This document shows, piece by piece, positions 1 to 64,000 of a DNA stretch of 64,000 nucleotides. This DNA comes from an uncultured Cetobacterium sp. (GTDB taxonomy: Bacteria > Fusobacteriota > Fusobacteriia > Fusobacteriales > Fusobacteriaceae), in contig CASFCG010000005.1 in assembly GCA_949293295.1 (NCBI GenBank), forward strand, positions 1 through 64,000. Reading direction: 5' to 3'. The translations under genes and the position numbers were made by a program. The notes under the pieces were generated by a model. That model saw only the letters and a program-made list of their open reading frames with translations. It ran no database searches and was not told where the DNA came from. The stretch's first letter is position 1, and each line of letters begins with the position of its first letter.

Positions 1-1
1 T

Positions 2-211
2 AACCCAAAAAGAAACACTTTAACCCATCACTCTGGATATACTAGAGGAGATGATAAAAAAGAAAAAGTTGTAAAAGTGGAGAAAACATTTTTTCAAGAA
101 GTAAGAGATATAGTCGGAACTGGACTAGAGTTTGTAAATTACAAGAACTATAAGCCTTATCCAAAGAAAGGTGTCAAAGGTCTAAAAGATACAAAAGAGA
201 CTTTAAAATGA
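2..211 (+). CDS. C-terminal end of an unrecognised protein (cut by window edge)
   Basis: An open frame enters from the left edge and stops with TGA at 209-211, giving 69 visible residues. They are rich in Lys, Thr and Gly, contain no membrane segment and match no family I recognise. The stop lies 20 bases before the next start, and an AGGAGGAG ribosome site lies between them, so the gene probably shares an operon with the two lipoprotein genes that follow. A charged tail followed by small unknown lipoproteins would also suit a surface or secreted protein with accessory genes, but nothing here proves it. Confidence 0.5.
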   Translation, partial: NPKRNTLTHHSGYTRGDDKKEKVVKVEKTFFQEVRDIVGTGLEFVNYKNYKPYPKKGVKGLKDTKETLK

Positions 212-231
212 GATAAAAGAGGAGGAGAAAA

Positions 232-723
232 ATGAAAAAAATACTTATAATTTTGTTAATAGTAACATTAATAGGATGTAGTAGTACTAGCAAAAATACT
301 GAAATAAATAAAGAGAAAATATATATGGCTATAGATAACCTAATGACCGAGAAAGAAAAACAGAATTTAAATAATAATAACTCTCTATCTTTATCAGTTG
401 TAAGTATTGATGAGCCATCATACGGAGTTATTGGTAACGGATTAAAAACTTTAATAAGAAGTTTTCAAGAGTATGATGAAGAAACAACGAGAATTGTAAA
501 CCTTATATTAAGTAAACCTGATACTATTTTTATCTCTGAAAATTCTGATATATTATTGAAAGCGATAAAATATGTTGGAAATACAGTTGAAGGAAAAAAA
601 GTCTTACCAAGAGCAAGATTCGTTTTTTTCAACACTCCATCTACGAATGCCTCTTCTCTGAATAAGAAAGAGATAGAAAATTTATCAAAACTATATAATT
701 TCAAATATTTCTATTCAGAATAG
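232..723 (+). CDS. Small lipoprotein of unknown function
   Basis: The 163-residue product opens with a Lys-Lys N-terminus, a hydrophobic stretch and a lipobox (LIGC) with the lipidated Cys at residue 16, so it should be exported and anchored as a lipoprotein. A strong AGGAGGAG ribosome site precedes the ATG. The mature part is Ser/Asn-rich near the start and shows no domain I recognise. It lies 20 bases after the partial upstream gene and 42 bases before a second lipoprotein, so the three are probably co-transcribed. No function is assigned. Confidence 0.75.
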   Translation: MKKILIILLIVTLIGCSSTSKNTEINKEKIYMAIDNLMTEKEKQNLNNNNSLSLSVVSIDEPSYGVIGNGLKTLIRSFQEYDEETTRIVNLILSKPDTIFISENSDILLKAIKYVGNTVEGKKVLPRARFVFFNTPSTNASSLNKKEIENLSKLYNFKYFYSE

Positions 724-765
724 AAAACTTTAATAAACAAACTACCATCATATTGAGGAGGAAAA

Positions 766-1266
766 ATGTTGGTTAAAAAGATTATTTTTTTGATATTTTT
801 TACATTTTCTTTTGGCGCTTGTTTAGCTCCACAAAAAAACTATTTTTATAAAAAAAATGTCAATGAATATATAACTATTGAAGCTACTTTAATGGATAGT
901 AGTGAAAGAAATAGCCCTTTAAATGAAATTAAAGTAGTTCCTACAAGATTTGCAACTGTAAAAAAATTGGAAAAAATAGAGATTTTAAGCAAAAAAATAT
1001 TAATTGAACACGAGGGAGAGAAATCTTTTTTAGAGGTTACCGACGGCAACTCTCTTCTTCCCTATGACCAAGGAATCATCATAAAAGAAGGAACAATTAT
1101 AGTTCATTTAGGAAAAATAAAAATCGGAAATAAAATAATCCTTGATGTTCCTCCCATTGATTTAAAAAATTATTTTAAATTAAATGTAAAAATTTCTGAC
1201 TCTTCTGAGGATATTTATTATGGTAATGCGGATGGTTACAAAAGAAATAAAAGCAAGAAAAAATAA
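766..1266 (+). CDS. Small lipoprotein of unknown function
   Basis: This is a 166-residue protein with a basic start, a hydrophobic stretch and a lipobox (FGAC, Cys near residue 18). A GAGGAGG ribosome site precedes the ATG. The mature region alternates hydrophobic and polar residues, as in a beta-rich fold, and ends in a Lys-rich tail. There is no clear similarity to the preceding lipoprotein beyond the export signal. It is the last gene of the small left-edge cluster and is followed by a candidate terminator at 1353-1387. Its function is unknown. Confidence 0.72.
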   Translation: MLVKKIIFLIFFTFSFGACLAPQKNYFYKKNVNEYITIEATLMDSSERNSPLNEIKVVPTRFATVKKLEKIEILSKKILIEHEGEKSFLEVTDGNSLLPYDQGIIIKEGTIIVHLGKIKIGNKIILDVPPIDLKNYFKLNVKISDSSEDIYYGNADGYKRNKSKKK

Positions 1267-1294
1267 AATATTTTAAGTTAATTTATTCTTTATA

Positions 1295-1323
1295 TTGACA
1301 GATAAGCTTAATAAAGTTTATAA
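1295..1323 (+). promoter_or_regulatory. Candidate sigma-70 promoter with no annotated gene directly downstream
   Basis: A perfect -35 TTGACA (1295-1300) is separated by 17 bases from TTATAA (1318-1323). The next gene begins over 300 bases away, with two terminator-like hairpins between. It could drive a short RNA or be chance in AT-rich DNA. Confidence 0.4.
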
Positions 1324-1352
1324 AAATGAGATTAATAGTGATTAAAATAAAA

Positions 1353-1387
1353 GAGACAGAGTTCTTGGTATTCTTTGTCTTTTTCTC
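1353..1387 (+). terminator. Candidate intrinsic terminator of the lipoprotein cluster
   Basis: GACAGAG (1355-1361) pairs with CTTTGTC (1373-1379), with one G-T pair, around an 11-base loop. A T-rich run follows from 1380. Confidence 0.5.
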
Positions 1388-1470
1388 CTTTTTTCTAATC
1401 GTTTACTTGCTGATTTAATTATAATACAGATTTTTTTAATCTCGATGAAACTATGTTAGATTTTTAAATG

Positions 1471-1501
1471 GGAGATTTTAGCAGAATCTCCTGTTTTTTT
1501 G
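1471..1501 (+). terminator. Intrinsic terminator-like hairpin
   Basis: GGAGATT (1471-1477) pairs with AATCTCC (1485-1491) and a run of seven T follows. It lies between the lipoprotein cluster and the SDR gene, so it either backs up the first terminator or ends a short independent transcript. Confidence 0.6.
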
Positions 1502-1533
1502 TTTCAGTATATTTTTATAAAATAGATTTTCTC

Positions 1534-1562
1534 TTTATCTAGACATAAAAATATGCTACAAT
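1534..1562 (+). promoter_or_regulatory. Candidate promoter of the SDR gene
   Basis: The -10 TACAAT (1557-1562) carries an upstream TG, making an extended -10. The -35 at 17-base spacing (TTTATC) is weak. It lies 75 bases before the SDR start. Confidence 0.45.
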
Positions 1563-1637
1563 AGAGAAAATGGGAAGTAGTTTGATTGCATTAAGAAATG
1601 CTAAAAATAAAACTTTATTTTTAGGAGATGATGAAAA

Positions 1638-2414
1638 ATGACTAAAATCGAAGAGAGCTTCATTTTAAAAGGAAAAGTTGCTATTGTAACTGGAGCTGCA
1701 GCCGGTATTGGAAAGGCTTCGGCAATAATGTTAGCTAGAGCTGGAGCAAAGGTTGTTTGTTCAGATTTAAACCTTGATAACGCTCAAGAGGTTGTTAAAG
1801 AGATAAAAAAACTTGGTGGAGAAGCGATAGCAGTTAAATGTGATGTTACTTCTGAAGCTGAACTTGAAAGCTTAGTAAAAACAACAATTAATGAATTCAA
1901 AACTGTAAACATTCTAGTTAATAACGCTGGTGGTGGCGGTGGAGGAAGAGAAAAATTTACCGAATTAACAAGAGAATATCTATCCAAAATATTTGCTCTT
2001 AATACATTTAGTGTATTTGCTCTTTCAAAATTCTGTGTTCCATATATGAAAGAGAGTGGATATGGAAGTATTATAAATATAACGTCAATGGCTGGAACAA
2101 TGCAGACACACAACATGAGTGTTTACGGAAGCTCAAAAGCAGCAACAAATCAATTAACTAAATATATGGCAGTGGACTTAGGACCTGAAATAAGAGTTAA
2201 TGGAGTGGCTCCTGGTGCCATAAAAACTAGAGCTTTAGCATCTGTTTTGATTCCTGAAATAGAAGAGAAAATGTTGAGAAAAACACCTCTTAAAACGTTA
2301 GGAGAGGCGGATGATATAGCTATGGCGGTATTATATCTAGCATCCCCAGCTTCTAAATGGGTATCGGGACACATTATATCTATTAATGGTGGTGGAGAGC
2401 AAGAGTTAGATTAA
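1638..2414 (+). CDS. hdhA: SDR oxidoreductase, probable 7-alpha-hydroxysteroid dehydrogenase
   Basis: This 258-residue classical short-chain dehydrogenase has the TGxxxGIG dinucleotide motif at residues 18-25, NNAG at 95-98 and the catalytic set Ser150, Tyr163 and Lys167. From memory the whole chain resembles Escherichia coli HdhA, including the glycine run after NNAG, PGAI after the catalytic region and a C-terminus ending GGG-x-QEL. HdhA oxidises the 7-alpha-hydroxyl of bile acids with NAD. The gene stands alone between its own promoter and terminator, with a GGAG-type ribosome site. The family assignment is firm; the steroid substrate is inferred, and other SDR substrates such as sugar acids remain possible. 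Confidence 0.75.
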   Translation: MTKIEESFILKGKVAIVTGAAAGIGKASAIMLARAGAKVVCSDLNLDNAQEVVKEIKKLGGEAIAVKCDVTSEAELESLVKTTINEFKTVNILVNNAGGGGGGREKFTELTREYLSKIFALNTFSVFALSKFCVPYMKESGYGSIINITSMAGTMQTHNMSVYGSSKAATNQLTKYMAVDLGPEIRVNGVAPGAIKTRALASVLIPEIEEKMLRKTPLKTLGEADDIAMAVLYLASPASKWVSGHIISINGGGEQELD

Positions 2415-2425
2415 AAAAATTTTTA

Positions 2426-2475
2426 GAGAGAGGCAATATGAAGATAAATAAGATATTTAGCTTCTCTCCTTTTTG
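2426..2475 (+). terminator. Intrinsic terminator after the SDR gene
   Basis: GAGAGAGGC (2426-2434) pairs with GCTTCTCTC (2460-2468) across a 25-base loop, followed by a T run. It ends 17 bases before the next start. Confidence 0.65.
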
Positions 2476-2491
2476 TGTCTAAGGAGGTTAA

Positions 2492-2893
2492 ATGTCTATC
2501 TGGTTTTATGTGGGAATCATCTTTTTGGCTATTGAATTGCTAACTTTTGGTGTTGTGTCAATCTGGTTTGCACTCGGTGCTTTCTTAACAATTTTTTTTA
2601 AGAATCTATCTCTAGAATATCAATTTTACATCTTTGTTGTATGCTCCTTGATATCATTGGTTTTGTTTAGACAGATATCTTTAAAATACTTAAAAGGAAA
2701 TAGTAAAGAGTTAAATAGAATAGATGAAAAAATTGTAAAGATAGAAAATATTGATATAAGAGGAAATTTTATAATCTATACCGTCTATTTGGACGGAAAG
2801 CTGTGGGAAGCTATATCTGATGAAAGATTTAATCTTGGAGACAAAGCTAAAGTTAAATCTATCACGGGAAATAAATTAGTTTTGATTAAATAA
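2492..2893 (+). CDS. NfeD-like membrane protein
   Basis: The 133-residue product has two to three hydrophobic segments in its first 65 residues and a soluble beta-rich C-terminal part of about 60 residues. This is the layout of short NfeD proteins, whose tail is an OB fold. An AAGGAGG site precedes the ATG. The next gene, 19 bases on, encodes a stomatin-type SPFH protein. NfeD and SPFH genes form a well-known conserved pair in which the NfeD protein associates with the membrane scaffold. The length suits the short, protease-free class. Confidence 0.75.
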   Translation: MSIWFYVGIIFLAIELLTFGVVSIWFALGAFLTIFFKNLSLEYQFYIFVVCSLISLVLFRQISLKYLKGNSKELNRIDEKIVKIENIDIRGNFIIYTVYLDGKLWEAISDERFNLGDKAKVKSITGNKLVLIK

Positions 2894-2912
2894 TAAAATT
2901 AAGGAGGAAAAG

Positions 2913-3791
2913 ATGCCATTTTTATTTGGAATATTATTTATTTTTATAGTTTTAATTACTATAAATATTAGAATTGTCGCACAATCAGAGGCTTTTGTTG
3001 TTGAAAGATTAGGAGCATATCTTGGAACTTGGAGTGTTGGAATTAATTTTTTAATCCCTTTTATTGATAGAGTCGCTAAAAGAGTATCTCTAAAAGAGCA
3101 AGTAATAGATTTTAGACCTCAACCTGTTATTACAAAAGACAACGTAACTATGCAGATAGATTCTGTAGTCTACTTTCAAATAACAGACCCCAAATTATAT
3201 ACTTATGGTGTTGAAAATCCATTAAATGCAATAGAAAATCTGACTGCCACGACTTTAAGAAATCTGATTGGGGAGCTTGAACTTGATTCAACTTTGACCT
3301 CAAGAGATACTATAAACACAAAGATGAGAGCAATTCTTGATGAAGCCACAGATTCATGGGGAATAAAAATAAATAGAGTTGAACTTAAAAACATTATTCC
3401 TCCAGCTGCTATTCAAGATGCAATGGAAAAACAAATGAAAGCTGAAAGAGAAAGAAGAGAAGCTATCTTAAAAGCTGAAGGACAGAAAAAATCCGCAATA
3501 TTAGTTGCCGAAGGAGAAAAAGAAGCTGCTATTTTAAGAGCTGAAGCTAAAAAAGAAGCTGCCATAAAAGAAGCTGAAGGGCAGGCAGAAGCTATTTTAA
3601 GTATTCAACGAGCTAACGCGGAAGCTATTAGATTACTTAGAGAATCCGCTCCAGATAAAAATGTTTTGGCATTAAAAGGAATGGAGGCTTTTGAGAAAGT
3701 AGCTAATGGACAAGCTACAAAGATTATTATTCCTAGTGAATTACAAAACATTGTAACTCTAAGTGAACTTTTCCATGAATCTAAAAAATAA
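2913..3791 (+). CDS. SPFH/band 7 (stomatin-like) membrane scaffold protein
   Basis: The 292-residue protein has one N-terminal membrane segment (about residues 1-22), a band 7 domain running to about residue 175, and a long Ala/Glu/Lys-rich coiled coil (about 165-240). The coiled coil repeats AEG and AEA units typical of stomatin and QmcA-type oligomers. Such proteins form ring-like membrane assemblies linked to protease control and membrane microdomains. It follows the NfeD-like gene with a GGAGG site and is closed by a terminator at 3825-3855. Its partner substrates are unknown. Confidence 0.85.
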   Translation: MPFLFGILFIFIVLITINIRIVAQSEAFVVERLGAYLGTWSVGINFLIPFIDRVAKRVSLKEQVIDFRPQPVITKDNVTMQIDSVVYFQITDPKLYTYGVENPLNAIENLTATTLRNLIGELELDSTLTSRDTINTKMRAILDEATDSWGIKINRVELKNIIPPAAIQDAMEKQMKAERERREAILKAEGQKKSAILVAEGEKEAAILRAEAKKEAAIKEAEGQAEAILSIQRANAEAIRLLRESAPDKNVLALKGMEAFEKVANGQATKIIIPSELQNIVTLSELFHESKK

Positions 3792-3824
3792 CAGTTATTT
3801 CTATTTTTCATAAAATTGCAAAAA

Positions 3825-3855
3825 AACTAACGAGATATTTCACGTTAGTTTTTTT
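3825..3855 (+). terminator. Intrinsic terminator after the SPFH gene
   Basis: AACTAACG (3825-3832) pairs with CGTTAGTT (3843-3850) around a 10-base loop and continues into a T run. The A run on the left side could also let it act on the opposite strand. Confidence 0.8.
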
Positions 3856-3877
3856 ACTTATTACATAAATTAGGATA

Positions 3878-3906
3878 CAAAAAAAGGGCGGAATAACTCC
3901 GACCCC
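3878..3906 (-). terminator. Intrinsic terminator of the RNase Y operon
   Basis: On the minus strand a GC-rich stem (GGG+CGGA, 3886-3892, against TCCG+CCC, 3898-3905, with one bulged base) is followed by a run of T, seen as A at 3878-3885 on the plus strand. Confidence 0.75.
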
Positions 3907-3909
3907 TCT

Positions 3910-5475
3910 TTACTTTGCATACTCTGTTGCTCTCGTCTCTCTCAAAATTGTAACTTTTATCTGCCCTGGATACTGCATAGTCTCCTCTATTTTCTTGGCC
4001 ATTTCTCTTGCCATTTTCACAGCTCCATCATCCGATACAATCTCTGGATTTATAACAATTCTTATCTCTCTTCCAGCTTGAATTGCATAAGAGGACTCTA
4101 CACCATCAAACGAGTTAGCAATCTCTTCTAATCCCTCTAATCTTTTTAAATATGTAGATAACGTTTCTCTTCTTGCTCCAGGTCTTGATGCCGAGATAGC
4201 ATCAGAAGCCTGAACTAAAACAGCCTCTACCGTCTCAAATTCGACCTCATTATGATGTGCCATTACCGCATTTATAACCTCTGGTTTCTCTCCAAATTTT
4301 TTCAAGAACTCTCCACCTATAATAGCATGAGAGGATTCTGTATCATGTTCTAACACTTTTCCAACATCATGCAACACTCCTGCTCTTTTTGCTAATTTAG
4401 CATCTGCCCCTAACTCTGCCGCCAATGTTGAAGCCAATTTTGCCACCTCTATTGAGTGGGACAAAACATTTTGCCCATAACTTGTTCTATATTTCAATTT
4501 ACCCAAAGTCTTTATTATCTCCGTATGCATTCCTGGTATTCCTAACTCCAATAATGCTTGTTCTCCAGCTTCCAATATATCCTTATCCACTTCTCTTTTA
4601 CACTTATTGATAATCTCCTCTATTTTTCCTGGATGAATTCTACCATCTAATATTAATTTCTCTATAGCTCTTCTAGCGACCTCTCTTCTAACACCGTCAA
4701 AACTTGATAAAACTACTGCCTCTGGAGTATCATCTATTATTATATCCACTCCTGTTAGAGCTTCAATCGCTCTTATATTTCTTCCTTCTCTTCCAATAAT
4801 TCTACCTTTCATCTCATCATTTGGAAGATTTACAACCGAAACTGTCGCATCTGCCACAAACTCTGTTGAAGCCTTTCCAATAGCTGTTGAAATTATTCTC
4901 TTAGTAATATCCTCTTTTTCCTCTTTCAATTTTATCTCAAACTCTCTTATAGCTAAAGCTGTTTCATGTACCAGCTCTTCTTTTAAGTTGGACATCAACA
5001 TCTCTTTAGCTTCAGCTTTCGACAACTCCGCAACCTTTTCCAAAATCTCCTCTTGTTGCTTTTTCAATTCATCTATCTTAAGTTTCTTATTTTCTAAATT
5101 AATATTTATCTCTTCTAATTCTTGAGCTCTACTTTCTATCTTTTCTAATTTTAAATCTAGATTCTCCTCTTTTTTGGATAATCTTTGTTCCTTTTGAATA
5201 ATCTCATTTTTAGCTTGCTTTATCTCTTTCTCCGTTTCCTCTTTCATTCGATATAAATCTTCTCTTGCTTTTAATTCTAACTCTTTACACCTTGCTACAG
5301 CCTCTTTTTCAGCTTTTTCAACTATCTCTTTCGCTTTTAGTTTGGCTTTTAATCTCTCATCCTCTAATTCATTCAAAACCTCTATCTGTTTATCAATAGA
5401 TATTTTTTTATAGATGAGTCCAACAACCAAAACTACAGCAAGAGTTATCAATCCTATTCCTAATATAAAATCCAT
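3910..5475 (-). CDS. rny: Ribonuclease Y
   Basis: The 521-residue length is typical of RNase Y, the membrane-anchored endoribonuclease that starts mRNA decay. An N-terminal membrane segment (about 1-22) is followed by a long charged coiled coil to about residue 195. Next come a KH RNA-binding domain with the [11 protein letters not shown] signature and an HD nuclease domain with HDVGK. It is the last gene of a minus-strand operon behind an STAS antagonist, an anti-sigma kinase and a lipoprotein. A strong intrinsic terminator follows the stop. Confidence 0.96.
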
Positions 5476-5499
5476 AATCTCTCTCTCCTATCTATATTT

Positions 5500-5841
5500 T
5501 TAAAAACTAACAATAGCTTTATTTTCATCCTCGTACATTTCAAACAACTCATCCAATCCAACCATTTCAAAAATATTTTTAACATGTTCACTAAGCCCAA
5601 CTAATTTTATATCTCCATTCATCTCACGAGCTTCTCTCAACTTTCCTCTCAATATACCCATTGTCAAACTATTTATATGCGAAACCTCTTGAAAATTTAT
5701 AACCAATCTGCAATTTCCATTCTCAACGTGCTTTGCCAAAATCTCTTTGACTTTCGGAGCCACTAACGCATCCAATTCACCATAAAATTTTAAAACTAAA
5801 ATGTTCTTTGTCTTTCTTTCTGTCACAAAACTGCTTCCCAT
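5500..5841 (-). CDS. STAS-domain anti-sigma factor antagonist
   Basis: This 113-residue protein has the single STAS fold of SpoIIAA/RsbV proteins. The expected phosphorylation site is seen as INSLTMG, with Ser58. In this family the unphosphorylated form binds and neutralises an anti-sigma kinase, releasing a sigma factor. The matching kinase gene ends directly before this start with no gap, so the pair is translationally coupled. No sigma factor is encoded nearby, so the target lies elsewhere or the pair controls another partner. Confidence 0.85.
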   Translation of the reverse strand: MGSSFVTERKTKNILVLKFYGELDALVAPKVKEILAKHVENGNCRLVINFQEVSHINSLTMGILRGKLREAREMNGDIKLVGLSEHVKNIFEMVGLDELFEMYEDENKAIVSF

Positions 5842-6240
5842 TTAAAGATTCACAACCTCCTTAACCCTTTTCAAAACTTTTATTCTTGTCCCTTTCAGCT
5901 TCTTCTCCACACATAAACTATCAGACATGGATTTAGCTAAAATAAGACCCATTCCTCCCTCTTCTTTACTTTTTCCATTTTCATTAAACCCATTTCCATA
6001 ATCTTCTACAACTATGGACATCATATCCCCATCCTTTTGAAGTTCTACTACTATCTCTCCTATGCTATATGCATAGCCATGTTCTACTGAATTTGTCGTT
6101 AATTCATCAACAATTGATACAATTTTCAGAACATCCTCATTTTCAACTCGTTGAACTTCCAAATAAGCCTTTACCATAGCCCGAATAACAGATAGATTTT
6201 TCAAAGATGAAGGGATATATATTTTTACCATATTTTTCAC
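5842..6240 (-). CDS. Anti-sigma factor serine kinase (RsbW/SpoIIAB-like)
   Basis: The 132-residue protein is a GHKL-type ATPase. The N box is seen as DELTTNSVEHGY, followed by the VEDYGNGF and GGMGL nucleotide-binding motifs. RsbW/SpoIIAB kinases bind a sigma factor and phosphorylate their STAS antagonist, here the next gene. It lies between a lipoprotein gene and the antagonist with almost no spacing. The target sigma factor is not in the window. A role in general stress or envelope stress is possible but unproven. Confidence 0.85.
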   Translation of the reverse strand: MKNMVKIYIPSSLKNLSVIRAMVKAYLEVQRVENEDVLKIVSIVDELTTNSVEHGYAYSIGEIVVELQKDGDMMSIVVEDYGNGFNENGKSKEEGGMGLILAKSMSDSLCVEKKLKGTRIKVLKRVKEVVNL

Positions 6241-6242
6241 AT

Positions 6243-6635
6243 CTAATCCCCTCTTTCCTTAATATCAATGACTCTCCACTCTTTATTCTTATAACTGTAT
6301 TCTACATCTAAATAAAAAATATTTTCTCCATACCTCAAGCCAACACTATTTTTTACACTATCCTTTTCAAATTCCGGTTTCGTATAATAAAACTTCACTC
6401 CCTGAGGTAAGTTATTCAATAATCTCTTTATTTTATAGTTTTTTATTATAGATATATCCAACATGTCAACTAAGGTTGAAACCTTATCCTCTTGCATCTC
6501 TTTTTTTATAAGCTCTAATTTAGAAGTCAAGACTTCCAGAGCTTTATCCCTTTCACTGACCTGTTTGATATCAACTTTAGAACAAGATACCAATAAAAAA
6601 GTTACAACTATTACAACAAATCCCCTCTTTATCAT
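6243..6635 (-). CDS. Lipoprotein of unknown function at the head of the anti-sigma/RNase Y operon
   Basis: The 130-residue product has a signal peptide and lipobox (LVSC, Cys18). The mature part starts with a Lys/Glu-rich helix-like stretch and ends in short beta-like segments. No known domain is evident. It is the first gene after a good promoter at 6674-6702 and is followed within 2 bases by the anti-sigma kinase, so its product could sense envelope state for that switch. That link is inference from gene order only. Confidence 0.7.
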   Translation of the reverse strand: MIKRGFVVIVVTFLLVSCSKVDIKQVSERDKALEVLTSKLELIKKEMQEDKVSTLVDMLDISIIKNYKIKRLLNNLPQGVKFYYTKPEFEKDSVKNSVGLRYGENIFYLDVEYSYKNKEWRVIDIKERGD

Positions 6636-6673
6636 TAAAATTCCTTTCTATAAATTTTTACATCTCCGTTCAA

Positions 6674-6702
6674 ATAATACCACATAGATAGGTTTTTATC
6701 AA
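6674..6702 (-). promoter_or_regulatory. Promoter of the lipoprotein, anti-sigma and RNase Y operon
   Basis: Read on the minus strand, TTGATA (6697-6702) and TATTAT (6674-6679) are separated by exactly 17 bases, 39 bases before the lipoprotein start. Confidence 0.7.
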
Positions 6703-6731
6703 GTTTATTTATCTTTAGAGTTTAACTCTCA

Positions 6732-7628
6732 TTAATAATTTTCAAAAGATTTTAGTATGTCCGAGCATATCTCATCCACTGAAATATAATCTAAATTATA
6801 CCATTTATATTCACTATCATTTTTAAACCAGGTAAACTGTCTTTTGGCATAGTTTCGTGAATTTTTTTTTATCAATTCAATAGCTCTTTCTAAACTAATT
6901 AATCCCTCTAAATAATCTATTATTTCACTATATCCTATTATGTTTATTTTTCTTAGGTTCTCTCCATAGACTTTATAAAGAGTTTCCACCTCATCCACAA
7001 GCCCAGCATCAATCATAGCCTCTACTCTTTTATCAATTCTTTTATAAAGATTTTCTCTATCCCTTTCTAAAGCTACCTTAAAAAACTTAAATCTGTTTCC
7101 TTTTATATTTTGCTTTGAGAGAGTCGAAAATTTTTTACCAGTTTCATAAAAAACTTCCAAAGCTCGTTCTACTCTTCTTCTATTGTTTTTATGAATAGAA
7201 TCAGCACTTTCTGGGTCAATGGTTTTTAATACATCATAAAGTTCATCTATATCTTTTTTAGACAGTTCCTCTCTAATCCTCTCATTGCCATTTGGGAGGT
7301 TTGCTAAGCCTCGTACTACAGAATCTATGTATAATCCAGTTCCTCCAACCAATATTATATTTTTTCCCTCTCTCTCTTTTAAAATCCTATCTACCTCTTT
7401 TTGAAACTCTCCGACATTATACTTCTTTATCGGCTCCACTATATCTATCATATGATGAAAAATATCTTGTTGCTCCTCTTTAGCAATTTTTGCTGTTCCT
7501 ATATCCAATCCTCTATATACTTGAGCAGAATCTACAGAGATAATCTCCGCTTTTAAAGCTTTGGCTAACTTCAAAGATATCTCTGTTTTTCCAACACCAG
7601 TCGGACCTCCAATCACAATTGCTCTCAT
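6732..7628 (-). CDS. miaA: tRNA dimethylallyltransferase
   Basis: The 298-residue enzyme transfers a dimethylallyl group to A37 of tRNAs that read codons beginning with U. The N-terminal P-loop GPTGVGKTE and the following VDSAQVYRGLDIGTAK block are hallmarks of MiaA. The C-terminal KRQFTWF segment is also typical. The start is preceded by a GGAGGAAAG ribosome site. It lies 13 bases after obgE on the same strand, so the two are probably co-transcribed. Length and motifs are normal for the family. Confidence 0.96.
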   Translation of the reverse strand: MRAIVIGGPTGVGKTEISLKLAKALKAEIISVDSAQVYRGLDIGTAKIAKEEQQDIFHHMIDIVEPIKKYNVGEFQKEVDRILKEREGKNIILVGGTGLYIDSVVRGLANLPNGNERIREELSKKDIDELYDVLKTIDPESADSIHKNNRRRVERALEVFYETGKKFSTLSKQNIKGNRFKFFKVALERDRENLYKRIDKRVEAMIDAGLVDEVETLYKVYGENLRKINIIGYSEIIDYLEGLISLERAIELIKKNSRNYAKRQFTWFKNDSEYKWYNLDYISVDEICSDILKSFENY

Positions 7629-7641
7629 GCTCTTTCCTCCA

Positions 7642-8928
7642 TCACTCTACATATTCAAACTCTGTATCTGCAATCCTAATTGTATCCCCGTCTTCAACTC
7701 CAGCTTCTTTTAATGCCTCTTCCAATCCCAAGTTTCTCAACATATGCAAAAATGTGATTAATGATTCATCATCATGAGTTATGATATACTTAGCTAAAAC
7801 ACCATCAACTACTGAACCATCAACTATAAACACACCTTCCTCATCTTGGGTTATCTCAAACATCTCTTTATCTATCTTATTAGATTTCAAAACCTCGACA
7901 ATATCTGTTTCCTCTTCAAGTTCCTCTCTCTCCGTTTTCTGTAAAATATGCCAAGTATCATTTAAAACCTCTTTTAGTCCCTCACCTAATATAACAGATA
8001 TTGGATATACTCGTATTCCTCTCTCTTCAACATATTTTTTAAACTGTTCATATTTTTCCATATCCCAAATTAAATCCATCTTGTTTGCCAAGACAATCTG
8101 TTGTTTTTTAGACAATCTCTCACTGAACTTTGTTAACTCGTTATTTATCTTCTCAAAATCCTCTACAGGTTCTCTTCCCTCTATCCCTGCTACATCAACA
8201 ATATGATATATCATTTTACATCTCTCAATATGTTTTAAAAACTTATCTCCCAGTCCAATTCCCTCATGGGCTCCCTCTATAAGACCAGGGATATCTGCTA
8301 CGACGAAAGACCTTTCCTCTCCCAATCTTACAACCCCCAATTTAGGCTCTAAAGTTGTAAAATGATAGTTCCCAACTTTTGATTTAGCAGCTGAAATCTT
8401 ATTAATCAAACTTGACTTTCCTACAGAGGGATAACCTACTAATGCTACATCTGCTAATAACTTTAATTCCAACTTAACTTTTAATTCAACTCCCTCTTTT
8501 CCCTTTCCTGCCATTGTTGGAGTCCTTCTGACAGAGGTTTTAAAATTTGTATTTCCTAAACCTCCTTTTCCTCCTCTTAATAAAACTCTCTCCTCTCCTT
8601 GTACATTCATATCCAATAATAGTTTTCCTGTCTCAAAATCTCTAACTTGAGTACCAACTGGAACTTTAATTATCAGATTCTCTCCGTTTTTTCCGAACAT
8701 ATTTTTTTTAGCTCCATTTCCACCGTTCTCGGCTTGGAAAAGTTTCTTATATTTAAAATCAATCAAAGTATTAATATTTGAATCGGCTACGAAGATAATA
8801 TCTCCGCCTCTTCCTCCATCTCCTCCATCCGGTCCACCAAATTGAACAAATTTTTCTCTTCTAAATGTTGCAGCCCCGTCACCACCATTTCCAGCTTTTA
8901 CTGTAATTACTACTTCATCTATAAACAC
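7642..8928 (-). CDS. obgE: Obg GTPase (ribosome assembly/stress)
   Basis: The 428-residue protein has the three-part Obg layout: a glycine-rich Obg domain (about 1-157), a G domain with GYPSVGKSS and DIPGLIEGA, and a C-terminal OCT domain of about 75 residues. The OCT domain marks the longer Firmicutes-type ObgE/CgtA. The protein binds the 50S subunit and takes part in ribosome maturation. It has its own promoter at 8983-9011 and precedes miaA. Confidence 0.96.
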   Translation of the reverse strand: MFIDEVVITVKAGNGGDGAATFRREKFVQFGGPDGGDGGRGGDIIFVADSNINTLIDFKYKKLFQAENGGNGAKKNMFGKNGENLIIKVPVGTQVRDFETGKLLLDMNVQGEERVLLRGGKGGLGNTNFKTSVRRTPTMAGKGKEGVELKVKLELKLLADVALVGYPSVGKSSLINKISAAKSKVGNYHFTTLEPKLGVVRLGEERSFVVADIPGLIEGAHEGIGLGDKFLKHIERCKMIYHIVDVAGIEGREPVEDFEKINNELTKFSERLSKKQQIVLANKMDLIWDMEKYEQFKKYVEERGIRVYPISVILGEGLKEVLNDTWHILQKTEREELEEETDIVEVLKSNKIDKEMFEITQDEEGVFIVDGSVVDGVLAKYIITHDDESLITFLHMLRNLGLEEALKEAGVEDGDTIRIADTEFEYVE

Positions 8929-8982
8929 AACATCCTCCTAAAATCTATAAAATCAAGCTCTATTCTACTTTTTTATTGTAAT

Positions 8983-9011
8983 ATTGTACAATTTTTTAGA
9001 CTATTTTGCAA
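8983..9011 (-). promoter_or_regulatory. Promoter of obgE-miaA
   Basis: On the minus strand TTGCAA (9006-9011) and TACAAT (8983-8988) are 17 bases apart, about 55 bases before the obgE start. Confidence 0.65.
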
Positions 9012-9031
9012 TTTATTTTAAATCTCCTATT

Positions 9032-11839
9032 CTACTCTCCCCATAAATATCTATATAATCCGCTATCCACCACATTTTTTAACTTTAAATCATACATTAC
9101 AACAGATATTCCTTGCTTATCTTTAATCTCCTCAAAATCTATCACTTTTTCAATCTCTCCCAGATAATAAAAATTCTCTCCATTTTTCTTTTTAGCAAAA
9201 AGGTGAAGAGTATAAAAATTTTCTGCAACTCTTCCCTCTTTCGTAAGTTTTCCATCTCTTTTTAGATATCTATTTGATTTCGAAAACCATTTTATGGTGT
9301 CTCTATTTTTTATCCTGTTATCATATATATCAAAACTGTTATCTATAGTTATGAATAAACACCCCACTCGACTTTCATCAATCAAAGTATAACCACTCAC
9401 TTGATATCCATTATTATAATCTAAATTTAAATACCAAAACCCCTCCTCTTTTGTGTATTCTTTATGCAAAATAATTGTTTTTTCTGTCTGTTGTGGATAA
9501 TACTTTCCGCAAAATTTTAAATTATAACTTATAATATCCAAAACTAAGTTTCTAAAATAATCATTCTTTTCAAAAAATTCTCTAAATTTTCTATCTAAAA
9601 TATAGTTTCCGTCTATTTTTTCTAAAATTGCAGGATATTTTTTCACAACACTATAGCTCGTAAAAATCTCTTTTGCCAGATGTTTTACAGCATTCAAAAT
9701 ATTTTCACTTTGATTTTGTAAGTTATACTGTTTACTTAACCTATTCTCAATTCTCTCAATAGAAAACTCCCCATTCTCAATACACTCCTCTAAAACTATC
9801 ATCTCATGCACTCTTTTTGCTGGAGTAAATATTGTAGATAAAAATCTTAAATACTCCCTCTCCTCTTTAGATATTATCTTTCTCTTCTCAGGGTAAAACA
9901 ACTCTATAATCTCATCATAACTTTTCTTATACTCTAGTATTACAGCTGGTTCAATCATATTGTTAATGAAAAAATCACATAAATATGGTATTCTACCTAA
10001 TTTTTTCTCTAAATACTTGAAATCCCTCTCTATATTTTTCTTCGTTGAAAAACTGCTCTCTCCTATATTCTTAATTATTCTTTCTTTTGCTATCTCTTCA
10101 AATGTGATACTACTTTCACCTGGTATCAAATCGGTTCCATTTTGCAAAAATCTTCGCATGTTGTCCTTATTATAGCTATTATCTTGTGATATAGCTATCG
10201 GTATCAAAAAATTCTTTTCATAGTTTCCTATAAAATCAATTATAACTAAAAACTCTTTCCCCTGATGATGTCTCAATCCTCGACCTAATTGTTGAATATA
10301 TACAATTGAAGAGCTTGTTGGTCTTAACATTATCACCTGATTTATGCACGGAATATCCACTCCTTCATTAAATATATCCACTGTTAAAATATACTCAATC
10401 TCTCCTCTTTCAAAACTCTTAATCGTATTCTCTCTGATTTCATCGTTATCTTCACTCGATAAAAAAACTGCCTTTGCTCCTCTATCACTTAACTTTTCTG
10501 CTAAAATTTTCCCCTCTTCAATTTTCGAAACAAATATCAATCCATGACATCTTTCTCCACTATACCCATAAAATCTGCTTTTTTCCAAAACATGTTCCAC
10601 TCTTTCATCCATAATAAGATGGTTTACAGTAGTCTTTTCATCTATAAGAACACCATCCACGTCTATATCCACTACACCAAAATAATGAAATGGACACAAT
10701 ATCTGCTCTTCTAAAGCCTGATGCAATCTTATTTCATAAGCAATGTTATAATCAAAAACCTTGAAAATATCGAAATTATCAGTTCTTTCAGGTGTTGCTG
10801 TCATTCCAAGCAAAAATTTTGGCTTAAAATAATTTAATATCTTTTGATAAGTTTTTGCTCCACTATGATGAACCTCATCTATTACTATATAATCAAAGTA
10901 ATCCCTTTTAAACTTTGTTAAATGTTCCTCCTTATTTAAAGTCTGAACCATTGCAAAAATGTAATCGCAGTTCAATTCTCCATCATAGATTCCAATTTTT
11001 TTATTTCTTATCAAAGTTTTATAAGTTTGTTTTGCCCTCTCTAAAATAGTTCTTCTATGAGCTAAAAATAACATCCTCTTAGGTTTTACTTTCTGAACAT
11101 CAAATCCGCTTAAATAGGTCTTTCCCGTCCCTGTTGCACTTATCAATAATCCTTTATTTGCTCCACGCTCTCTTAATTTTTCCAGATTTTCTATCGCTGC
11201 TCTCTGCATCAAATTTGGTGTTATTTGCTCCCTATCATCAAAATTTCCACTTTTTTGAATAAGCTCCTGATATCTATTATAGATAGTTGTATACTCCTCT
11301 AATTCTTTCAAATCCAGTCTCTTTAAACTGTCATAACTCCTGTAAAACTCCTTCAAAACACTATTTACAATCTCTCCTGTTTCCATTGAGCTGATTTTTA
11401 AATTCCATTCGAAATTAGTTGTTAAAGCAGATGCTGTTAAATTACTACTTCCTATTATTATATTCCACTTATCTCCTTTTTTAAAAAAGTATCCTTTTGC
11501 ATGAAAACTTTTGCCTCTCAGTAATCTCAAATCTATATTTGAAAACTCAAGAATCCTTTTTAGTGCTTTGGGCTGAGTAAAATTCTGATAATCCCCTGTT
11601 AAAATATACCCTTTTACGCCTCTCTTTTCAAGCTTTTTTAATGTTTCAAGAAGCAGAGTTACTCCTCCCTCCGTTATAAATGCAACAGAAATAACAAACT
11701 CATCACAATTTTCAAACTCTTCCCTTAATTTTGAAATTATCTTCTCTTTTCCATTAGATAAAAGAGTGTGTCTATATTCTCTCCCAGAATCTATATCTTT
11801 ATCTATCAAACTTGTCCTTATACTTTCTAAAATACTCAT
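9032..11839 (-). CDS. PLD-domain DEAD/DEAH helicase with DUF3427-like C-terminus
   Basis: I start this gene at the ATG at 11839 (935 residues), which has an AGAGGAAAG ribosome site; a longer frame from a TTG at 11875 lacks one. The N-terminal part is a phospholipase D-like nuclease domain with an HAK-x-YFF...GSSN motif. It is followed by a superfamily 2 helicase with ATGTGKTYL and DEVHH boxes and a helicase C domain ending in QLGRGLRHH. The remaining 350 or so residues resemble DUF3427. Such proteins occur widely and are thought to act on DNA in repair or defence; the role here is unproven. It stands alone. Confidence 0.88.
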   Translation of the reverse strand: MSILESIRTSLIDKDIDSGREYRHTLLSNGKEKIISKLREEFENCDEFVISVAFITEGGVTLLLETLKKLEKRGVKGYILTGDYQNFTQPKALKRILEFSNIDLRLLRGKSFHAKGYFFKKGDKWNIIIGSSNLTASALTTNFEWNLKISSMETGEIVNSVLKEFYRSYDSLKRLDLKELEEYTTIYNRYQELIQKSGNFDDREQITPNLMQRAAIENLEKLRERGANKGLLISATGTGKTYLSGFDVQKVKPKRMLFLAHRRTILERAKQTYKTLIRNKKIGIYDGELNCDYIFAMVQTLNKEEHLTKFKRDYFDYIVIDEVHHSGAKTYQKILNYFKPKFLLGMTATPERTDNFDIFKVFDYNIAYEIRLHQALEEQILCPFHYFGVVDIDVDGVLIDEKTTVNHLIMDERVEHVLEKSRFYGYSGERCHGLIFVSKIEEGKILAEKLSDRGAKAVFLSSEDNDEIRENTIKSFERGEIEYILTVDIFNEGVDIPCINQVIMLRPTSSSIVYIQQLGRGLRHHQGKEFLVIIDFIGNYEKNFLIPIAISQDNSYNKDNMRRFLQNGTDLIPGESSITFEEIAKERIIKNIGESSFSTKKNIERDFKYLEKKLGRIPYLCDFFINNMIEPAVILEYKKSYDEIIELFYPEKRKIISKEEREYLRFLSTIFTPAKRVHEMIVLEECIENGEFSIERIENRLSKQYNLQNQSENILNAVKHLAKEIFTSYSVVKKYPAILEKIDGNYILDRKFREFFEKNDYFRNLVLDIISYNLKFCGKYYPQQTEKTIILHKEYTKEEGFWYLNLDYNNGYQVSGYTLIDESRVGCLFITIDNSFDIYDNRIKNRDTIKWFSKSNRYLKRDGKLTKEGRVAENFYTLHLFAKKKNGENFYYLGEIEKVIDFEEIKDKQGISVVMYDLKLKNVVDSGLYRYLWGE

Positions 11840-12111
11840 AAAAACTTTCCTCTTTCCTTTTTTATTTCTATACAATATAATTTTACACTTTTTTTATAAA
11901 AAATAAAGAGTATAACTATTTTTTGTGCTAACCTTTCAAAATTTTCAATCTTAAACTAAACTTTTTTTATTTTTTGATAAAAATTTTTTCCATTTTCACA
12001 CACTATATTAAATAAAATTAACTCAATCACATCTTAAAACAGAATACCAAATTTAAAATAAAGTGTTATAAATCTTCACACTTAAATTTCACAAATCTGG
12101 TAAATTACTAA
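11840..12111. other. Gene-free divergent intergenic region
   Basis: This very AT-rich stretch separates the minus-strand helicase gene from the ptsH promoter. It holds the helicase leader (AGAGGAAAG near 11850). I see no convincing helicase promoter, no gene and no strong hairpin. Confidence 0.5.
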
Positions 12112-12140
12112 TTGACAAATTATGTAAAATTAAGTATCCT
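12112..12140 (+). promoter_or_regulatory. Candidate promoter of ptsH
   Basis: A perfect -35 TTGACA (12112-12117) is followed after 17 bases by TATCCT (12135-12140), 60 bases before the ptsH start. The -10 is imperfect. Confidence 0.55.
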
Positions 12141-12199
12141 ATGGGTGAGTTTTGATTAGGATACTGGAGAATAAAAAATTTATTAGAAGGGTGATAGTT

Positions 12200-12463
12200 A
12201 TGATAAGTAAAACAGTTGAAATTAAAAATGAAACAGGATTACATACAAGACCAGGAAATGAGTTCGTAAGCTTAGCAAAAACATTCTCATCACAAATTGA
12301 ATTGGAGAATGAAGAGGGAAAAAGAGTGAAAGGAACATCATTATTGAAATTATTATCACTAGGGGTAAAAAAAGGAGCAAAAATAACAGTTCATGCTTCA
12401 GGAGAGGATGAAAATGAAGCAGTTGAAAAGTTAGCGGATCTGTTAGAAAATTTAAAAGACTAA
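12200..12463 (+). CDS. ptsH: Phosphocarrier protein HPr
   Basis: The ATG at 12200 gives 87 residues, the usual HPr length; an upstream in-frame TTG at 12152 would add 16 residues with no family support. His15 lies in GLHTRPG and accepts phosphate from enzyme I before passing it to sugar permeases. The regulatory-serine position is retained in the GTSLLKLLSLG segment, which suggests control by HPr kinase, although no kinase gene is in view. ptsI follows after 159 bases. Confidence 0.95.
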   Translation: MISKTVEIKNETGLHTRPGNEFVSLAKTFSSQIELENEEGKRVKGTSLLKLLSLGVKKGAKITVHASGEDENEAVEKLADLLENLKD

Positions 12464-12622
12464 TTATTAAATAGATGTTTGTTGTAAAACTAACAGAGAG
12501 GATTCAGGTTCATAGTTTTTGTTATATATTTAGGGAAAGAACTACCCAGAAAGCTCGGAATTTTAATTCAAGAGTTTTCTAAATAAACAGTTCAGAAATA
12601 ATATTTAAGAGGTATAAAGCAT

Positions 12623-14362
12623 ATGAGAAAACACATAAAAGGGATTGATGCTTCCCCAGGTGTGGCTGTAGGGAAGGTGTTTTTATACAAAGAGGAAGAG
12701 CTTTTTATTGACAGAGGTGAATTTGAAAACACTGAAATACAAAAAGAAAGATTGATTGAAGGAAGAGAAAAGACAAAACAACAGCTCCTAAAAATAAGAG
12801 AAAAAACAGCTTTAAAACTTGGAGAGGATAAAGCAGCTATATTTGATGGACATATAACTTTGCTAGAGGATGAAGACCTTTTCGAAGAGGTTGAAGAGTT
12901 AATTGAAGAGGAAAAAATAAGTGCTGAAAATGCTCTAGAACAGGGAATTAGAGGATATTGTGATATGCTTTCCAATCTGGAAGATGAATACTTGAGAGAG
13001 AGAGCAGCAGATTTGAAAGATATCGCTAAAAGATGGCTTTATAATATAGCTGGAATAGATATAGTTGATTTATCTTCACTTCCTGAAAACTCTATCGTTG
13101 TTGCAAGAGACTTAACTCCATCAGATACAGCTCAATTAGACTTAAACAATGTTATTGCTTTCGTTACTGACATCGGAGGTAAAACAGCACACTCATCTAT
13201 AATGGCTCGTTCTTTAGAGATTCCAGCTGTTGTCGGAACTGGAAATATAACAGAATTGGTAAAAAATCGACAAGAGATTATTGTAGATGCTTTAACTGGG
13301 GATATTATAATAGAACCATCAGGAGAGGAAAAAACTACTTATCTTGAAAAGAGAAAAGCATATTTAGATGAGAAAGAGTTGTTAAAACAATTAAAGGATA
13401 AAAAAGCTATTTCTAAGGATGGAAAAGAGATAGGTGTCTGGGCAAATATTGGTTCACCTAACGATATCCAAGGTGTTCTTAAAAATGGAGCAAAAGGTAT
13501 AGGACTTTACAGAACTGAATTTCTATTCATGGCTAATGATAGATTTCCATCGGAAGAGGAACAGTTTGAAGCTTATAAAGTTGTAGCAGAGTCCATGAAA
13601 GATGAAGATGGAAACTATTATCCCGTAACAATTAGGACAATGGATATTGGAGGGGATAAATCACTGCCATATATGGAGTTACCTAAAGAGGAGAATCCTT
13701 TCTTGGGATGGAGAGCGTTGAGAATATGCTTGGATAGACCAGAGATATTGAAAACTCAATTCAGAGCACTTTTAAGAGCTTCAGCTTTTGGATATATTAA
13801 AATTATGCTTCCTATGGTAATATCGGTTGAGGAGTGTAGAAAAGCTAAAGCGTTGCTTGAAGAGTGTAAAAAAGAGTTACGAGAAGAGGGAGTAAAGTTT
13901 GATGAAAACATTCAACTTGGAATAATGATTGAAACACCAGCAACAGCTTTTAGAGCTAAATATTTTGCTAAAGAGGTGGATTTCTTCTCAATTGGAACAA
14001 ATGACTTAACTCAATATACTTTGGCTGTAGATAGAGGAAATGAAAAGATATCGAATCTATATGATACCTACAATCCTGGAGTTCTAGCTGCTATAAAATC
14101 TGCAATTGATGGAGCTCATGAGGGTGGAATTACAATATCTATGTGCGGAGAGTTTGCAGGAGAAGCAAGAGCAACAGCAGTACTATTTGGAATGGGATTG
14201 GACGCATTTTCAATGTCAGCTATATCTGTTGCAAAAGTTAAGAAAAATATATTGGAATTAGATTCCAAAATAGCTCAAGAATTAGTCGCAAAAGTTTTAG
14301 AAAAATCTACTACCGAAGAGGTTTTAGAAGAGATAGATAGATTTAATCAAAAATATCTATAA
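12623..14362 (+). CDS. ptsI: PTS enzyme I
   Basis: The 579-residue protein transfers phosphate from phosphoenolpyruvate to HPr. The N-terminal HPr-binding helical domain is followed by the phosphohistidine loop GGKTAHSSIMARS with His190. Next comes the PEP-binding TIM barrel with GLYRTEFLFM, RTMDIGGDK, the SIGTNDLTQY segment and the CGE catalytic Cys region. All expected motifs are present. A GAGG ribosome site lies before the ATG. ptsH lies upstream and a shared bidirectional terminator downstream. Confidence 0.97.
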   Translation: MRKHIKGIDASPGVAVGKVFLYKEEELFIDRGEFENTEIQKERLIEGREKTKQQLLKIREKTALKLGEDKAAIFDGHITLLEDEDLFEEVEELIEEEKISAENALEQGIRGYCDMLSNLEDEYLRERAADLKDIAKRWLYNIAGIDIVDLSSLPENSIVVARDLTPSDTAQLDLNNVIAFVTDIGGKTAHSSIMARSLEIPAVVGTGNITELVKNRQEIIVDALTGDIIIEPSGEEKTTYLEKRKAYLDEKELLKQLKDKKAISKDGKEIGVWANIGSPNDIQGVLKNGAKGIGLYRTEFLFMANDRFPSEEEQFEAYKVVAESMKDEDGNYYPVTIRTMDIGGDKSLPYMELPKEENPFLGWRALRICLDRPEILKTQFRALLRASAFGYIKIMLPMVISVEECRKAKALLEECKKELREEGVKFDENIQLGIMIETPATAFRAKYFAKEVDFFSIGTNDLTQYTLAVDRGNEKISNLYDTYNPGVLAAIKSAIDGAHEGGITISMCGEFAGEARATAVLFGMGLDAFSMSAISVAKVKKNILELDSKIAQELVAKVLEKSTTEEVLEEIDRFNQKYL

Positions 14363-14371
14363 TTATTTAAT

Positions 14372-14421
14372 AAAAAACACTCTGATTTCACTTCCAGTGA
14401 ATTTTAATCAGAGTATTTTTT
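14372..14421. terminator. Bidirectional intrinsic terminator between ptsI and the uronide operon
   Basis: ACTCTGATT (14379-14387) pairs perfectly with AATCAGAGT (14406-14414). A tracts on the left and T tracts on the right let it end both ptsI (+) and the GH31 gene (-). Confidence 0.85.
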
Positions 14422-14426
14422 ATTTT

Positions 14427-16784
14427 TTAATTTCGTATTATTTTAATCGCTCTTTCTCTATTATCAATCACTTCTATATTGTAGTTTTCCTGTATAAACT
14501 GAGAATCTCCAGATGGTTCTATTTTTATCTCTACAGAAGTTTTTGTTGTCTTAAGAGTAACCTTTATATTTGCGTATTTTCCTTTTTTATACTCTTGTGT
14601 CTCACCATCATCTTCAAATGAAACATAAGTTGTTTCACCCTCTATATCATGAGCATAAACTACAAACCCTCTCTCATCCTTATCTTTACTCTCAAAAGTA
14701 TAATCAGTCGTATTTATAGGAATGATTGCTCCCTCTTTTATCATTAAAGGAAATGTATTCAAATCAGCATCAACTATAATCTCTTTTCCTCCTTCAAAAA
14801 TCTCATTTGTGTTATAGTTATACCATGCGTTTCCTTTTGGAAGATAGATTTTTCTTTTTCTTTCACCTTGATTAACTACAGATGCAACTAGTAGATACTC
14901 TCCTAATAAAAATTCATCATTTTCATTAAAAGTATTCTTATCATTCTCATACTTGTAGAATGTTGGCATCATAATCGGAGTATATTCTGTATGTGCTTTA
15001 TATATTAGATTATAGATATATGGTGTTATTTTTCTTCTAAAATCCATCGCCTTTTTAATCTGTGGCATCACTTCAGGATACATCCAAGGCACATTTACAG
15101 TTTTATCATCGTTCCAAGAGTGAATTGTAAATCTTGGATAGAAAATTCCATTTTGTACCCATCTTACAAATAATTCTGAATCTGGAGCTAATCCGGAAAA
15201 TCCACCAACATCATGCCCTAAATTATAGACTCCCGACAAAGATAATCCAATCGCCATATAGTTGTTAAATCTAAGTGTCTTCCATTCTGTTCTATTATCT
15301 CCTGTCCATGTTTGTACATATCTTTGAATTCCTGGACATCCTGACCTAGATATTAAATAAGGTCTCGTATTTGGAGCAAACTCTTTTTGTGCCGCAAAAG
15401 AGCTCTTTAGCATTAAAAGTGTTTGTATGGGTCTAATTAGCCCAATATCAATTCCTTTTCCAAATCCATTACATCTTGCTTTTGAATCCCAAACCTCATA
15501 TTCATTATTATCATTCCAAGTTGAATCTATCCCATACTCTAATAATTGTTCTTTCACATTATTTTTCCACCAATCAAAAGCCTCTTTATTAGTGAAATCA
15601 ATATATGCTCCTGTATCATCCCAGAACTGTACTAATTCTGGTTCTTCACTTTTTGCTTCTTTTACAAAAAGTCCCTTTTTTCTCATCTCTTCAAATTTAG
15701 GATGGTCATTTAAAAATCCTGGTTTTATATTTGCACAAAGCTTCACACCATTTTTATGAAAATGCTCTGTAAATCTATGAATATCTGGGAATTTATCCCT
15801 GTTCCAGTTAAATACATATCTTTTATCTCCTATCGAAGTATATCCAGAAGATAACTGAAATGATGAACAAGGAATATTATGTATTTTACAGTCATCTAAA
15901 AATTTATTTAAAAGCTTTTGGGATTCCGGTAAATCTGTATAAGTCATTGTTGAACCTGAATAACCTATACTCCATTTAGGAGAAAATATTGTTTTCCCTG
16001 TTAGCCATGAAAATCTTTCAGTTACTTTATTTATACTTGGTCCAGCTATAACATAGTAGTCTAAATCTCCATCTTCAGCTTCAAAATATCTATATAATCC
16101 ATGATAATTATCTAACTCTGTCCCCATCTCAAAAATAACAGTTGAAGTATTATCATAAAATATTCCAAAAGAGTATTTTGTTTCTGGGTTTCTTGTAATA
16201 TAGAATGGAATATGTTTGTAAAGAGGGTCAGAATATTCTGCATCATAACCCATAGGGTCTACATTCTGCATCTTCATTCTTCTAAAATGTTTATTTACTT
16301 TTCCTGTTCTCTCTCCAAACCCAAAATATTGTTCACATAATTTTCTTTCTAAATAGTGGTAGATTTTATCTCCCCAATATCCAAAATTATAAGCTTGTGT
16401 CTTTCTATCTTGAGCTATTTTTACCCATTGATTTTCCAATTTCCCGAACCATTCTATCTTAAAACCATCCAAGTCAATTTTCAATCTTAGGTCTTTTGTT
16501 TCTATCTCTGCAACTTTATTTTTAATCTCAAACTTATACTTCGGTAAACTATACAACGAATGGTCAAATCTATCTCTTCCCTCAATATTTACATCCTCTT
16601 GCCCCGGAGATATGGTCCACGTCTTCTCTAATCTAAGTTTATTATTTTTAACAAATGTTACTTTTACTATATCATCCTCTAATATCGAAATTTTAGCCTC
16701 TAAACTCTCATTCTCTAGTTTGAATGTTATTATATTATCCTTTTCATTTATCAATTCAAAAAAATAATTTTTTTTGATTCCCAT
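14427..16784 (-). CDS. GH31 family alpha-glycosidase
   Basis: The start is set at the ATG at 16784 (785 residues) because GGAGGAG overlaps the alternative Met four codons upstream. The N-terminal beta-sandwich is followed by a GH31 barrel. The nucleophile is Asp425 in the STWNDNNEYE segment and the acid/base is Asp496 in TWTGDN. GH31 enzymes include alpha-glucosidases and alpha-xylosidases. As the last gene of a uronide operon it may trim alpha-linked sugars from glycans or glycoconjugates carrying glucuronate, but its substrate cannot be read from sequence. No signal peptide is seen, so it is probably cytoplasmic. Confidence 0.88.
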   Translation of the reverse strand: MGIKKNYFFELINEKDNIITFKLENESLEAKISILEDDIVKVTFVKNNKLRLEKTWTISPGQEDVNIEGRDRFDHSLYSLPKYKFEIKNKVAEIETKDLRLKIDLDGFKIEWFGKLENQWVKIAQDRKTQAYNFGYWGDKIYHYLERKLCEQYFGFGERTGKVNKHFRRMKMQNVDPMGYDAEYSDPLYKHIPFYITRNPETKYSFGIFYDNTSTVIFEMGTELDNYHGLYRYFEAEDGDLDYYVIAGPSINKVTERFSWLTGKTIFSPKWSIGYSGSTMTYTDLPESQKLLNKFLDDCKIHNIPCSSFQLSSGYTSIGDKRYVFNWNRDKFPDIHRFTEHFHKNGVKLCANIKPGFLNDHPKFEEMRKKGLFVKEAKSEEPELVQFWDDTGAYIDFTNKEAFDWWKNNVKEQLLEYGIDSTWNDNNEYEVWDSKARCNGFGKGIDIGLIRPIQTLLMLKSSFAAQKEFAPNTRPYLISRSGCPGIQRYVQTWTGDNRTEWKTLRFNNYMAIGLSLSGVYNLGHDVGGFSGLAPDSELFVRWVQNGIFYPRFTIHSWNDDKTVNVPWMYPEVMPQIKKAMDFRRKITPYIYNLIYKAHTEYTPIMMPTFYKYENDKNTFNENDEFLLGEYLLVASVVNQGERKRKIYLPKGNAWYNYNTNEIFEGGKEIIVDADLNTFPLMIKEGAIIPINTTDYTFESKDKDERGFVVYAHDIEGETTYVSFEDDGETQEYKKGKYANIKVTLKTTKTSVEIKIEPSGDSQFIQENYNIEVIDNRERAIKIIRN

Positions 16785-16812
16785 AATCTCCTCCAAAACT
16801 ACTAATTTATCC

Positions 16813-18117
16813 CTATTTTATGAATCCACCTAATGTAGGAAGATATAAAGAAAGTGCTGGAATATATGTAACTAACATAAGAACTCCTATTATGACAATA
16901 TAATATCTCAATAGCTCTCCTATAACATCTTCTATTTTCAGTTTTCCAACTCTTGCACCTATAAATAAAGTATTTCCAACTGGAGGAGTGATATTTCCTA
17001 TACACAGATTAAATATCAAAATAACTCCAAAATGAACAGGACTCATTCCAAAAGATTTTACTATTGGTAAGAAAATTGGAGTAAATATTAAAATAGCAGG
17101 TGTTACATCCATAAATGTTCCTATGAACAGTAATAAAATATTTATAAGCAATAAAATTAAATATTTATTCTCAGTTAAACCTAAAATTAATCCTGAAATC
17201 GCTTGCGGTACACCTGTAAAAGCTAATACCCATGACATTATTGTTGATACACCTATCAAAAATATTATTATTCCTGTTATTTTAGCACTCTCAGCAAATA
17301 TTTTAATTAACTCTTTTAATTTCAAGCTTCTATAAAATACCATTGAGAGAATAAGTGTATAAACAACTGCAACTATAGACCCTTCTGTTGGAGTAAAAAT
17401 CCCTTTTATAATACCTCCAATAACTATAATTATAAGTGCTAATGCAGGTAAAGCATCTAAGAAAGTAACTAATATCAACTTTAATCTAAAGCTATTCGTT
17501 GATTTCATCCCTCTTTTTTTACAAAGATATAAAGTTAATATCATGCATCCTAATCCCCACAATATTCCAGGTAGGTATCCCGCCATAAATAAAGCTGCTA
17601 CAGAGGTTCCACCACTCACTAGTGAATATACGATAAACGCATTTGTTGGAGGAATTAATAAACCTGTTGGAGCTGAAGCTATATTAACTGCTGCTCCTAA
17701 CTTTTTATCATACCCTTCCTCTTCTTCCATTGGTAACAAAATTCCACCCATAGCCGCACAAGCTGCCGTAGCTGACCCTGATATCGCTCCAAACATCATA
17801 TTAGCTAAAACATTAGTTTGCATCAATGAACCTGGTACCTTACCTGTCAATGATTGTGCAAAAGCCACTAATTTTTTAGCAATTCCTCCCTGATTCATTA
17901 TATTTCCCGCAAGAATGAAAAACGGAATCGCTATTAAAGTAAAGCTTGATATCCCAGAAAATATCCTCTGAGCTCCAGTTACCAACGTATTATCAAATGC
18001 CAACGATGGTAAAATTGCCAAAATTGAAGATATACCTATACTAATTGCAATAGGAAGTCCTAGAAGTAATGTTATTATTAGCACTACAAACATAATTAAA
18101 GCTGTCGTTAATATCAT
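16813..18117 (-). CDS. dctM: TRAP transporter large permease (DctM type)
   Basis: This 434-residue, very hydrophobic protein has about 12 membrane segments and the typical TRAP large-subunit pattern, including AFAQSLTGKVPG and the GNITPPVGNTLF block near the C-terminus. With DctQ and DctP it imports an organic acid using a sodium gradient. Its start overlaps the dctQ stop region and has a GGAGGAAG site. Position between beta-glucuronidase and GH31 genes suggests free hexuronates as substrate, which is inference. Confidence 0.93.
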   Translation of the reverse strand: MILTTALIMFVVLIITLLLGLPIAISIGISSILAILPSLAFDNTLVTGAQRIFSGISSFTLIAIPFFILAGNIMNQGGIAKKLVAFAQSLTGKVPGSLMQTNVLANMMFGAISGSATAACAAMGGILLPMEEEEGYDKKLGAAVNIASAPTGLLIPPTNAFIVYSLVSGGTSVAALFMAGYLPGILWGLGCMILTLYLCKKRGMKSTNSFRLKLILVTFLDALPALALIIIVIGGIIKGIFTPTEGSIVAVVYTLILSMVFYRSLKLKELIKIFAESAKITGIIIFLIGVSTIMSWVLAFTGVPQAISGLILGLTENKYLILLLINILLLFIGTFMDVTPAILIFTPIFLPIVKSFGMSPVHFGVILIFNLCIGNITPPVGNTLFIGARVGKLKIEDVIGELLRYYIVIIGVLMLVTYIPALSLYLPTLGGFIK

Positions 18118-18118
18118 T

Positions 18119-18610
18119 TTACACTTCCTCCTTTAACTTTTCTACTAACTCTAAGATATTGAAGATACTGTATAGTGAAATTACAACTCCACAAATTGGC
18201 AATACCGAATAAATATATCCCATAGATACTCTTAGTGCTGGCGTAATCTGTGTCAATGTAAGTGTTGTTATTGTTTTTCCTCCACATATCAAAACAAAAA
18301 ATGCAAATAACAATATCACTACCTCTGAAAGAATAGATATATTCAACTGTAGTTTTTTAGAAAGCCTCTCTACGAAAAAAACCATACTCATATGTTCTCT
18401 TTTTCCGAAGACATACGCTGCTGAAAACATTGCCATCCAAGTAAAAGAGTATGTTACCAACTCCTCCGATACTACACTAGGGTCTTTCAATAGATATCTT
18501 GAAATAATCTGATAACTTCCCACTATAAGCATAAATACAAATAACGCTATACAAATTCCCATTATTATCTTATCCAGAATATTTTTTACATTTCTAATAT
18601 TATTCATCAT
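18119..18610 (-). CDS. dctQ: TRAP transporter small permease (DctQ type)
   Basis: The 163-residue protein has four membrane segments, the normal size and layout of a DctQ subunit. EELVTYSFTWMAMFSAAYVFGKREHM is split here across the conserved helix pair of the family. Its start overlaps the dctP stop by 11 bases and its stop almost touches the dctM start, so the three TRAP genes are translationally coupled. It forms the membrane complex with DctM. Confidence 0.92.
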   Translation of the reverse strand: MMNNIRNVKNILDKIIMGICIALFVFMLIVGSYQIISRYLLKDPSVVSEELVTYSFTWMAMFSAAYVFGKREHMSMVFFVERLSKKLQLNISILSEVVILLFAFFVLICGGKTITTLTLTQITPALRVSMGYIYSVLPICGVVISLYSIFNILELVEKLKEEV

Positions 18611-19619
18611 TAGTTATCCCCTCTTTTATCATTGCTCCTATCTCTTGTATTTTATCGTAAATAGGTTTTAATTTAGGATTTGCTTTTAAAACCTCTCCAT
18701 GTAAAGGTAAAACTTTTGCTTTAAATAAAGATACATCTGGATAGATAAACTGTACATTCATTTCGTTTTTAGCTTGATGTTTCGCTTTTTCAACTGAAGC
18801 TTCCCAAGCTCCTCTTTGAACTTTTGAAAGAACTTTGAACCCTTGATTAAAAATCTCTCTCTCTTGTGCAGGAAGCCCATTCAAAAACTTTGAATTTCCT
18901 ATTAAAATATCTGGTACCATTTGATGCATATCATATGAATAGAATTTAACTACCTCTCCATGTTTTGTAGTAGTCAATGAAAGTTCATTATTTTCAGCAC
19001 CATCTATAACCCCTTGTTGCAAAGCAGTATAAACTTCTGCTAATCCCATAGGTGTAGCAGCTCCACCAAATAACTCCATCATTCTTATATTAGTTGCACC
19101 TTGTTGTACTCTTATTTTTAATCCTTTTAAATCCTCTGGAGTGTTAATTGGCTTTTTTGTATAAAAACTTCTTTGCCCTGCATTTAACCAAGTTACAGCT
19201 TCAAAACCTGCTTTTTCTGTAGATGTAAATATCGGCGTTATCAACCCTTCGTTATCCATAACAGCTTGGTAATGTTCTGGACTATTGAATAAATACGGTA
19301 GGTTAAAAATCTGATAGATATTATCAAAACTTTCCAAAATTGCGTTACTTGCAACCACAAAATCTATTGCTCCAGTTTGAGTAAGTTCAACTGTATTAAT
19401 TTGTGAACCTAACAACTCATTAGGAAAAACTTGAACATCATATTTATCTCCCAACTTTTCCTCTATAAACTTTTCAAAAGCCACTAATCCTATATGTGTA
19501 GGGTGCTCCTGAATCTGATTATGTGCTATTCTTATTACTCTTTTATTCTCTTTTTCTCCGCAAGCTCCAAATACAAGTAGGCAACCTAGTATAATTAATA
19601 GTTTAAAAATTCTTTTCAT
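18600..19619 (-). CDS. dctP: TRAP transporter solute-binding lipoprotein (DctP type)
   Basis: The 339-residue protein has a signal peptide with lipobox (FGAC, Cys20), so it is anchored as a lipoprotein. The mature part is a DctP fold. It retains the conserved Arg in GLKIRVQQ, which binds the ligand carboxylate, and the GVIDGAENN hinge segment. The context favours glucuronate or galacturonate as ligand. The start lies behind an unusual leader with two inverted repeats (19630-19652 and 19680-19728). Relatives of this family bind many organic acids, so the ligand is not certain. Confidence 0.9.
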   Translation of the reverse strand: MKRIFKLLIILGCLLVFGACGEKENKRVIRIAHNQIQEHPTHIGLVAFEKFIEEKLGDKYDVQVFPNELLGSQINTVELTQTGAIDFVVASNAILESFDNIYQIFNLPYLFNSPEHYQAVMDNEGLITPIFTSTEKAGFEAVTWLNAGQRSFYTKKPINTPEDLKGLKIRVQQGATNIRMMELFGGAATPMGLAEVYTALQQGVIDGAENNELSLTTTKHGEVVKFYSYDMHQMVPDILIGNSKFLNGLPAQEREIFNQGFKVLSKVQRGAWEASVEKAKHQAKNEMNVQFIYPDVSLFKAKVLPLHGEVLKANPKLKPIYDKIQEIGAMIKEGITNDE

Positions 19620-19629
19620 TTATCCCCAC

Positions 19630-19652
19630 TGTATGATATTTTCTATCATACA
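19630..19652. repeat. Perfect inverted repeat in the dctP leader, candidate operator or RNA hairpin
   Basis: TGTATGATA (19630-19638) and TATCATACA (19644-19652) are perfect inverted 9-base arms around 5 bases. On the minus strand it lies between a GGAGG site and the dctP ATG. The half-site TGTATGAT also occurs near the uxaC promoter (27186-27193), so a shared regulator is possible. Confidence 0.6.
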
Positions 19653-19679
19653 CCTCCTTTTTAATTTATCTCTAAGTAG

Positions 19680-19728
19680 AAGGGCAATTGTATAACTATT
19701 GTTCCAATTAATCATACGATTACCCTTT
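19680..19728. repeat. Long imperfect inverted repeat between beta-glucuronidase and dctP
   Basis: Arms AAGGG-x-AAT-x-GTAT and ATAC-x-ATT-x-CCCTT pair over about 14 positions with one wobble and one mismatch. No T run follows on the minus strand, so it does not look like a terminator of the operon; RNA stabilisation or processing fits better. Confidence 0.45.
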
Positions 19729-19739
19729 CTATTTTTTTA

Positions 19740-21584
19740 TTACTTTTTGTAATTGAAATCTGGGATATTAGTCCATCTATTTTTCAAAATATATGCTGCC
19801 ATTTTAGGCTTTCTATCTCTTGTAAATATCCCTTTTTTATTTCCTCCAACTCTCATAATCGAATCATATCTCGTTGCAAAATCTGCAAAATTCCACACTT
19901 GTTCCCCTATAAAGAAAGGTAATTTATCAAAAGCTCTTCCATGAATCTCATAGAATTTAGCTTGATAATCCTCACTAAAAATTACAGGAGTACTCTCTTT
20001 TAGTCCATTTACAGTATCTGCACCATACTCTGTAAACATTATAGGCTTTTTATGATGATTCCACCACATCTCAATCTCTTTTGAAATTACAGGTTCCACT
20101 GCTTCAATCTCACCTGTTCCCCAATACCATCCATAGTATCTATTTAGACAAAGTACATCTAGTTCTGCACAAACTTTATGTGCTTCTTCGGTATTTAAAG
20201 GGTAAGCTATATGAGATACCAATGTTACAGGTCTTTTTTGCTGGTCTAACTCTTTAACCAAATCTATCAACGGTTTATAATAATCATATGACCCTTTCTC
20301 CTCTAATGCTGTTTCATTTGCTACACACCACATCACAACACATGGATGATTTTTATCTCTTGCAATAAGCTCACTGATATCTTTCAAATGTTGCTCCTTT
20401 GTATCCAAAATCTCCCAAGTAGACTTATCAGATTTTATACCAGCATATGTATTTTGAAAGTTTGCATGAAGTCCAACTGCTGCTACCTCATCTATCACTA
20501 CAATCCCTTCTTCATCAGCAAGTCTCATTAACTCTTCAGAATAAGGATAATGAGAGGTTCTAAAAGAGTTTGCCCCTATCCATTTGATAAGATTGAAATC
20601 TTTTACATTTCCAGCTTCATTAAGCCCTCTTCCAGATATATTTAAGTCCTCATGTTTTCCAAAACCTTTGAAATAGAATGGCTGCCCGTTGATTAAAAAC
20701 TTTCCATCTTTAACTTCGACTGTTCTTATTCCACATCTCTCATAATAAACATCTATCGTGTCATCGTTTCTTAGCATTTCAACTTTAATTTCATAAAGAT
20801 ATGGATTTAAGGGTTTCCAAAACTTAGCATTCTCTATAGTTATAGAATTTTTATTCCCGTGAGTTGTAGCAATTTCAACCCCATCTTTATCCAATACTGT
20901 AACCTTTATATCTGCTGTAGAGGATGTCACAATCTCATAGTGAATAATTCCTGTAGTTCCATTGATATCAGTATCAATATAGATATCTTTGATATAATCT
21001 TTAGGAGTTGTATATATCTTGACTGGTCTATGAATTCCAGCATAATTGAAAAAATCTACACAATAAGCACTATGCCTTTTAATTGGAGTATCAAAAGCTA
21101 AACTCTCAAGTCCAACTCCAGGAGTTTTAATCTCTTTTACAAATCCAACTGGTAAAGTTGTGTTATCCAGTTCATTATTAACAGCTACAGTTACTCTATT
21201 TTTATCTGAATTTAAGAAAGATTTTATATCTACTTCAAAAGGTAAAAATCCACCCTTATTAGTTGTTACCTCATGCCCATTGATATAAACTTTAGCTTTA
21301 TGAGTAACACTTCCAAATCTTAATATAACCCTATCCTCTGAAAGAATATTTTTAGACAGTTCAAACGTTTTTTCATACCAAACCCATCCTACAAACTCCC
21401 TTACTTTTAAGTCATCAATAAGGTCATTAAAGCTAGATGGAACAGGCAGATTATAAATCTCTCCACTAAGAGAGGATTTAGACCATTCTTTTTCAAAACC
21501 TTCGTTCTTCTCATCTAATTTAAACTTCCAAATTCCAGATAAATCCACTAAATTTCTTGTTTTTGTTATTATTGGATAAAGCAT
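19740..21584 (-). CDS. uidA: Beta-glucuronidase (GH2)
   Basis: The 614-residue enzyme has the three GH2 parts: sugar-binding sandwich, immunoglobulin-like domain and TIM barrel. The acid/base is Glu424 in CVANET and the nucleophile Glu519 in MFTEYGAD. The N-x-K motif that recognises the glucuronate carboxylate is present at 582-584 (NKK), which separates it from beta-galactosidases. No signal peptide is seen, so it acts in the cytoplasm on imported glucuronides. It follows the GPH symporter gene and has a GGAGG site. Confidence 0.93.
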   Translation of the reverse strand: MLYPIITKTRNLVDLSGIWKFKLDEKNEGFEKEWSKSSLSGEIYNLPVPSSFNDLIDDLKVREFVGWVWYEKTFELSKNILSEDRVILRFGSVTHKAKVYINGHEVTTNKGGFLPFEVDIKSFLNSDKNRVTVAVNNELDNTTLPVGFVKEIKTPGVGLESLAFDTPIKRHSAYCVDFFNYAGIHRPVKIYTTPKDYIKDIYIDTDINGTTGIIHYEIVTSSTADIKVTVLDKDGVEIATTHGNKNSITIENAKFWKPLNPYLYEIKVEMLRNDDTIDVYYERCGIRTVEVKDGKFLINGQPFYFKGFGKHEDLNISGRGLNEAGNVKDFNLIKWIGANSFRTSHYPYSEELMRLADEEGIVVIDEVAAVGLHANFQNTYAGIKSDKSTWEILDTKEQHLKDISELIARDKNHPCVVMWCVANETALEEKGSYDYYKPLIDLVKELDQQKRPVTLVSHIAYPLNTEEAHKVCAELDVLCLNRYYGWYWGTGEIEAVEPVISKEIEMWWNHHKKPIMFTEYGADTVNGLKESTPVIFSEDYQAKFYEIHGRAFDKLPFFIGEQVWNFADFATRYDSIMRVGGNKKGIFTRDRKPKMAAYILKNRWTNIPDFNYKK

Positions 21585-21649
21585 AATTGTTACCTCCTAA
21601 ATCTATATTTTTTTGGAGTAAAGGTATTTTAAGTATAAAATTTTCTTTC

Positions 21650-23002
21650 TTAATTTTTAGAATGCATTTTTTCATACATCTCTGCATCAATTGGAAACCC
21701 TCTCATTTTAAGCATAGCTATAGTGTAACTTATCAACGGCATCCCAAAATAAAGGAAAATAATAGAGTAGTATAGTTTTTGAGTTACCTCTCCACCAGGT
21801 ATATACCCAGCAAACTCTAGTATTATTCCAACAAATAAGCCAGCTAATGAACTAATCAATTTATCAAAGAATGAGAATATAGTTGAAATCATACCAGGAA
21901 CAAACCTATTATTAATATATTTTTCATAATCCACCACATCAGCAATCATAGGTATTACCTGAGCCTCTGTCATACTTTTACCAAAATTAAATAATCCACA
22001 CATAACAACAAGTAATAATAATTGATTTTCTGCAAAAGGTCTCACAACTAGTATAGAGATAAGAGTTGCTACTGTAAATAAAGCTCCAATAAGATAGGCT
22101 TTTTTTCTTCCATATTTCACTGCCAATGATATCGCTACAAACGAAGCTAATAGCCCTATAAAGACAGTTGGAGCATTAACTTTTAACTGTGCATTTTGAA
22201 CCTTTACAACTAAACTGAAGAAGTATATTGTTACAATACTCATTGTACTCAAAGCAATTTTTGTAGAAGATGCGGAGAAAACTAGAGTTTTCAAAGCTTT
22301 ATTATTAAGAAATATTTTCAGATAATCGGAAAATTTTAAATCCACTTGTGTTGAGGTTATATAATATTTACTATTGTCTTTTTTCCAAATTCCCAGTATT
22401 GCTGAAAGAGAGCAAAAGCTTGTTATTATCACAATAATGAAAGCAAAAGCTCTAAAAGCTTCACCGCTTTTAATTCCACCGAAGTGATTTAATATCACCA
22501 TTCCACTCGCCAAAATCATAAAATTTAATGCCATCATAGCAATCGTATCTATCCCACTTAACAGAGACCGCTGAGCAGAATCATTAGTAAGAATAGCTTG
22601 TGCCCCTTTCGTACAAATCGTCACACAGGTATAACCAATGACCCAAATTGAGTAAGCAAAAATAACATAGATATAATTTTTTAAATCTGTATCAAATTTC
22701 ACACCCCAGAATACCGATAAAAAACTCAGATTCATAATAATTGTTCCGAAAAACATAAAAGGTCTAAATTTCCCAAATTTCGTATCTGTCTTATCAATTA
22801 AAAAACCGATAATGGGGTCTGTAATTCCATCAAAAACTCTAAATAAGGTCATTAAAATCCCTATAACAACAGGGGACAACTCTAAATAATTCGTACAATA
22901 CACAAGAAAAAAAACTGAAATATAGAACCAATGTGCATTACTAGCGCTGTTATTTAACCCAAAACCTATCAACTGAAAAATACTAGCTTTATTTTTACTC
23001 AC
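21650..23002 (-). CDS. GPH family glycoside/uronide:cation symporter
   Basis: The 450-residue protein has 12 membrane segments and the GPH signature early in the chain: RVFDGITDPIIG followed by DKTDTKFGKFRP. The start is a GTG with an AGGAGG site seven bases upstream. GPH proteins import galactosides, pentosides and hexuronides. A place between fructuronate reductase and beta-glucuronidase genes argues for glucuronides, as in GusB/UidB, but substrate is inferred. Confidence 0.9.
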   Translation of the reverse strand: MSKNKASIFQLIGFGLNNSASNAHWFYISVFFLVYCTNYLELSPVVIGILMTLFRVFDGITDPIIGFLIDKTDTKFGKFRPFMFFGTIIMNLSFLSVFWGVKFDTDLKNYIYVIFAYSIWVIGYTCVTICTKGAQAILTNDSAQRSLLSGIDTIAMMALNFMILASGMVILNHFGGIKSGEAFRAFAFIIVIITSFCSLSAILGIWKKDNSKYYITSTQVDLKFSDYLKIFLNNKALKTLVFSASSTKIALSTMSIVTIYFFSLVVKVQNAQLKVNAPTVFIGLLASFVAISLAVKYGRKKAYLIGALFTVATLISILVVRPFAENQLLLLVVMCGLFNFGKSMTEAQVIPMIADVVDYEKYINNRFVPGMISTIFSFFDKLISSLAGLFVGIILEFAGYIPGGEVTQKLYYSIIFLYFGMPLISYTIAMLKMRGFPIDAEMYEKMHSKN

Positions 23003-23085
23003 TCTATTTTCCTCCTAAGTTTATTTTTACTACACCATTCTGCAACTCCTTCTTCTGTTCTTGTCTGTAACTCTTTTTAATTTTA

Positions 23086-24687
23086 TCATCCTAAATATCT
23101 CTTCAAAGTGTTTATTACTGCGTCTTTTCCAGCTAACATCTCTACAAAATAATCTTCAATTTTGTTAGCCATTCCAATCTCTTCCAAATCTACACCAAAT
23201 ATCATTTTATTTCTCAAAATCTCTTTTAACTGCCCTTTATATGATTCTGGTTTTCCAAACTCTATCCCTACCATCCTCTCTTTTAACATATCTAGCATAG
23301 GGTCTGGACTGATACTTCTTTCATTTCCATTGTCATCTATTCCTAGTAAATATCTGAACCATCCAGCATATACAAGAGGGATGTATTTTATATCTGCCAC
23401 ATTTAACTCATCACTTGCTAAATAAGCTTTTATAGTCTCTCCAAATCTTATTCCTACTTTTTGAGATGTATCTGTAGCTATTCTCTCTGGTTGGTCTGGA
23501 ATAAACTTATTTGCAAATCTCTCATCAATTACTTCGTCAATAAAAGCTTTTGGACTCAATATTTTTGGGTCATCTACAACTTTTAAAGCCTCATTATAGC
23601 CTATATTTTTTATCAATTTATTTAAATATGGATCTGATACAGCATCAAATATTGTTTTTTTATTCAATAAACATCCATATATAGCCAATGTTGTATGCAA
23701 TGGATTTAAACATGTTGTAACTTTCATCCTTTCAGTTTTCTCAACTGTTTCTCTATCTGTTACATAAACTCCAGCATCTGATTTTTCTAACTCTGGTCTT
23801 CCATTTGGAAATTTATCCTCTACTACAAAATACTCTGGTGCCTCAGCATTTACAAAGGCTCCTGTATAAGTATTTTTAGAAGTAACTACTATATTCATAT
23901 CTTCAAACCCTAATTTCTCTAAGTACTCTTTTACTACTTCCGCAGGTCTTGGAGTTATCTTATCTATCATAGATATTGGATAGGCTACTTTCTTTTCATC
24001 TGATATATACTCTAAGAACTCTTTTTCTATATATCCTTTCTCTATCCAATGTTTTGCTATATCACCTACTGCTTCCTTAATCTTATCTCCATTCCCAGCA
24101 CAGTTATCCATACTTACTAAAGCTATTGGAGTTGCTCCAGCTTTGTATCTAACATATAATAACTCTGTTATTACGCTCATTATATGTTTTGCTTGTTCTG
24201 GAATATTATTTAAATCTGCTTCCACAACTGGTATATACTCACCGTTTGGAGTTTTCAAATTATAACCTTTCTCAGTTATTGTAAAACTGACCATTTGGAG
24301 AGTTGATGCTTTTATAAGCTCTTTTACTTTCTCTTTATCTATATCAATTCTCAAAGCTTCAACAATGCTTCCGATAACCTCAGTCGAAAAATTGCCATCT
24401 TTTGATAAAGTTACAGATAAAGTCAAATTGTCATGTTTTTTATAAACTTTATCGATAATCTCTGTATCAAAGCTCTCCACAACAATAATTCCAGTATCTT
24501 CAAGTCCTTTATTCAAAAGATTTTGTTGCATCTTTGCCACATAAGCTCTAAAAAGATTACCTGCACCGAAATGTAACCATTTTGGTGTTTTTGCGGTATT
24601 CTCTTTGACTCTCTTTATATCATATGCGGGAGTTATCACTCCATCCTTTTTTGCGATATCTTTTATTTCATTTAAAATTAATCTCAT
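23086..24687 (-). CDS. uxuB: Fructuronate reductase (D-mannonate oxidoreductase)
   Basis: I use the ATG at 24687 (533 residues) because it has an AGAGGAG site; the longer frame from 24735 overlaps uxuA. The protein belongs to the polyol-specific long-chain dehydrogenases, with LHFGAGNLFRAY at the N-terminus for NAD binding and the CLNPLHTTLA segment in the catalytic half. It reduces fructuronate to mannonate with NADH. It lies between uxuA and the GPH transporter in the uronide operon. Confidence 0.94.
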   Translation of the reverse strand: MRLILNEIKDIAKKDGVITPAYDIKRVKENTAKTPKWLHFGAGNLFRAYVAKMQQNLLNKGLEDTGIIVVESFDTEIIDKVYKKHDNLTLSVTLSKDGNFSTEVIGSIVEALRIDIDKEKVKELIKASTLQMVSFTITEKGYNLKTPNGEYIPVVEADLNNIPEQAKHIMSVITELLYVRYKAGATPIALVSMDNCAGNGDKIKEAVGDIAKHWIEKGYIEKEFLEYISDEKKVAYPISMIDKITPRPAEVVKEYLEKLGFEDMNIVVTSKNTYTGAFVNAEAPEYFVVEDKFPNGRPELEKSDAGVYVTDRETVEKTERMKVTTCLNPLHTTLAIYGCLLNKKTIFDAVSDPYLNKLIKNIGYNEALKVVDDPKILSPKAFIDEVIDERFANKFIPDQPERIATDTSQKVGIRFGETIKAYLASDELNVADIKYIPLVYAGWFRYLLGIDDNGNERSISPDPMLDMLKERMVGIEFGKPESYKGQLKEILRNKMIFGVDLEEIGMANKIEDYFVEMLAGKDAVINTLKRYLG

Positions 24688-24704
24688 TTTTACTCCTCTT
24701 TCAA

Positions 24705-25754
24705 CTACTTTGAAATTTTTGAGATTGTTTCCCAAATTCCAGTAATATAGCTTGCTCCTAAGGCTCTATCATAAAGCCCATATCCAGGTTTTCCTGTCTC
24801 TCCCCAAATCATTCTTCCATGGTCTGGTCTCAAATATCCATCAAATCCATTTTTATAAAGCATTTTCATTATCTCAACTATATCAAGAGAACCACATCCA
24901 GAATAATGAGCTGATTCCTCAAAGCTAACTCCATCAGATAATATCTTCACATTTCTCACATGAATGAAATGAATTCTTTTCATAGCACTATATTTATCTA
25001 CTAGTCTTGCCATATCATTAAATTTAGCACAACCAAGAGAACCAGTACAAAGAGTCAAACCATTATATCTGCTATCTACAAGATTTAAAAATCTATCTAC
25101 ATTCTCCTCACATGTAATTATTCTAGGAAGTCCAAAAATTGACCAAGGCGGATCATCCGGATGAATTGCCATTTTCACATCTGCCTCTTCTGCAACTGGG
25201 ATTATCTCTTTTAAGAAATATTCTAAGTTTTTCCATAATCCCTCTTCCCCTATTTTTTTATAAGCTTCAAATAGCTCTGACAACTGCTCTTTTGTATAAC
25301 TTGAATCCCAACCAGGCAAAGATAAATCCTTATTTAACGGGTCCATTTGGTCAACTTGCTCTTTGTAATACACAAGAGTTGTAGAACCATCTTCCAATTC
25401 TTTATCTAATTGACTTCTTGTCCAGTCAAATACTGGCATAAAATTATAACAAATAACTTTTACTCCTGCTTTTCCTAAGTTCCTAATATTTTGTTTATAA
25501 TTTTCAATGTATTTATCTCGGTCTCCTCTTCCTAATTTAATATCCTCATGAACAGGAACACTCTCAATAACATCAAATTTTAATCCAGCTTTTTCAACAA
25601 TCTCTTTAAGATTTAATATCTTCTCCATTGACCATACTTCACCAACTGGAACATCATATATTGCAGTTACTATACTTTCCATTGTTGGAATCTGTTTTAT
25701 ATATTCCAACTTCACAGGGTCATTTACCCCATACCATCTGAACGATAATTTCAT
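24705..25754 (-). CDS. uxuA: Mannonate dehydratase
   Basis: The 349-residue enzyme dehydrates D-mannonate to 2-keto-3-deoxygluconate. Family marks include the N-terminal [11 protein letters not shown], the metal-site segment IHPDDPPW and LCTGSLG, and the C-terminal [10 protein letters not shown]. Length matches UxuA of low-GC bacteria. An AGGAGG site precedes the ATG. It is the second gene of the operon after uxaC. Confidence 0.96.
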
Positions 25755-25771
25755 TTTTCCTCCTTAAAACT

Positions 25772-27169
25772 TTATATTAATTTAAAATAATTTTTAGCGT
25801 TTTCAAATGATATCTCTTCTATCATTTTTGTCAAAATCTCTTCATCATAAGGAATCTCTCCATCTATAACCCATTCCCCAACAAGATTACACAAAATTCT
25901 TCTGAAATATTCATGCCTTGTGTAAGACAATATACTTCTTGAATCTGTAAGCATTCCCACAAATCTTCTTAACAATCCAAGTTGGGACAAAGCTGTCATT
26001 TGTCTTATCATTCCATCTTTTTGGTCATTAAACCACCAACCAGAGCCAAATTGAATTTTTCCTGGCATATCACTATTTTGGAAGTTTCCAATCATAGTTC
26101 CTAAAACCTCATTGTCCTTAGGATTCAAACAATATAAAACTGTTCGAGATAGCTTCTCTTCCAAATCCAAAGCACTTAACAATTTTGAAATAGACAAAGC
26201 ATAGTTCTCATCAGCTATAGAATCAAATCCTGAATCCGCTCCTAATATTTTAAACATACGTTCATTATTATTTCTCATTGCTCCCATATGAATTTGAATC
26301 GCTAAATCGTATTTATGATAGATTTTTCCAAGAGCCAAAAATAGCTCTGTTTTATATATCTCCTGCTCCTCTAAACTCAATTCTTTTCTAGATAACCTTT
26401 TAGAAAAAATCTCTTCTATCCTTTCACTCCCTCTTCTGAAGAAAGGTTTTTCTATACTGTGGTCTGTAACTAAACACCCATTTTCTTTAAAAAACTCAAC
26501 TCTTTTTTCTAGAGCTTCAATTAATTGACTAAACGAAACTATCTTGATTTCTGATATCTCTTCCAACTTTCTTAACCAATCTAAATACTCCACTTTTTCT
26601 ATAGCTAGAGCTCTATCAGGTCGAAATGTTGGAAGTACTTTTATTTCAAAACTTGTATCCTCTTTTATCTTTTTGTGATACTCCAAGTTATCTACCGGGT
26701 CATCTGTTGTACAAACCGCTTTTACATTTGATTTTTTCATCAACTCTCTAGGAGTGTACTCTTTCTCTTGTAATAACTTGTTTACTTTCTCCCATATTTT
26801 TTCAGCATTCTTTCTGTTTAAAATCTCATCCACTCCGAAAAATCTTTTTAATTCCAAATGCGACCAGTGAAACATTGGATTTCCATAGCAGTACTCCATT
26901 GTCTCAGCAAATGCCAAAAACTTTTCATAATCTGAAGCATCTCCAGTAATATATTTTTCATCTATACCATTAGACCTCATAACTCTCCACTTATAGTGGT
27001 CTCCCGACAACCAAACCTCTGTCAGATTTTTGTAGTTTCTATTCTCTGCTATCTCTTTTGGATTTAAATGACAGTGATAATCAAAAATTGGCATCTTTTC
27101 TGATATAGAATATAATTTTTTACTAATCTCATTTTTTAATAAAAAATCATTATCCATAAACTTTTTCAT
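25772..27169 (-). CDS. uxaC: Glucuronate isomerase
   Basis: The 465-residue enzyme isomerises D-glucuronate to fructuronate and D-galacturonate to tagaturonate. The N-terminal FDYHCHLNPKEIAEN carries metal-binding His residues, and IQIHMGAMRNNN and GSGWWFNDQ are typical later blocks. It is the first gene of the operon, directly behind a 17-base-spaced promoter and a palindrome. No tagaturonate branch (uxaA/uxaB) is present, so glucuronate is the likely physiological substrate. Confidence 0.96.
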   Translation of the reverse strand: MKKFMDNDFLLKNEISKKLYSISEKMPIFDYHCHLNPKEIAENRNYKNLTEVWLSGDHYKWRVMRSNGIDEKYITGDASDYEKFLAFAETMEYCYGNPMFHWSHLELKRFFGVDEILNRKNAEKIWEKVNKLLQEKEYTPRELMKKSNVKAVCTTDDPVDNLEYHKKIKEDTSFEIKVLPTFRPDRALAIEKVEYLDWLRKLEEISEIKIVSFSQLIEALEKRVEFFKENGCLVTDHSIEKPFFRRGSERIEEIFSKRLSRKELSLEEQEIYKTELFLALGKIYHKYDLAIQIHMGAMRNNNERMFKILGADSGFDSIADENYALSISKLLSALDLEEKLSRTVLYCLNPKDNEVLGTMIGNFQNSDMPGKIQFGSGWWFNDQKDGMIRQMTALSQLGLLRRFVGMLTDSRSILSYTRHEYFRRILCNLVGEWVIDGEIPYDEEILTKMIEEISFENAKNYFKLI

Positions 27170-27184
27170 TTTACCTCTCCTTAT

Positions 27185-27203
27185 TTGTATGATTTGTATA
27201 CAA
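27185..27203. promoter_or_regulatory. Candidate GntR/FCD operator in front of uxaC
   Basis: TTGTAT (27185-27190) and ATACAA (27198-27203) form inverted half-sites 7 bases apart, and TTGTATACAA (27194-27203) is itself a perfect palindrome. It lies just downstream of the uxaC -10, where a bound repressor would block transcription. The GntR protein at 27703-28383 is the natural candidate. Confidence 0.55.
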
Positions 27204-27205
27204 CA

Positions 27206-27234
27206 ATAATATAATGTTTTATATCATTTGTAAA
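27206..27234 (-). promoter_or_regulatory. Promoter of the uronide operon
   Basis: On the minus strand TTTACA (27229-27234) and TATTAT (27206-27211) are exactly 17 bases apart, 37 bases before the uxaC start. Confidence 0.7.
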
Positions 27235-27657
27235 GTAATTTTTTATATTGTTTAGTACTTATTTAGAACACTTTTTTAGGATTTTATATTTAAAATCAGA
27301 TTATATAAGAATTTTTGATTTTTTTACCAGCAGGTAAACTTCTGTTTTTAAAAAAAGTAGTATAATTTGGAAACTAAATATTATAAAACTAAGACAAATA
27401 AAACGCTACCTTACAAAATATTCATAACACAGTTCTGCTACTATTAAAAATAAAAGTTTAATACACAAAATGCTAAATAATTATTTAAAGTTTGGTAAAG
27501 AGCTCGTAAAATACAGTTATTTCCTAAGAACTTCCCGTTTCTTAAAACACCGATAACTTACTGATATCATTTCCCGTCTTTAAATTTTGCTGAATAATAT
27601 GTAGAAATGAGTAAAATGAAATGTTAAATAAAAAAAGTTCTTTATTTCATACAAATT
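27235..27657. other. Gene-free AT-rich region between the uronide operon and its regulator
   Basis: No gene with a plausible ribosome site is visible. A short inverted repeat, TTTACC-AGCA-GGTAAA, lies near 27325. A 28-codon frame near 27471 lacks a ribosome site and is ignored. Confidence 0.5.
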
Positions 27658-27702
27658 AAAAAGAGAGATGTAATAAACCGTAATTTATACTTCTCTCGTT
27701 TT
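27658..27702 (-). terminator. Intrinsic terminator of the GntR gene
   Basis: GAGAGA-x-GTA (27663-27672) pairs with TAC-x-TCTCTC (27688-27697). On the minus strand the stem is followed by a T run (A on the plus strand near 27658). It could act in both directions. Confidence 0.65.
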
Positions 27703-28383
27703 TTACTTAAAGTAATTAGGATATTTTTCCTTATACAATTTTATAGACTCTGTATATTTTGTTAAATGTTCTTTTACTAACTCTTTAACCTCTTTCGAAT
27801 TACCACTTTTAATAACCTCAAGTATCAAAAAATGTTGCTTTAGAGTTGTTTTCAAATTTGTCTGTTCTAATGCTTCCAGTAATCTCAATCTATCGTAATG
27901 AGTGGATAATCTCTGAATAGCTTTCCAACTATTCTTCTTATTAAAATATTTAAACAAAATATAATGAAACTCATTATCCAAATCAAAAAACTCATATAAA
28001 TTTTTTCCATACTCTTCTGTAATCTCCTGACATGCTAAATTTTTCTCTAAATCTACCAAAAAATCCTTTTTTTCATCTTTACAAGCAAGCTTTAATATCT
28101 CACTTTCACATAGCTCTCTCACAAAAATAGCTTCCTCTACTATATCTAAATCAATTTTAGATACGAACGAGCCTTTCTGTGGAAAGACTACTATCAGTTT
28201 TTCTTCGATTAATTGAACCAATGCTTCTCTCAATGGTGTTCTACTGACACCAAGAACATTACTCAATTCAATCTCTTTTATTGCTTCACCCGGCTTTAAC
28301 TCTAAATTCATTATATTTGTCTTTAGAACCCTGTATATATACCGTCTTGTATTCTCTTTCGCTTTTTTTCGTTCTATTTTCAT
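27703..28383 (-). CDS. GntR family (FCD subfamily) transcriptional regulator
   Basis: The 226-residue protein has an N-terminal winged helix with LSNVLGVSRTPLREALVQL and an all-helical FCD ligand domain that retains Asp/His metal-site positions (LDNEFH). FCD regulators such as UxuR, ExuR and KdgR control sugar-acid genes. It is monocistronic with its own promoter and terminator, and lies just upstream of the uronide operon. Regulation of that operon, probably by repression relieved by an intermediate, is inferred. Confidence 0.88.
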   Translation of the reverse strand: MKIERKKAKENTRRYIYRVLKTNIMNLELKPGEAIKEIELSNVLGVSRTPLREALVQLIEEKLIVVFPQKGSFVSKIDLDIVEEAIFVRELCESEILKLACKDEKKDFLVDLEKNLACQEITEEYGKNLYEFFDLDNEFHYILFKYFNKKNSWKAIQRLSTHYDRLRLLEALEQTNLKTTLKQHFLILEVIKSGNSKEVKELVKEHLTKYTESIKLYKEKYPNYFK

Positions 28384-28429
28384 AATCTTACATCTCCACC
28401 TAAGTTCTTAATCTATTTTCAATCAAATT

Positions 28430-28458
28430 ATTTTACATAATTTTTCTACAAATTGCAA
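28430..28458 (-). promoter_or_regulatory. Promoter of the GntR gene
   Basis: On the minus strand TTGCAA (28453-28458) and TAAAAT (28430-28435) are 17 bases apart, 47 bases before the start, which has a GGTGGAG site. Confidence 0.6.
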
Positions 28459-28530
28459 CTTAAATAGATTTTTATTTAAACTTAGATATCATATCATCTT
28501 ATAAATCAACTATAATCATCTCAATTTTTA

Positions 28531-30321
28531 TTATTTTTCCCACTCCTCTATCACCTTTTTCAAATAATTTCTAATCGAATTAAAATAAATAGTTTTTGAT
28601 TTGTTTTTTAAATCTAATAAAAAGTTTACACTAATATTTTCCTCTCTTGCACATTCTTTTACTGCTTTTTCTTCAATTTTTAACTTTTCATATTCATCAA
28701 ACTTTTCAAATAGCTCTAGATACCCTTCTTTTTTTTCATTTTCATTTATTAGCTCACCTATATTTGTTACAATAGATTTTTTTAATGGCTTTCTAGCTTG
28801 ATTTAGTTTTCTTTTACTTGTTAACCCTTTTTCCATACTATTAAATAAAGTTAAATTTTGCTTTGGAGTTTCTCTTTCTTGCTTTGACAAATTCTTCAAT
28901 ACTCCATTTATATATTGAACTAACGTCGTTTTTACTGGAGAATTTAAATTTTTATAAAGAATCTTTAAAAGCTCTATCAAAAACTCCTCTCCCTCTTCAA
29001 ACATTATCTTTCTAATTTTGGTGTCAGTTCTCTTGTCCCAAGATTTCGAAATATATATATTTCTTTTTGTTTTTTGAATCTGTGTAACTACTTTTTCAGA
29101 ATAATCGCTGTATTTAGATTTTTCATTTTTTGGAGTCATCTCAGATTTATTATCTTCTACAATTTCTGCTTCTTGTATATCATTAATCTCGTATTTAGAA
29201 AAATTTCTTTCAGATTTCTTACCTATTTTATTCTCAATCTTAAACTGTTTACTATTTTTTGCTTCTATATACTCAGATATATGACATGTCCCATCTTTAT
29301 TTTCATCAAACACATACTCTATATAATATGTGTCCTCCTCTTTATCCTGATAGGAACTATATTTTTTTATATACCCTAACTCTTTCAAAACCTCATAGGC
29401 TTTCTCAACCCTTTTCAAAACCTGCTTCATTCTGCATAAAATATATTTTTTTATTTCACCATTTTTACTAACTCTCTCTGTTATTTGCTCTGTTTTTAGA
29501 GGAATAATTGCCGCTATCGTCCTTAAGTTTATCCTATCTTCTTGCTTTTCATACCTTATTTTACTTATATATTTGTATATTCTTCCAGCGATAGGGTCTT
29601 TTGCTAATATCTCCATCAATGCTTTTGAATTGTACTTTATATATCTCTTGTCTTTTATTTTTTGCCTTATATTTTTATTTAATGTTACTCTATAATAGAT
29701 TTTTTTTCCTTTTTTTAACTTTTGATATGTCAAAAGCTTAAACTCCTCATCCTCAAATTTATATTTTCCCAGTTTTGTGTGATTTGAAACCACAAATTGA
29801 TACTCTGTATTTTTTAAATTTTTTAATGCTTGCTCAACTTTTGTGTAATAGGTTCTGTTCATTTTATTTCCCAAAAAATTAACTATAAAATCAGAGATTT
29901 CAAACTCTATATGCTCCTCTGAAAGTTCCAACTCTTTCTTTATTTCATATGCTGAAATCAAATAAGTGTATATTTTTTCTTCAAATATTGAGGGTTGAAA
30001 TACTTTATCTTTTGCATTCTTAGCAACTAGAGTACAATACATAGTCACACCTAAATCTTCAAAAGAGTACTGAAAGTTTACTCTTTTATTTTGCTTCTGA
30101 GGAGTAAAAAAAGGAAACACAATCATTTCAACTGGGATGTTTATCACATTATCCTTTAGATTTAAAAAATTTCCAGTCTCTTTTATAACAACCTCTTTTA
30201 CCTCTATATCTGGAATCTCATTTAATTGTATATCTATTTTGGTAATATCACTCAATAATGACCCTGTCGAGGATATATTTATATTTTCAATTTCATTTAA
30301 ATTTAACTCTTTTTTCTCCAT
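28531..30321 (-). CDS. Plasmid-type replication initiator protein (Rep/RPA-like)
   Basis: The 596-residue protein has no AAA+ motifs, so it is not DnaA. Residues about 65-330 look like a tandem winged-helix initiator of the RepA/RPA/TrfA kind: an N-terminal block (FPFFTPQKQ...VNFQYSFEDLGV), then a segment around DPIAGRIYKYISKIRY and a helix-rich VLKELGYIKKY end. The remaining 260 or so residues are Lys/Glu-rich with a predicted linker and a helical C-terminus that I do not recognise. The gene faces away from an iteron array, next to rpmH, and its -35 lies inside an iteron. I infer chromosomal origin initiation; an integrated plasmid Rep is the alternative. AAGGAGAT precedes the ATG. Confidence 0.75.
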   Translation of the reverse strand: MEKKELNLNEIENINISSTGSLLSDITKIDIQLNEIPDIEVKEVVIKETGNFLNLKDNVINIPVEMIVFPFFTPQKQNKRVNFQYSFEDLGVTMYCTLVAKNAKDKVFQPSIFEEKIYTYLISAYEIKKELELSEEHIEFEISDFIVNFLGNKMNRTYYTKVEQALKNLKNTEYQFVVSNHTKLGKYKFEDEEFKLLTYQKLKKGKKIYYRVTLNKNIRQKIKDKRYIKYNSKALMEILAKDPIAGRIYKYISKIRYEKQEDRINLRTIAAIIPLKTEQITERVSKNGEIKKYILCRMKQVLKRVEKAYEVLKELGYIKKYSSYQDKEEDTYYIEYVFDENKDGTCHISEYIEAKNSKQFKIENKIGKKSERNFSKYEINDIQEAEIVEDNKSEMTPKNEKSKYSDYSEKVVTQIQKTKRNIYISKSWDKRTDTKIRKIMFEEGEEFLIELLKILYKNLNSPVKTTLVQYINGVLKNLSKQERETPKQNLTLFNSMEKGLTSKRKLNQARKPLKKSIVTNIGELINENEKKEGYLELFEKFDEYEKLKIEEKAVKECAREENISVNFLLDLKNKSKTIYFNSIRNYLKKVIEEWEK

Positions 30322-30371
30322 ATATCTCCTTAAAAATTAATATCTTTAATAATGTGTATATTAATAAAAAT

Positions 30372-30400
30372 ATTATACCAATTTTTTTGTATATACTCAA
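30372..30400 (-). promoter_or_regulatory. Promoter of the initiator gene, overlapped by iteron 1
   Basis: On the minus strand TTGAGT (30395-30400) and TATAAT (30372-30377) are 17 bases apart, and the -10 is extended (TGG before TATAAT). The -35 and most of the spacer lie inside iteron 1, so initiator binding should repress its own gene. Confidence 0.7.
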
Positions 30401-30410
30401 TAATATTTTT
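30385..30410. repeat. Iteron 1 (strong type)
   Basis: The core TGTATATACTCAATAATA begins at 30388 and is flanked by T runs. It is identical over 26 bases to iteron 5. Confidence 0.85.
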
Positions 30411-30487
30411 ACAAATTTTAAAATCTTTATTTTCAATCTTAGAATTAATAGTACACCCTTTTGTATTGAGAAAAATAAGAGTTTTCA

Positions 30488-30512
30488 CAAATGTATATAA
30501 AGAATAATAAAT
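30488..30512. repeat. Iteron 2 (weak type)
   Basis: ATGTATAT (30491-30498), four variable bases, then AATAATAAAT. It matches iteron 4 at 18 of 22 positions and lies exactly 198 bases from it; TGTATAT begins at 30492. Confidence 0.65.
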
Positions 30513-30582
30513 CAGAATTATTAGTTTTTTTAGCTATATAAACCTGCTACTGTTAAAAATACTGAAAACTCCTATCTCGCTC

Positions 30583-30608
30583 TTTTGTATATATTCAATA
30601 ATATTTTT
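30583..30608. repeat. Iteron 3 (strong type)
   Basis: It differs from iterons 1 and 5 at one base (ATTCAA for ACTCAA). TGTATAT begins at 30586, exactly 198 bases after iteron 1. Confidence 0.85.
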
Positions 30609-30685
30609 TATTCTCATAACATACTAATTTTTAATATATTAATTTTTTTCGACTTAATTTTAATAGGAAAAAATCTTGATTTCTC

Positions 30686-30710
30686 TTTATGTATATTTTC
30701 AATAATAAAT
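30686..30710. repeat. Iteron 4 (weak type)
   Basis: ATGTATAT (30689-30696), TTTC, then AATAATAAAT. TGTATAT begins at 30690, 104 bases after iteron 3 and 198 after iteron 2. Confidence 0.7.
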
Positions 30711-30780
30711 AAAAATATTTATTTTTTCTAGAAAATTTTAATTTTAAAACTCAAAAAAATAAATAAATTCTAATTTTATC

Positions 30781-30806
30781 TTTTGTATATACTCAATAAT
30801 ATTTTT
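30781..30806. repeat. Iteron 5 (strong type)
   Basis: It is identical to iteron 1 over 26 bases. TGTATAT begins at 30784, 94 bases after iteron 4 and 198 after iteron 3. Confidence 0.85.
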
Positions 30807-30889
30807 TTATTATAACACATTTATTTTTAAAGGTTGATTGCACTTTTTTTTGTCATCTTAATCATTACATTATACATATAACAATTAAC

Positions 30890-30932
30890 TAAATAACAAC
30901 TATAATTGTGTGTTGTTATTTATTATTTTTTT
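30890..30932. repeat. Inverted repeat with T tract inside the candidate origin
   Basis: Eleven-base arms (30890-30900 and 30912-30922, core AATAACAAC/GTTGTTATT) surround an 11-base loop, followed by a T-rich tract to 30932. It may be a terminator of an unseen short RNA or a structural element of the origin. Confidence 0.55.
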
Positions 30933-31087
30933 AAGATAATAGTTGCATAAGAATCTCAAAAAATGCAAGTAAAAAAAGAGTTTTTTACTGATATGTATAT
31001 TTATAAAAATAAAATAATTCCCTTGAATTTATCAAAATACTATTCAAAATATATCTTTAATTCTTATTACAATAACAAATAAATCAC

Positions 31088-31116
31088 TTGACAAAACAAA
31101 TAATTTCTTCTACAAT
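31088..31116 (+). promoter_or_regulatory. Promoter of rpmH
   Basis: A perfect TTGACA (31088-31093), 17 bases, and TACAAT (31111-31116), about 40 bases before the rpmH start. Confidence 0.85.
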
Positions 31117-31157
31117 AATTATCTGAAATATAGATGCTTTTGGGGAGGTGAAAACAA

Positions 31158-31292
31158 ATGAAAAGAACGTATCAACCAAATAATAGAAAATACAAAAAAG
31201 ACCACGGATTTAGAGCTAGAATGGCGACTAAAAATGGAAGAAAAGTATTAAAAAGAAGAAGAGCCAAAGGAAGAAAAGTATTATCTGCGTAA
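31158..31292 (+). CDS. rpmH: 50S ribosomal protein L34
   Basis: A 44-residue, highly basic protein with the L34 signature: MKRTYQPN at the start, then HGFRARM, and [11 protein letters not shown] at the end. It is a component of the large ribosomal subunit. GGGGAGGTG precedes the ATG. It has its own promoter and a GC-rich terminator. rpmH is usually adjacent to dnaA at bacterial origins, but here its divergent neighbour is the Rep-type initiator. The gene is short but its identity is unambiguous. Confidence 0.98.
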
Positions 31293-31294
31293 AG

Positions 31295-31321
31295 CCCGGT
31301 GAGAAACTACACCGGGTTTTT
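31295..31321 (+). terminator. Intrinsic terminator after rpmH
   Basis: CCCGGTG (31295-31301) pairs perfectly with CACCGGG (31310-31316), followed by five T. It allows a separate, higher level of rpmH transcript. Confidence 0.9.
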
Positions 31322-31357
31322 AAAAATGGTTACAAAATAAAACAAAAATAAATTTGT

Positions 31358-31386
31358 TTAACAATAAAACAAATCTATGCTATAAT
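31358..31386 (+). promoter_or_regulatory. Promoter of rnpA
   Basis: TTAACA (31358-31363), 17 bases, and a perfect TATAAT (31381-31386) with an upstream TG (extended -10). Confidence 0.8.
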
Positions 31387-31427
31387 GTTGAAGAAGATCT
31401 TTTATTTTCAACGTTCAGGAGTTTTAT

Positions 31428-31775
31428 ATGAAAACATTAAAAAAAAATAATGAGTTTAGGCTGATTTACAACATAGGAAATAAAATATACGGCTTCTATG
31501 TAATTGTATTTTTAAGGAAAAACAAAATGCAAGAAAATAGATTTGGATTTGTGGCTAGTAAAAAAATTGGTAACGCAGTTTGTCGTAATAGAATAAAAAG
31601 GTTATTCAAAGAGTATTGTCGAGTCAACGAACTTCGTTTTATTTTGGGATTTGATATCGTATTGGTAGCTAAACAAAAAGCAGGTAAAAAATTCAAAGAA
31701 TTAAAATACAAGGAGATTGAACAAGACCTTGAAAAATGTTTCGAAAATTATAGGTTATTTAAAAAGCAAAGTTGA
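31428..31775 (+). CDS. rnpA: Ribonuclease P protein component
   Basis: The 115-residue basic protein is the RNase P subunit that helps the catalytic RNA cut 5' leaders from pre-tRNA. The family motif appears as [18 protein letters not shown] at about residues 47-64. The usual rpmH, rnpA, yidD, yidC, jag order is kept. AGGAG lies before the ATG. It has its own promoter, separated from rpmH by a terminator. The catalytic RNA gene is not in this window as far as I can see. Confidence 0.95.
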
Positions 31776-31782
31776 ACTAATA

Positions 31783-31992
31783 GTGAAAATAACAATCTTA
31801 TGTATAATAAGATTTTATCAAAAATATATATCTAGTTTATTGGGGAAAAATTGTATCTACTACCCTACATGTTCTCAATACATGCTTAAAGCTATAGAGA
31901 GATATGGAGTTTTGAAAGGTGGGTATTTAGGAATAAAAAGATTATTAAGATGCACGCCCTTTCACAAAGGTGGATATGATGATGTTCCTTAA
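31783..31992 (+). CDS. yidD: Membrane protein insertion efficiency factor
   Basis: The small protein has the YidD signature IRFYQKYIS followed by [17 protein letters not shown] and [18 protein letters not shown] choose the GTG at 31783 (69 residues), just after the rnpA stop, because the longer frame from a TTG at 31717 lies inside rnpA. Family members are usually 70-85 residues. YidD is a membrane-associated helper of YidC-dependent insertion, and yidC follows 28 bases later. The exact start is uncertain. Confidence 0.88.
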
Positions 31993-32020
31993 GTAGCATA
32001 GAAATCTAGGAGGAAGATTA

Positions 32021-32629
32021 ATGGAGTTTTTATATAAAATTTTTGAAGAGGCACTTTTATTTTTGAATGGATTAACGGGGAATTTCGGTCTAGCAATTAT
32101 ATTATTGACCCTTTTAATAAAAATTATTTTGTTGCCTTTGACTTTAAAACAGGATAAAGCGATGAAAAAGATGAAAGAGTTACAACCGACATTGGATAAA
32201 TATAAAGAGTTATATGGTGATAATAAAGAACTATTAAATCAAAAAACTATGGAGTTATATAGAGAGAAAAACATTAATCCAGCGGGAGGATGTCTTCCTT
32301 TATTAATACAACTTCCTATTCTTTGGGCATTATTTGGTGTTTTAAGAGCTGAAAGAGGAGTTGTTCCAGCAGAAAGCTTTTTATGGTTAAACTTGTTAGA
32401 AGCAGACCCTTTTTACATATTACCGATCCTTAACGGAGTTATAGCTTTCGTGCAACAGGCTTTAAGTGGAGCTGGAAATAATCCTCAAACTAAAAATATG
32501 ATGTATATTTTTCCAATCATGATGATTTTTATCTCATATAAGATGCCTGCAGGATTACAAGTTTATTGGTTAACTTCAAGTTTAGCAGGAGTTATTCAAC
32601 AATACTTCATAATGAAAAAAGGAGATTAG
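32021..32629 (+). CDS. yidC: Membrane protein insertase YidC
   Basis: The 202-residue protein is a short YidC/Oxa1 insertase with five hydrophobic segments and no large periplasmic domain. Recognisable parts are LPLTLKQDKAMKKMKELQP after the first core helix, GGCLPLLIQLPILWALFGVLR, and the late PAGLQVYWLTSS segment. The usual core arginine in the first conserved helix is Lys34 here (LLIKIILLP). AGGAGG precedes the ATG. No lipoprotein signal is seen, unlike many Firmicutes copies. Confidence 0.95.
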   Translation: MEFLYKIFEEALLFLNGLTGNFGLAIILLTLLIKIILLPLTLKQDKAMKKMKELQPTLDKYKELYGDNKELLNQKTMELYREKNINPAGGCLPLLIQLPILWALFGVLRAERGVVPAESFLWLNLLEADPFYILPILNGVIAFVQQALSGAGNNPQTKNMMYIFPIMMIFISYKMPAGLQVYWLTSSLAGVIQQYFIMKKGD

Positions 32630-32636
32630 AACGATT

Positions 32637-33278
32637 ATGAAAAACATAATTGAAATAAAAGCTAAAAATAAAGATGTTGCTGTGGCTAGAGCGATAAAAA
32701 TACTAGAGATTGACAAAAAGGCAATAAAGAACATTACAGAGGAAAGAAAACCATTTTCATTTTTGGGGTTATTCTCTAGAGAGGGAATTTATAAGATTGA
32801 GATTGCTTCAGATGAGACTGAAGAGAGTGTAGGACATGAAGTTAATAAAGAGAGGGAGATTTTACAAAAAGGAAAAGAACTATTAGAAAAGATGGGATTA
32901 GATTTAGATGCAGAAATAGAAAAAAAGGATTTTAGAACATATACACTTAATTTACAAGGTCCCGATAATGGAATTATTATAGGGAAAAAAGGAAAAACGT
33001 TGAATAGTTATGAGTATTTGTTGAATATTATGGCGAAAGAAGCTAAAATTGAGGTTGATGTTGAAGGGTTTAAAACTAAGAGAGAGGAAACTTTGAGAGA
33101 ATTAGCTAAAAAAATGTCTGATAAGGTTTTAAAAACTTCAAAACCTGTTAGATTGAATCCAATGTCACCGAGAGAGAGAAAAATTATTCATGAAATAATA
33201 AATACTTACCCAGAATTGAGCACGTACAGTGAAGGAAAAGACCCGAGAAGGTATATTGTTATAAGGAGAAAAAGATAG
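32637..33278 (+). CDS. khpB: RNA-binding protein Jag/KhpB
   Basis: The 213-residue protein has the three Jag parts: a Jag_N domain (about 1-55, with [16 protein letters not shown]), a KH domain containing [17 protein letters not shown], and a C-terminal R3H domain ([12 protein letters not shown], then [10 protein letters not shown]). KhpB pairs with KhpA to bind small and messenger RNAs and to affect cell division. The khpA gene is also in this window at 58088-58327. It follows yidC after 7 bases. Confidence 0.94.
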
Positions 33279-33291
33279 GAGAGGAAAGAAA

Positions 33292-34659
33292 ATGTTTGAT
33301 ACAATCGCCGCAATCTCTACCCCAAGAGGCGAGGGGGGGATAGGAATAGTGAGATTATCCGGTAAAGATTCTTTGTGTATACTCTCAAAAATATTTAAGC
33401 CAAAATCGAATAAAAAGGTAAAAGAATTACGTAATTTCAGTATAAATTATGGTCATCTTTATGATGAAAAAAAGGTTGTAGATGAGGTTTTGGTCTCAAT
33501 AATGAAAGCACCAAATACTTATACGAAAGAGGATATAGTAGAGATTAATTGCCATGGTGGCTTTTTGATAACAGAGAAGATATTAGAACTTGTTTTAAAA
33601 AATGGTGCAAGATTAGCTGAGACTGGTGAGTTCACGAGAAGAGCTTTTTTGAACGGAAGATTAGATTTGACGCAGGCAGAAGCGGTAATTGATTTAATCC
33701 ATGGAAAAACAGAGAGGAGTTTATCTTTATCCTTGGAGCAACTAAGAGGAGATTTAAGAGAGTTAATAAATGAGTTGAAAAAGAAAGTTATGGATGTTTC
33801 AGCTCATGTAAATGTTGTATTGGATTATCCAGAGGAGGGGATAGATGACCCTTTGCCAGAGGAGTTAGTCTCAAATCTACATGATGTTATCAATACGACG
33901 ACAAGATTGATAGATACCTACAGTAAAGGAAAATTGATAAAGGAAGGTGTTAAAACTGCAATAGTTGGAAGACCGAATGTAGGGAAGTCAAGTTTGTTGA
34001 ACACTTTTTTGAAAGAGGAAAGAGCTATTGTAACACACATAGCTGGGACGACAAGAGATATCATCGAAGAGGTAATAAATATAAATGGTATTCCTTTAAT
34101 TTTAGTTGATACAGCAGGGATAAGAAAAACAGAGGATATTGTAGAAAATATAGGAGTTGAGAAATCAAGAGAGTTAATAAGAAATGCTGATTTAGTTCTT
34201 TTTGTATTAGATAACTCTCAAGAGTTAACAGAAGAGGATTTGAAAATATATGAAGAGTTGAATTATAAGAAAGTTATAGGAGTAATAAATAAAACAGATC
34301 AGGAAAGAAAGCTAGATATATCAAGATTGGATAGAATTGAAAAATGGTTGAGAGTGTCAGCCTTGGAGAAAGTTGGAATTGATGTACTGGAAAAAGAGAT
34401 ATATAATCAAATTGTGTCGGGACAGATAGAGGATAGTTCACAAAAATTAATAATTACTAATATTCGTCACAAGTCCGCTCTAGAAAAGACTAAAAAAGCG
34501 ATTGAAAACATATTCGAGACAATAGATTTGGGATTGCCAATGGATTTGATGGCAGTAGATTTAAAAGAAGCTTTAGATTCATTATCTGAGGTAACAGGTG
34601 AGATTACTAACGAGGATTTGTTGGACCATATATTTAGTAATTTTTGTGTTGGGAAATAG
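33292..34659 (+). CDS. mnmE: tRNA modification GTPase MnmE
   Basis: The 455-residue protein has an N-terminal formyl-folate-binding domain, a helical domain and an inserted G domain with [12 protein letters not shown] and [13 protein letters not shown]. The C-terminus ends CVGK, the conserved Cys-motif of this family. With MnmG it makes the cmnm5U34 wobble modification of tRNA. mnmG follows after 222 bases. AGGAAAG precedes the ATG. Confidence 0.97.
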
Positions 34660-34670
34660 AAAATTGATTG

Positions 34671-34699
34671 AGCCACGGAGATTCTCTGTGGCTTAGTTT
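34671..34699 (+). terminator. Hairpin after mnmE, probable terminator or attenuator
   Basis: AGCCACGGAG (34671-34680) pairs with CTCTGTGGCT (34684-34693), with one wobble, around 3 bases. The T run is poor (TAGTTTAT), so readthrough into mnmG is likely. Confidence 0.55.
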
Positions 34700-34844
34700 A
34701 TAGATAATATCAAATAATATGTATATGAATAGAAATAAAAAGAGAGTATCTGTGTTTTATTAGGTTTAACTTGAATGTTATTAAGAGTTGAAATCAATAA
34801 AACTCCCAAAAATTTTAGTAGATTAATAATGAGAGGAGGTTGTA

Positions 34845-34892
34845 TTGATAAATATTTTTATTATTTATCGTACAAGAGATTATGAGTTTTGA
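34845..34892 (+). CDS. Possible short leader frame overlapping the mnmG start
   Basis: A strong GAGGAGGT site (34833-34840) is followed 4 bases on by TTG and a 15-residue frame. Its TGA (34890-34892) lies just past the mnmG ATG (34882), in another frame. It could couple translation to mnmG. It is short, starts with TTG and may be chance. Confidence 0.3.
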   Translation: MINIFIIYRTRDYEF

Positions 34893-36735
34893 ATATGATG
34901 TAATTGTTGTAGGTGGGGGACATGCAGGGATAGAGGCAGCCTTAGCAAGTGCGAGATTGAATAGAAAAACTGTTTTATTCACGTTATCACTTGATAATAT
35001 AGGAATGATGTCCTGTAATCCATCAATAGGAGGCCCTGGAAAAAGTAATCTAGTTGCCGAGATAGATGTTTTGGGTGGAGAGATGGGAAAACATATAGAT
35101 AGATATAATCTTCAATTAAAGCATTTAAATACTAGTAAAGGACCAGCAGCAAGAATAACGAGAGGACAGGCTGATAAATTATTATATAGAAGTAAGATGA
35201 AAGCATTGCTTGAAGAGACTGAAAATTTAGAGATTATTCAAGACCAAGTAGAAGAGCTTATTATTGATAATAAACATATAAGAGGTGTAAGAACCGCATT
35301 AGGGATTGAGTATTTTTCGAAAGCGGTTATCTTAGCAACAGGGACTTTTTTGAGAGGAAGAGTTGTAATTGGAGATATAAAATATCCTGCTGGAAGAATG
35401 GGAGAGAACTCTGTAGAAAAGCTTTCGAAAAGTTTAGAGCAAAATGGTATTAAATTAGGACGTTATCAGACTGCTACACCACCAAGAATAGATAAAAGAA
35501 CAGTTAATTTTGAAGAGATGAAGCCACTTTATGGAGAGGAAAAACCTAGATATTTTTCAATATACACAGAAAAAGAGAGGAATGGTGTTGTTCCAACTTG
35601 GTTGACTCACACATCAGAGAAAACTATAGAGGTAACTAAGGAGTTATTAAAATATTCTCCCATAGTGTCAGGGATAATAGAGACACATGGTCCCAGACAT
35701 TGTCCGTCTTTGGATAGGAAAGTTTTGAACTTTCCAGAAAAGCATGACCATCAGATTTTTTTAGAATTGGAATCTAGAGAATCGAATGAGTTATATGTTA
35801 ATGGATTGACGACCGCGATGCCACCATTTGCACAAGAGCAGATGTTAAAGTCAATAAGAGGGCTTGAGAACTCTAAAATAATGAGATATGGATATGCTGT
35901 GGAGTATGATTATGCTCCGGCCTCCCAGCTTTATCCAAGTTTAGAGAGTAAAAAAATAGAGGGGTTGTATTTTGCAGGACAGATAAACGGGACTTCTGGC
36001 TATGAAGAAGCAGCAACTCAGGGATTTATAGCAGGAGTGAATGCAGCTAGAAAGACAATGAGAAAAGAACCTGTAATATTTGATAGAAGTGAGGGATATA
36101 TTGGGGTTTTAGTTGATGATATAATTCATAAGAAAACTCCAGAGCCATACAGGGTACTTCCTTCGAGGTCAGAATATAGATTGACCTTAAGATTTGATAA
36201 TGGTTTTATGCGTCTTTTAGATAAAGCGGAAGAGATAGGAATTGTTTCTAAAGAGAAGATAGAGTATTTGAAAGAGTGTAGAGCAAATGTATATAAAGAG
36301 ATTGAAAGAATAAAAGAAACGAAAGTTTCAATGAAAGAAGCCAATCTATTTTTGGAGGAGAAAGGATTAGAGGTTAGGTTGACAAAAGGGGTCTCAGCTT
36401 CTGAATTATTAAAGATAAAAGAGGTTACATATGAGGATTTAGGAAGATTTTTAGAGTTACCGGAGTATCCAGAGTTCGTGAAAAATCAAATAGAGGTAAT
36501 GATAAAATATGAAGTATTTATAGAGAGAGAAAGAGAACAGATAGAAAGATTTAAAAGACTGGAGTCCATAGTGATTGAAAAAGGGTTTGATTTTGATTCA
36601 GTTGTTGGAATTTCTAATATTGCTAGAGCTGGGATGAAAGAGGTAGAACCACTTTCAATAGGAGAAGCATCGAGAATAAGTGGAGTGACTGGGAATGATA
36701 TAGCTATTTTATTAGCTCATTTAAGAAGAGATTAA
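34882..36735 (+). CDS. mnmG: tRNA uridine 5-carboxymethylaminomethyl modification enzyme MnmG
   Basis: The 617-residue FAD enzyme has the N-terminal dinucleotide motif VVGGGHAGIEAA, the GGPGKSNLVAEID block, the conserved GYEEAATQGFIAG region near the second FAD contact and the C-terminal RISGVTGNDIAILLAHL helix region that binds MnmE. It catalyses wobble uridine modification together with MnmE. Only a weak ribosome site lies directly before the ATG, and a strong one lies 42 bases upstream in front of a short leader frame. Confidence 0.97.
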   Translation: MSFEYDVIVVGGGHAGIEAALASARLNRKTVLFTLSLDNIGMMSCNPSIGGPGKSNLVAEIDVLGGEMGKHIDRYNLQLKHLNTSKGPAARITRGQADKLLYRSKMKALLEETENLEIIQDQVEELIIDNKHIRGVRTALGIEYFSKAVILATGTFLRGRVVIGDIKYPAGRMGENSVEKLSKSLEQNGIKLGRYQTATPPRIDKRTVNFEEMKPLYGEEKPRYFSIYTEKERNGVVPTWLTHTSEKTIEVTKELLKYSPIVSGIIETHGPRHCPSLDRKVLNFPEKHDHQIFLELESRESNELYVNGLTTAMPPFAQEQMLKSIRGLENSKIMRYGYAVEYDYAPASQLYPSLESKKIEGLYFAGQINGTSGYEEAATQGFIAGVNAARKTMRKEPVIFDRSEGYIGVLVDDIIHKKTPEPYRVLPSRSEYRLTLRFDNGFMRLLDKAEEIGIVSKEKIEYLKECRANVYKEIERIKETKVSMKEANLFLEEKGLEVRLTKGVSASELLKIKEVTYEDLGRFLELPEYPEFVKNQIEVMIKYEVFIEREREQIERFKRLESIVIEKGFDFDSVVGISNIARAGMKEVEPLSIGEASRISGVTGNDIAILLAHLRRD

Positions 36736-36762
36736 AGAGTGTAATTAACGCACTCTTTTTGT
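36734..36762 (+). terminator. Intrinsic terminator after mnmG
   Basis: AAAGAGTG (36734-36741) pairs perfectly with CACTCTTT (36751-36758), followed by a T run. Confidence 0.85.
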
Positions 36763-36789
36763 CTATAATAGGTTGAGGAGGTGATGAGA

Positions 36790-37830
36790 GTGGCAAAAAA
36801 CAGTTTTATAATTGAAATAAGTAGGAAAAAAATGATTGATAATTATGAGTATCTTGTGAGAAAAACAGGGAAAAAGATGATTGCAGTTGTAAAATCAAAT
36901 GCTTATGGGATTGGCTTAAGAGAAACTGTGATGATATTGAATGAAAATGGGTGTGATTACTTTGCAGTTTCAAGGGAGAGAGAGATAAAATCTATTTTAA
37001 ACATGGGGTTAAGCGGGATAAAAATATTGTTTTTAGATATCTTGGAGGATTTTATAATATTAAAAGAGAATAAAAATATTGAAATGGTTGTCACAGATAT
37101 AGAGGTGTTAAAAAGTTGTATAAAACAAGGAATAAGTTGTTTACAACTGCATATACGTTTAGATTTTGGATTTTGTAGAAGCGGCTTTAAGGTTGATGAG
37201 TTAGAAAGGTTAATAGATTTTATTCAAAGCAAAAATTTAAGATTTAGAGGGATAATGGGACATCTTTTTTCAGCTGATAAAGATGATATGGAAATAATAG
37301 AAAAGCAATTTACAGAGATTGTAGAAAAAATAGGAAAGGAAAGATTTGAAGTAATACATCTTCTAAATAGTGATGGAGTGGAGAATATACAGTGCGAAAT
37401 AGCTACTCATATAAGATGTGGACAGCATATTTTTGGATTACAGACAAAAGGAAAAAATAATAAAAATATAAAAAAAGTTTTTGAGTTAAAAGGAAAAATT
37501 TTTGATATAACAGAAATAGGAAAATCAGAATATATTGGATATTCTAAAATTAATGACCTCATTTTGAAGGGATATAAAAGAGTAGGACAGGTAAAAATAG
37601 GATATGGTGATGGTTTTTTAAGGAAGTATGAGAATATTATGTCTATAATCAATAATAAAAAATATAGAGTGATTCATATCAGTATGGATGTATCATTTGT
37701 TGTTGTGGATGAAAATATAAAAAATGGGGATGAAGTGGAACTCTTTTTCGATTTTGAAGAGATAGAGGAAAAAGAATCTTGTGAAGTTTTGGTAAATTTA
37801 AATGAACGTATAGAAAGAGTAGTAAAATAA
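36790..37830 (+). CDS. alr: Alanine racemase
   Basis: I choose the GTG at 36790 (346 residues), 8 bases after the GGAGG site, over the ATG at 36784 which is too close. The PLP lysine is in AVVKSNAYGIG near the N-terminus. The barrel carries RLDFGFCRSGF, and the C-terminal domain carries the catalytic Tyr in KIGYGDGF. The protein is shorter than most alanine racemases (about 370) and fairly divergent, so another amino-acid racemase is possible. It makes D-alanine for peptidoglycan. Confidence 0.85.
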   Translation: MAKNSFIIEISRKKMIDNYEYLVRKTGKKMIAVVKSNAYGIGLRETVMILNENGCDYFAVSREREIKSILNMGLSGIKILFLDILEDFIILKENKNIEMVVTDIEVLKSCIKQGISCLQLHIRLDFGFCRSGFKVDELERLIDFIQSKNLRFRGIMGHLFSADKDDMEIIEKQFTEIVEKIGKERFEVIHLLNSDGVENIQCEIATHIRCGQHIFGLQTKGKNNKNIKKVFELKGKIFDITEIGKSEYIGYSKINDLILKGYKRVGQVKIGYGDGFLRKYENIMSIINNKKYRVIHISMDVSFVVVDENIKNGDEVELFFDFEEIEEKESCEVLVNLNERIERVVK

Positions 37831-37833
37831 AGT

Positions 37834-37861
37834 TTGAAAAAATAAAAAAAAGTGTTATAAT
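37834..37861 (+). promoter_or_regulatory. Candidate promoter of the CoA-disulfide reductase gene
   Basis: TTGAAA (37834-37839), 16 bases, and a perfect TATAAT (37856-37861), about 60 bases before the start. Confidence 0.6.
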
Positions 37862-37918
37862 GATGACCGGGAACAGAAAAAATAGATTAATTTTAATATA
37901 AAAAAGGAGGAATGTGGA

Positions 37919-39262
37919 ATGAAGGTAGTTATAATAGGTGGCGTCGCAGCTGGGATGTCAGCAGCAGCAAAAGCTGCAAGATTGAACAAAGATGTAGAAA
38001 TGGTAATCTATGAAAAAACTGACATTGTTTCTTGGGGAGCATGCGGACTGCCCTATTATGTTGGAAATTTTTTTGAAGATGAAAAAGATATGATAGCAAG
38101 ACCGGTTGAAAAATTTATAGAAGCAGGAATGAATATAAAAATTAAACATGAAGTAATTGATGTTGATGTAGATAAAAAAGAGATAACAGTAAAGAATTTA
38201 ATCACTGGAGAGATATTTCAAGATAGTTATGATAGATTAATGATTGCTACAGGGGCGAGTGCTATCATCCCTCCTATAAAAAATGCAGATGCAAAAGGGG
38301 TTTTTACTCTAAAAGATTATAGTGATGGGATAGAGCTTAAAAAAGAGATGATAAAAGAGGAGAATCAAAATATTATAATCGTTGGGGCTGGATATATAGG
38401 AATCGAAGTTGTTGAAGCAGCTAAAAATTTAGGAAAAAGCAGTATTAGATTGATTCAGTTAGCAGATAGAGTATTATTAGAAAGTTTTGATAAAGAGATA
38501 ACGGATATAATGGCTGATGAGATATCCTCTCATTCAGGTGTAGAACTTCATTTAGAAGAGGTAGTGGAAGAGATAATACAGGAAAATGGAAGTGTTGTAG
38601 GAGTAAAAACGAATAAAGGACAGTATAAGGCGGATATTGTTGTAATAGCAACTGGGGTAAGACCAAATACTTCGTTCTTAAAAGATACAGGAATACAAAT
38701 GTTAACAAATGGAGCGTTAGTTGTCAATGAATATGGAGAAACGAGCATAGAATCAATCTATTCAGCTGGAGATTGTGCAACAGTTCCGCATTTTTTGAGA
38801 GGAAATGAAACTTATATCCCTTTAGCTACAACGGCAAATAAGTTAGGACGGGTAGTAGGAGAAAATTTGGCTGGAGTAAAAACAGTATTTCAAAAGACTT
38901 TGGGAACGGCAGGAGTGAAAGTTTTAGATTTAGAAGCTGCTAGAACAGGATTAACAGAGGTAGAAGCACAAAAAATGGGAATAAACTATAAAACTGTTTT
39001 TATAAAAGATAAGAATCAAACAAACTATTATCCAGGTAGAGAGGATATCTATTTAAAGTTAATATATAATGCAGAGTCAAGAGTTATTTTAGGAGCTCAG
39101 ATTGCTGGAAAAAAAGGAGCTGCGTTGAGAATTGATGCTTTAGCAGTTGCAATCTATTCAGGAATTACAGTTAATGAATTGGGGATGATGGATTTTTGTT
39201 ATGCTCCGCCTTTTGCTAGAACTTGGGATGTTATGAATGTTGCTGGAAATGTTGCAAAATAA
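37919..39262 (+). CDS. CoA-disulfide reductase-like flavoprotein
   Basis: The 447-residue protein is a pyridine nucleotide-disulfide oxidoreductase with an N-terminal FAD motif (IGGVAAGMSAAAKA), an NAD motif (IIVGAGYIGIEVVEAA) and a single-cysteine active site in WGACGLPYYVG near residue 43. That motif fits CoA-disulfide reductases, which keep CoA reduced with NAD(P)H; NADH oxidase is the close alternative. It is followed by a cystine transporter, so both may serve thiol balance. AGGAGG precedes the ATG. Confidence 0.87.
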   Translation: MKVVIIGGVAAGMSAAAKAARLNKDVEMVIYEKTDIVSWGACGLPYYVGNFFEDEKDMIARPVEKFIEAGMNIKIKHEVIDVDVDKKEITVKNLITGEIFQDSYDRLMIATGASAIIPPIKNADAKGVFTLKDYSDGIELKKEMIKEENQNIIIVGAGYIGIEVVEAAKNLGKSSIRLIQLADRVLLESFDKEITDIMADEISSHSGVELHLEEVVEEIIQENGSVVGVKTNKGQYKADIVVIATGVRPNTSFLKDTGIQMLTNGALVVNEYGETSIESIYSAGDCATVPHFLRGNETYIPLATTANKLGRVVGENLAGVKTVFQKTLGTAGVKVLDLEAARTGLTEVEAQKMGINYKTVFIKDKNQTNYYPGREDIYLKLIYNAESRVILGAQIAGKKGAALRIDALAVAIYSGITVNELGMMDFCYAPPFARTWDVMNVAGNVAK

Positions 39263-39297
39263 ATAATTATTATAAAACGAAAGGAGAATGTAGAGAT

Positions 39298-40728
39298 ATG
39301 GAGAGTATGTTTTTTAGAGAGTTTTTGATGATTAGCGATTTAAAGACGGTTATTTTTCTACTTATTTTATTTATTTTAATGTTTATAATCAACAAATTAC
39401 CAAAACAAAAATTTAACTTTTCTGCAAAAGTTATGATTGCAACGGCAGTAGGTCTTGTACTTGGATTAGTAATTCAATATGTTGCTGAATTTCCAGTAAA
39501 TCCGATGGAGTTAACATTCGTAAAAGAGACAACACAGTGGTATAGTCTGTTCGGTGGAGGATTTATTTCTTTTGTTAGAATGCTTGTTATACCTCTTGTT
39601 ATGGTATCTATAATCTATGTAATTATAAATATGAAAGATGATACCAATTTAGGAAAATTAGTGAAAAGAAGTCTAGCTGTAGTTATGTTTATGGTGGCAA
39701 TTTCTGTAGTTGTAGGATTGTTATTCGGTATTATATTTAAAGTAGGAAAATTGGATGAGACAGCGGTAGCTGTAACAACTGAAGGTGCTAGGAAAATAAG
39801 AGATATAAAAAATATAGTTGATACTTTAAAAGATTTGATACCGGCTAACCCAATAGGAGCTATGGTAAATCTGAATATAGTAGGATTAGTTATATTTTCT
39901 GCGATTGTTGGAGTGGCAGCAAAAAGAATGTCGAAAAAATATATGGATGTGGTAAAACCATTCTTTGATTTAATAAACGCTTTACAAAAAGTAATAATAT
40001 CTATGGCGATGAGTATCATAAAATGGATGCCTTTAGCAGTAGTTCCATTGTTAGCAAATACAATAGCTCAGAGAGGAATTGAAGCGATTGTTGCTGTTGG
40101 AAAATTTGTTTTAGTGTTGTATTTAGCTGTTATGGTTATGTTTATTATTCAGATGTTTGTAGTTTCAATGTTTGGATTAAACCCATTCATCTATGTGAAG
40201 AAGAGTATTTCATTGCTTATTCTGGCGTTTACATCAAGGTCAAGTGTGGGATGTTTACCGGTTACAATATCTACAATGACGAATAAATTAGGGATTAATG
40301 AATCAACAGCTAGTTTTGTTGCAAGTTTTGGAACAACAGCCGGAATGCAAGGTTGTGCGGGTATTTTTCCGGCTTTAACAGTTGTATTTGTTTCAAATAT
40401 GAGTGGTCATACGATTGATTTTACTTTTTTGGTTACATCAGTAGTGGTTATGACAATTGGTTCGTTCGGAATAGCTGGAGTTCCAGGAACTGCAACGTTA
40501 TCAGCGTCAGTAGGACTTTCTGGAATGGGATTATCTTCTTTATTTCCTCTGATAAATCCTATTTTGGCGGTTGACCCTATAGTTGATATGCCAAGAACGA
40601 TGTTAAATGTAATCGGTTCAGTTACAAATGGTTTAATAGTTGATAAAAGTTTAGGAAATTTAGATATTTCTAAATATAAAGATATGGAAGCTGGAAAGGA
40701 AGAAAAATCGTTAGAAGATAGTATGTAA
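39298..40728 (+). CDS. tcyP: Cystine symporter (TcyP-like, DAACS family)
   Basis: The ATG at 39298 follows an AAGGAGA site and gives 476 residues; a longer frame from 39223 runs back into the upstream gene. The protein has 8-10 membrane segments and the DAACS core. From memory it resembles Bacillus TcyP: FTSRSSVGCLP, then GMQGCAGIFPA, and DPIVDMPRTMLNVIGSVTNGLI. It would import L-cystine with a cation. It lies 35 bases after the CoA-disulfide reductase gene and ends at a terminator with a UUCG loop. Confidence 0.88.
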   Translation: MESMFFREFLMISDLKTVIFLLILFILMFIINKLPKQKFNFSAKVMIATAVGLVLGLVIQYVAEFPVNPMELTFVKETTQWYSLFGGGFISFVRMLVIPLVMVSIIYVIINMKDDTNLGKLVKRSLAVVMFMVAISVVVGLLFGIIFKVGKLDETAVAVTTEGARKIRDIKNIVDTLKDLIPANPIGAMVNLNIVGLVIFSAIVGVAAKRMSKKYMDVVKPFFDLINALQKVIISMAMSIIKWMPLAVVPLLANTIAQRGIEAIVAVGKFVLVLYLAVMVMFIIQMFVVSMFGLNPFIYVKKSISLLILAFTSRSSVGCLPVTISTMTNKLGINESTASFVASFGTTAGMQGCAGIFPALTVVFVSNMSGHTIDFTFLVTSVVVMTIGSFGIAGVPGTATLSASVGLSGMGLSSLFPLINPILAVDPIVDMPRTMLNVIGSVTNGLIVDKSLGNLDISKYKDMEAGKEEKSLEDSM

Positions 40729-40757
40729 TTTAAAATAGGGATAAAAAATTTGAGCAC

Positions 40758-40798
40758 AAAAAAGCAGAAGATTAGTTCGCTAAACTTTTGCTTTTTTA
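40758..40798 (+). terminator. Intrinsic terminator with UUCG tetraloop
   Basis: A long stem (AAAAAAGCAGAAG, 40758-40770, against CTTTTGCTTTTTT, 40785-40797) is capped by TTAG-TTCG-CTAA (40772-40783), a stable UUCG loop. Confidence 0.9.
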
Positions 40799-41160
40799 AT
40801 TTTCATTTGGAGTATTTCTAATGGATGCGAAAGTTATTTATTTTATGGATAATTCAAAAGGAGAAGAGGAAAAATTTGTTCTAGTATAATATTTTAAGTT
40901 TGTCAAGTAAATATATTGTATGATATAAATAATAGGATAAAGATATAAGAGAGATATAGGGGATTATATTGATTTAGGAAAAGAGTTCACTATGGCAAGG
41001 GGGGATTTAGATTTTTGAGGAAAGCGTTAGAAACGATAGCTGTCTTTATTTAAGATAATTCTTACAGACAAAAATAAGAGTTTAAAAATGAATCTTTAGT
41101 CGCATTTTTATCACTGATATAGAATAAACTTAAACAATTCTTAGGTTAAAAAAAATATAC
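40799..41160. other. Gene-poor intergenic region
   Basis: Apart from the 22-codon frame at 40821-40889 I see no gene or strong structure. The region separates the cystine transporter from the long housekeeping operon. Confidence 0.5.
40821..40889 (+). CDS. Possible 22-residue peptide or gene remnant
   Basis: An ATG preceded by TTGGAG opens 22 codons ending in TAA. The peptide is acidic (Asp/Glu/Lys-rich) with no known match. It could be a relic of a lost gene. Coding is uncertain. Confidence 0.2.
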   Translation: MDAKVIYFMDNSKGEEEKFVLV

Positions 41161-41189
41161 TTGGATATAATAATGTAAAATGATATAAT
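41161..41189 (+). promoter_or_regulatory. Promoter of the housekeeping operon starting with the DUF445 gene
   Basis: TTGGAT (41161-41166), 17 bases, and a perfect TATAAT (41184-41189), 31 bases before the DUF445 start. It is the last clear promoter seen before polC. Confidence 0.7.
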
Positions 41190-41220
41190 AGTGAAATGAG
41201 AACTGAAAGAGGTGGAGATT

Positions 41221-41826
41221 ATGTTCATAAAAGCGATTATTTTAGTTATAATTGGTTCTATAATTGGATGGATAACAAACTATATAGCGATAAAAATGTT
41301 ATTTAGACCGTACAAAGAGATAAATTTTGGATTGTTTAAAATACAAGGATTAATTCCTAAAAGAAAACATGAGATAGGTGAAAAACTTGCAGAGACTATT
41401 CAAACTAATCTACTATCAATAAAAGATATTGTAAAGGAGATTGATAGTTCTAAGATTGAAAGTGAGCTAGAGAGTGCTATTGATATGATGTTGGATAAAA
41501 AGTTAAAAAGTGAAACTTTAGTAAAATATTTTCCGATGCTTGCATTATTTCTAAATGAAAGTATTATCAAGCAGATAAGAAATTTTGTTAAGAAAACAAT
41601 TTTGGAAAATAAGGATGAGATAATTTCAAAACTGTTGACAGCTTTTGAGAATAGTGTAGATTTGAAGAAAATTATTGTTGAAAAGGTGGATGAGTTTTCT
41701 CTTGAAGATTTGGAAAGGATAACATTTCAATTAGCCAAAAAGGAGTTGAAACATATAGAGTTAGTTGGTGCTGTATTAGGAGGAGTTATAGGAGCTATTC
41801 AATTCGTAGTAACAATAGTGATTTAA
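41221..41826 (+). CDS. DUF445 family membrane protein
   Basis: The ATG at 41221 is preceded by GAGGTGGAG (201 residues). The chain starts with a membrane segment, then IGWITNYIAIKMLFRPYK, a hallmark of DUF445/YheB-like proteins, followed by a soluble helical region and a C-terminal membrane segment with GAVLGGVIGAIQ. The biochemical role of the family is not known to me. It is the first gene of the operon that continues with ruvB. Confidence 0.82.
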   Translation: MFIKAIILVIIGSIIGWITNYIAIKMLFRPYKEINFGLFKIQGLIPKRKHEIGEKLAETIQTNLLSIKDIVKEIDSSKIESELESAIDMMLDKKLKSETLVKYFPMLALFLNESIIKQIRNFVKKTILENKDEIISKLLTAFENSVDLKKIIVEKVDEFSLEDLERITFQLAKKELKHIELVGAVLGGVIGAIQFVVTIVI

Positions 41827-41835
41827 GGAGAGGAT

Positions 41836-42852
41836 ATGGAGAGAATTGTAGCTAGTGGTGAATTTGATTATGAGAAAGAGGTTCAGAAGAGTTTAAGACC
41901 TAAAAGGTTAGCGGAATATATCGGGCAAGAAGCCCTGAAAGAAAAGATGCATATATTTGTCGAGGCAGCTAAAAGAAGAGCTGGATGCGTAGACCATATA
42001 TTATTGTATGGTCCGCCAGGACTGGGAAAAACGACATTAGCTGGAGTTATTGCAACAGAGATGGGAGTGAATTTGAAGATAACTTCTGGACCTGTGTTAG
42101 ATAAAGCTGGGGATTTAGCGGCTATCTTGACCTCGTTAGAGGAGAATGATATTTTGTTTATAGATGAGATACACAGGTTAAATACAGCGGTAGAAGAGAT
42201 TTTATATCCGGCAATGGAGGATGGAGAGTTAGATATAATTATAGGAAAGGGTCCTTCTGCAAAGTCAATAAGGATTGAACTTCCACCTTTTACATTGATA
42301 GGGGCAACGACTAGAGCAGGGCTTTTAAGTTCTCCGTTGAGAGATAGATTTGGAGTTGTTCATAGAATGGAATATTATACAGAAAATGAACTAATGGCTA
42401 TTGTGAAAAGGGGAGCTTTATTGTTGGGGATAAGTGCAGAAGAGAGTGGAGCGAGAGAGATAGCATTGAGAAGTAGAGGAACGCCCAGGATAGCAAATAG
42501 ATTATTAAAAAGAGTTAGAGATTACTGTGAAATAAAAGGAAACGGGGTAATAGATTTGCATCATACGGTAAAAGCGTTAGATATATTAGGAATAGATAAG
42601 AATGGATTGGATGAACTGGATAGAGATATAATAAAAGCTATAATTGAAAATTATGGTGGTGGACCTGTTGGAATAGAGACATTAGCGTTGATGTTAGGAG
42701 AGGATAGAAGAACGTTAGAGGAGGTTTACGAACCATATTTGGTAAAGATAGGATTTATAAAAAGGACTCATAGAGGAAGAGTTGTTACGGAGAAGGCTTA
42801 TAATCATTTGAAAGTAAAAGGAGAAATAGATGAAAATAAGTACAAAGGTTAG
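41836..42852 (+). CDS. ruvB: Holliday junction branch migration ATPase RuvB
   Basis: The 338-residue AAA+ motor has Walker [12 protein letters not shown], Walker B DEIHRLN and the sensor segment [18 protein letters not shown], and a C-terminal winged helix ([19 protein letters not shown]). With RuvA it drives branch migration during recombination; ruvA is not in the window. AGGAGAGG precedes the ATG. Its 3' end overlaps the next gene by 23 bases. Confidence 0.97.
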
Positions 42853-43249
42853 ATATGGTTTAAAAGCATTGATATATATTGCAGAATCCTCTCAAAAAGG
42901 TAAGTTGGTAAGAATAAAAGAGATATCTGATGCTGAGGGGATATCAATTCAATATTTAGAGCAAATACTTTTTAAATTGAAAAATGAAAATATAATACAA
43001 GGAAAAAGAGGACCAAATGGAGGGTATAAGCTTTCTTTAGCTCCAGAAGATATAACCCTACATGAGCTTTATAAAATTTTGGATGATGAACAACGAGTTA
43101 TAGATTGCAATGAAAGTAGTGAAAGTTGCCTGTGTGGAGAGGAAGAGTGTTCAACAGCGTGTATATGGACAAAATTAGATGTTGCAATGACCAAAATACT
43201 TGAAAATACCAGCTTAGCAGAGATTATAAAAAATAAAGATAAGATATAG
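42830..43249 (+). CDS. Rrf2 family regulator, IscR-like
   Basis: The 139-residue protein has an N-terminal winged helix ([19 protein letters not shown], then [16 protein letters not shown] and [11 protein letters not shown]). A Cys-rich segment follows, with five Cys over about 20 residues ([19 protein letters not shown]), which could ligate an iron-sulfur cluster as in IscR. It may sense iron-sulfur or redox state. The start overlaps ruvB, so translation is coupled. No isc or suf genes lie in the window. Confidence 0.85.
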
Positions 43250-43258
43250 GAGATAGAA

Positions 43259-43969
43259 GTGATAAGTGTTATAATATCAAAAGAGAATATTTTAGGCGAT
43301 ATGATAGAGATAGTTGATAAAAGCAATTTAAATCACTTGAAAAACTCTTTTAGAATTAAGATAGATGAGAAAGTACGAGCTGTAGATGGTGAGTTTGAGT
43401 ATATTTGTAGAGTTGTTCATATAGACAAAAAAAGAGTTGAGTTAAAAGTTTTAGAAAAAAAAGAGGATAGCTATTCGAGCGATGTTGAAATAGATATAGC
43501 ATTGGGAATATTGAAAAATGATAAGATGGATTTGGCGATTCAAAAGCTAACAGAGATAGGAGTTAGTAGAATAATACCACTTGTTACAAAAAGAGGTGTC
43601 GTAAAGCTGACTGAGAAAAAAGATAAATGGGATAAAGTGGTAGAAGAGGCTACAAAGCAGTGTCAAGCTGTAAAATTGGTTGAAATTATGGAGCCATTGA
43701 TGATAAAGGAACTAAAAATAGAGGATTATGATTTTTCGATTGTTCCATATGAAGAGGAAGAGGAGCACTCTTTGAGAGAGATTTTAAATAGATTGGAGAA
43801 AAAACCTAAAAAGATTTTGTATATAATCGGCTCAGAGGGTGGATTTGAAAAAGAGGAGGTTGAGTATTTAAAAGGAAAGGGAGTTAAATCTGTATCGTTA
43901 GGGAGGAGAATATTAAGAGCGGAAACAGCCTCGATTGTTGTGGGAGGTATATTGAGAAATGAGTTTTAG
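43259..43969 (+). CDS. rsmE: 16S rRNA (uracil-1498-N3)-methyltransferase RsmE
   Basis: The 236-residue SPOUT methyltransferase starts with a GTG behind AGGAG. It has the N-terminal PUA-like part and the C-terminal knot with IIGSEGGFEKEEVEYL and SLGRRILRAETA, typical of RsmE. It methylates U1498 of 16S rRNA. It overlaps the next gene by 11 bases. Length is normal. Confidence 0.95.
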   Translation: MISVIISKENILGDMIEIVDKSNLNHLKNSFRIKIDEKVRAVDGEFEYICRVVHIDKKRVELKVLEKKEDSYSSDVEIDIALGILKNDKMDLAIQKLTEIGVSRIIPLVTKRGVVKLTEKKDKWDKVVEEATKQCQAVKLVEIMEPLMIKELKIEDYDFSIVPYEEEEEHSLREILNRLEKKPKKILYIIGSEGGFEKEEVEYLKGKGVKSVSLGRRILRAETASIVVGGILRNEF

Positions 43970-45275
43970 AAAGAAAAGAGTTGCGTTTTATACTTTAGGA
44001 TGTAAAGTGAACCAATATGAGAGTGAGAGTATAAAAAATCAACTTCTAAAAAAGGGATATAGAGAAGAAAGTTTTGAGAATGAAGCAGATATTTATGTGG
44101 TGAACTCTTGTACAGTAACAAGTATAGCGGATAAGAAAACCAGAAATATATTAAGAAGGGCTAAAAGATTAAATCCAGATTCGACGTTAATTGTAACAGG
44201 ATGTTATGCTCAAACAAATTCAAAAGAGCTGTTAGAGATAGAAGAGATAGATTTTGTTGTTGGAAATACAAATAAAAATGGACTTGTATCGCTTATTGAG
44301 GATATAGATAATAAAAAATCAAAGTTAATATCTGGGGATATATTTGAGGGTAGAGAGTATGAAGAGTATGAGTTTGCAACTTTGAGAGAGAGGACAAGGG
44401 CTTATATAAAAGTGCAGGATGGGTGTAATAATTTTTGTTCCTATTGTAAAATACCGTTTGGAAGAGGGAGAAGTCGTTCAAGAAAACTAGAGAGTATATG
44501 TAAAGAGATAACCACGTTGGTTGAAGAGGGATTCAAGGAGTTTATAATTATAGGAATAAATTTGAGTGCATATGGTGAAGATTTAGATAAAAGAATATGT
44601 TTAGAGGATTTATTGGAGAGAGTAGCAAAGATTGAGGGAGTGGAAAGAATTAGAATCGGGTCAATATATCCAGATAAAATTTCAGACAGATTTATAGAAT
44701 TAATGAAAAGGGAGAGGAAATTAATGCCACATCTTCATATTTCACTCCAATCTTGTGATGATACAGTTTTAAGAAGAATGAAGAGGGAGTATGGAGCGAA
44801 GCTTATAGAGGATAGAGTTTTAAGTTTAAAAAAAGAAATTCCAAATGTAGAGTGTACAGCAGATGTTATTGTTGGTTTTCCAGGAGAGACCGAGGAGATG
44901 TTTGAAAATAGTTATAATTTGATGAAAAAAATAGGATTCACAGATTTACATATTTTTCAATATTCTGACAGAGAAAATACCTTAGCTAGCAAATTTACAG
45001 ACAAAATTGATAATAAAACCAAAAAAGAACGAGCTGATAGATTAGAGGTTTTAAAAAAACAGATGAAGGAAAAAAGATTAAAAAGATATGAGGGAGAGAA
45101 GTTAACCATTTTGACAGAGGAGATAAAAGAGGATGGATATATCTATGGTTATTCTGAAAATTATTTAAGAGTAAAGGCAAAGATAGCTAACGCAAAAATT
45201 AATGAGTTTGTAAGAGTGAAAATAATAAAATTGGAAGAGGGGTTATTGATAGCGGATGGATGCGAAAGAGATTAA
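43959..45275 (+). CDS. mtaB: tRNA t6A37 methylthiotransferase MtaB
   Basis: The 438-residue radical SAM enzyme has an N-terminal MTTase domain (TLGCKVNQYESE, SCTVTSIADKK and VTGCYAQ supply the first cluster Cys), the radical SAM motif CNNFCSYC, and a C-terminal TRAM-like domain. The N-terminal GCKVNQYES and SRS following the SAM motif fit MtaB rather than MiaB. It makes ms2t6A37 in tRNA. The start overlaps rsmE and the end overlaps the next gene by 20 bases. Confidence 0.94.
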   Translation: MSFRKKRVAFYTLGCKVNQYESESIKNQLLKKGYREESFENEADIYVVNSCTVTSIADKKTRNILRRAKRLNPDSTLIVTGCYAQTNSKELLEIEEIDFVVGNTNKNGLVSLIEDIDNKKSKLISGDIFEGREYEEYEFATLRERTRAYIKVQDGCNNFCSYCKIPFGRGRSRSRKLESICKEITTLVEEGFKEFIIIGINLSAYGEDLDKRICLEDLLERVAKIEGVERIRIGSIYPDKISDRFIELMKRERKLMPHLHISLQSCDDTVLRRMKREYGAKLIEDRVLSLKKEIPNVECTADVIVGFPGETEEMFENSYNLMKKIGFTDLHIFQYSDRENTLASKFTDKIDNKTKKERADRLEVLKKQMKEKRLKRYEGEKLTILTEEIKEDGYIYGYSENYLRVKAKIANAKINEFVRVKIIKLEEGLLIADGCERD

Positions 45276-46251
45276 TAATAGAAAAAGAAGAAAAGCAAAA
45301 AGATTGCTTTTTAATATTTTGTTTTCATTTGTTTTAATAGTTGCTTTAGGAATACTTTTGGCATATAACATAGGAAAAAGAAAAGATGATGGTCAAAAAA
45401 AAGAGAAATATGCATTGATTGATAAAAAAAGTGTAACGCTGGTATATGGGGATAAGTTAGCTGTAGAGGTTCCAGAAAATATAGGATTAAATAAAGAGAT
45501 GACAATAAAAAAGTTGATTAATTCAGAAAATTATAAGTTATTGTTGAGAACTATAAATGAGATTTTTCCAGAAAAAGTTGAAAGTTATAGAGTGATTAAA
45601 TATACAAAACCAGAGTTAAATGTGAAGAATATAAGGAGAGTTCCAACTCATATAATTGAGGATAAGGAATATATTTTAACAACAGAGACACAAGAGTTGT
45701 TTGATAATCTATATGCTGAAAAATCCAAAAATGAAACAAATATAGTTGTAGATATATTAAATGCAAATGGAATAGTTGGTTATGCAAGAGAAGCCGGAGA
45801 AAGGTTAAAAAGTAAATTAAATGTTAGCTATACAGCGGCGAACTATGAGAAGAATACAAATTATAGTTTGATTAGAATAAATGAGATAGATAAAGAAAAA
45901 TTGGAAGAGATATTAGTTACATTGAGTGAAAATTACTTTAAAGTGAAGAAAGAAGAGGAGATACCAACTCTTGCGAATCTTGTAATTATTTTAGGAAAAG
46001 AACAATTAGTGCCTTTAAAGATAGATGTAATCGGAGGAAACAAGATTGCTAAAGATTTATATGCAGATTTAAAAAGGGCTGGGTATAAAAATTTAATATT
46101 AAGAGATACGAGTAAGAAAGTTGAGAGAAATGTAGTTGAGTATAATAGTGAGGATTATTATACTGCTCTGAAAATCTCTAAAAAATTTAATATCAGAGCT
46201 ATGCAAGAAAACAAAAATTTAAAGAACAAGATAAATATCTATGTTAAATAG
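45256..46251 (+). CDS. Membrane-anchored LytR_C-domain protein
   Basis: The 331-residue protein has a short basic cytoplasmic start, one membrane segment (about 18-38) and a large outside part. VVDILNANGIVGYAREAGERL marks a LytR C-terminal-type (LytR_C) fold, and a second similar segment (VIILGKEQ...) suggests two copies. Such domains occur near cell-wall polymer ligases, but no LCP catalytic domain is present here. It overlaps mtaB by 20 bases. Function is unknown; envelope role is inferred. Confidence 0.75.
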   Translation: MDAKEINNRKRRKAKRLLFNILFSFVLIVALGILLAYNIGKRKDDGQKKEKYALIDKKSVTLVYGDKLAVEVPENIGLNKEMTIKKLINSENYKLLLRTINEIFPEKVESYRVIKYTKPELNVKNIRRVPTHIIEDKEYILTTETQELFDNLYAEKSKNETNIVVDILNANGIVGYAREAGERLKSKLNVSYTAANYEKNTNYSLIRINEIDKEKLEEILVTLSENYFKVKKEEEIPTLANLVIILGKEQLVPLKIDVIGGNKIAKDLYADLKRAGYKNLILRDTSKKVERNVVEYNSEDYYTALKISKKFNIRAMQENKNLKNKINIYVK

Positions 46252-46279
46252 AAAAGAATACTAAAAAAAAGGAGATGAA

Positions 46280-48118
46280 ATGGATTTAGAGAAGATAATA
46301 GAAAAGGAGAGAGGGGAGTTTGGAAAAGATATAAAAAAAATGATGTTTAAGAGAACAAAGGAAACTTTGGAAAAAATAAAGGTGGATAGAAAAGGGAGAT
46401 TTCCTAAAAGAAGTTCTCATCCTAAAAAAACAGCTATAAAAATAGAAAAGGATGAGAAAATGTATGTTATTCCATTGGGAGGACTTGATGAAGTTGGAAA
46501 AAATATGACTCTTGTTCAGTATAGAGATGAGATTATAATTATTGATTCAGGGGTCAGTTTTCCAAATGAGGGGTTGTTAGGGATTGATTTAGTAATTCCA
46601 GATTTTAGTTATATTGAGAGTAATAAAGATAAAGTGAAAGGGGTTTTTATTACTCACGGGCATGAAGACCATATAGGTTCGGTTCCATACTTATATCAGA
46701 AGATTGACAAAGATATTCCAGTATATGGAGGGAGACTGACACTTGCCTTAGTAAAATCTAAATTTGAGAGCGGTGAGGTTTCAAAGGTTCCGCCCAAAAT
46801 GAAAGAGATAAAAGGACGGGATAAAGTTAGGATTGGAAAATATTTTGAAGTAGAGTTTATAAGTGTAACTCACTCAATAGCTGATGCTTATGCAGTAGTT
46901 GTTACAACTCCAGCTGGAAGAGTCATGTATACGGGAGATTTTAAGATAGATTTGACTCCAGTAGATGGAGATGGGGTTGATTTTTTGAGATTGGCTCAAG
47001 TTGGAGAAGAGGGAGTTGATTTATTATTGTCGGATTCAACAAACTCAGAGGTTGAGGGGTTTACTCCATCAGAAAAAACAGTGGGAGAAGCGTTGAAAGC
47101 TGAGTTTTCTAAGGCTAAAGGGAGAATAATAATAGCTGCTTTTGCTTCACATGTTCATAGATTGCAGCAAATTGTAAATATAGCCGATGAGTACGGAAGA
47201 AAAATAGCTATTGATGGAAGAAGTTTAGTGAAAGTTTTTGATATAGCATCAGCTTTAGGATATTTGAAAATTCCCAATGATATAATGATAAGTTTGACAG
47301 ATATTGATAAATTAAAGGACAATAAGGTTGTGATTCTGTGTACTGGAACACAGGGAGAGCCGATGGCTGCATTATCGAGAATAGCTAAAAATATTCATAA
47401 ACATACGAAAGTGAAAGAGGGAGATACAGTTATAATATCTGCAACTCCTATTCCTGGAAATGAAAGAGCAGTATCAAACAATATAAATAATCTACTAAAA
47501 TATGAAGCGGAAGTTGTATTCAGAAAGATAGCTGGAATCCATGTATCAGGTCATGCGAGTAAAGAGGAGCAACGTTTGATGTTAAATTTAATCAAGCCCA
47601 AAAATTTTATGCCAGTACATGGAGAGTTTAAAATGTTAAAAGCACACAAGGAGACAGCGATAGAGACTGGAATATCAAAAAATAATATAATACTAGCTTC
47701 AAATGGTTCTAAGGTTGAAGTTACAAATTCAACTGCGAGAATAAAAGGAAAGGTGACAGCAGGAGTAACTCTTATAGATGGATTAGGTATAGGAGATATA
47801 GGTCATATTGTATTAAAAGATAGACAGTTGCTCTCTCAGGATGGTGTAGCAATAATTGTATTTGTGTTGAATAGAGAAACGAGAAGATTGATAAGTGGTC
47901 CTGATATTGTAACTAGAGGGTTTGTTTATTCAAAAGATTCAGATGAGATTTTAAAAGAGGCAATTGAACATATAAAATTGAAGTTAGAAGAACTTTTAAA
48001 TGGAAATATAAAGGAATGGAATGTTTTGAAAAACTCTGTGAAAGATATTGCAGGGAAATATTTTTATAATAGAATAAAAAGAACACCAGTTATATTGCCT
48101 ATAATAATGGAGATATAA
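46280..48118 (+). CDS. rnj: Ribonuclease J
   Basis: The 612-residue protein is a metallo-beta-lactamase fold RNase with THGHEDHIGS as metal motif, SHSIADA, YTGDFK, and the beta-CASP segment GTQGEPMAALSRIA with HVSGHAS. RNase J is a 5'-3' exo- and endoribonuclease acting in mRNA decay and rRNA maturation. An N-terminal basic extension of about 55 residues precedes the usual start region (VIPLGGLDEVGKN) and makes it longer than the common 555 residues. AGGAG precedes the ATG. Confidence 0.95.
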   Translation: MDLEKIIEKERGEFGKDIKKMMFKRTKETLEKIKVDRKGRFPKRSSHPKKTAIKIEKDEKMYVIPLGGLDEVGKNMTLVQYRDEIIIIDSGVSFPNEGLLGIDLVIPDFSYIESNKDKVKGVFITHGHEDHIGSVPYLYQKIDKDIPVYGGRLTLALVKSKFESGEVSKVPPKMKEIKGRDKVRIGKYFEVEFISVTHSIADAYAVVVTTPAGRVMYTGDFKIDLTPVDGDGVDFLRLAQVGEEGVDLLLSDSTNSEVEGFTPSEKTVGEALKAEFSKAKGRIIIAAFASHVHRLQQIVNIADEYGRKIAIDGRSLVKVFDIASALGYLKIPNDIMISLTDIDKLKDNKVVILCTGTQGEPMAALSRIAKNIHKHTKVKEGDTVIISATPIPGNERAVSNNINNLLKYEAEVVFRKIAGIHVSGHASKEEQRLMLNLIKPKNFMPVHGEFKMLKAHKETAIETGISKNNIILASNGSKVEVTNSTARIKGKVTAGVTLIDGLGIGDIGHIVLKDRQLLSQDGVAIIVFVLNRETRRLISGPDIVTRGFVYSKDSDEILKEAIEHIKLKLEELLNGNIKEWNVLKNSVKDIAGKYFYNRIKRTPVILPIIMEI

Positions 48119-48127
48119 GGAGAGAAT

Positions 48128-48436
48128 ATGGGATTGACAAGCAAAGAGCGAGTTTTTTTAAAAAAGAAAGCTCATAGTTTAGAGCCAGTATTTAGAGTTG
48201 GAAAGGATGGATTTTCTGAGACTTTAGCTCAAGGTATTGCAGAGGCAATAGAGTTAAGAGAGCTTTTAAAAGTTAAAATACTTCAAAATTCAGAGGTCGA
48301 AAAAAAAGAGGTTGCAATTCAAATAGCTGATTATATAGGAGCGGATGTTGTTTCAATAATAGGAAGAACAATAATTTTGTATAAGGAGAGCATGGAAAAG
48401 CCCAATATCTCATTAGAATTAAAAAATCTAAAGTAG
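48128..48436 (+). CDS. yhbY: YhbY/CRS1-domain RNA-binding protein
   Basis: The 102-residue protein is a single CRS1-YhbY domain, with LKKKAHSLEPVFRVGKDGFSE at the start and ELLKVKIL in the centre; the GxxG loop is seen as VGKDG. YhbY proteins associate with pre-50S ribosomes. AAGGAGAG precedes the ATG. It lies between rnj and a DUF212 gene, 9 bases from the former. Confidence 0.93.
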   Translation: MGLTSKERVFLKKKAHSLEPVFRVGKDGFSETLAQGIAEAIELRELLKVKILQNSEVEKKEVAIQIADYIGADVVSIIGRTIILYKESMEKPNISLELKNLK

Positions 48437-48448
48437 TAAGGGGATAAA

Positions 48449-48910
48449 ATGCAAGAGGGAATAATATTGAAAAATAGAATAATAGATGTCGTTTTTGTCG
48501 CATGGTTTTTAGCTCAGTTTTATAAGTTTATTACAGCTATTATAAGAGATAGAAAGGTGGATTTTAAAAGATTATTTGAAACGGGAGGAATGCCAAGTTC
48601 TCATTCCTCTGTAGTAGCTTCTTTAAGTACAGCAGTAGCTTTATCTAAGGGATTGAGTAGTGAGTATTTTGCGATATCTTTTATAGTAATGGGAATTGTG
48701 ATGTATGATGCTGCTGGAATTAGAAGGGCAGCTGGTAAACATGCAGGGCTTTTAAATACGATTTTAGATAAGTTTTCTAAAAAAAGTGGAGAAGAACTCT
48801 ATAATGGAAGATTGAAAGAGCTTTTAGGTCATACTCCTTTGGAGGTTTTGATAGGAGCGATATTAGGTATTACCGTTGCTTTTCTATTTAAAGGATATAT
48901 CCAAGTTTAA
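48449..48910 (+). CDS. DUF212 (YuiD-like) membrane protein
   Basis: The 153-residue protein has three or four hydrophobic segments and the family blocks GGMPSSHSSVVASL, YDAAGIRRAAGKHA and the late LGHTPLEVLIGAILG. The SSHS motif recalls acid phosphatase/haloperoxidase proteins, but enzymatic activity is not established. It lies 12 bases after yhbY and 12 bases before dxs, so an isoprenoid/envelope link is possible. The start is an ATG behind a GGGG ribosome site. Confidence 0.87.
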   Translation: MQEGIILKNRIIDVVFVAWFLAQFYKFITAIIRDRKVDFKRLFETGGMPSSHSSVVASLSTAVALSKGLSSEYFAISFIVMGIVMYDAAGIRRAAGKHAGLLNTILDKFSKKSGEELYNGRLKELLGHTPLEVLIGAILGITVAFLFKGYIQV

Positions 48911-48922
48911 AGGATGGGAAAA

Positions 48923-50734
48923 ATGGACAAAATTGAAAGATTGAGAAAACAAAGCGAAGAGATAAGAGCAACTTTGATAGAGATAACAAGTAAAAATGGA
49001 GGGCATTTAGCACCTAATTTGGGAGTTGTAGAGTTGACACAAGCTTTGTTAGAGAGTTTTGATATTACTAAAGATAAAATATTGTTTGATGTAGGTCATC
49101 AATCATATGTGTATAAACTATTGACGGATAGAAGAGAGAGATTTTCTACTTTAAGGTTGAAAGGGGGATTGGCACCTTTTACTGACCCAAAGGAGAGTAA
49201 ATATGACTTTTTTATATCTGGACATGCAGGAAGTGCATTGTCAGCAGGTGCTGGGATAGCTAAAGCTAATCCTGAAAATAAAGTTGTAGTTATAATTGGA
49301 GATGCTTCAATAGCAAATGGGCAATCTCTGGAAGCTTTAAACCATATTGGAGATGAGGTAGATAATTTGATTGTTGTCTTAAACGATAATGAGATGTCTA
49401 TAGGAAAAAATGTAGGTTCACTATCAAAATTTTTAGGAAAATTTATGACAAGTAATGTGTATATGAATGTAAGAAATGATATAAGGGATATGATAGAAAA
49501 AGTCGCATTGGGAGGAAGTGTAAAGAGATTTTTGGAAAGAGCTGAAAACTCATTGAAGCAATTTTTTTTGCCTCTTAGTATATCAGAGGTTTTGGGTTAT
49601 ACATATCTTGGGGTTATAGATGGTCATAATATAGAGGAGTTATTAAAACTGTTTGATAAAGCTAAAAAGATAAAAGGACCAGTATTTATTCATGTAAAAA
49701 CAGAAAAAGGAAAAGGTTTTTTACTTGCCGAGAAAAATAAAGAGAAGTTTCATGGAATATCTCCATTTGATTTAGAAACCGGAGAGGTAAAGGAGTTGGG
49801 AGAAACTTATTCTAATATATTTGGAAAAAAAATAGTAGAGTTAGCAACTGAAGATGAAGATGTATTTGCAATATCTGCGGCAATGATAAAAGGAACTGGA
49901 CTAGAGCTTTTTCAGAATAAATATAAAGATAGATGTATGGATGTTGGAATAGCAGAGGAGCATGCTGTGGGATACGCTGCGGGGCTGGCAATATCAGGAA
50001 AAAAGCCTTATGTTGCAGTATATTCAACATTTTTTCAGAGAACATTAGACCAATTAATACATGATGTCGGTCTGTTAAATCTTCCAGTGAGATTTATAAT
50101 TGATAGAGCTGGAGTTGTTGGTGAAGATGGGAAGACGCATCAAGGAATACATGATATAAATATATTTTTGACGATGTCTAATTTTAAGTTATTGGCTCCT
50201 GCAACAGGAAGCGAATTGAAACAGATGTTGGAATTTACTAGGGATTACAATGAATCTCCGATTGCAATTAGATTTCCAAAGGGAAAAGCCTATGAAATAG
50301 AGAATAAAATAGTTGAAAGGTATGAATTGGGAAAGTGGCGAGAGTTGAAAAGAGGGGAAAAGGTTTTATTTTTGGCGACAGGTGCAATGGTAAAAGAGAT
50401 AGTTGAAATACAAGAGAGATTGAAAGAAAGAGATATAGACGGAACAATCGTAAATTGCTCAACGATAAGACCATTAGATGAAGAGTATTTGAGTAAGAAT
50501 ATTTTGAAATATGAAACTGTGTTTGTCTTGGAAGATGGATATAAAAGGGGCGGTTTCGGAAATGAGATAATTAGATTTTTAAATGAGAAAAAAATTAAAA
50601 TTAATATAGAGATAATAGCTTTAGAAAATGATATAATTCCGCATGGAACAAGACAGCAACTATTAGAAGAGAATGGACTTAGTGGAGATGGATTGATAGA
50701 TAGAATTGAGGAAAGTATCAATGATAAAAAATAA
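48923..50734 (+). CDS. dxs: 1-deoxy-D-xylulose-5-phosphate synthase
   Basis: The first enzyme of the MEP isoprenoid pathway, joining pyruvate and glyceraldehyde 3-phosphate with thiamine diphosphate. I choose the ATG at 48923 (603 residues) because AAAGGATGGG would be its ribosome site; an ATG at 48914 lies inside that site. Family marks are DVGHQSYVYKLL, a TPP motif seen as GDASIANGQ...NDNEMS, and EEHAVGYAAGLA. The usual GDG is GDA here, an uncommon variant. The end overlaps the next gene by 14 bases. Confidence 0.94.
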   Translation: MDKIERLRKQSEEIRATLIEITSKNGGHLAPNLGVVELTQALLESFDITKDKILFDVGHQSYVYKLLTDRRERFSTLRLKGGLAPFTDPKESKYDFFISGHAGSALSAGAGIAKANPENKVVVIIGDASIANGQSLEALNHIGDEVDNLIVVLNDNEMSIGKNVGSLSKFLGKFMTSNVYMNVRNDIRDMIEKVALGGSVKRFLERAENSLKQFFLPLSISEVLGYTYLGVIDGHNIEELLKLFDKAKKIKGPVFIHVKTEKGKGFLLAEKNKEKFHGISPFDLETGEVKELGETYSNIFGKKIVELATEDEDVFAISAAMIKGTGLELFQNKYKDRCMDVGIAEEHAVGYAAGLAISGKKPYVAVYSTFFQRTLDQLIHDVGLLNLPVRFIIDRAGVVGEDGKTHQGIHDINIFLTMSNFKLLAPATGSELKQMLEFTRDYNESPIAIRFPKGKAYEIENKIVERYELGKWRELKRGEKVLFLATGAMVKEIVEIQERLKERDIDGTIVNCSTIRPLDEEYLSKNILKYETVFVLEDGYKRGGFGNEIIRFLNEKKIKINIEIIALENDIIPHGTRQQLLEENGLSGDGLIDRIEESINDKK

Positions 50735-51545
50735 AATAGCACTAGAGTTTATAACAGCTACATTAGATGATATAAGAGTGAAGGAGTTAGAAGATTACTC
50801 AGATCAGGGAGTAAGGGTAACCACTCATATATATGATGTTTTACAAATTTTGTGGGATAAGATAGTTGATATATATAAGAATATAGAGTCCGCAAATGAA
50901 AAATTGGACCTTTTCTCAATAGTTTTAGGTGTTATTTTACATGATTTAAGTAAAAGGAGTTTGAGAAAAAATAATGAGAAAATTTCACACTCTCAAATTA
51001 TGTTAAAAAGACCAGAATACATCATAAAAGAAACGGATATATTTTTAAAGGATATCGAGAAAAGGTTGAATGTGCAATTACTAGAAGAGGTCAGAAAGCA
51101 TATAATCCACATAGTTGTATCACATCACGGAAAATGGGGTAAAGTTCAGCCTAACACTAGGGAAGCTAGGTTAGTTCATGAGGCGGATATGTATTCAGCT
51201 AAGTATCACAGAATAAATCCTATCACAGCCAACAATATCCTACAATCAATGGTTGAGGGATTAACTTGGGATGAGATAGCAAAAAGATTTGACTGTACGA
51301 CTGGAGTTATAAAAGATAGATTAAGAAGGGCTAAATTTGAATTAAAAGTGAAAACCACGAAGCAGCTTTTAAATTATTATAAAAATAAAAAAAGGGTTCC
51401 GATCGGAGATAAATTTTTTTCTGAAAGAGTTATGCAGACGGGAAGACTAATAAAAGATGTTGAAAAACATGGGTTCAAGAAGTTAGTATTAAAACTATTG
51501 ATATTGGAGTGTTTAGAGGATAGTAAAATTTTTAGGGAGAATTGA
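50721..51545 (+). CDS. HD-domain hydrolase with C-terminal HTH-like segment
   Basis: The ATG at 50721 has a GAGGAAAG site (274 residues); a longer frame from TTG at 50706 lacks one. The N-terminal two-thirds is an HD fold with His36, His74-Asp75, His90, His135/136 and Asp156 as likely metal ligands. The last third holds a helix-turn-helix-like stretch (GLTWDEIAKRFDCTTGVIKDRLRRAK, split by the gap here) that recalls sigma region 4/LuxR-like folds. It may be a nucleic-acid-linked phosphohydrolase, distantly like YhaM. The function is unknown. It overlaps dxs by 14 bases. Confidence 0.7.
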   Translation: MIKNKIALEFITATLDDIRVKELEDYSDQGVRVTTHIYDVLQILWDKIVDIYKNIESANEKLDLFSIVLGVILHDLSKRSLRKNNEKISHSQIMLKRPEYIIKETDIFLKDIEKRLNVQLLEEVRKHIIHIVVSHHGKWGKVQPNTREARLVHEADMYSAKYHRINPITANNILQSMVEGLTWDEIAKRFDCTTGVIKDRLRRAKFELKVKTTKQLLNYYKNKKRVPIGDKFFSERVMQTGRLIKDVEKHGFKKLVLKLLILECLEDSKIFREN

Positions 51546-51546
51546 A

Positions 51547-52356
51547 ATGCGGGAGAGACTAGATATTTTATTGGTTCAGAAAGGGTTTTATGAAACAAGA
51601 GAGAAAGCAAAGAGAGCTATAATGGCTGGTGTTGTTGTTGTAGATGAGAAAAAAATCGATAAACCTGGAACTATGATAAAATTGGATAAAGAACCTAATA
51701 TAAGAATAAAGGGTGAGAGTTGTAGGTATGTTAGCCGAGGTGGATTAAAGCTAGAAAAGGCTATAGAGGTTTTTAGATTGGAGCTAAATAATAAGATTGT
51801 TCTTGATGTAGGAGCGTCAACAGGTGGCTTTACAGATTGTTCATTGCAGAATGGAGCGAAATTTGTATATGCTGTAGATGTTGGAACCAATCAATTAGAC
51901 TGGAAACTAAGGAATAATCAGAGTGTAAAATCTTTGGAAAATATTCACATAAAAGATTTAACCTTGGAGGAGATTGATAACGAAAAGATTGATTTGATAG
52001 TGATGGACCTCTCCTTTATCTCTTTGACAAAAGTATTTGAACATATTTTAAAATTTTTTAATGAGAACACGCAGTTAATGGCTTTGATAAAACCACAATT
52101 TGAAGTGGGAAAAGAAAATATTGAAAAAGGTGGAATTGTAAAAAATTGGAATAAACATATAGAAGCTATAAAAGCGGTAGAGAATAAAGCTAATGATTTT
52201 GGACTAAAACTTATTGAATTGGATGTTTCCCCGATAACAGGAACTAAAGGTAATGTTGAATATATATCATTGTTTGGATTAAAAGAGGAAAGTGAAAGAA
52301 AAATAGATGTAGAGAGTGTTGTTGAAAGCGGAAAAAAACTAAAAGGAGGAGCATAG
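51547..52356 (+). CDS. tlyA: TlyA-type rRNA methyltransferase
   Basis: The 269-residue protein has an N-terminal S4 RNA-binding domain (RLDILLVQKGFYETREKAKRAIMAG) and an FtsJ-like methyltransferase domain with VLDVGASTGGFTDC, VDVG and DLSFIS. TlyA proteins methylate the 2'-OH of rRNA; Mycobacterium TlyA has also been called a haemolysin. GGGAGA lies before the ATG, which follows the HD gene stop by 1 base. Confidence 0.92.
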   Translation: MRERLDILLVQKGFYETREKAKRAIMAGVVVVDEKKIDKPGTMIKLDKEPNIRIKGESCRYVSRGGLKLEKAIEVFRLELNNKIVLDVGASTGGFTDCSLQNGAKFVYAVDVGTNQLDWKLRNNQSVKSLENIHIKDLTLEEIDNEKIDLIVMDLSFISLTKVFEHILKFFNENTQLMALIKPQFEVGKENIEKGGIVKNWNKHIEAIKAVENKANDFGLKLIELDVSPITGTKGNVEYISLFGLKEESERKIDVESVVESGKKLKGGA

Positions 52357-52359
52357 GAG

Positions 52360-53613
52360 ATGAAAAAGAAGATTTATATATTGCTATTTTCTTTAACGAC
52401 AATATTATTAGCAAATTCCAATGAAAATGCTTTTATTAGTAATATAAAAGAGTTAAAAGAGATATCTGATATTATGAATATAATAAAAGTAAATCATGTG
52501 GGAGAGAAGAAAGAGATAACTAATAAAATAATGATGCAGGGGGCTTTAAGAGGGATTTTAGATTCGTTAGAGGACCCTTATTCAAATTATTTTACAAAAG
52601 AACAATTAAAGAGTTTTAAAGAGGAGATGTCAGGAAAATATGCTGGAGTGGGTATGGTTGTACAAAAGAAAGTGGATGAACCGTTGACAGTGGTATCTCC
52701 TATAGAGGATACACCAGCTTATACTGCTGGAATTAGAGCAAAGGATAAAATTATCGCAATTGATGGAAAATCTACATTTAAAATCTCTAGCGAGGAGAGT
52801 ATAAAATTATTGAAAGGTAAAGAGGGAACAACAGTAAAACTTACAATTGTTAGGGATGGAGTGAAAAAAGCCAAGACAGTTGAGTTAAAAAGAAGCATAA
52901 TAAAATTAAAGTATGTAAAAAGTAGAATTTTAAATAAAAATATAGGTTATTTAAGACTAACTCAGTTTGGAGATACAGTTTCGAAAGATGTGGAAGAACA
53001 TTTGAAATCTCTTTTGAATAATGGAGCGAAAGGTATAATATTGGATTTAAGAAATAACCCAGGTGGCTCCCTGGGAGAAGCTGTGAAAATATCCTCTATG
53101 TTTATTCCTAAAGGAAAGATTGTAAGTACAAAAGGAAGAAACGGAAAAGAGGAAGTAGAAAATAGAGAGGGGAAATATTACGGAGATTTTCCATTAATAG
53201 TTATGATAAATGAGGGAAGTGCGTCAGCTTCTGAAATAGTTGCAGGTGCTATAAAAGATAACAAAAGAGGGGTATTACTAGGAGAAAAAAGTTTTGGTAA
53301 AGGAAGTGTTCAAACTCTTTTAACTCTTCCGGATGGTGACGGAATAAAACTGACTATAGCCAGATATTACACTCCAAATGGAACATCTATTCATAAAGTA
53401 GGGATAACTCCAGATATAGTTGTAGAAGAGAAAGATGATGTGTTGTTCTTTGATGGATATATTACAAATGTAGATGAGAACGTAACAAAGGATAATAAAA
53501 ATAAGTTAATAAAACAGGTAAAAGGAGAAAAAGAGGGACAAAAATTAATAGATAAAAAAGATGAGCAGTTAGAAAGGGCTGTAGCTCAGATGAGAACAAT
53601 GATGAGTAAATAG
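52360..53613 (+). CDS. ctpA: S41 carboxyl-terminal processing peptidase
   Basis: The 417-residue protease has a cleavable signal peptide (about 1-20), a PDZ domain (GVGMVVQ through the KGKEGTTVKLTI segment) and an S41 catalytic domain. The catalytic pair is the Ser in NEGSASASEIVAGA and the Lys in LGEKSFGKGSVQ. Such enzymes act outside the membrane on envelope proteins. It begins 3 bases after tlyA behind an AGGAG site. Length and motifs are typical. Confidence 0.95.
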   Translation: MKKKIYILLFSLTTILLANSNENAFISNIKELKEISDIMNIIKVNHVGEKKEITNKIMMQGALRGILDSLEDPYSNYFTKEQLKSFKEEMSGKYAGVGMVVQKKVDEPLTVVSPIEDTPAYTAGIRAKDKIIAIDGKSTFKISSEESIKLLKGKEGTTVKLTIVRDGVKKAKTVELKRSIIKLKYVKSRILNKNIGYLRLTQFGDTVSKDVEEHLKSLLNNGAKGIILDLRNNPGGSLGEAVKISSMFIPKGKIVSTKGRNGKEEVENREGKYYGDFPLIVMINEGSASASEIVAGAIKDNKRGVLLGEKSFGKGSVQTLLTLPDGDGIKLTIARYYTPNGTSIHKVGITPDIVVEEKDDVLFFDGYITNVDENVTKDNKNKLIKQVKGEKEGQKLIDKKDEQLERAVAQMRTMMSK

Positions 53614-53629
53614 AAGAAGAGGTAAGAGA

Positions 53630-54292
53630 ATGTTATATATAGTTGCAACTCCAATAGGAAATTTGGAGGATATAACACTGAGGGCTATAAGAGTTTTTAA
53701 AGAGGTTGATTTTGTTTTTGCTGAAGATACAAGAGTAACAAAAAAACTATTAAATCATTTGGAGATTGAAAAAATTGTTTATAGATATGATGAACATACT
53801 AAAATGCATCAGATATCAAATATAATCAATATGCTTGAGAATGGGAATAAAATAGCATTGGTAACTGATGCTGGAACCCCATGTATTTCAGACCCTGGAT
53901 TTGAGGTTGTAAATGAAGCATTGAATAAAGGGATAAAAGTTATTCCGATTCCAGGAGCTAGTGCTATGACTTCTGCTGGCTCAGTTGCTGGGATATCACT
54001 GAGAAGATTTTGTTTTGAGGGTTTTTTGCCCAAGAAAAAAGGAAGACAAACACTATTAAAATCTCTTGCTAACGAGAAGAGGACAATTATAATTTTTGAA
54101 TCACCTCATAGAATAGAGAGAACATTACGTGATATAGAGGAGTTTATTGGGGTTAGAGAGATTGTAATAGTGAGAGAGATTACCAAAATATATGAAGAGA
54201 TACTTAGAGGAACGACAACAGAGTTGATTGAACGATTAGCTAAAAATCCGATAAAGGGCGAGATTGTGTTATTGATAAAGGGAAATGAATAG
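53630..54292 (+). CDS. rsmI: 16S rRNA (cytidine-1402-2'-O)-methyltransferase
   Basis: The 220-residue tetrapyrrole-methylase fold protein starts MLYIVATPIGNLEDIT, the RsmI signature. It continues with FAEDTRVTKKLL, DAGTPCISDPG and FEGFLPKKKGRQ, then an IVREITK... segment. It methylates C1402 of 16S rRNA. GAAGAGGTAAGAG precedes the ATG. It is slightly short because the C-terminal extension of some homologues is absent. Confidence 0.96.
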   Translation: MLYIVATPIGNLEDITLRAIRVFKEVDFVFAEDTRVTKKLLNHLEIEKIVYRYDEHTKMHQISNIINMLENGNKIALVTDAGTPCISDPGFEVVNEALNKGIKVIPIPGASAMTSAGSVAGISLRRFCFEGFLPKKKGRQTLLKSLANEKRTIIIFESPHRIERTLRDIEEFIGVREIVIVREITKIYEEILRGTTTELIERLAKNPIKGEIVLLIKGNE

Positions 54293-54312
54293 ATGTGTTG
54301 AGGTGATTTTAG

Positions 54313-55209
54313 ATGTCAATGACAAAAATAAATTGGTATCCGGGACATATGAAAAAAACAAAGGATTTAATAAAAGAGAATATGCCTCTCATAGATATAG
54401 TTTTGGAGGTTGTGGATGCTAGAATTCCTATGTCGAGTAAGAATCCAGATATAGTGAGCTTTGCAAAAAATAAGAAGCGTGTCATAGTGATAAATAAATC
54501 CGACCTTATAACAAAAGAGGAGATTTTATTTTGGAAAGAGTTTTTTAAGAAGAATAACTTTGCAGATGAGGTATTAGAGTTATCAGCAGAAACAGGAATG
54601 AATATAAGACAGTTATACACAATAATTGAAAAAGTTTCAAGTGAAAAGAAAGAAAAACTTTTAAAAAAAGGGCTAAGAAAAGTGAATACGAGACTTATGG
54701 TGGTTGGAATTCCAAATGTTGGAAAATCAAGATTAATCAATAGAATTGTTGGAAAAAATAGTGCTGGAGTGGGAAATAAACCAGGATTTACAAGAGGAAA
54801 ACAATGGATAAGAATAAAAGAGGGATTGGAGTTATTAGACACACCAGGTATATTATGGCCAAAATTTGAGAGTGAAAAAGTTGGATATAATTTGGCTATC
54901 ACAGGAGCTATAAGAGATGAGATTTTACCAATAGAGGAGGTAGCCTGTGTGCTTTTGGATAAGATGATATTAATGGGGAAAAAGCAGATTTTAAAAGAGA
55001 AGTACAAGTTGTTAGATGAGGATTTTGAACAGGTTACAGGTGGAATTTTAGAAGCTATTGCCCTTAGGATGAATATGCTACAAAAAGGTGGAAATTTAAA
55101 TGTACAACAGGCGACATATACTCTTTTGAGAGATTATAGGGCTTGTAAATTAGGAAAGTTTGGTTTAGATATGGATATAGCTGAAGAGATTAAAGGGCTA
55201 TATAGATAG
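54313..55209 (+). CDS. rbgA: Ribosome assembly GTPase RbgA
   Basis: The 298-residue circularly permuted GTPase begins INWYPGHMKKTK, the RbgA/YlqF start. The G4 motif NKSDL precedes the P-loop GIPNVGKSRLINR and the DTPGILWP switch, which shows permutation. It matures the 50S subunit. GAGGTGATTTT precedes the ATG. It lies 20 bases after rsmI. Confidence 0.96.
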   Translation: MSMTKINWYPGHMKKTKDLIKENMPLIDIVLEVVDARIPMSSKNPDIVSFAKNKKRVIVINKSDLITKEEILFWKEFFKKNNFADEVLELSAETGMNIRQLYTIIEKVSSEKKEKLLKKGLRKVNTRLMVVGIPNVGKSRLINRIVGKNSAGVGNKPGFTRGKQWIRIKEGLELLDTPGILWPKFESEKVGYNLAITGAIRDEILPIEEVACVLLDKMILMGKKQILKEKYKLLDEDFEQVTGGILEAIALRMNMLQKGGNLNVQQATYTLLRDYRACKLGKFGLDMDIAEEIKGLYR

Positions 55210-55228
55210 ATTTGGGTAGGAGAGAGTT

Positions 55229-56053
55229 ATGGGAAGTAGTTTGGATATAGATTTAAAGTTGACAGAAACTATTCTTGTCAATTTTTTGAAAGAAGAAGTA
55301 AATAAAGTTGGCTTTAAAAAGGTTGTTTTAGGTCTATCTGGAGGGATTGATTCAGCGTTGGTTGCTTATCTGGCGACAAAGGCTTTTGGAGCTGAGAATG
55401 TTCTGGGGATTATGATGCCCTATAAAACATCAAGTTCTGAGAGTTTAAAACATGCAGAACTAGTAGTAGAAAGATTGGGAATAAGGACTAAAAAAGTTGA
55501 GATAACACAGATGGTAGAGCCATATTTCGAAATGAATCCCGATATGGATAGCCTGAGAAAGGGAAATAGAATGGCAAGGGAAAGGATGTGTATTCTGTTT
55601 GATTATTCACTGAAAGAGAAAGCACTAGTTCTAGGAACATCCAATAAGACGGAGCTTCTTTTAGGATATAGTACGCAGTTTGGAGATGGAGCATCTGCTA
55701 TAAATCCGATAGGTGATTTATATAAAACACAAGTATGGGCTTTATCAAGATATTTAGGGATTCCGGATGAGATTATATCTAAAAAACCAAGTGCAGATTT
55801 ATGGGAAGGGCAAACAGATGAAGATGAGTTTGGTTTTTCATATGAGACAGCGGATAAAATACTCCAACTTATGATAGATAAGAGAGAAAAGAAAGAGAAT
55901 ATTTTGAAAAGAGGTTATTCTTCAGAAATTGTAGAAAAGATTGCAAGAAAAATAAAATTATCGCAATATAAGAGAAAACTTCCGTTGATTGCAAAGATTT
56001 CAGAGAGGACAATAGGAAGAGAGTTTCGTTATCCAAGAGATTGGGAAGTGTAA
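55229..56053 (+). CDS. nadE: NAD synthetase (ammonia-dependent type)
   Basis: The 274-residue enzyme makes NAD from deamido-NAD and ammonia. The ATP-pyrophosphatase loop SGGIDSALVAYL is near residue 39, with LGTSNKTELLLGYSTQFGDG and KPSADLWEGQTDEDEFG later. No glutaminase domain is present, so ammonia is the likely nitrogen donor. GGAGAG precedes the ATG. Length is typical of the short class. Confidence 0.95.
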   Translation: MGSSLDIDLKLTETILVNFLKEEVNKVGFKKVVLGLSGGIDSALVAYLATKAFGAENVLGIMMPYKTSSSESLKHAELVVERLGIRTKKVEITQMVEPYFEMNPDMDSLRKGNRMARERMCILFDYSLKEKALVLGTSNKTELLLGYSTQFGDGASAINPIGDLYKTQVWALSRYLGIPDEIISKKPSADLWEGQTDEDEFGFSYETADKILQLMIDKREKKENILKRGYSSEIVEKIARKIKLSQYKRKLPLIAKISERTIGREFRYPRDWEV

Positions 56054-56068
56054 TAGGGAGGTTATAAG

Positions 56069-56440
56069 ATGAAAGGAGAGGAGCAGTTAAGAGAGGAGTT
56101 AAATGAGTTTCAAAAAGAGAAAGAGAGGATTAGAAATATTGTCGGACAGGTTGGAGGAGCAAATGCAACTCACAATAAAATAGTAAATAGTTTGTTGATT
56201 ATAATAATTTTGACATTATTAATTTTAGGTGGAATATTCAATAGAATAACGCCGGCTTTGGCAGTTCAGATAGCGATTTTATTCGGAGTAATAAAATTGA
56301 TTTGGATGTTCTATGAATCGCAAAGAGCGAGTCATTTTCAATTTTGGATTTTGAACTCTTTGGAGTATAGAATAAGTGAAATCTACAAGAGAGTGAAAAA
56401 GATAGAAAAAGAGTTAGATGAATTAAAAAATAGGAATTAA
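56069..56440 (+). CDS. Small membrane protein with coiled-coil ends, unknown
   Basis: The 123-residue product has a charged helix-like N-terminus (about 1-30), two membrane segments (about 41-58 and 65-82) and a Lys/Glu-rich coiled-coil-like C-terminus. I recognise no domain. It is read with nadE and hpt, with a GGGAGG site before the ATG. No function is assigned; a membrane-anchored helical scaffold is the only thing the sequence suggests. Confidence 0.7.
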   Translation: MKGEEQLREELNEFQKEKERIRNIVGQVGGANATHNKIVNSLLIIIILTLLILGGIFNRITPALAVQIAILFGVIKLIWMFYESQRASHFQFWILNSLEYRISEIYKRVKKIEKELDELKNRN

Positions 56441-56501
56441 AAAATAAATTAGCTTTACTAAAGGTTGAAAGCTGTTAAAACATATGTATTTAGGAGGATT
56501 T

Positions 56502-57026
56502 ATGGAATATTCAATAGAAAAAATGATATCCGAAACTCAAATTGAGGAGAGAATTAAAGAGCTGGCAAAAATGATTGAAAGTGATTATGCAGGAAAAGAG
56601 CTTGTGTGTGTAGGGTTATTAAAAGGGTCAATTATGTTTATGGCTGATTTATTGAAGAGAATAGAGTTAAATCTATCTATGGATTTTATGAAAGTTTCTA
56701 GCTATCACGGTGGAACTGACAGCACGGGAGTGGTACAAATTTTGAAAGATGTTGATTCTTCATTGGAGGAAAAAGAGGTATTAATTATAGAGGATATTAT
56801 TGATACTGGATTGACTCTAGAAACTGTGAAGAAATTTTTAGCTACAAAAAAACCTAATTCAATTAAAGTTTGTTCTCTTTTGGATAAACCATCTAGAAGA
56901 AAAGTGGATATCGAGGGCGAGTATATTGGATTTGAGATTCCAGATGAGTTTGTAATTGGTTATGGACTTGACTATGATGAGATGTATAGAAATCTTCCTT
57001 ATATAGCAAAAGTTGTAAAAAGATAG
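56502..57026 (+). CDS. hpt: Hypoxanthine phosphoribosyltransferase
   Basis: The ATG at 56502 (174 residues) follows an AGGAGG site; an ATG six codons earlier lies before it. The PRPP-binding motif is seen as VLIIEDIIDTGLTL. VGLLKGSIMFMADL near the start and the late DEFVIGYGLDYDEMYRNLP are typical. It salvages hypoxanthine and guanine to nucleotides. It is separated from the preceding small membrane-protein gene by 61 bases, the largest gap in this operon. Confidence 0.95.
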   Translation: MEYSIEKMISETQIEERIKELAKMIESDYAGKELVCVGLLKGSIMFMADLLKRIELNLSMDFMKVSSYHGGTDSTGVVQILKDVDSSLEEKEVLIIEDIIDTGLTLETVKKFLATKKPNSIKVCSLLDKPSRRKVDIEGEYIGFEIPDEFVIGYGLDYDEMYRNLPYIAKVVKR

Positions 57027-57037
57027 TAGGGGATTTT

Positions 57038-57838
57038 ATGTCATTCAAACATAAGAAGAGATTTGGACAAAATTTTTTGACAAATCAAGATGAGATTTTA
57101 TCAAAAATAATGGAGTTATCACAGGTAGAGGATGATGAGCATATTATAGAGATTGGACCTGGAGAGGGAGCACTGACGGAGAGATTACTAGAAAAAGCCA
57201 AAAAAGTTACATGTATAGAGATTGATAGAGATCTAGAGAGAATTTTAAGAAAAAAATTTGAGAAAAATCAAAAATTTCAATTGATTATAGAAGATGTATT
57301 AAAAGTAGATTTTAACTTAATTCTATCTCAGGGAAGAGTGGTAGCGAATATTCCGTATTATATAACTTCGCCAATAATAAATAAAATTATTGAAAATAGA
57401 GATATTATATCAGAGATGTTTATTATGGTTCAAAAGGAGGTAGCGGAACGGATATGTTCAACTTTTGGTAAAGAAAGAAGTGTTTTAACTTTGGCAGTAG
57501 AGTATTACGGTAAAGCGGAGTATCTTTTTACCATACCAAAAGAGTTTTTTACACCGGTTCCTAAAGTTGATTCTGCATTTATAAAAATTGATTTTTATGA
57601 AGACAGAAGATTTGAAAAGATTATACCAGAAGAGCTATTTTTCAAAGTTGTAAAGGCTGGATTTGCTAATAAAAGAAAGAATATTGTCAATAATCTGAGT
57701 AGTCTTGGATTATCAAAAGAGCGTATAAAAGAGATGTTAAATACTTTAAATATTGCTGAAAATGAAAGAGCTGAAAACATTTCAATTGAAGAATTTATTA
57801 AAATAGCAAAAGCACTTAAAGTTGAGGAGCAATCATGA
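57038..57838 (+). CDS. rsmA: 16S rRNA dimethyladenosine transferase RsmA (KsgA)
   Basis: The 266-residue enzyme dimethylates A1518 and A1519 of 16S rRNA. KKRFGQNFL at the start, IEIGPGEGALTERLL as SAM site, NIPYYITSPII as the catalytic NxPY motif and FFTPVPKVDSAF later are all standard. A GGGG site lies before the ATG. Its end overlaps the next start by 4 bases. Confidence 0.97.
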   Translation: MSFKHKKRFGQNFLTNQDEILSKIMELSQVEDDEHIIEIGPGEGALTERLLEKAKKVTCIEIDRDLERILRKKFEKNQKFQLIIEDVLKVDFNLILSQGRVVANIPYYITSPIINKIIENRDIISEMFIMVQKEVAERICSTFGKERSVLTLAVEYYGKAEYLFTIPKEFFTPVPKVDSAFIKIDFYEDRRFEKIIPEELFFKVVKAGFANKRKNIVNNLSSLGLSKERIKEMLNTLNIAENERAENISIEEFIKIAKALKVEEQS

Positions 57839-58074
57839 AAAGTTATGAATTTAAAGTTAAGACGAGACGAGAAGATATAGATTTCATTAATAAAATTATA
57901 GAAGCGTATGAAGGGATTGGAGTTGTAAGAACTAGAAATGCAAGTGAGGGAGATTTGACAATAATTTCAACTTTAGATTTTAAGGATGATTTGAGGAAAA
58001 TTATAGAGGATTTAAATAAAAAATGGGTGGAAGTGAGAATCGTGTCTGAAAGTGTTTGGAATGGAGAGTTATAG
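57835..58074 (+). CDS. Small conserved protein, DUF4911-like
   Basis: The 79-residue product has an alpha/beta pattern (KSYEFKVKTRREDIDFINKII, then VVRTRN and LTIISTLDF) like that of DUF4911 proteins, which I recall only loosely. No catalytic residues are evident. The ATG overlaps the rsmA stop by 4 bases, which couples translation. The next gene is khpA 13 bases later, so an RNA-linked role is possible. The function is unknown. Confidence 0.65.
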   Translation: MKSYEFKVKTRREDIDFINKIIEAYEGIGVVRTRNASEGDLTIISTLDFKDDLRKIIEDLNKKWVEVRIVSESVWNGEL

Positions 58075-58087
58075 GAGGAATTTATAA

Positions 58088-58327
58088 ATGGAAAAGTTGG
58101 AACTTTTGATGAATTATATTGTTTCAGAATTAGTAGAAACAAAAGAAAGTATAAGAATAACGTATGACCTTATTGATGATACAGTTACTTTTAAGGTTAG
58201 TGTTGCACCTGGCGAAATGGGAAGAGTAATAGGAAAGAATGGATTGACAGCCAATGCTATTAGAGGTGTCATGCAAGCTGCTGGAGTAAAAGATAGATTG
58301 AATGTCAATGTTGAGTTTGTAGATTAG
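58088..58327 (+). CDS. khpA: KH-domain RNA-binding protein KhpA
   Basis: The 79-residue protein is a single KH domain with the GxxG loop in MGRVIGKNGLTANAIR. KhpA forms a dimer or pairs with KhpB (Jag) and binds many RNAs. Its partner gene lies at 32637-33278 on the other side of the origin-proximal region. It sits between a DUF4911-like gene and rimM, the common rpsP-khpA-rimM-trmD setting without rpsP. AGGAGG precedes the ATG. Confidence 0.93.
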   Translation: MEKLELLMNYIVSELVETKESIRITYDLIDDTVTFKVSVAPGEMGRVIGKNGLTANAIRGVMQAAGVKDRLNVNVEFVD

Positions 58328-58337
58328 TGGAGGAGAT

Positions 58338-58853
58338 ATGGAGTTACTATCGGCGGGGAGAATTTCTGGAACTCATCATCTAAAGGGAGCGGTAAAAGTT
58401 ATATCAAGTTTTGAAGAGCTTAAGAAGTTAAAAGGTCAAAAGATTGTTGTCGAGACAGAAAGCGGAGAGACAAGAGTTTTAACAGTAAAGACAGTGAAAC
58501 ATCTGTTGAATTCAAAATGGATTATGGAGTTTGAAGAGGTTGAAAATAAAAATGATGCGACTTTAATTTTAAATTCAACTTTGAAAGTGAGAAGAGATAT
58601 ACTAGGAGTTTCAGAAGAGGTTTTAATTCAGGATATTATAGGAATGAAAGTTTATCTTGAAGATGGAGAAAGTATAGGAGAGGTCGTAGATATTTATGAG
58701 ACCTCAGCACATGATATATTTGTTATTGAGGACTTAGAGTATGAGACTATGATTCCAGATGTTGACGAGTTTATAAAAAAGATAGATTTTGAAAATAATA
58801 GGATGATTGTTAAATTGATAGATGGATTAAGAGAGAGAAAAAAGGGTCAGTGA
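58338..58853 (+). CDS. rimM: 16S rRNA processing protein RimM
   Basis: The 171-residue protein has the RimM N-terminal domain (GRISGTHHLKGAVKVISSF) and a PRC-barrel domain (GMKVYLEDGESIGEVVDIYET, split here). It binds the 30S head and helps its maturation. It lies between khpA and trmD, as in many bacteria. A GGAGGAG site precedes the ATG, and the spacing to trmD is 10 bases. Confidence 0.95.
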   Translation: MELLSAGRISGTHHLKGAVKVISSFEELKKLKGQKIVVETESGETRVLTVKTVKHLLNSKWIMEFEEVENKNDATLILNSTLKVRRDILGVSEEVLIQDIIGMKVYLEDGESIGEVVDIYETSAHDIFVIEDLEYETMIPDVDEFIKKIDFENNRMIVKLIDGLRERKKGQ

Positions 58854-58863
58854 GGAGAGTAGA

Positions 58864-59589
58864 GTGAAGATTAATATAGTAACACTTTTTCCAGATTTTT
58901 TTATAGGATTTAAAGAGCATAGTATTATAAAGAGAGCTATTGAAAGAGGATTGCTTGAATTGGAGATAATAAATATTAGAGATTTTGCTGAGGGAAAACA
59001 CAAGCAATGTGACGATATGCCCTTTGGCGGTGGAGCTGGAATGGTAATGAAACCAGAACCGATCATAAGTGCTTTAAACTCTGTGTCTGGAATGGTAATA
59101 TACACTTCACCTCAAGGAGTAACTTTTAATCAAAAATTAGCGTGTGAATTAGCTTCACAAGATGAGATAACTATTTTAGCTGGACACTACGAAGGTATTG
59201 ATGAAAGAGTTATCGAAAAAAAAGTTGATATTGAGATATCATTGGGAGATTTTGTTTTAACTGGAGGAGAGCTTCCAGCAATGGTAATAGTAGATGCTGT
59301 AGCTCGTTTAATTCCAGGGGTTATAAAAAAAGAGTCTTATGAAAATGACTCTTTTTTTAACGGATTATTAGACTATCCTCACTATACACGCCCAGCGGAG
59401 TATGATGGAATGAAAGTACCAGAGGTATTATTATCTGGACATCATAAAAATATAGATGAGTGGAGATTGAAACAAAGTTTAAAAAGAACATATAAGAGAA
59501 GACCTGAGCTTTTAAAGAATAGAGAGTTTTCGAAATTAGAAAAAAAACTTTTTGATGAGATAAAAAAAGAGGGATATGATGATTTATAG
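58864..59589 (+). CDS. trmD: tRNA (guanine-37-N1)-methyltransferase
   Basis: The 241-residue SPOUT enzyme starts with a GTG behind GAGGAGAG. Family marks include MKINIVTLFPDFF, DDMPFGGGAGMVMKPEP, the knot LAGHYEGIDER and SLGDFVLTGGELPAM, and VLLSGHHKNIDEWR. It methylates G37 of tRNAs to prevent frameshifting. Its end overlaps the next start by 14 bases. Confidence 0.97.
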   Translation: MKINIVTLFPDFFIGFKEHSIIKRAIERGLLELEIINIRDFAEGKHKQCDDMPFGGGAGMVMKPEPIISALNSVSGMVIYTSPQGVTFNQKLACELASQDEITILAGHYEGIDERVIEKKVDIEISLGDFVLTGGELPAMVIVDAVARLIPGVIKKESYENDSFFNGLLDYPHYTRPAEYDGMKVPEVLLSGHHKNIDEWRLKQSLKRTYKRRPELLKNREFSKLEKKLFDEIKKEGYDDL

Positions 59590-60106
59590 ATTGGGAGACA
59601 AGAGACCACAGATTGGAAGAGATAGTTTTATAGCAGAAACTGCAAGTATTATAGGGGATGTAATAACTGGTGAGAATGTTACAATTTGGTTTTCTGCCGT
59701 TTTAAGGGCGGATATGAGTAGGATAGAGATTGGGGATGGTTCAAATATTCAAGATAACACAACAGTTCATGGTGATACTGATTATCCGGTTAAGATTGGA
59801 AAAGGGGTAACAATAGGACATAATTGTGTAATACATGGCTGTAATATAGGAGATAATGCTCTTATAGGAATGGGAACAATCATTTTAAATGGAGCCAAAA
59901 TTCCAAAGAATTGTATTGTAGCGGCTGGAAGTGTGGTTACTGATAAACTTGTAGCGGAAGAAGGTAGTTTGATTGTAGGTTCTCCTGCAAAAGTTATAAA
60001 AAAACTTTCAGATAAAAATACAAAGTATATTAAGTATGCCAAAGAGGTTTATACAAAGAAGATAGATATTTATAACAATAAGCTGATAAGGGAGGAGATA
60101 AAATGA
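59576..60106 (+). CDS. Gamma-carbonic anhydrase-like hexapeptide-repeat protein
   Basis: The 176-residue protein is a left-handed beta-helix with repeated I-G-x motifs. Three His are spaced as in gamma-carbonic anhydrases (VHGDTDYP, IGHNCVIHGCNIGDN), suggesting a metal site. YrdA/PaaY-type proteins belong here; real activity is uncertain. Two adjacent ATGs at 59576 are possible starts. It overlaps trmD by 14 bases and the next gene by 4. Confidence 0.88.
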   Translation: MMIYRLGDKRPQIGRDSFIAETASIIGDVITGENVTIWFSAVLRADMSRIEIGDGSNIQDNTTVHGDTDYPVKIGKGVTIGHNCVIHGCNIGDNALIGMGTIILNGAKIPKNCIVAAGSVVTDKLVAEEGSLIVGSPAKVIKKLSDKNTKYIKYAKEVYTKKIDIYNNKLIREEIK

Positions 60107-60666
60107 GAGATTCAATCTATTTAGGATTGGTTCATTCTCCAGTTTACAACAAGAAAGGAGAGATTGTTTGTACATCTGTTACAAACTTTGATATTCATGA
60201 TATCTCCAGAACGTGTAGAACTTATGGAGTAAATCAGTATCATATTATAGTTTCAGTTGATGCTCAAAAAAGGCTTACAGAAAGAATTATTGGATATTGG
60301 CAGGAAGGATTTGGAGCTGAATATAACAAAGATAGAGAGGAGGCGTTTGAAAGAACGCGAGTTTATGAAAGTATTGAAAAAAGTATAGAGGAGATAAAAA
60401 AGAGAGAGGGAAAGACACCAAAAATAGTCACAACCTCTGCTAAAATTTTTTCCAATTCAATAGATTATAAAACTTTATCTGAAAAAGTATTAAATGATGA
60501 AGAACCATATTTGATATTATTTGGAACTGGTTGGGGACTAATAGATGAAGTGATGCAGAAATCAGATTATATTCTTCATCCTATCAGAGGGAATTCGGAA
60601 TATAATCACCTTTCAGTGAGGTCAGCTGTTTCTATAATTTTGGATAGATTAATAGGAGAGAATTAA
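60103..60666 (+). CDS. SPOUT-like RNA methyltransferase (PF09936-type)
   Basis: The 187-residue protein starts with YLGLVHSPVYNKKGE and ends with IRGNSEYNHLSVRSAVSIILDRL, the knot region of a SPOUT fold. It matches, from memory, the Methyltrn_RNA_4 family whose genes often lie next to trmD. RTCRTYG and LFGTGWGL are other conserved-looking blocks. The tRNA or rRNA target is unknown. GGGAGGAG precedes the ATG, which overlaps the preceding stop by 4 bases. Confidence 0.85.
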   Translation: MRDSIYLGLVHSPVYNKKGEIVCTSVTNFDIHDISRTCRTYGVNQYHIIVSVDAQKRLTERIIGYWQEGFGAEYNKDREEAFERTRVYESIEKSIEEIKKREGKTPKIVTTSAKIFSNSIDYKTLSEKVLNDEEPYLILFGTGWGLIDEVMQKSDYILHPIRGNSEYNHLSVRSAVSIILDRLIGEN

Positions 60667-63600
60667 TTGAAGAGAGAGATTAGAATTAAACCAAAAAGAG
60701 ATATATTTAAAGAGTTGGGGATAGAAGATATCCAGATAAAAGAGATTGTATTTAGCGAGAGGAATAAAATTATGGATATCTATTGTTTTGTTTCTTCACC
60801 TAATGATTTATCTGGATTAGATAAAGCATATGAACTTTTAAAAAAGAGATTTGGAAAAGAGTTAGACATTGATTTTAAGATAGAATATCTATGTAAAGAG
60901 ATTACAAATGAACAGTTTTTAGAGATAGTAGAAAGGGTTATTGCCAAATTGAAAAAGACAAATGCTATCTCTAAATCTTTTTTATATCTATATAGAGTTA
61001 TAATAGAAGAGGATTTTGTTAATATAGAATTAAAGAATGAGATGGCAGTAGAGACGTTATATAGTTCGAACCTAGATGGAAGAATAGAACAACTTTTAGA
61101 AAATCATGGGATTAGAGATTTTAAAGTTAGATTTGTAGCTGGAGATTTTAACCATGAACTTCAAAAAATTGAGAATGAGATTGAAAATAAGATAATTACT
61201 TTAAGTTCTCTTCCAGAAGTGAAAAAACAGGAAAATGAAACGATAAAAGTGGAGATAAAATCGGCACTTCCCAATACAAGGGCTACATTTACTAAGAAAA
61301 AAGATATAAAAAGTCCTAGTATTAAGTTTTCAGAATTTAAAGAGCTTATTGAAAATGAGATTGCTGTTGTGGAAGGAGAGCTATTTTCAACTGAGGGAAG
61401 AGAGTTAAAATCGGGAAAAATACTTCAAATTTTACGTATTACGGATGGAGAAGAGGCTATCACGGCAAAGATATTTTTAAATAGTGCTGAAGATTTTGAT
61501 GTAAAAGTTGGAGATTTTGTAAAGATTAGTGGAAAAAAACAATTGGATTCCTTTGATGATAACGAGGAGATTATTTTAATAAATGTTTTAAATAAAATAG
61601 AAAAAGAGAGAGAGAAAAAAATAGATATTGCTGAGAAAAAAATGATAGAGTTACATACACATACGAAAATGAGTGAGATGTGTGGTGTCGAAGATGTCAA
61701 AAATATTATTGGACGTGCTTTGGATTATGGACATAAAGCAGTAGCTATTACGGATTATGGTGTGGTACACGCTTTTCCATTTGCTTATAAAGCGGCAAAG
61801 GGAAAGGATTTAAAAGTGATTTTTGGTTGTGAGATGTATATGGTTGATGATTTACAACCTATAGTAGAGAATGCAAAAGATGTTATGATTGATGAGGAGA
61901 CATATATTGTATTTGACTTGGAAACATTAGGATTAAATTCTCATGAGAATGAGATAATTGAGATTGGAGCGATAAAACTTCAGGGGCGAAGGATTGTAGA
62001 TAGATATTCTCAACTTATAAATCCTAGAAAGAAAGTTCCTAAAAAAATTCAGGAGATTACAAATATAAATGATTCTTTACTTGCTGATAAACCAACAATT
62101 GAAGAGGTATTACCTAAATTTGTAGAGTTTATTGGAGATGCTACTATGGTAGCTCACAATGCTCCATTTGATATGGGATTTTTGAAAAGGGATATAAAAA
62201 AATATCTTGGTATAGATTTTAATCCTGCTGTCATAGATACCTTACAAATGGCAAGAGATTTATACCCAGACCAAAAGGGATATGGTTTAAAACCTATGAC
62301 GAAATTTTTAAAAGTAGCTTTAGAAAATCATCATAGAGCTGTGGATGATTCGCAGGCAACAGCAGCTATGTTTGCTATATTTTTAGATAGATATCTTGAG
62401 GCTGGAATTTTAAATCAAAAAGATATGACGGGAGCTTTTCCATTGAATTATCAGAAACAGGATGTAAGAAATGTGATGGTTCTTGTAAAGGATTTGAAAG
62501 GACTAAAAAATCTGTACAAACTAGTATCGAAAGCTCATATTGATTATTTTGGGAGTAAAAAACCTAGAATTTTAAAGTCAGTTTTAGCTGAAAATAGAGA
62601 AGGACTTATTATAGGAGCCCCAACATCTGTGCATTTTGGAAATGTTGGAGAATTGACGGAAGCTTATTTTAGAAATGATTTAGCAAAAGTTGAAAGAGCT
62701 ATTGAATTTTATGATTATATTGAGTTACAGCCTAAAATTGCGTTTTCAGAGTTTTTAGATAGTGATAATACTGGAACAATCTCATCATACAAGGATGTAG
62801 AAAAGATGAATAAGTATATTTATGATTTAGCCAAATCAAAAGGGAAAATTGTCACAGCTTCATCAAATGTTCATTATCTGGAAAAAGAGGATTATAAAGT
62901 CAGAGCAATACTTCTATATGGAAGCGGAAATGTATTTAGAGAGAACCAATATTTAGTGGATAACGGATTTTATTTTAGAACGACTAGTGAGATGTTGGAG
63001 GAGTTTAGCTATTTAGGAGAGGAGATAGCAACAGAGATAGTAGTTGATGCTACAAATCAGATAAATGAGATGATAGATAGTATTCAACCTATTCCGAGTG
63101 GTTTTTATCCACCAAAAATAGATAATGCGGAAAATATTGTGAGAGAAATGACCTATGAGAAAGCTTATGAACTGTATGGGAATCCTCTACCTGAAAACGT
63201 AGAAGCGAGGATAGAGAGAGAGCTAAAAGCTATCATTGGAAATGGATTTTCTGTTTTGTATCTTTCAGCTCAAAAATTAGTAAAAAAATCTCTAGATAAT
63301 GGTTATCTTGTTGGGTCTAGGGGTTCTGTGGGCTCATCTATCGTAGCTTATATGATGGGTATTACAGAAGTGAATGCTTTGTATCCACACTATCTATGTA
63401 CTGAGTGTAAATATTCAGAATTTATAGAAAGAGAAGGAGCTGGGGTAGATTTAGAGGTTAAGAGTTGTCCAAAGTGTGGTACTGAGATGAAGCGAGATGG
63501 GCATTCAATACCATTTGAAGTTTTTATGGGATTTGATGGAGATAAAGTTCCCGATATCGATTTAAATTTTTCTGGGGAGTATCAATCAGAGATACATAGA

Positions 63601-64000
63601 TATTGTGAAGAGATGTTTGGAAAAGACAATGTTTTTAAGGCTGGAACAATATCAACTTTGGCTGAGAAGAATGCTGAGGGATATGTAAGAAAGTTTTATG
63701 AAGAACACAATATGAATTCTAGTAAGGCACAAATTATAAGGATGGCTCATAAATGTGAAGGAGCTAAGAAAACGACAGGACAACATCCAGGTGGAATGAT
63801 TGTAGTTCCACAAGGTAATTCAATATATGAATTTTGCCCTGTACAACGTCCTGCCAATGACCAAACAAGTGATTCTACTACAACTCATTATGATTACCAT
63901 GTTATGGATGAACAACTTGTAAAGTTAGATATATTAGGACATGATGACCCTACGACAATAAAAATGTTACAGGAATATACAGGAATTGATATCTATGATG
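60667..64000 (+). CDS. polC: DNA polymerase III alpha subunit, PolC type (3' end cut)
   Basis: The frame starts with TTG at 60667, directly after the preceding stop and behind an AGGAGAG site, and runs off the right edge after 1111 codons; PolC is usually about 1440 residues. Domains in order: N-terminal region and OB part (to about 310), PHP domain with ELHTHTKMSE near 326 and an inserted DEDDh exonuclease (FDLETLGL near 415, HNAPFDMGFL), then the polymerase. The Zn site CTEC...CPKC lies near 910 and the palm motif PDIDLNFSGEYQ near 962. It is the replicative polymerase of low-GC bacteria with built-in proofreading. Confidence 0.97.
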   Translation, partial: MKREIRIKPKRDIFKELGIEDIQIKEIVFSERNKIMDIYCFVSSPNDLSGLDKAYELLKKRFGKELDIDFKIEYLCKEITNEQFLEIVERVIAKLKKTNAISKSFLYLYRVIIEEDFVNIELKNEMAVETLYSSNLDGRIEQLLENHGIRDFKVRFVAGDFNHELQKIENEIENKIITLSSLPEVKKQENETIKVEIKSALPNTRATFTKKKDIKSPSIKFSEFKELIENEIAVVEGELFSTEGRELKSGKILQILRITDGEEAITAKIFLNSAEDFDVKVGDFVKISGKKQLDSFDDNEEIILINVLNKIEKEREKKIDIAEKKMIELHTHTKMSEMCGVEDVKNIIGRALDYGHKAVAITDYGVVHAFPFAYKAAKGKDLKVIFGCEMYMVDDLQPIVENAKDVMIDEETYIVFDLETLGLNSHENEIIEIGAIKLQGRRIVDRYSQLINPRKKVPKKIQEITNINDSLLADKPTIEEVLPKFVEFIGDATMVAHNAPFDMGFLKRDIKKYLGIDFNPAVIDTLQMARDLYPDQKGYGLKPMTKFLKVALENHHRAVDDSQATAAMFAIFLDRYLEAGILNQKDMTGAFPLNYQKQDVRNVMVLVKDLKGLKNLYKLVSKAHIDYFGSKKPRILKSVLAENREGLIIGAPTSVHFGNVGELTEAYFRNDLAKVERAIEFYDYIELQPKIAFSEFLDSDNTGTISSYKDVEKMNKYIYDLAKSKGKIVTASSNVHYLEKEDYKVRAILLYGSGNVFRENQYLVDNGFYFRTTSEMLEEFSYLGEEIATEIVVDATNQINEMIDSIQPIPSGFYPPKIDNAENIVREMTYEKAYELYGNPLPENVEARIERELKAIIGNGFSVLYLSAQKLVKKSLDNGYLVGSRGSVGSSIVAYMMGITEVNALYPHYLCTECKYSEFIEREGAGVDLEVKSCPKCGTEMKRDGHSIPFEVFMGFDGDKVPDIDLNFSGEYQSEIHRYCEEMFGKDNVFKAGTISTLAEKNAEGYVRKFYEEHNMNSSKAQIIRMAHKCEGAKKTTGQHPGGMIVVPQGNSIYEFCPVQRPANDQTSDSTTTHYDYHVMDEQLVKLDILGHDDPTTIKMLQEYTGIDIYD

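What the first reader, a model, noticed from the sequence alone, without database searches (positions are those of the whole stretch)
28531..31157. Iteron-type origin with a plasmid-like initiator beside rpmH, in the usual place of dnaA
Seen: a non-AAA+ 596-residue protein resembling RepA/RPA/TrfA initiators is transcribed away from an 836-base AT-rich region with five iterons. The other side is the classic origin-flanking order rpmH, rnpA, yidD, yidC, jag, mnmE, mnmG. Every gene to the right is on plus and nearly all to the left for 25 kb are on minus. No good DnaA box is present. Known: in most bacteria dnaA sits next to rpmH at oriC. Inference: this is the chromosomal origin, fired by a plasmid-type initiator captured by the chromosome.
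Basis: partly seen in the sequence, partly recalled or inferred. Interest (0 to 1): 0.93.

Follow-up and report, generated by a model that had tools for sequence, protein, structure and literature searches.

The report
Plasmid-type initiator replaces DnaA family-wide
The bacterial family Fusobacteriaceae appears to have lost DnaA, the near-universal protein that starts chromosome copying, and in its exact place carries a plasmid-style initiator with its own set of regularly spaced binding sites.

Summary
The 596-aa ORF is a tandem winged-helix Rep. Family members hit Pfam RPA (two above cut-off), and its predicted fold matches Vibrio RctB and R6K Pi. It diverges from rpmH across an 836-bp, 17% GC region with seven (not five) head-to-tail iterons, WWTATTATTGWNNATATACAT. 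GC skew flips there, in the window and in five other Fusobacteriaceae chromosomes; whole-chromosome sampling of three shows it as the global minimum. Rep is in 59 of 61 Fusobacteriaceae genomes. DnaA domain IV is in 0 of 61 but in 36 of 37 other Fusobacteriota, where dnaA sits in the same slot divergent from rpmH. Rep and RecF trees agree at genus level, so Rep looks vertically inherited after one replacement in the family ancestor. Iterons occur in all 31 origins examined (195 forward, 8 reverse), with spacing peaking at 104-105 bp (ten helical turns) instead of the plasmid ~22 bp. In one genus extra copies cluster within 50 kb of the origin. A 2007 F. [quoted passage not shown] profile comparison finds no relation to DnaA. 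Initiation itself is inferred, not shown.

The parts
28531..30321 (-). rep: 596-aa replication initiator (RPA/RctB-like), the presumed replacement of DnaA
   Evidence: ORF; homologue in 59 of 61 family genomes; RPA Pfam hits in relatives; Foldseek to RctB and Pi
29275..30156 (-). rep core, residues 56-349: predicted tandem winged-helix DNA-binding region
   Evidence: AF2 core model pLDDT 70, top PDB hits RctB domains 2-3 (E 3e-5, prob 1.00) and Pi-iteron complex 2nra (prob 0.98)
28531..29109 (-). rep C-terminal helical domain, about residues 405-596; shared with a different Rep of ZRK30 plasmids
   Evidence: pLDDT about 75-87 in much of it; 40% identity of residues 392-584 to the plasmid 'replication initiation protein'
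30322..31157 (.). presumed chromosomal origin: 836-bp AT-rich region between rep and rpmH
   Evidence: 17% GC, seven iterons, GC-skew minimum of the window at 31123 next to its rpmH end
30352..30374 (-). iteron 7, overlaps the -10 of the rep promoter
   Evidence: PWM 18.1 bits
30385..30407 (-). iteron 6, overlaps the -35 of the rep promoter
   Evidence: PWM 23.6 bits
30489..30511 (-). iteron 5
   Evidence: PWM 18.5 bits
30583..30605 (-). iteron 4
   Evidence: PWM 21.4 bits
30687..30709 (-). iteron 3
   Evidence: PWM 21.1 bits
30781..30803 (-). iteron 2
   Evidence: PWM 23.6 bits
30991..31013 (-). iteron 1
   Evidence: PWM 15.3 bits
30371..30399 (-). rep promoter: -35 TTGAGT (30399-30394), 17-bp spacer, -10 TATAAT (30376-30371)
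   Evidence: sequence; promoter-overlap test
31088..31116 (+). rpmH promoter: TTGACA, 17-bp spacer, TACAAT
   Evidence: sequence; CTTGACAA conserved in 30 of 31 intergenic regions
31158..31292 (+). rpmH
   Evidence: sequence; tblastn of rpmH across loci
31428..31775 (+). rnpA
   Evidence: ORF, conserved beside rpmH in relatives
31717..31992 (+). yidD
   Evidence: ORF
32021..32629 (+). yidC
   Evidence: ORF
32637..33278 (+). jag (KhpB)
   Evidence: R3H and KH Pfam domains
33292..34659 (+). mnmE
   Evidence: ORF
34882..36735 (+). mnmG
   Evidence: ORF
33373..33395 (-). extra iteron-like site inside mnmE
   Evidence: PWM 21.4 bits; background in other chromosomes about 0.006 per kb
34717..34739 (-). 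extra iteron-like site between mnmE and mnmG
   Evidence: PWM 16.8 bits
35257..35279 (+). extra iteron-like site inside mnmG
   Evidence: PWM 17.3 bits
37637..37659 (-). extra iteron-like site inside the ORF 36781-37830
   Evidence: PWM 22.2 bits

Best explanation
This is the origin of the main chromosome, and Rep (28531-30321) is its initiator in place of DnaA. An ancestor of Fusobacteriaceae lost dnaA and a plasmid-type Rep gene with its iteron origin took over the same slot, divergent from rpmH and, in most genera, upstream of recF-dciA-gyrB. Shown by sequence: the gene, the conserved iterons, the skew switch, the absence of DnaA. Inferred: Rep binds the head-to-tail iterons through two winged helices; because most sites lie about 10 (9-11) helical turns apart on one face of the helix, bound Reps loop or wrap the AT-rich DNA and open it; DnaB is then loaded, probably with DciA. 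Rep represses its own promoter through the two iterons that overlap it. Extra sites around the origin titrate or pair Rep to limit re-initiation.
For: Rep in 59 of 61 family genomes, DnaA_C in 0 of 61 against 36 of 37 other Fusobacteriota. GC skew switches at the Rep-rpmH region in the window and in G037, G025, G015, G038, G028; whole-chromosome samples of three show the global minimum there. Same divergent slot as dnaA in the relatives that keep it. Iterons: 195 forward and 8 reverse in 31 regions, background 7 in 1.2 Mb, absent from dnaA-rpmH regions of DnaA-bearing relatives. Fold hits RctB and Pi; Pfam RPA. DnaN, RecF, DciA kept in all genomes tested and DnaB in all complete ones. Rep and RecF trees agree at genus level.
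Against: No experiment. Absence of dnaA rests on profile searches, many of the genomes being drafts (47 of the 61 are at least 90% complete and at most 5% contaminated). The window protein alone has no family hit; AF2 models are of modest confidence (pLDDT 62 and 70). Helical phasing is suggestive only: a period near 10.5-10.7 gives resultant 0.59, but 12.0 gives 0.69 on the same correlated data. Rep-promoter overlap is clear in about half the loci (17 of 31). Two draft genomes (G039, G045) lack both Rep and DnaA.
Confidence: 0.92

Rival explanations
1. Rep is a very diverged DnaA, as the 2007 F. [quoted passage not shown]
For: Same slot as dnaA, upstream of recF and gyrB; the literature treats it as a putative dnaA (PMC1924603).
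Against: No Bac_DnaA or Bac_DnaA_C match in any family genome at DnaA-like scores; profile-profile comparison with Fusobacteriota DnaA 1.3% probability; family matches RPA and folds like RctB and Pi; origin lacks exact DnaA boxes and has iterons.
Confidence: 0.01
2. An integrated plasmid or prophage origin sits silent or accessory beside the real oriC, which is elsewhere and fired by another protein.
For: Related Reps live on plasmids of the same phylum.
Against: Conserved slot in at least nine genera, single chromosomal clade, whole-chromosome skew minimum exactly here, no DnaA in the genomes.
Confidence: 0.03
3. The place is oriC, but Rep and the sites serve mainly in segregation or repression (a ParB-like or regulator role), and initiation is DnaA-independent by another route, as in some cyanobacteria.
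For: Extra sites cluster within 50 kb of the origin in one genus (15 of 26 in G025, 13 of 25 in G028), as parS sites would; no strong chromosomal ParB in the 14 family genomes tested.
Against: Rep has an initiator fold and plasmid initiator relatives; the dense array lies exactly at the skew switch; the clustered sites are not seen with the strict pattern in G037 and G038.
Confidence: 0.04

Closest known systems
RctB / ori2 of Vibrio cholerae chromosome 2
   Same: Large Rep with tandem winged helices (top structural match); about 900-bp AT-rich origin upstream of the initiator gene; head-to-tail sites, one overlapping the initiator promoter (PMC6090056).
   Different: RctB drives a secondary chromosome in a cell that still uses DnaA, and ori2 carries a DnaA box; here there is no DnaA. 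RctB 12-mers lie 10-11 bp apart; here 23-mers repeat about every 105 bp. Sequence identity about 10%.
RPA/RepA-type plasmid initiators (Pfam PF10134) and Rep_3/Pi/RepE
   Same: PF10134 matches in 13 of 21 family members, two of them shown above the curated cut-off; Pi-iteron complex among Foldseek hits.
   Different: Chromosomal, vertically inherited, longer (about 600 aa) with a further C-terminal domain; iteron spacing about five times that of plasmids such as pZRK30-2, whose repeats lie 21-22 bp apart.
Reps of Ilyobacter pILYOP01/02, Haliovirga pHIC and Psychrilyobacter contigs
   Same: Homologous over the whole length, 32-37% identity.
   Different: The rows placed on the tree (pHIC, pILYOP01, two Psychrilyobacter-type contigs) fall outside the chromosomal clade; pILYOP02 was not in it. 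The plasmid upstream regions lack the chromosomal iteron and have other repeats.
dnaA-lacking bacteria (insect endosymbionts; some cyanobacteria, PMC7198777)
   Same: No dnaA.
   Different: Endosymbionts are reduced; in the cyanobacteria the cited paper names no replacement initiator in the passages read; here a whole family of free-living and host-associated bacteria keeps regular GC skew and has an identifiable replacement.

Membership tests
RPA / Rep plasmid initiator superfamily (PF10134) | Profile match over the curated cut-off | tested here: met
   F. vincentii 31.5 and G042 28.7 bits against 27; several others 22-26; window protein itself no hit
RPA / Rep plasmid initiator superfamily (PF10134) | Tandem winged-helix fold | tested here: met
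   Foldseek prob 1.00 to RctB domains 2-3, 0.98 to Pi; model pLDDT only 62-70
RPA / Rep plasmid initiator superfamily (PF10134) | Repeated sites upstream of rep in one orientation | tested here: met
   7 in the window, 4-12 in each of 31 loci
RPA / Rep plasmid initiator superfamily (PF10134) | Binds iterons and opens DNA | not testable with these tools
   needs purified protein
DnaA | AAA+ domain (PF00308) and domain IV (PF08299) | tested here: not met
   no PF08299 match in 61 family genomes, PF00308 only at DnaC/IstB-like scores; hhalign probability 1.3%
DnaA-oriC | Cluster of DnaA boxes | tested here: not met
   no exact TTATNCACA in any of 31 regions; 10 of 14 DnaA-bearing relatives have 1-4
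Bacterial main-chromosome origin | Global minimum of cumulative GC skew and strand switch | tested here: met
Bacterial main-chromosome origin | Marker-frequency peak in growing cells | not testable with these tools
   no read data
Ordinary plasmid iteron origin | Iterons spaced about 20-22 bp | tested here: not met
   spacing peaks at 104-105, also 91-95, 115-118, 52-57, 30-33 bp

The most novel reading that the evidence does not exclude
A whole family of bacteria runs its only chromosome on a Rep-iteron system that has fully displaced DnaA, with a new origin layout (sites about ten helical turns apart) and, in at least one genus, a halo of initiator sites around the origin that would serve as a DnaA-free once-per-cycle control.
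Probability: 0.6. Interest if true: 0.96.

Novelty: new variant of a known kind. Interest (0 to 1): 0.93.

Why it matters
DnaA is treated as the universal initiator of bacterial chromosomes; a 2020 study states that free-living bacteria without dnaA were unknown before four cyanobacteria (PMC7198777). Here an entire family that includes human oral and gut species has lost it and the replacement is identifiable. It gives a natural case of an initiator swap, a test of which parts of cell-cycle control depend on DnaA, and a possible family-specific drug target. It also corrects a reading in the literature (putative low-identity dnaA).

Tried and rejected
Pfam, NCBIfam, PHROGs and PDB sequence searches with the single window protein gave nothing meaningful (the PDB ETS-factor hits, also at E 7e-4 with the profile, look like chance). 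No relatives in phages or viral contigs. Plasmid relatives do not share the iteron, so the donor plasmid was not identified. A hairpin at 30889-30922 is no more stable than shuffles (z -1.0). Weak Bac_DnaA hits in family genomes are short, low-scoring AAA+ matches that I read as DnaC/IstB-type proteins. Literature searches found no report of the replacement; only open-licence papers are held, so a subscription-journal report cannot be excluded.

Full report
What is there. The window is contig C5 of a 1.18-Mb draft genome (26 contigs, 83% complete). A 596-aa ORF at 28531-30321 on the minus strand is separated by 836 bp of 17% GC DNA from rpmH at 31158, followed by rnpA, yidD, yidC, jag, mnmE and mnmG. 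The cumulative GC skew of the window turns at 31,123, from -0.23 to +0.40. To the right all 29 long ORFs are on plus; to the left 16 of 17 between 5.3 and 30.3 kb are on minus.

Distribution. A six-frame search of 98 Fusobacteriota genomes finds the protein in 59 of 61 genomes of the window's family, in none of the 36 genomes of families f3 to f6, and once in f2 (Haliovirga), where it lies on the second contig, matching plasmid pHIC. The DnaA C-terminal domain is in none of the 61 and in 36 of the other 37; the exception, G086, is 82% complete. The AAA+ domain search agrees: DnaA-level scores only outside the family, weak short matches inside it. The two draft genomes without Rep (G039, G045) lack DnaA too. 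This is near-perfect mutual exclusion, though it is one clade and so one evolutionary event.

Position. In all 31 loci examined Rep is divergent from rpmH. In DnaA-bearing relatives dnaA stands in that same place. In F. vincentii the order is mnmG-mnmE-jag-yidC-rnpA-rpmH, then the gap, then Rep-recF-DUF721-gyrB-gyrA. A 2007 paper on F. [quoted passage not shown] By position that ORF is almost certainly this Rep (inference from F. vincentii; the FNP sequence itself was not retrieved). In the window's genome recF and dciA are on another contig (C9), and in some genus mates recF is tens of kb from Rep.

Origin evidence. In 20 evenly spaced 20-kb samples of G037, G025 and G015, skew and gene direction flip at Rep and flip back near the antipode. 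Fine mapping puts the local minimum at 278,860, 1,361,198 and 612,196, each within or at the rpmH edge of the Rep-rpmH region; G038 and G028 agree. Haliovirga, with dnaA, has its minimum in the equivalent place.

Iterons. A matrix trained on the window's seven sites, refined over all loci, gives WWTATTATTGWNNATATACAT. The 31 regions hold 195 forward and 8 reverse sites; 1.2 Mb sampled from three chromosomes hold 7 on both strands. DnaA-bearing relatives have none in dnaA-rpmH and mostly have DnaA boxes, while the Rep regions have no exact box. The loci are related and the matrix was trained on them, so counts are not independent; shuffles of each region expected 0.0-0.1 sites. Spacing peaks at 104-105 bp, with groups at 91-95, 115-118, 52-57 and 30-33. 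These are near multiples of 10.5 bp, but the periodicity test is not decisive.

Protein. Single-sequence searches fail, but 13 of 21 homologues match Pfam RPA, two of the ten scanned individually above the curated cut-off. An AF2 model (pLDDT 62) has as its best PDB match domains 2-3 of RctB (E 3e-7, probability 1.00), then a plasmid Rep WH1 domain. A core-only model (pLDDT 70) gives RctB again and the Pi-iteron complex. The C-terminal domain also occurs in Reps of plasmids of strain ZRK30. Profile comparison with DnaA finds nothing.

History. Chromosomal Reps form one clade apart from the plasmid copies on the tree (pHIC, pILYOP01 and two contigs of Psychrilyobacter type). The Rep and RecF trees of 14 genomes have the same genus-level branching (partly truncated RecF rows, quick method). 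The simplest reading is one replacement in the family ancestor followed by vertical descent. The donor plasmid is not identified.

Mechanism. Shown: gene, sites, position, loss of DnaA, retention of RecF, DnaN and DciA, and of DnaB in all complete genomes tested (in the 83% complete window genome no full DnaB was found, probably a gap). Inferred: Rep binds the iterons, opens the AT-rich DNA and recruits DnaB, perhaps through DciA. In the window one iteron overlaps the -35 and the next the -10 of a good rep promoter (30399-30371), pointing to autorepression; a comparable overlap appears in 17 of 31 loci.

Halo. Further iteron-like sites cluster near the origin: in G025 15 of 26 sites outside the region are within 50 kb (0.7 expected), in G028 13 of 25, in G015 3 of 4; G037 and G038 show none or one with the strict pattern, and Haliovirga none within 50 kb. 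G025 and G028 are of one genus. Titration, pairing of origins, or segregation are possible roles.

Verdict. The kind (Rep with iterons) is known; its use as the only initiator of a main chromosome across a family, and the wide site spacing, are not reported in the literature that could be searched.

Noticed in passing
G000:C22:27313-28422 and G000:C25:25749-26831: A second DnaN-like clamp gene: two or more copies in 56 of 61 Fusobacteriaceae genomes against 3 of 37 other Fusobacteriota. It tracks the loss of DnaA, but on a single clade.
   Followed up: partly
window 33373, 34717, 35257, 37637; G025:C1 1.32-1.39 Mb; G028:C1 ends: Extra copies of the origin iteron near the origin, strongly clustered within 50 kb in G025 and G028.
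   Followed up: partly
L115 (F. gastrosuis, G015) and L114: Enlarged origins: 1394 bp with two five-iteron arrays, and 2009 bp with 12 iterons.
   Followed up: no
G062, G090 against 14 Fusobacteriaceae genomes: Strong chromosomal ParB (over 170 bits) in Haliovirga and G090, none above 68 bits in the Fusobacteriaceae tested.
   Followed up: no
L208 (pILYOP02) 3446-3860: Repeats TTCTCCG..TGATGG upstream of the plasmid Rep at alternating 61 and 44 bp, again summing to 105 bp.
   Followed up: no
L069, NZ_CP084075.1: A 2.1-Mb F. vincentii record carrying the rpmH-Rep-recF-gyrB origin locus is filed as plasmid pSB055A; it looks like the chromosome.
   Followed up: no
G009:C6:11921-13737: A decayed Rep copy with many stops about 2.5 kb from a second Rep copy that scores the same as the one on C4.
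   Followed up: no
L205 3086-4567 (pZRK30-2): A plasmid Rep matching only the C-terminal domain, with 21-22 bp iterons: initiator domains seem to be swapped among Fusobacteriota plasmids.
   Followed up: no

What the first reader, a model, noticed from the sequence alone, without database searches (positions are those of the whole stretch)
30385..30806. Five iterons on an exact 198-base lattice with alternating 104/94-base spacing
TGTATAT cores lie at 30388, 30492, 30586, 30690 and 30784. Strong copies (1, 3, 5) are 26-base near-identical (copies 1 and 5 identical, copy 3 differs at one base). Weak copies (2, 4) share 18 of 22 bases with each other. Both classes repeat at exactly 198 bases. 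The sequences between copies show no similarity by eye, so the spacing looks selected rather than left over from a simple duplication. 198 bases is close to 19 helical turns, so bound initiators would face the same side. Such wide, phased spacing differs from the usual tandem plasmid iterons.
Basis: seen in the sequence. Interest (0 to 1): 0.85.

Follow-up and report, generated by a model that had tools for sequence, protein, structure and literature searches.

The report
DnaA-free chromosome origin with 105-bp lattice
The repeats are part of the chromosome's replication start site in a whole bacterial family (Fusobacteriaceae) that appears to have lost the near-universal starter protein DnaA and to use a plasmid-type starter protein in its place, with binding sites spaced about ten turns of the DNA helix apart.

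Summary
The five sites are real and far beyond chance (7 motif hits in the intergenic region against 0.003 expected). They lie between rpmH and a divergent gene (rep) whose relatives belong to Pfam PF10134, "Replication initiator protein A". GC skew flips exactly here, so this is the chromosomal origin. None of 61 genomes of the family has a true DnaA, while 36 of 37 other genomes of the phylum do. Rep sits in dnaA's usual slot (rpmH | origin | rep-S4-recF-dciA-gyrB). The same site, wATGTATAynnwCAATAATAwttt, recurs across the family, including Fusobacterium vincentii. Spacings fall at about 93, 105 or 116 bp, with nothing at 96-101 or 108-113. The spacers drift to shuffled-level identity. A second element at fixed register subdivides the unit (about 44-43-18). 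Site 1 forms the -35 box of rep's own promoter. An Ilyobacter plasmid with a 34%-identical Rep carries a different motif on the same 105-bp unit. Best reading: a plasmid-type initiator replaced DnaA in situ and assembles on a helically phased array.

The parts
28531..30321 (-). rep: 596-aa plasmid-type initiator (PF10134 RPA relatives), predicted chromosomal replication initiator in place of DnaA
   Evidence: Homologue in 59 of 61 family genomes, none in 36 of the other 37; PF10134 in 13 of 21 orthologues, best 1.3e-7, above the cut-off in the F. vincentii orthologue; no Walker A
30372..30377 (-). -10 box (TATAAT) of the rep promoter
   Evidence: Sequence; 17 bp from the -35 box; geometry seen in 34 of 52 origins against a 16% background
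30395..30400 (-). -35 box (TTGAGT) of the rep promoter, inside iteron 1: predicted autorepression
30355..30372 (+). extra, weaker iteron upstream of the lattice (18.7 bits)
   Evidence: stronger counterpart about 53 bp before the first lattice site in most genus relatives
30388..30405 (+). iteron 1 TGTATATACTCAATAATA (24.3 bits)
30492..30509 (+). iteron 2 TGTATATAAAGAATAATA (16.9 bits, weak)
30586..30603 (+). iteron 3 TGTATATATTCAATAATA (22.7 bits)
30690..30707 (+). iteron 4 TGTATATTTTCAATAATA (21.7 bits)
30784..30801 (+). iteron 5 TGTATATACTCAATAATA (24.8 bits)
30860..30883 (.). counterpart of the conserved element AGTCTGTACATATAACATTATACA beyond the last iteron (function unknown)
   Evidence: TATACA recurs 86-95 bp beyond the last iteron in most genus relatives; its k-mers are enriched in 5-9 genera
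30994..31011 (+). outlying weak iteron (16.2 bits) near the rpmH promoter
31088..31116 (+). rpmH promoter (TTGACA-17-TACAAT), right border of the origin
31158..31292 (+). rpmH, first gene of rpmH-rnpA-yidD-yidC-jag-mnmE-mnmG

Best explanation
This is the chromosomal replication origin of a Fusobacteriaceae bacterium that has no DnaA. A plasmid-type initiator of the RPA/RepA kind, encoded next to the origin in the slot that dnaA occupies in sister families, binds the TGTATAYnnWCAATAATA iterons. All lattice iterons point the same way and lie 9, 10 or 11 helical turns apart (mostly 105 bp), so bound Rep molecules face the same side of the DNA and can join, by looping or wrapping the spacers, into one nucleoprotein complex. 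A second element at fixed register (about 44 bp after one iteron and 18 bp before the next) marks a modular unit and may bind a partner protein or a second domain of Rep. The complex would melt the AT-rich DNA and load DnaB, perhaps with DciA, whose gene lies downstream of recF. Iteron 1 contains the -35 box of the rep promoter, so Rep would repress itself; scattered sites within some 150 kb of the origin would titrate Rep. Shown from sequence: origin position, DnaA absence, Rep co-distribution and synteny, site conservation, spacing classes, promoter overlap. Inferred: binding by Rep, cooperativity, melting, helicase loading, autorepression and titration.
For: Origin: GC skew flips from -0.39 to +0.34 at 30-32 kb of the window; in the single-contig genome G015 it flips at rep and again nearly half the circle away. 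DnaA: Bac_DnaA_C in 0 of 61 family genomes and 36 of 37 others; Bac_DnaA at E below 1e-44 in the same 36, and in the family only weak hits of E 3e-12 or worse in 21 genomes; none in the F. vincentii chromosome; no TTATNCACA in 49,948 bp of family origins. Rep: 59 of 61 genomes, beside rpmH where contigs allow; rep-S4-recF-dciA-gyrB order where Haliovirga (G062) has dnaA-S4-recF-dciA-gyrB; PF10134; one clade against plasmid Reps (100/99). Sites: 306 in 52 origins, 295 on one strand; spacing modes 93, 105, 116, with 0 of 51 genus-unique values in the troughs where 17 are expected (p about 1e-9). Sub-spacings change by 10 bp: 44 to 34 in 95-bp units, 43 to 53 in 114-116-bp units. Second element at the same offset in several genus groups separately. 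Promoter overlap in 34 of 52 origins. pILYOP02: different motif, same unit (106,105,105,105,104,105,105). Origin-proximal enrichment of other sites (p 3e-7 or less in three genomes).
Against: No binding, essentiality or replication data. The window's Rep itself does not reach PF10134 by single-sequence search; it is filed there only through orthologues. The best single period of the spacings is 11.5 bp (R 0.72), not 10.5 (R 0.56), so the steps are about one turn but not exact. In genus g4 some sites are 56 and 70 bp apart and out of phase; g11 and g12 are irregular. The promoter overlap is not seen in g5 and g14. Other plasmid Reps of the family (pILYOP01, pHIC) show no clear 105-bp lattice. 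The one-turn shifts of sub-spacings rest on five units in three genera. The helix-angle argument assumes about 10.5 bp per turn in very AT-rich DNA.
Confidence: 0.83

Rival explanations
1. The iterons bind another protein, for instance a centromere or nucleoid-organising protein (a parS-like role), and Rep starts replication elsewhere in the region or is not the initiator.
For: Extra copies of the site cluster around the origin over tens of kb, as parS sites do. Binding by Rep is inferred, not shown.
Against: Iteron 1 is the -35 box of the rep promoter in 34 of 52 origins. The site is essentially absent from DnaA-bearing relatives without Rep (1 hit each in two genomes). A plasmid with a homologous Rep has its own motif on the same 105-bp unit beside its rep. 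The site is not a palindrome.
Confidence: 0.1
2. The lattice is the remnant of tandem duplication of a 105- or 198-bp unit without selection on spacing.
For: In G006 sites 4 and 5 have near-identical flanks and G015 carries the whole lattice twice, 680 bp apart, so duplication does occur.
Against: Spacers are at shuffled-level identity between the window and relatives while iterons are at 0.85. Spacings fall in discrete classes one turn apart with empty troughs. The spacing outlives the spacers across the family.
Confidence: 0.03
3. The sites are only a regulatory array for rep and rpmH transcription, and chromosome replication is DnaA-independent by another route, such as recombination-dependent initiation as proposed for some DnaA-free cyanobacteria and endosymbionts.
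For: Site 1 overlaps the rep promoter. DnaA-free bacteria without a known substitute exist (PMC7198777, PMC10579323).
Against: A sharp GC-skew switch at this spot, unlike the irregular skew reported for those DnaA-independent cyanobacteria. Four further sites extend to about 500 bp from the rep start in the window. Rep is kept throughout the family in dnaA's slot.
Confidence: 0.04

Closest known systems
Iteron plasmid origins (RK2/TrfA, R6K/pi, P1, F, pPS10)
   Same: Rep encoded beside the origin, direct same-strand repeats of 17-22 bp, helical phasing needed for cooperativity (half-turn insertion abolishes it in RK2; PMC4980987)
   Different: Primary chromosome and not a plasmid; iterons about 105 bp apart and not close tandem (22-bp intervals in F. 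nucleatum plasmid pFN3; PMC1924603); no DnaA or DnaA boxes, which such plasmids usually also need
PF10134 (RPA, Replication initiator protein A) plasmid initiators, with the chromid and plasmid Reps pILYOP01, pILYOP02 and Haliovirga pHIC
   Same: Homologous protein (32-35% identity); pILYOP02 shares the 105-bp unit
   Different: Chromosomal Reps form one clade at the dnaA slot; their iteron sequence is unrelated to those of the plasmids
Vibrio chromosome 2 origin (RctB)
   Same: Plasmid-derived initiator replicating an essential replicon, with iterons beside its gene (from general knowledge and PMC6090056)
   Different: There DnaA still drives chromosome 1; here the primary chromosome itself seems to use the plasmid-type initiator
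Canonical DnaA-oriC
   Same: Same place between rpmH and the recF-gyrB genes, GC-skew switch, array of initiator sites, initiator gene with a site in its promoter
   Different: No DnaA, no DnaA boxes; initiator without a Walker A motif; wide phased lattice
DnaA-free cyanobacteria and endosymbionts
   Same: Chromosome replication without DnaA
   Different: There dnaA was lost without a known substitute and GC skew is irregular (PMC7198777, PMC10579323); here a substitute sits in its place and skew is sharp

Membership tests
PF10134 RPA (Replication initiator protein A) | Profile match above the gathering score | tested here: inconclusive
   Window protein alone: no match. 13 of 21 orthologues match at E 0.1 or better, best 1.3e-7; the F. 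vincentii orthologue scores 31.7 against a cut-off of 27 over 192 of 228 positions.
Iteron-regulated replicon | Several same-strand direct repeats of 17-22 bp next to the rep gene | tested here: met
   295 of 306 sites on one strand in 52 origins; 18-bp core
Iteron-regulated replicon | Rep binds the repeats | not testable with these tools
   Needs footprinting or ChIP
Iteron-regulated replicon | Rep represses its own promoter through a related site | tested here: inconclusive
   Site overlaps the -35 box in 34 of 52 origins; repression itself untested
Iteron-regulated replicon | Repeats in close tandem, about two helical turns apart | tested here: not met
   93, 105 or 116 bp apart
DnaA-oriC | DnaA protein encoded | tested here: not met
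   0 of 61 genomes; F. vincentii none
DnaA-oriC | DnaA boxes TTATNCACA | tested here: not met
   0 in 49,948 bp of family origins; present in five of six DnaA-bearing relatives examined
Bacterial chromosomal origin | GC-skew switch and the rpmH/recF/gyrB neighbourhood | tested here: met

The most novel reading that the evidence does not exclude
In the common ancestor of a whole family of mostly free-living or commensal bacteria, a plasmid RPA-type initiator replaced DnaA at the native dnaA-oriC locus, and the primary chromosome has since been replicated from a modular array of iterons, spaced in whole helical turns (mostly ten), with a second element at fixed register: an origin architecture not described before.
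Probability: 0.72. Interest if true: 0.93.

Novelty: new variant of a known kind. Interest (0 to 1): 0.86.

Why it matters
DnaA is regarded as the near-universal bacterial initiator. A family that includes the cancer-associated Fusobacterium nucleatum group appears to have swapped it for a plasmid-type protein at the very same locus. That makes an old question testable: can a plasmid initiator take over a primary chromosome, and how is once-per-cycle control kept? The 105-bp lattice also offers a clean natural series (9, 10 and 11 turns) for studying how initiators use helical phase. A family-specific initiator would also be of interest as a narrow target.

Tried and rejected
Hairpins in the spacers: some pairs of arms looked complementary by eye, but over 136 spacers the mean folding z-score was -0.40; the apparent arms are copies of a second element in opposite orientation. 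Exact 10.5-bp periodicity: tested, 11.5 fits better; reported as steps of about one turn. Identification of the protein by single-sequence Pfam, PHROGs, NCBIfam and PDB search gave nothing; a profile search of PDB gave only weak ETS winged-helix hits (E 0.03 or worse). Literature: searches found no description of DnaA loss or of this lattice in Fusobacteriaceae; the F. [quoted passage not shown] The library lacks most subscription journals.

Full report
WHAT IS THERE. The five TGTATAT sites are at the stated places. They lie in a 17% GC intergenic region of 836 bp between rpmH (31158, +) and a divergent 596-aa gene, here called rep (28531-30321, -). To the right runs rpmH-rnpA-yidD-yidC-jag-mnmE-mnmG, the usual neighbourhood of a bacterial oriC, but without dnaA. 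GC skew changes sign here, -0.39 to the left and +0.34 to the right. In the single-contig genome G015 20-kb samples switch sign at rep and back nearly half the circle away.

NO DnaA IN THE FAMILY. In 98 genomes of the phylum, the DnaA C-terminal domain is found in 36 of the 37 genomes outside the window's family and in none of the 61 inside it. The DnaA ATPase profile gives E below 1e-44 in the same 36. In the family it gives only weak hits (E 3e-12 or worse) in 21 genomes, which I take to be DnaC- or IstB-like ATPases. The window's genome is only 83% complete, but many family members are 99-100% complete and some are single contigs. The F. vincentii chromosome also has no match. No TTATNCACA box occurs in 49,948 bp of family origins, whereas five of six DnaA-bearing relatives examined have them near dnaA.

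WHAT REPLACES IT. The 596-aa protein has homologues in 59 of 61 family genomes; 57 of these are clear orthologues, the other two being a fragment and a paralogue. Outside the family it occurs once, on the Haliovirga plasmid pHIC. rpmH and rnpA are its neighbours in nearly all family loci long enough to tell, with a few longer or interrupted intergenic regions. In G028, G038 and F. vincentii rep is followed by recF, with the S4-domain gene, dciA and gyrB in the same run in G028 and G038; Haliovirga (G062) has dnaA in that slot with the same neighbours. In the window's genus recF has moved elsewhere. Thirteen of 21 orthologues match Pfam PF10134, Replication initiator protein A (best 1.3e-7); the F. 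vincentii protein passes the curated cut-off. There is no Walker A motif. Chromosomal Reps form one clade against plasmid Reps (100/99), consistent with a single takeover. The takeover reading is inference from these facts.

THE SITE. A weight matrix from 52 family origins gives wATGTATAynnwCAATAATAwttttt, 21.7 bits. At 15 bits there are 306 sites, 295 of them on the same strand. The window has seven; 2000 shuffles average 0.003. F. vincentii, not used for the matrix, has sites 104, 93, 102 and 52 bp apart in the same position.

THE SPACING. The exact 198-bp period and the strong/weak alternation are not kept by any relative. Spacings cluster at 91-95, 102-107 and 114-120 bp. Counting each spacing once per genus, none of 51 values falls in 96-101 or 108-113, where 17 would be expected if even (p about 1e-9). 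The troughs were chosen after seeing the histogram, so that p-value is generous; the emptiness itself is plain. The best single period is 11.5 bp and 10.5 is worse, so I claim steps of about one helical turn, not an exact pitch. Iterons are 0.85 identical between window and relatives, spacers 0.57 against 0.55 for shuffled: distance is kept while sequence drifts.

A SECOND ELEMENT. CCYTnnAAAATCAAGG occurs in fixed register and opposite orientations: centre about 44 bp after one iteron and about 18 bp before the next, the two copies about 43 bp apart. Scored separately, several genus groups show the same offsets. In 95-bp units the first gap is 34 and not 44; in 114-116-bp units the middle gap is 53 and not 43. 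One-turn changes thus occur inside the unit at different places. This rests on five units in three genera. The element is weak in the window itself.

LINK BETWEEN REP AND SITES. (a) Iteron 1 contains the -35 box of a rep promoter: TTGAGT, 17 bp, TATAAT in the window. The geometry occurs in 34 of 52 origins against a 16% per-position background, mostly with exactly 17 bp. It is not seen in g5 and g14. (b) The motif is essentially absent from DnaA-bearing relatives. (c) The Ilyobacter conjugative plasmid pILYOP02, whose Rep is about 34% identical, has an unrelated motif, TTCTCCGCAAGTGTGATG, twice per unit at 45/61/44/61/44/60/45/60 bp; alternate sites are 106,105,105,105,104,105,105 apart. The 105-bp unit therefore seems to go with the Rep family and not with one DNA sequence. 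Other plasmid Reps of the family do not show it clearly. (d) Further copies of the chromosomal site are concentrated near the origin in three genomes tested (p 3e-7 or less), compatible with titration.

MECHANISM. Proposed: Rep molecules on iterons that face the same side of the helix join into one complex, with the spacers looped or wrapped; the AT-rich DNA melts and DnaB is loaded, perhaps with DciA. In RK2 a half-turn insertion between iterons abolishes cooperativity (Bowers et al. 2007, as cited in PMC4980987), so phase-sensitive Rep assembly has a precedent. Everything from binding onward is inferred.

WHAT IS KNOWN. The F. [quoted passage not shown] By position that is this rep, so the location was guessed, but not, as far as the open library shows, that DnaA is missing, that the protein is a plasmid-type initiator, or that the lattice exists. 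That library lacks most subscription journals and all preprints, so priority is not certain.

VERDICT. I file it as a new variant of a known kind (iteron/Rep origin), because the parts are recognisable while their place and geometry are new.

Noticed in passing
NZ_CP084075.1 (L179): Record titled F. vincentii plasmid pSB055A is 2,108,235 bp and carries rep, rpmH, rnpA and recF: it appears to be the chromosome, mis-titled.
   Followed up: partly
L094 (G015:C1, about 610.9-612.3 kb): The whole iteron lattice is present twice in tandem, shifted by 680 bp.
   Followed up: no
L043 (G009:C6): A second identical rep with rpmH/rnpA on a 22-kb contig, plus a degraded third copy with many stops.
   Followed up: no
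window 30860-30883: Counterpart of a conserved element (AGTCTGTACATATAACATTATACA in relatives) between the last iteron and the rpmH promoter, role unknown; it could be a promoter, a melting site or a binding site.
   Followed up: partly
G039 (genus g7, 93% complete): No rep homologue found although its genus mate G040 has several; possibly an assembly gap.
   Followed up: no
G059:C2:478595-478817: A further triple of the same site downstream of rep at 106- and 99-bp spacing.
   Followed up: no
window 23086-28383: By sequence, what looks like a hexuronate catabolism cluster (fructuronate reductase, mannonate dehydratase, glucuronate isomerase) with a GntR/FCD regulator next to rep; only the regulator was scanned against Pfam.
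   Followed up: no
window 1-4000 and 12001-14000: GC skew is locally positive within the otherwise negative left replichore.
   Followed up: no
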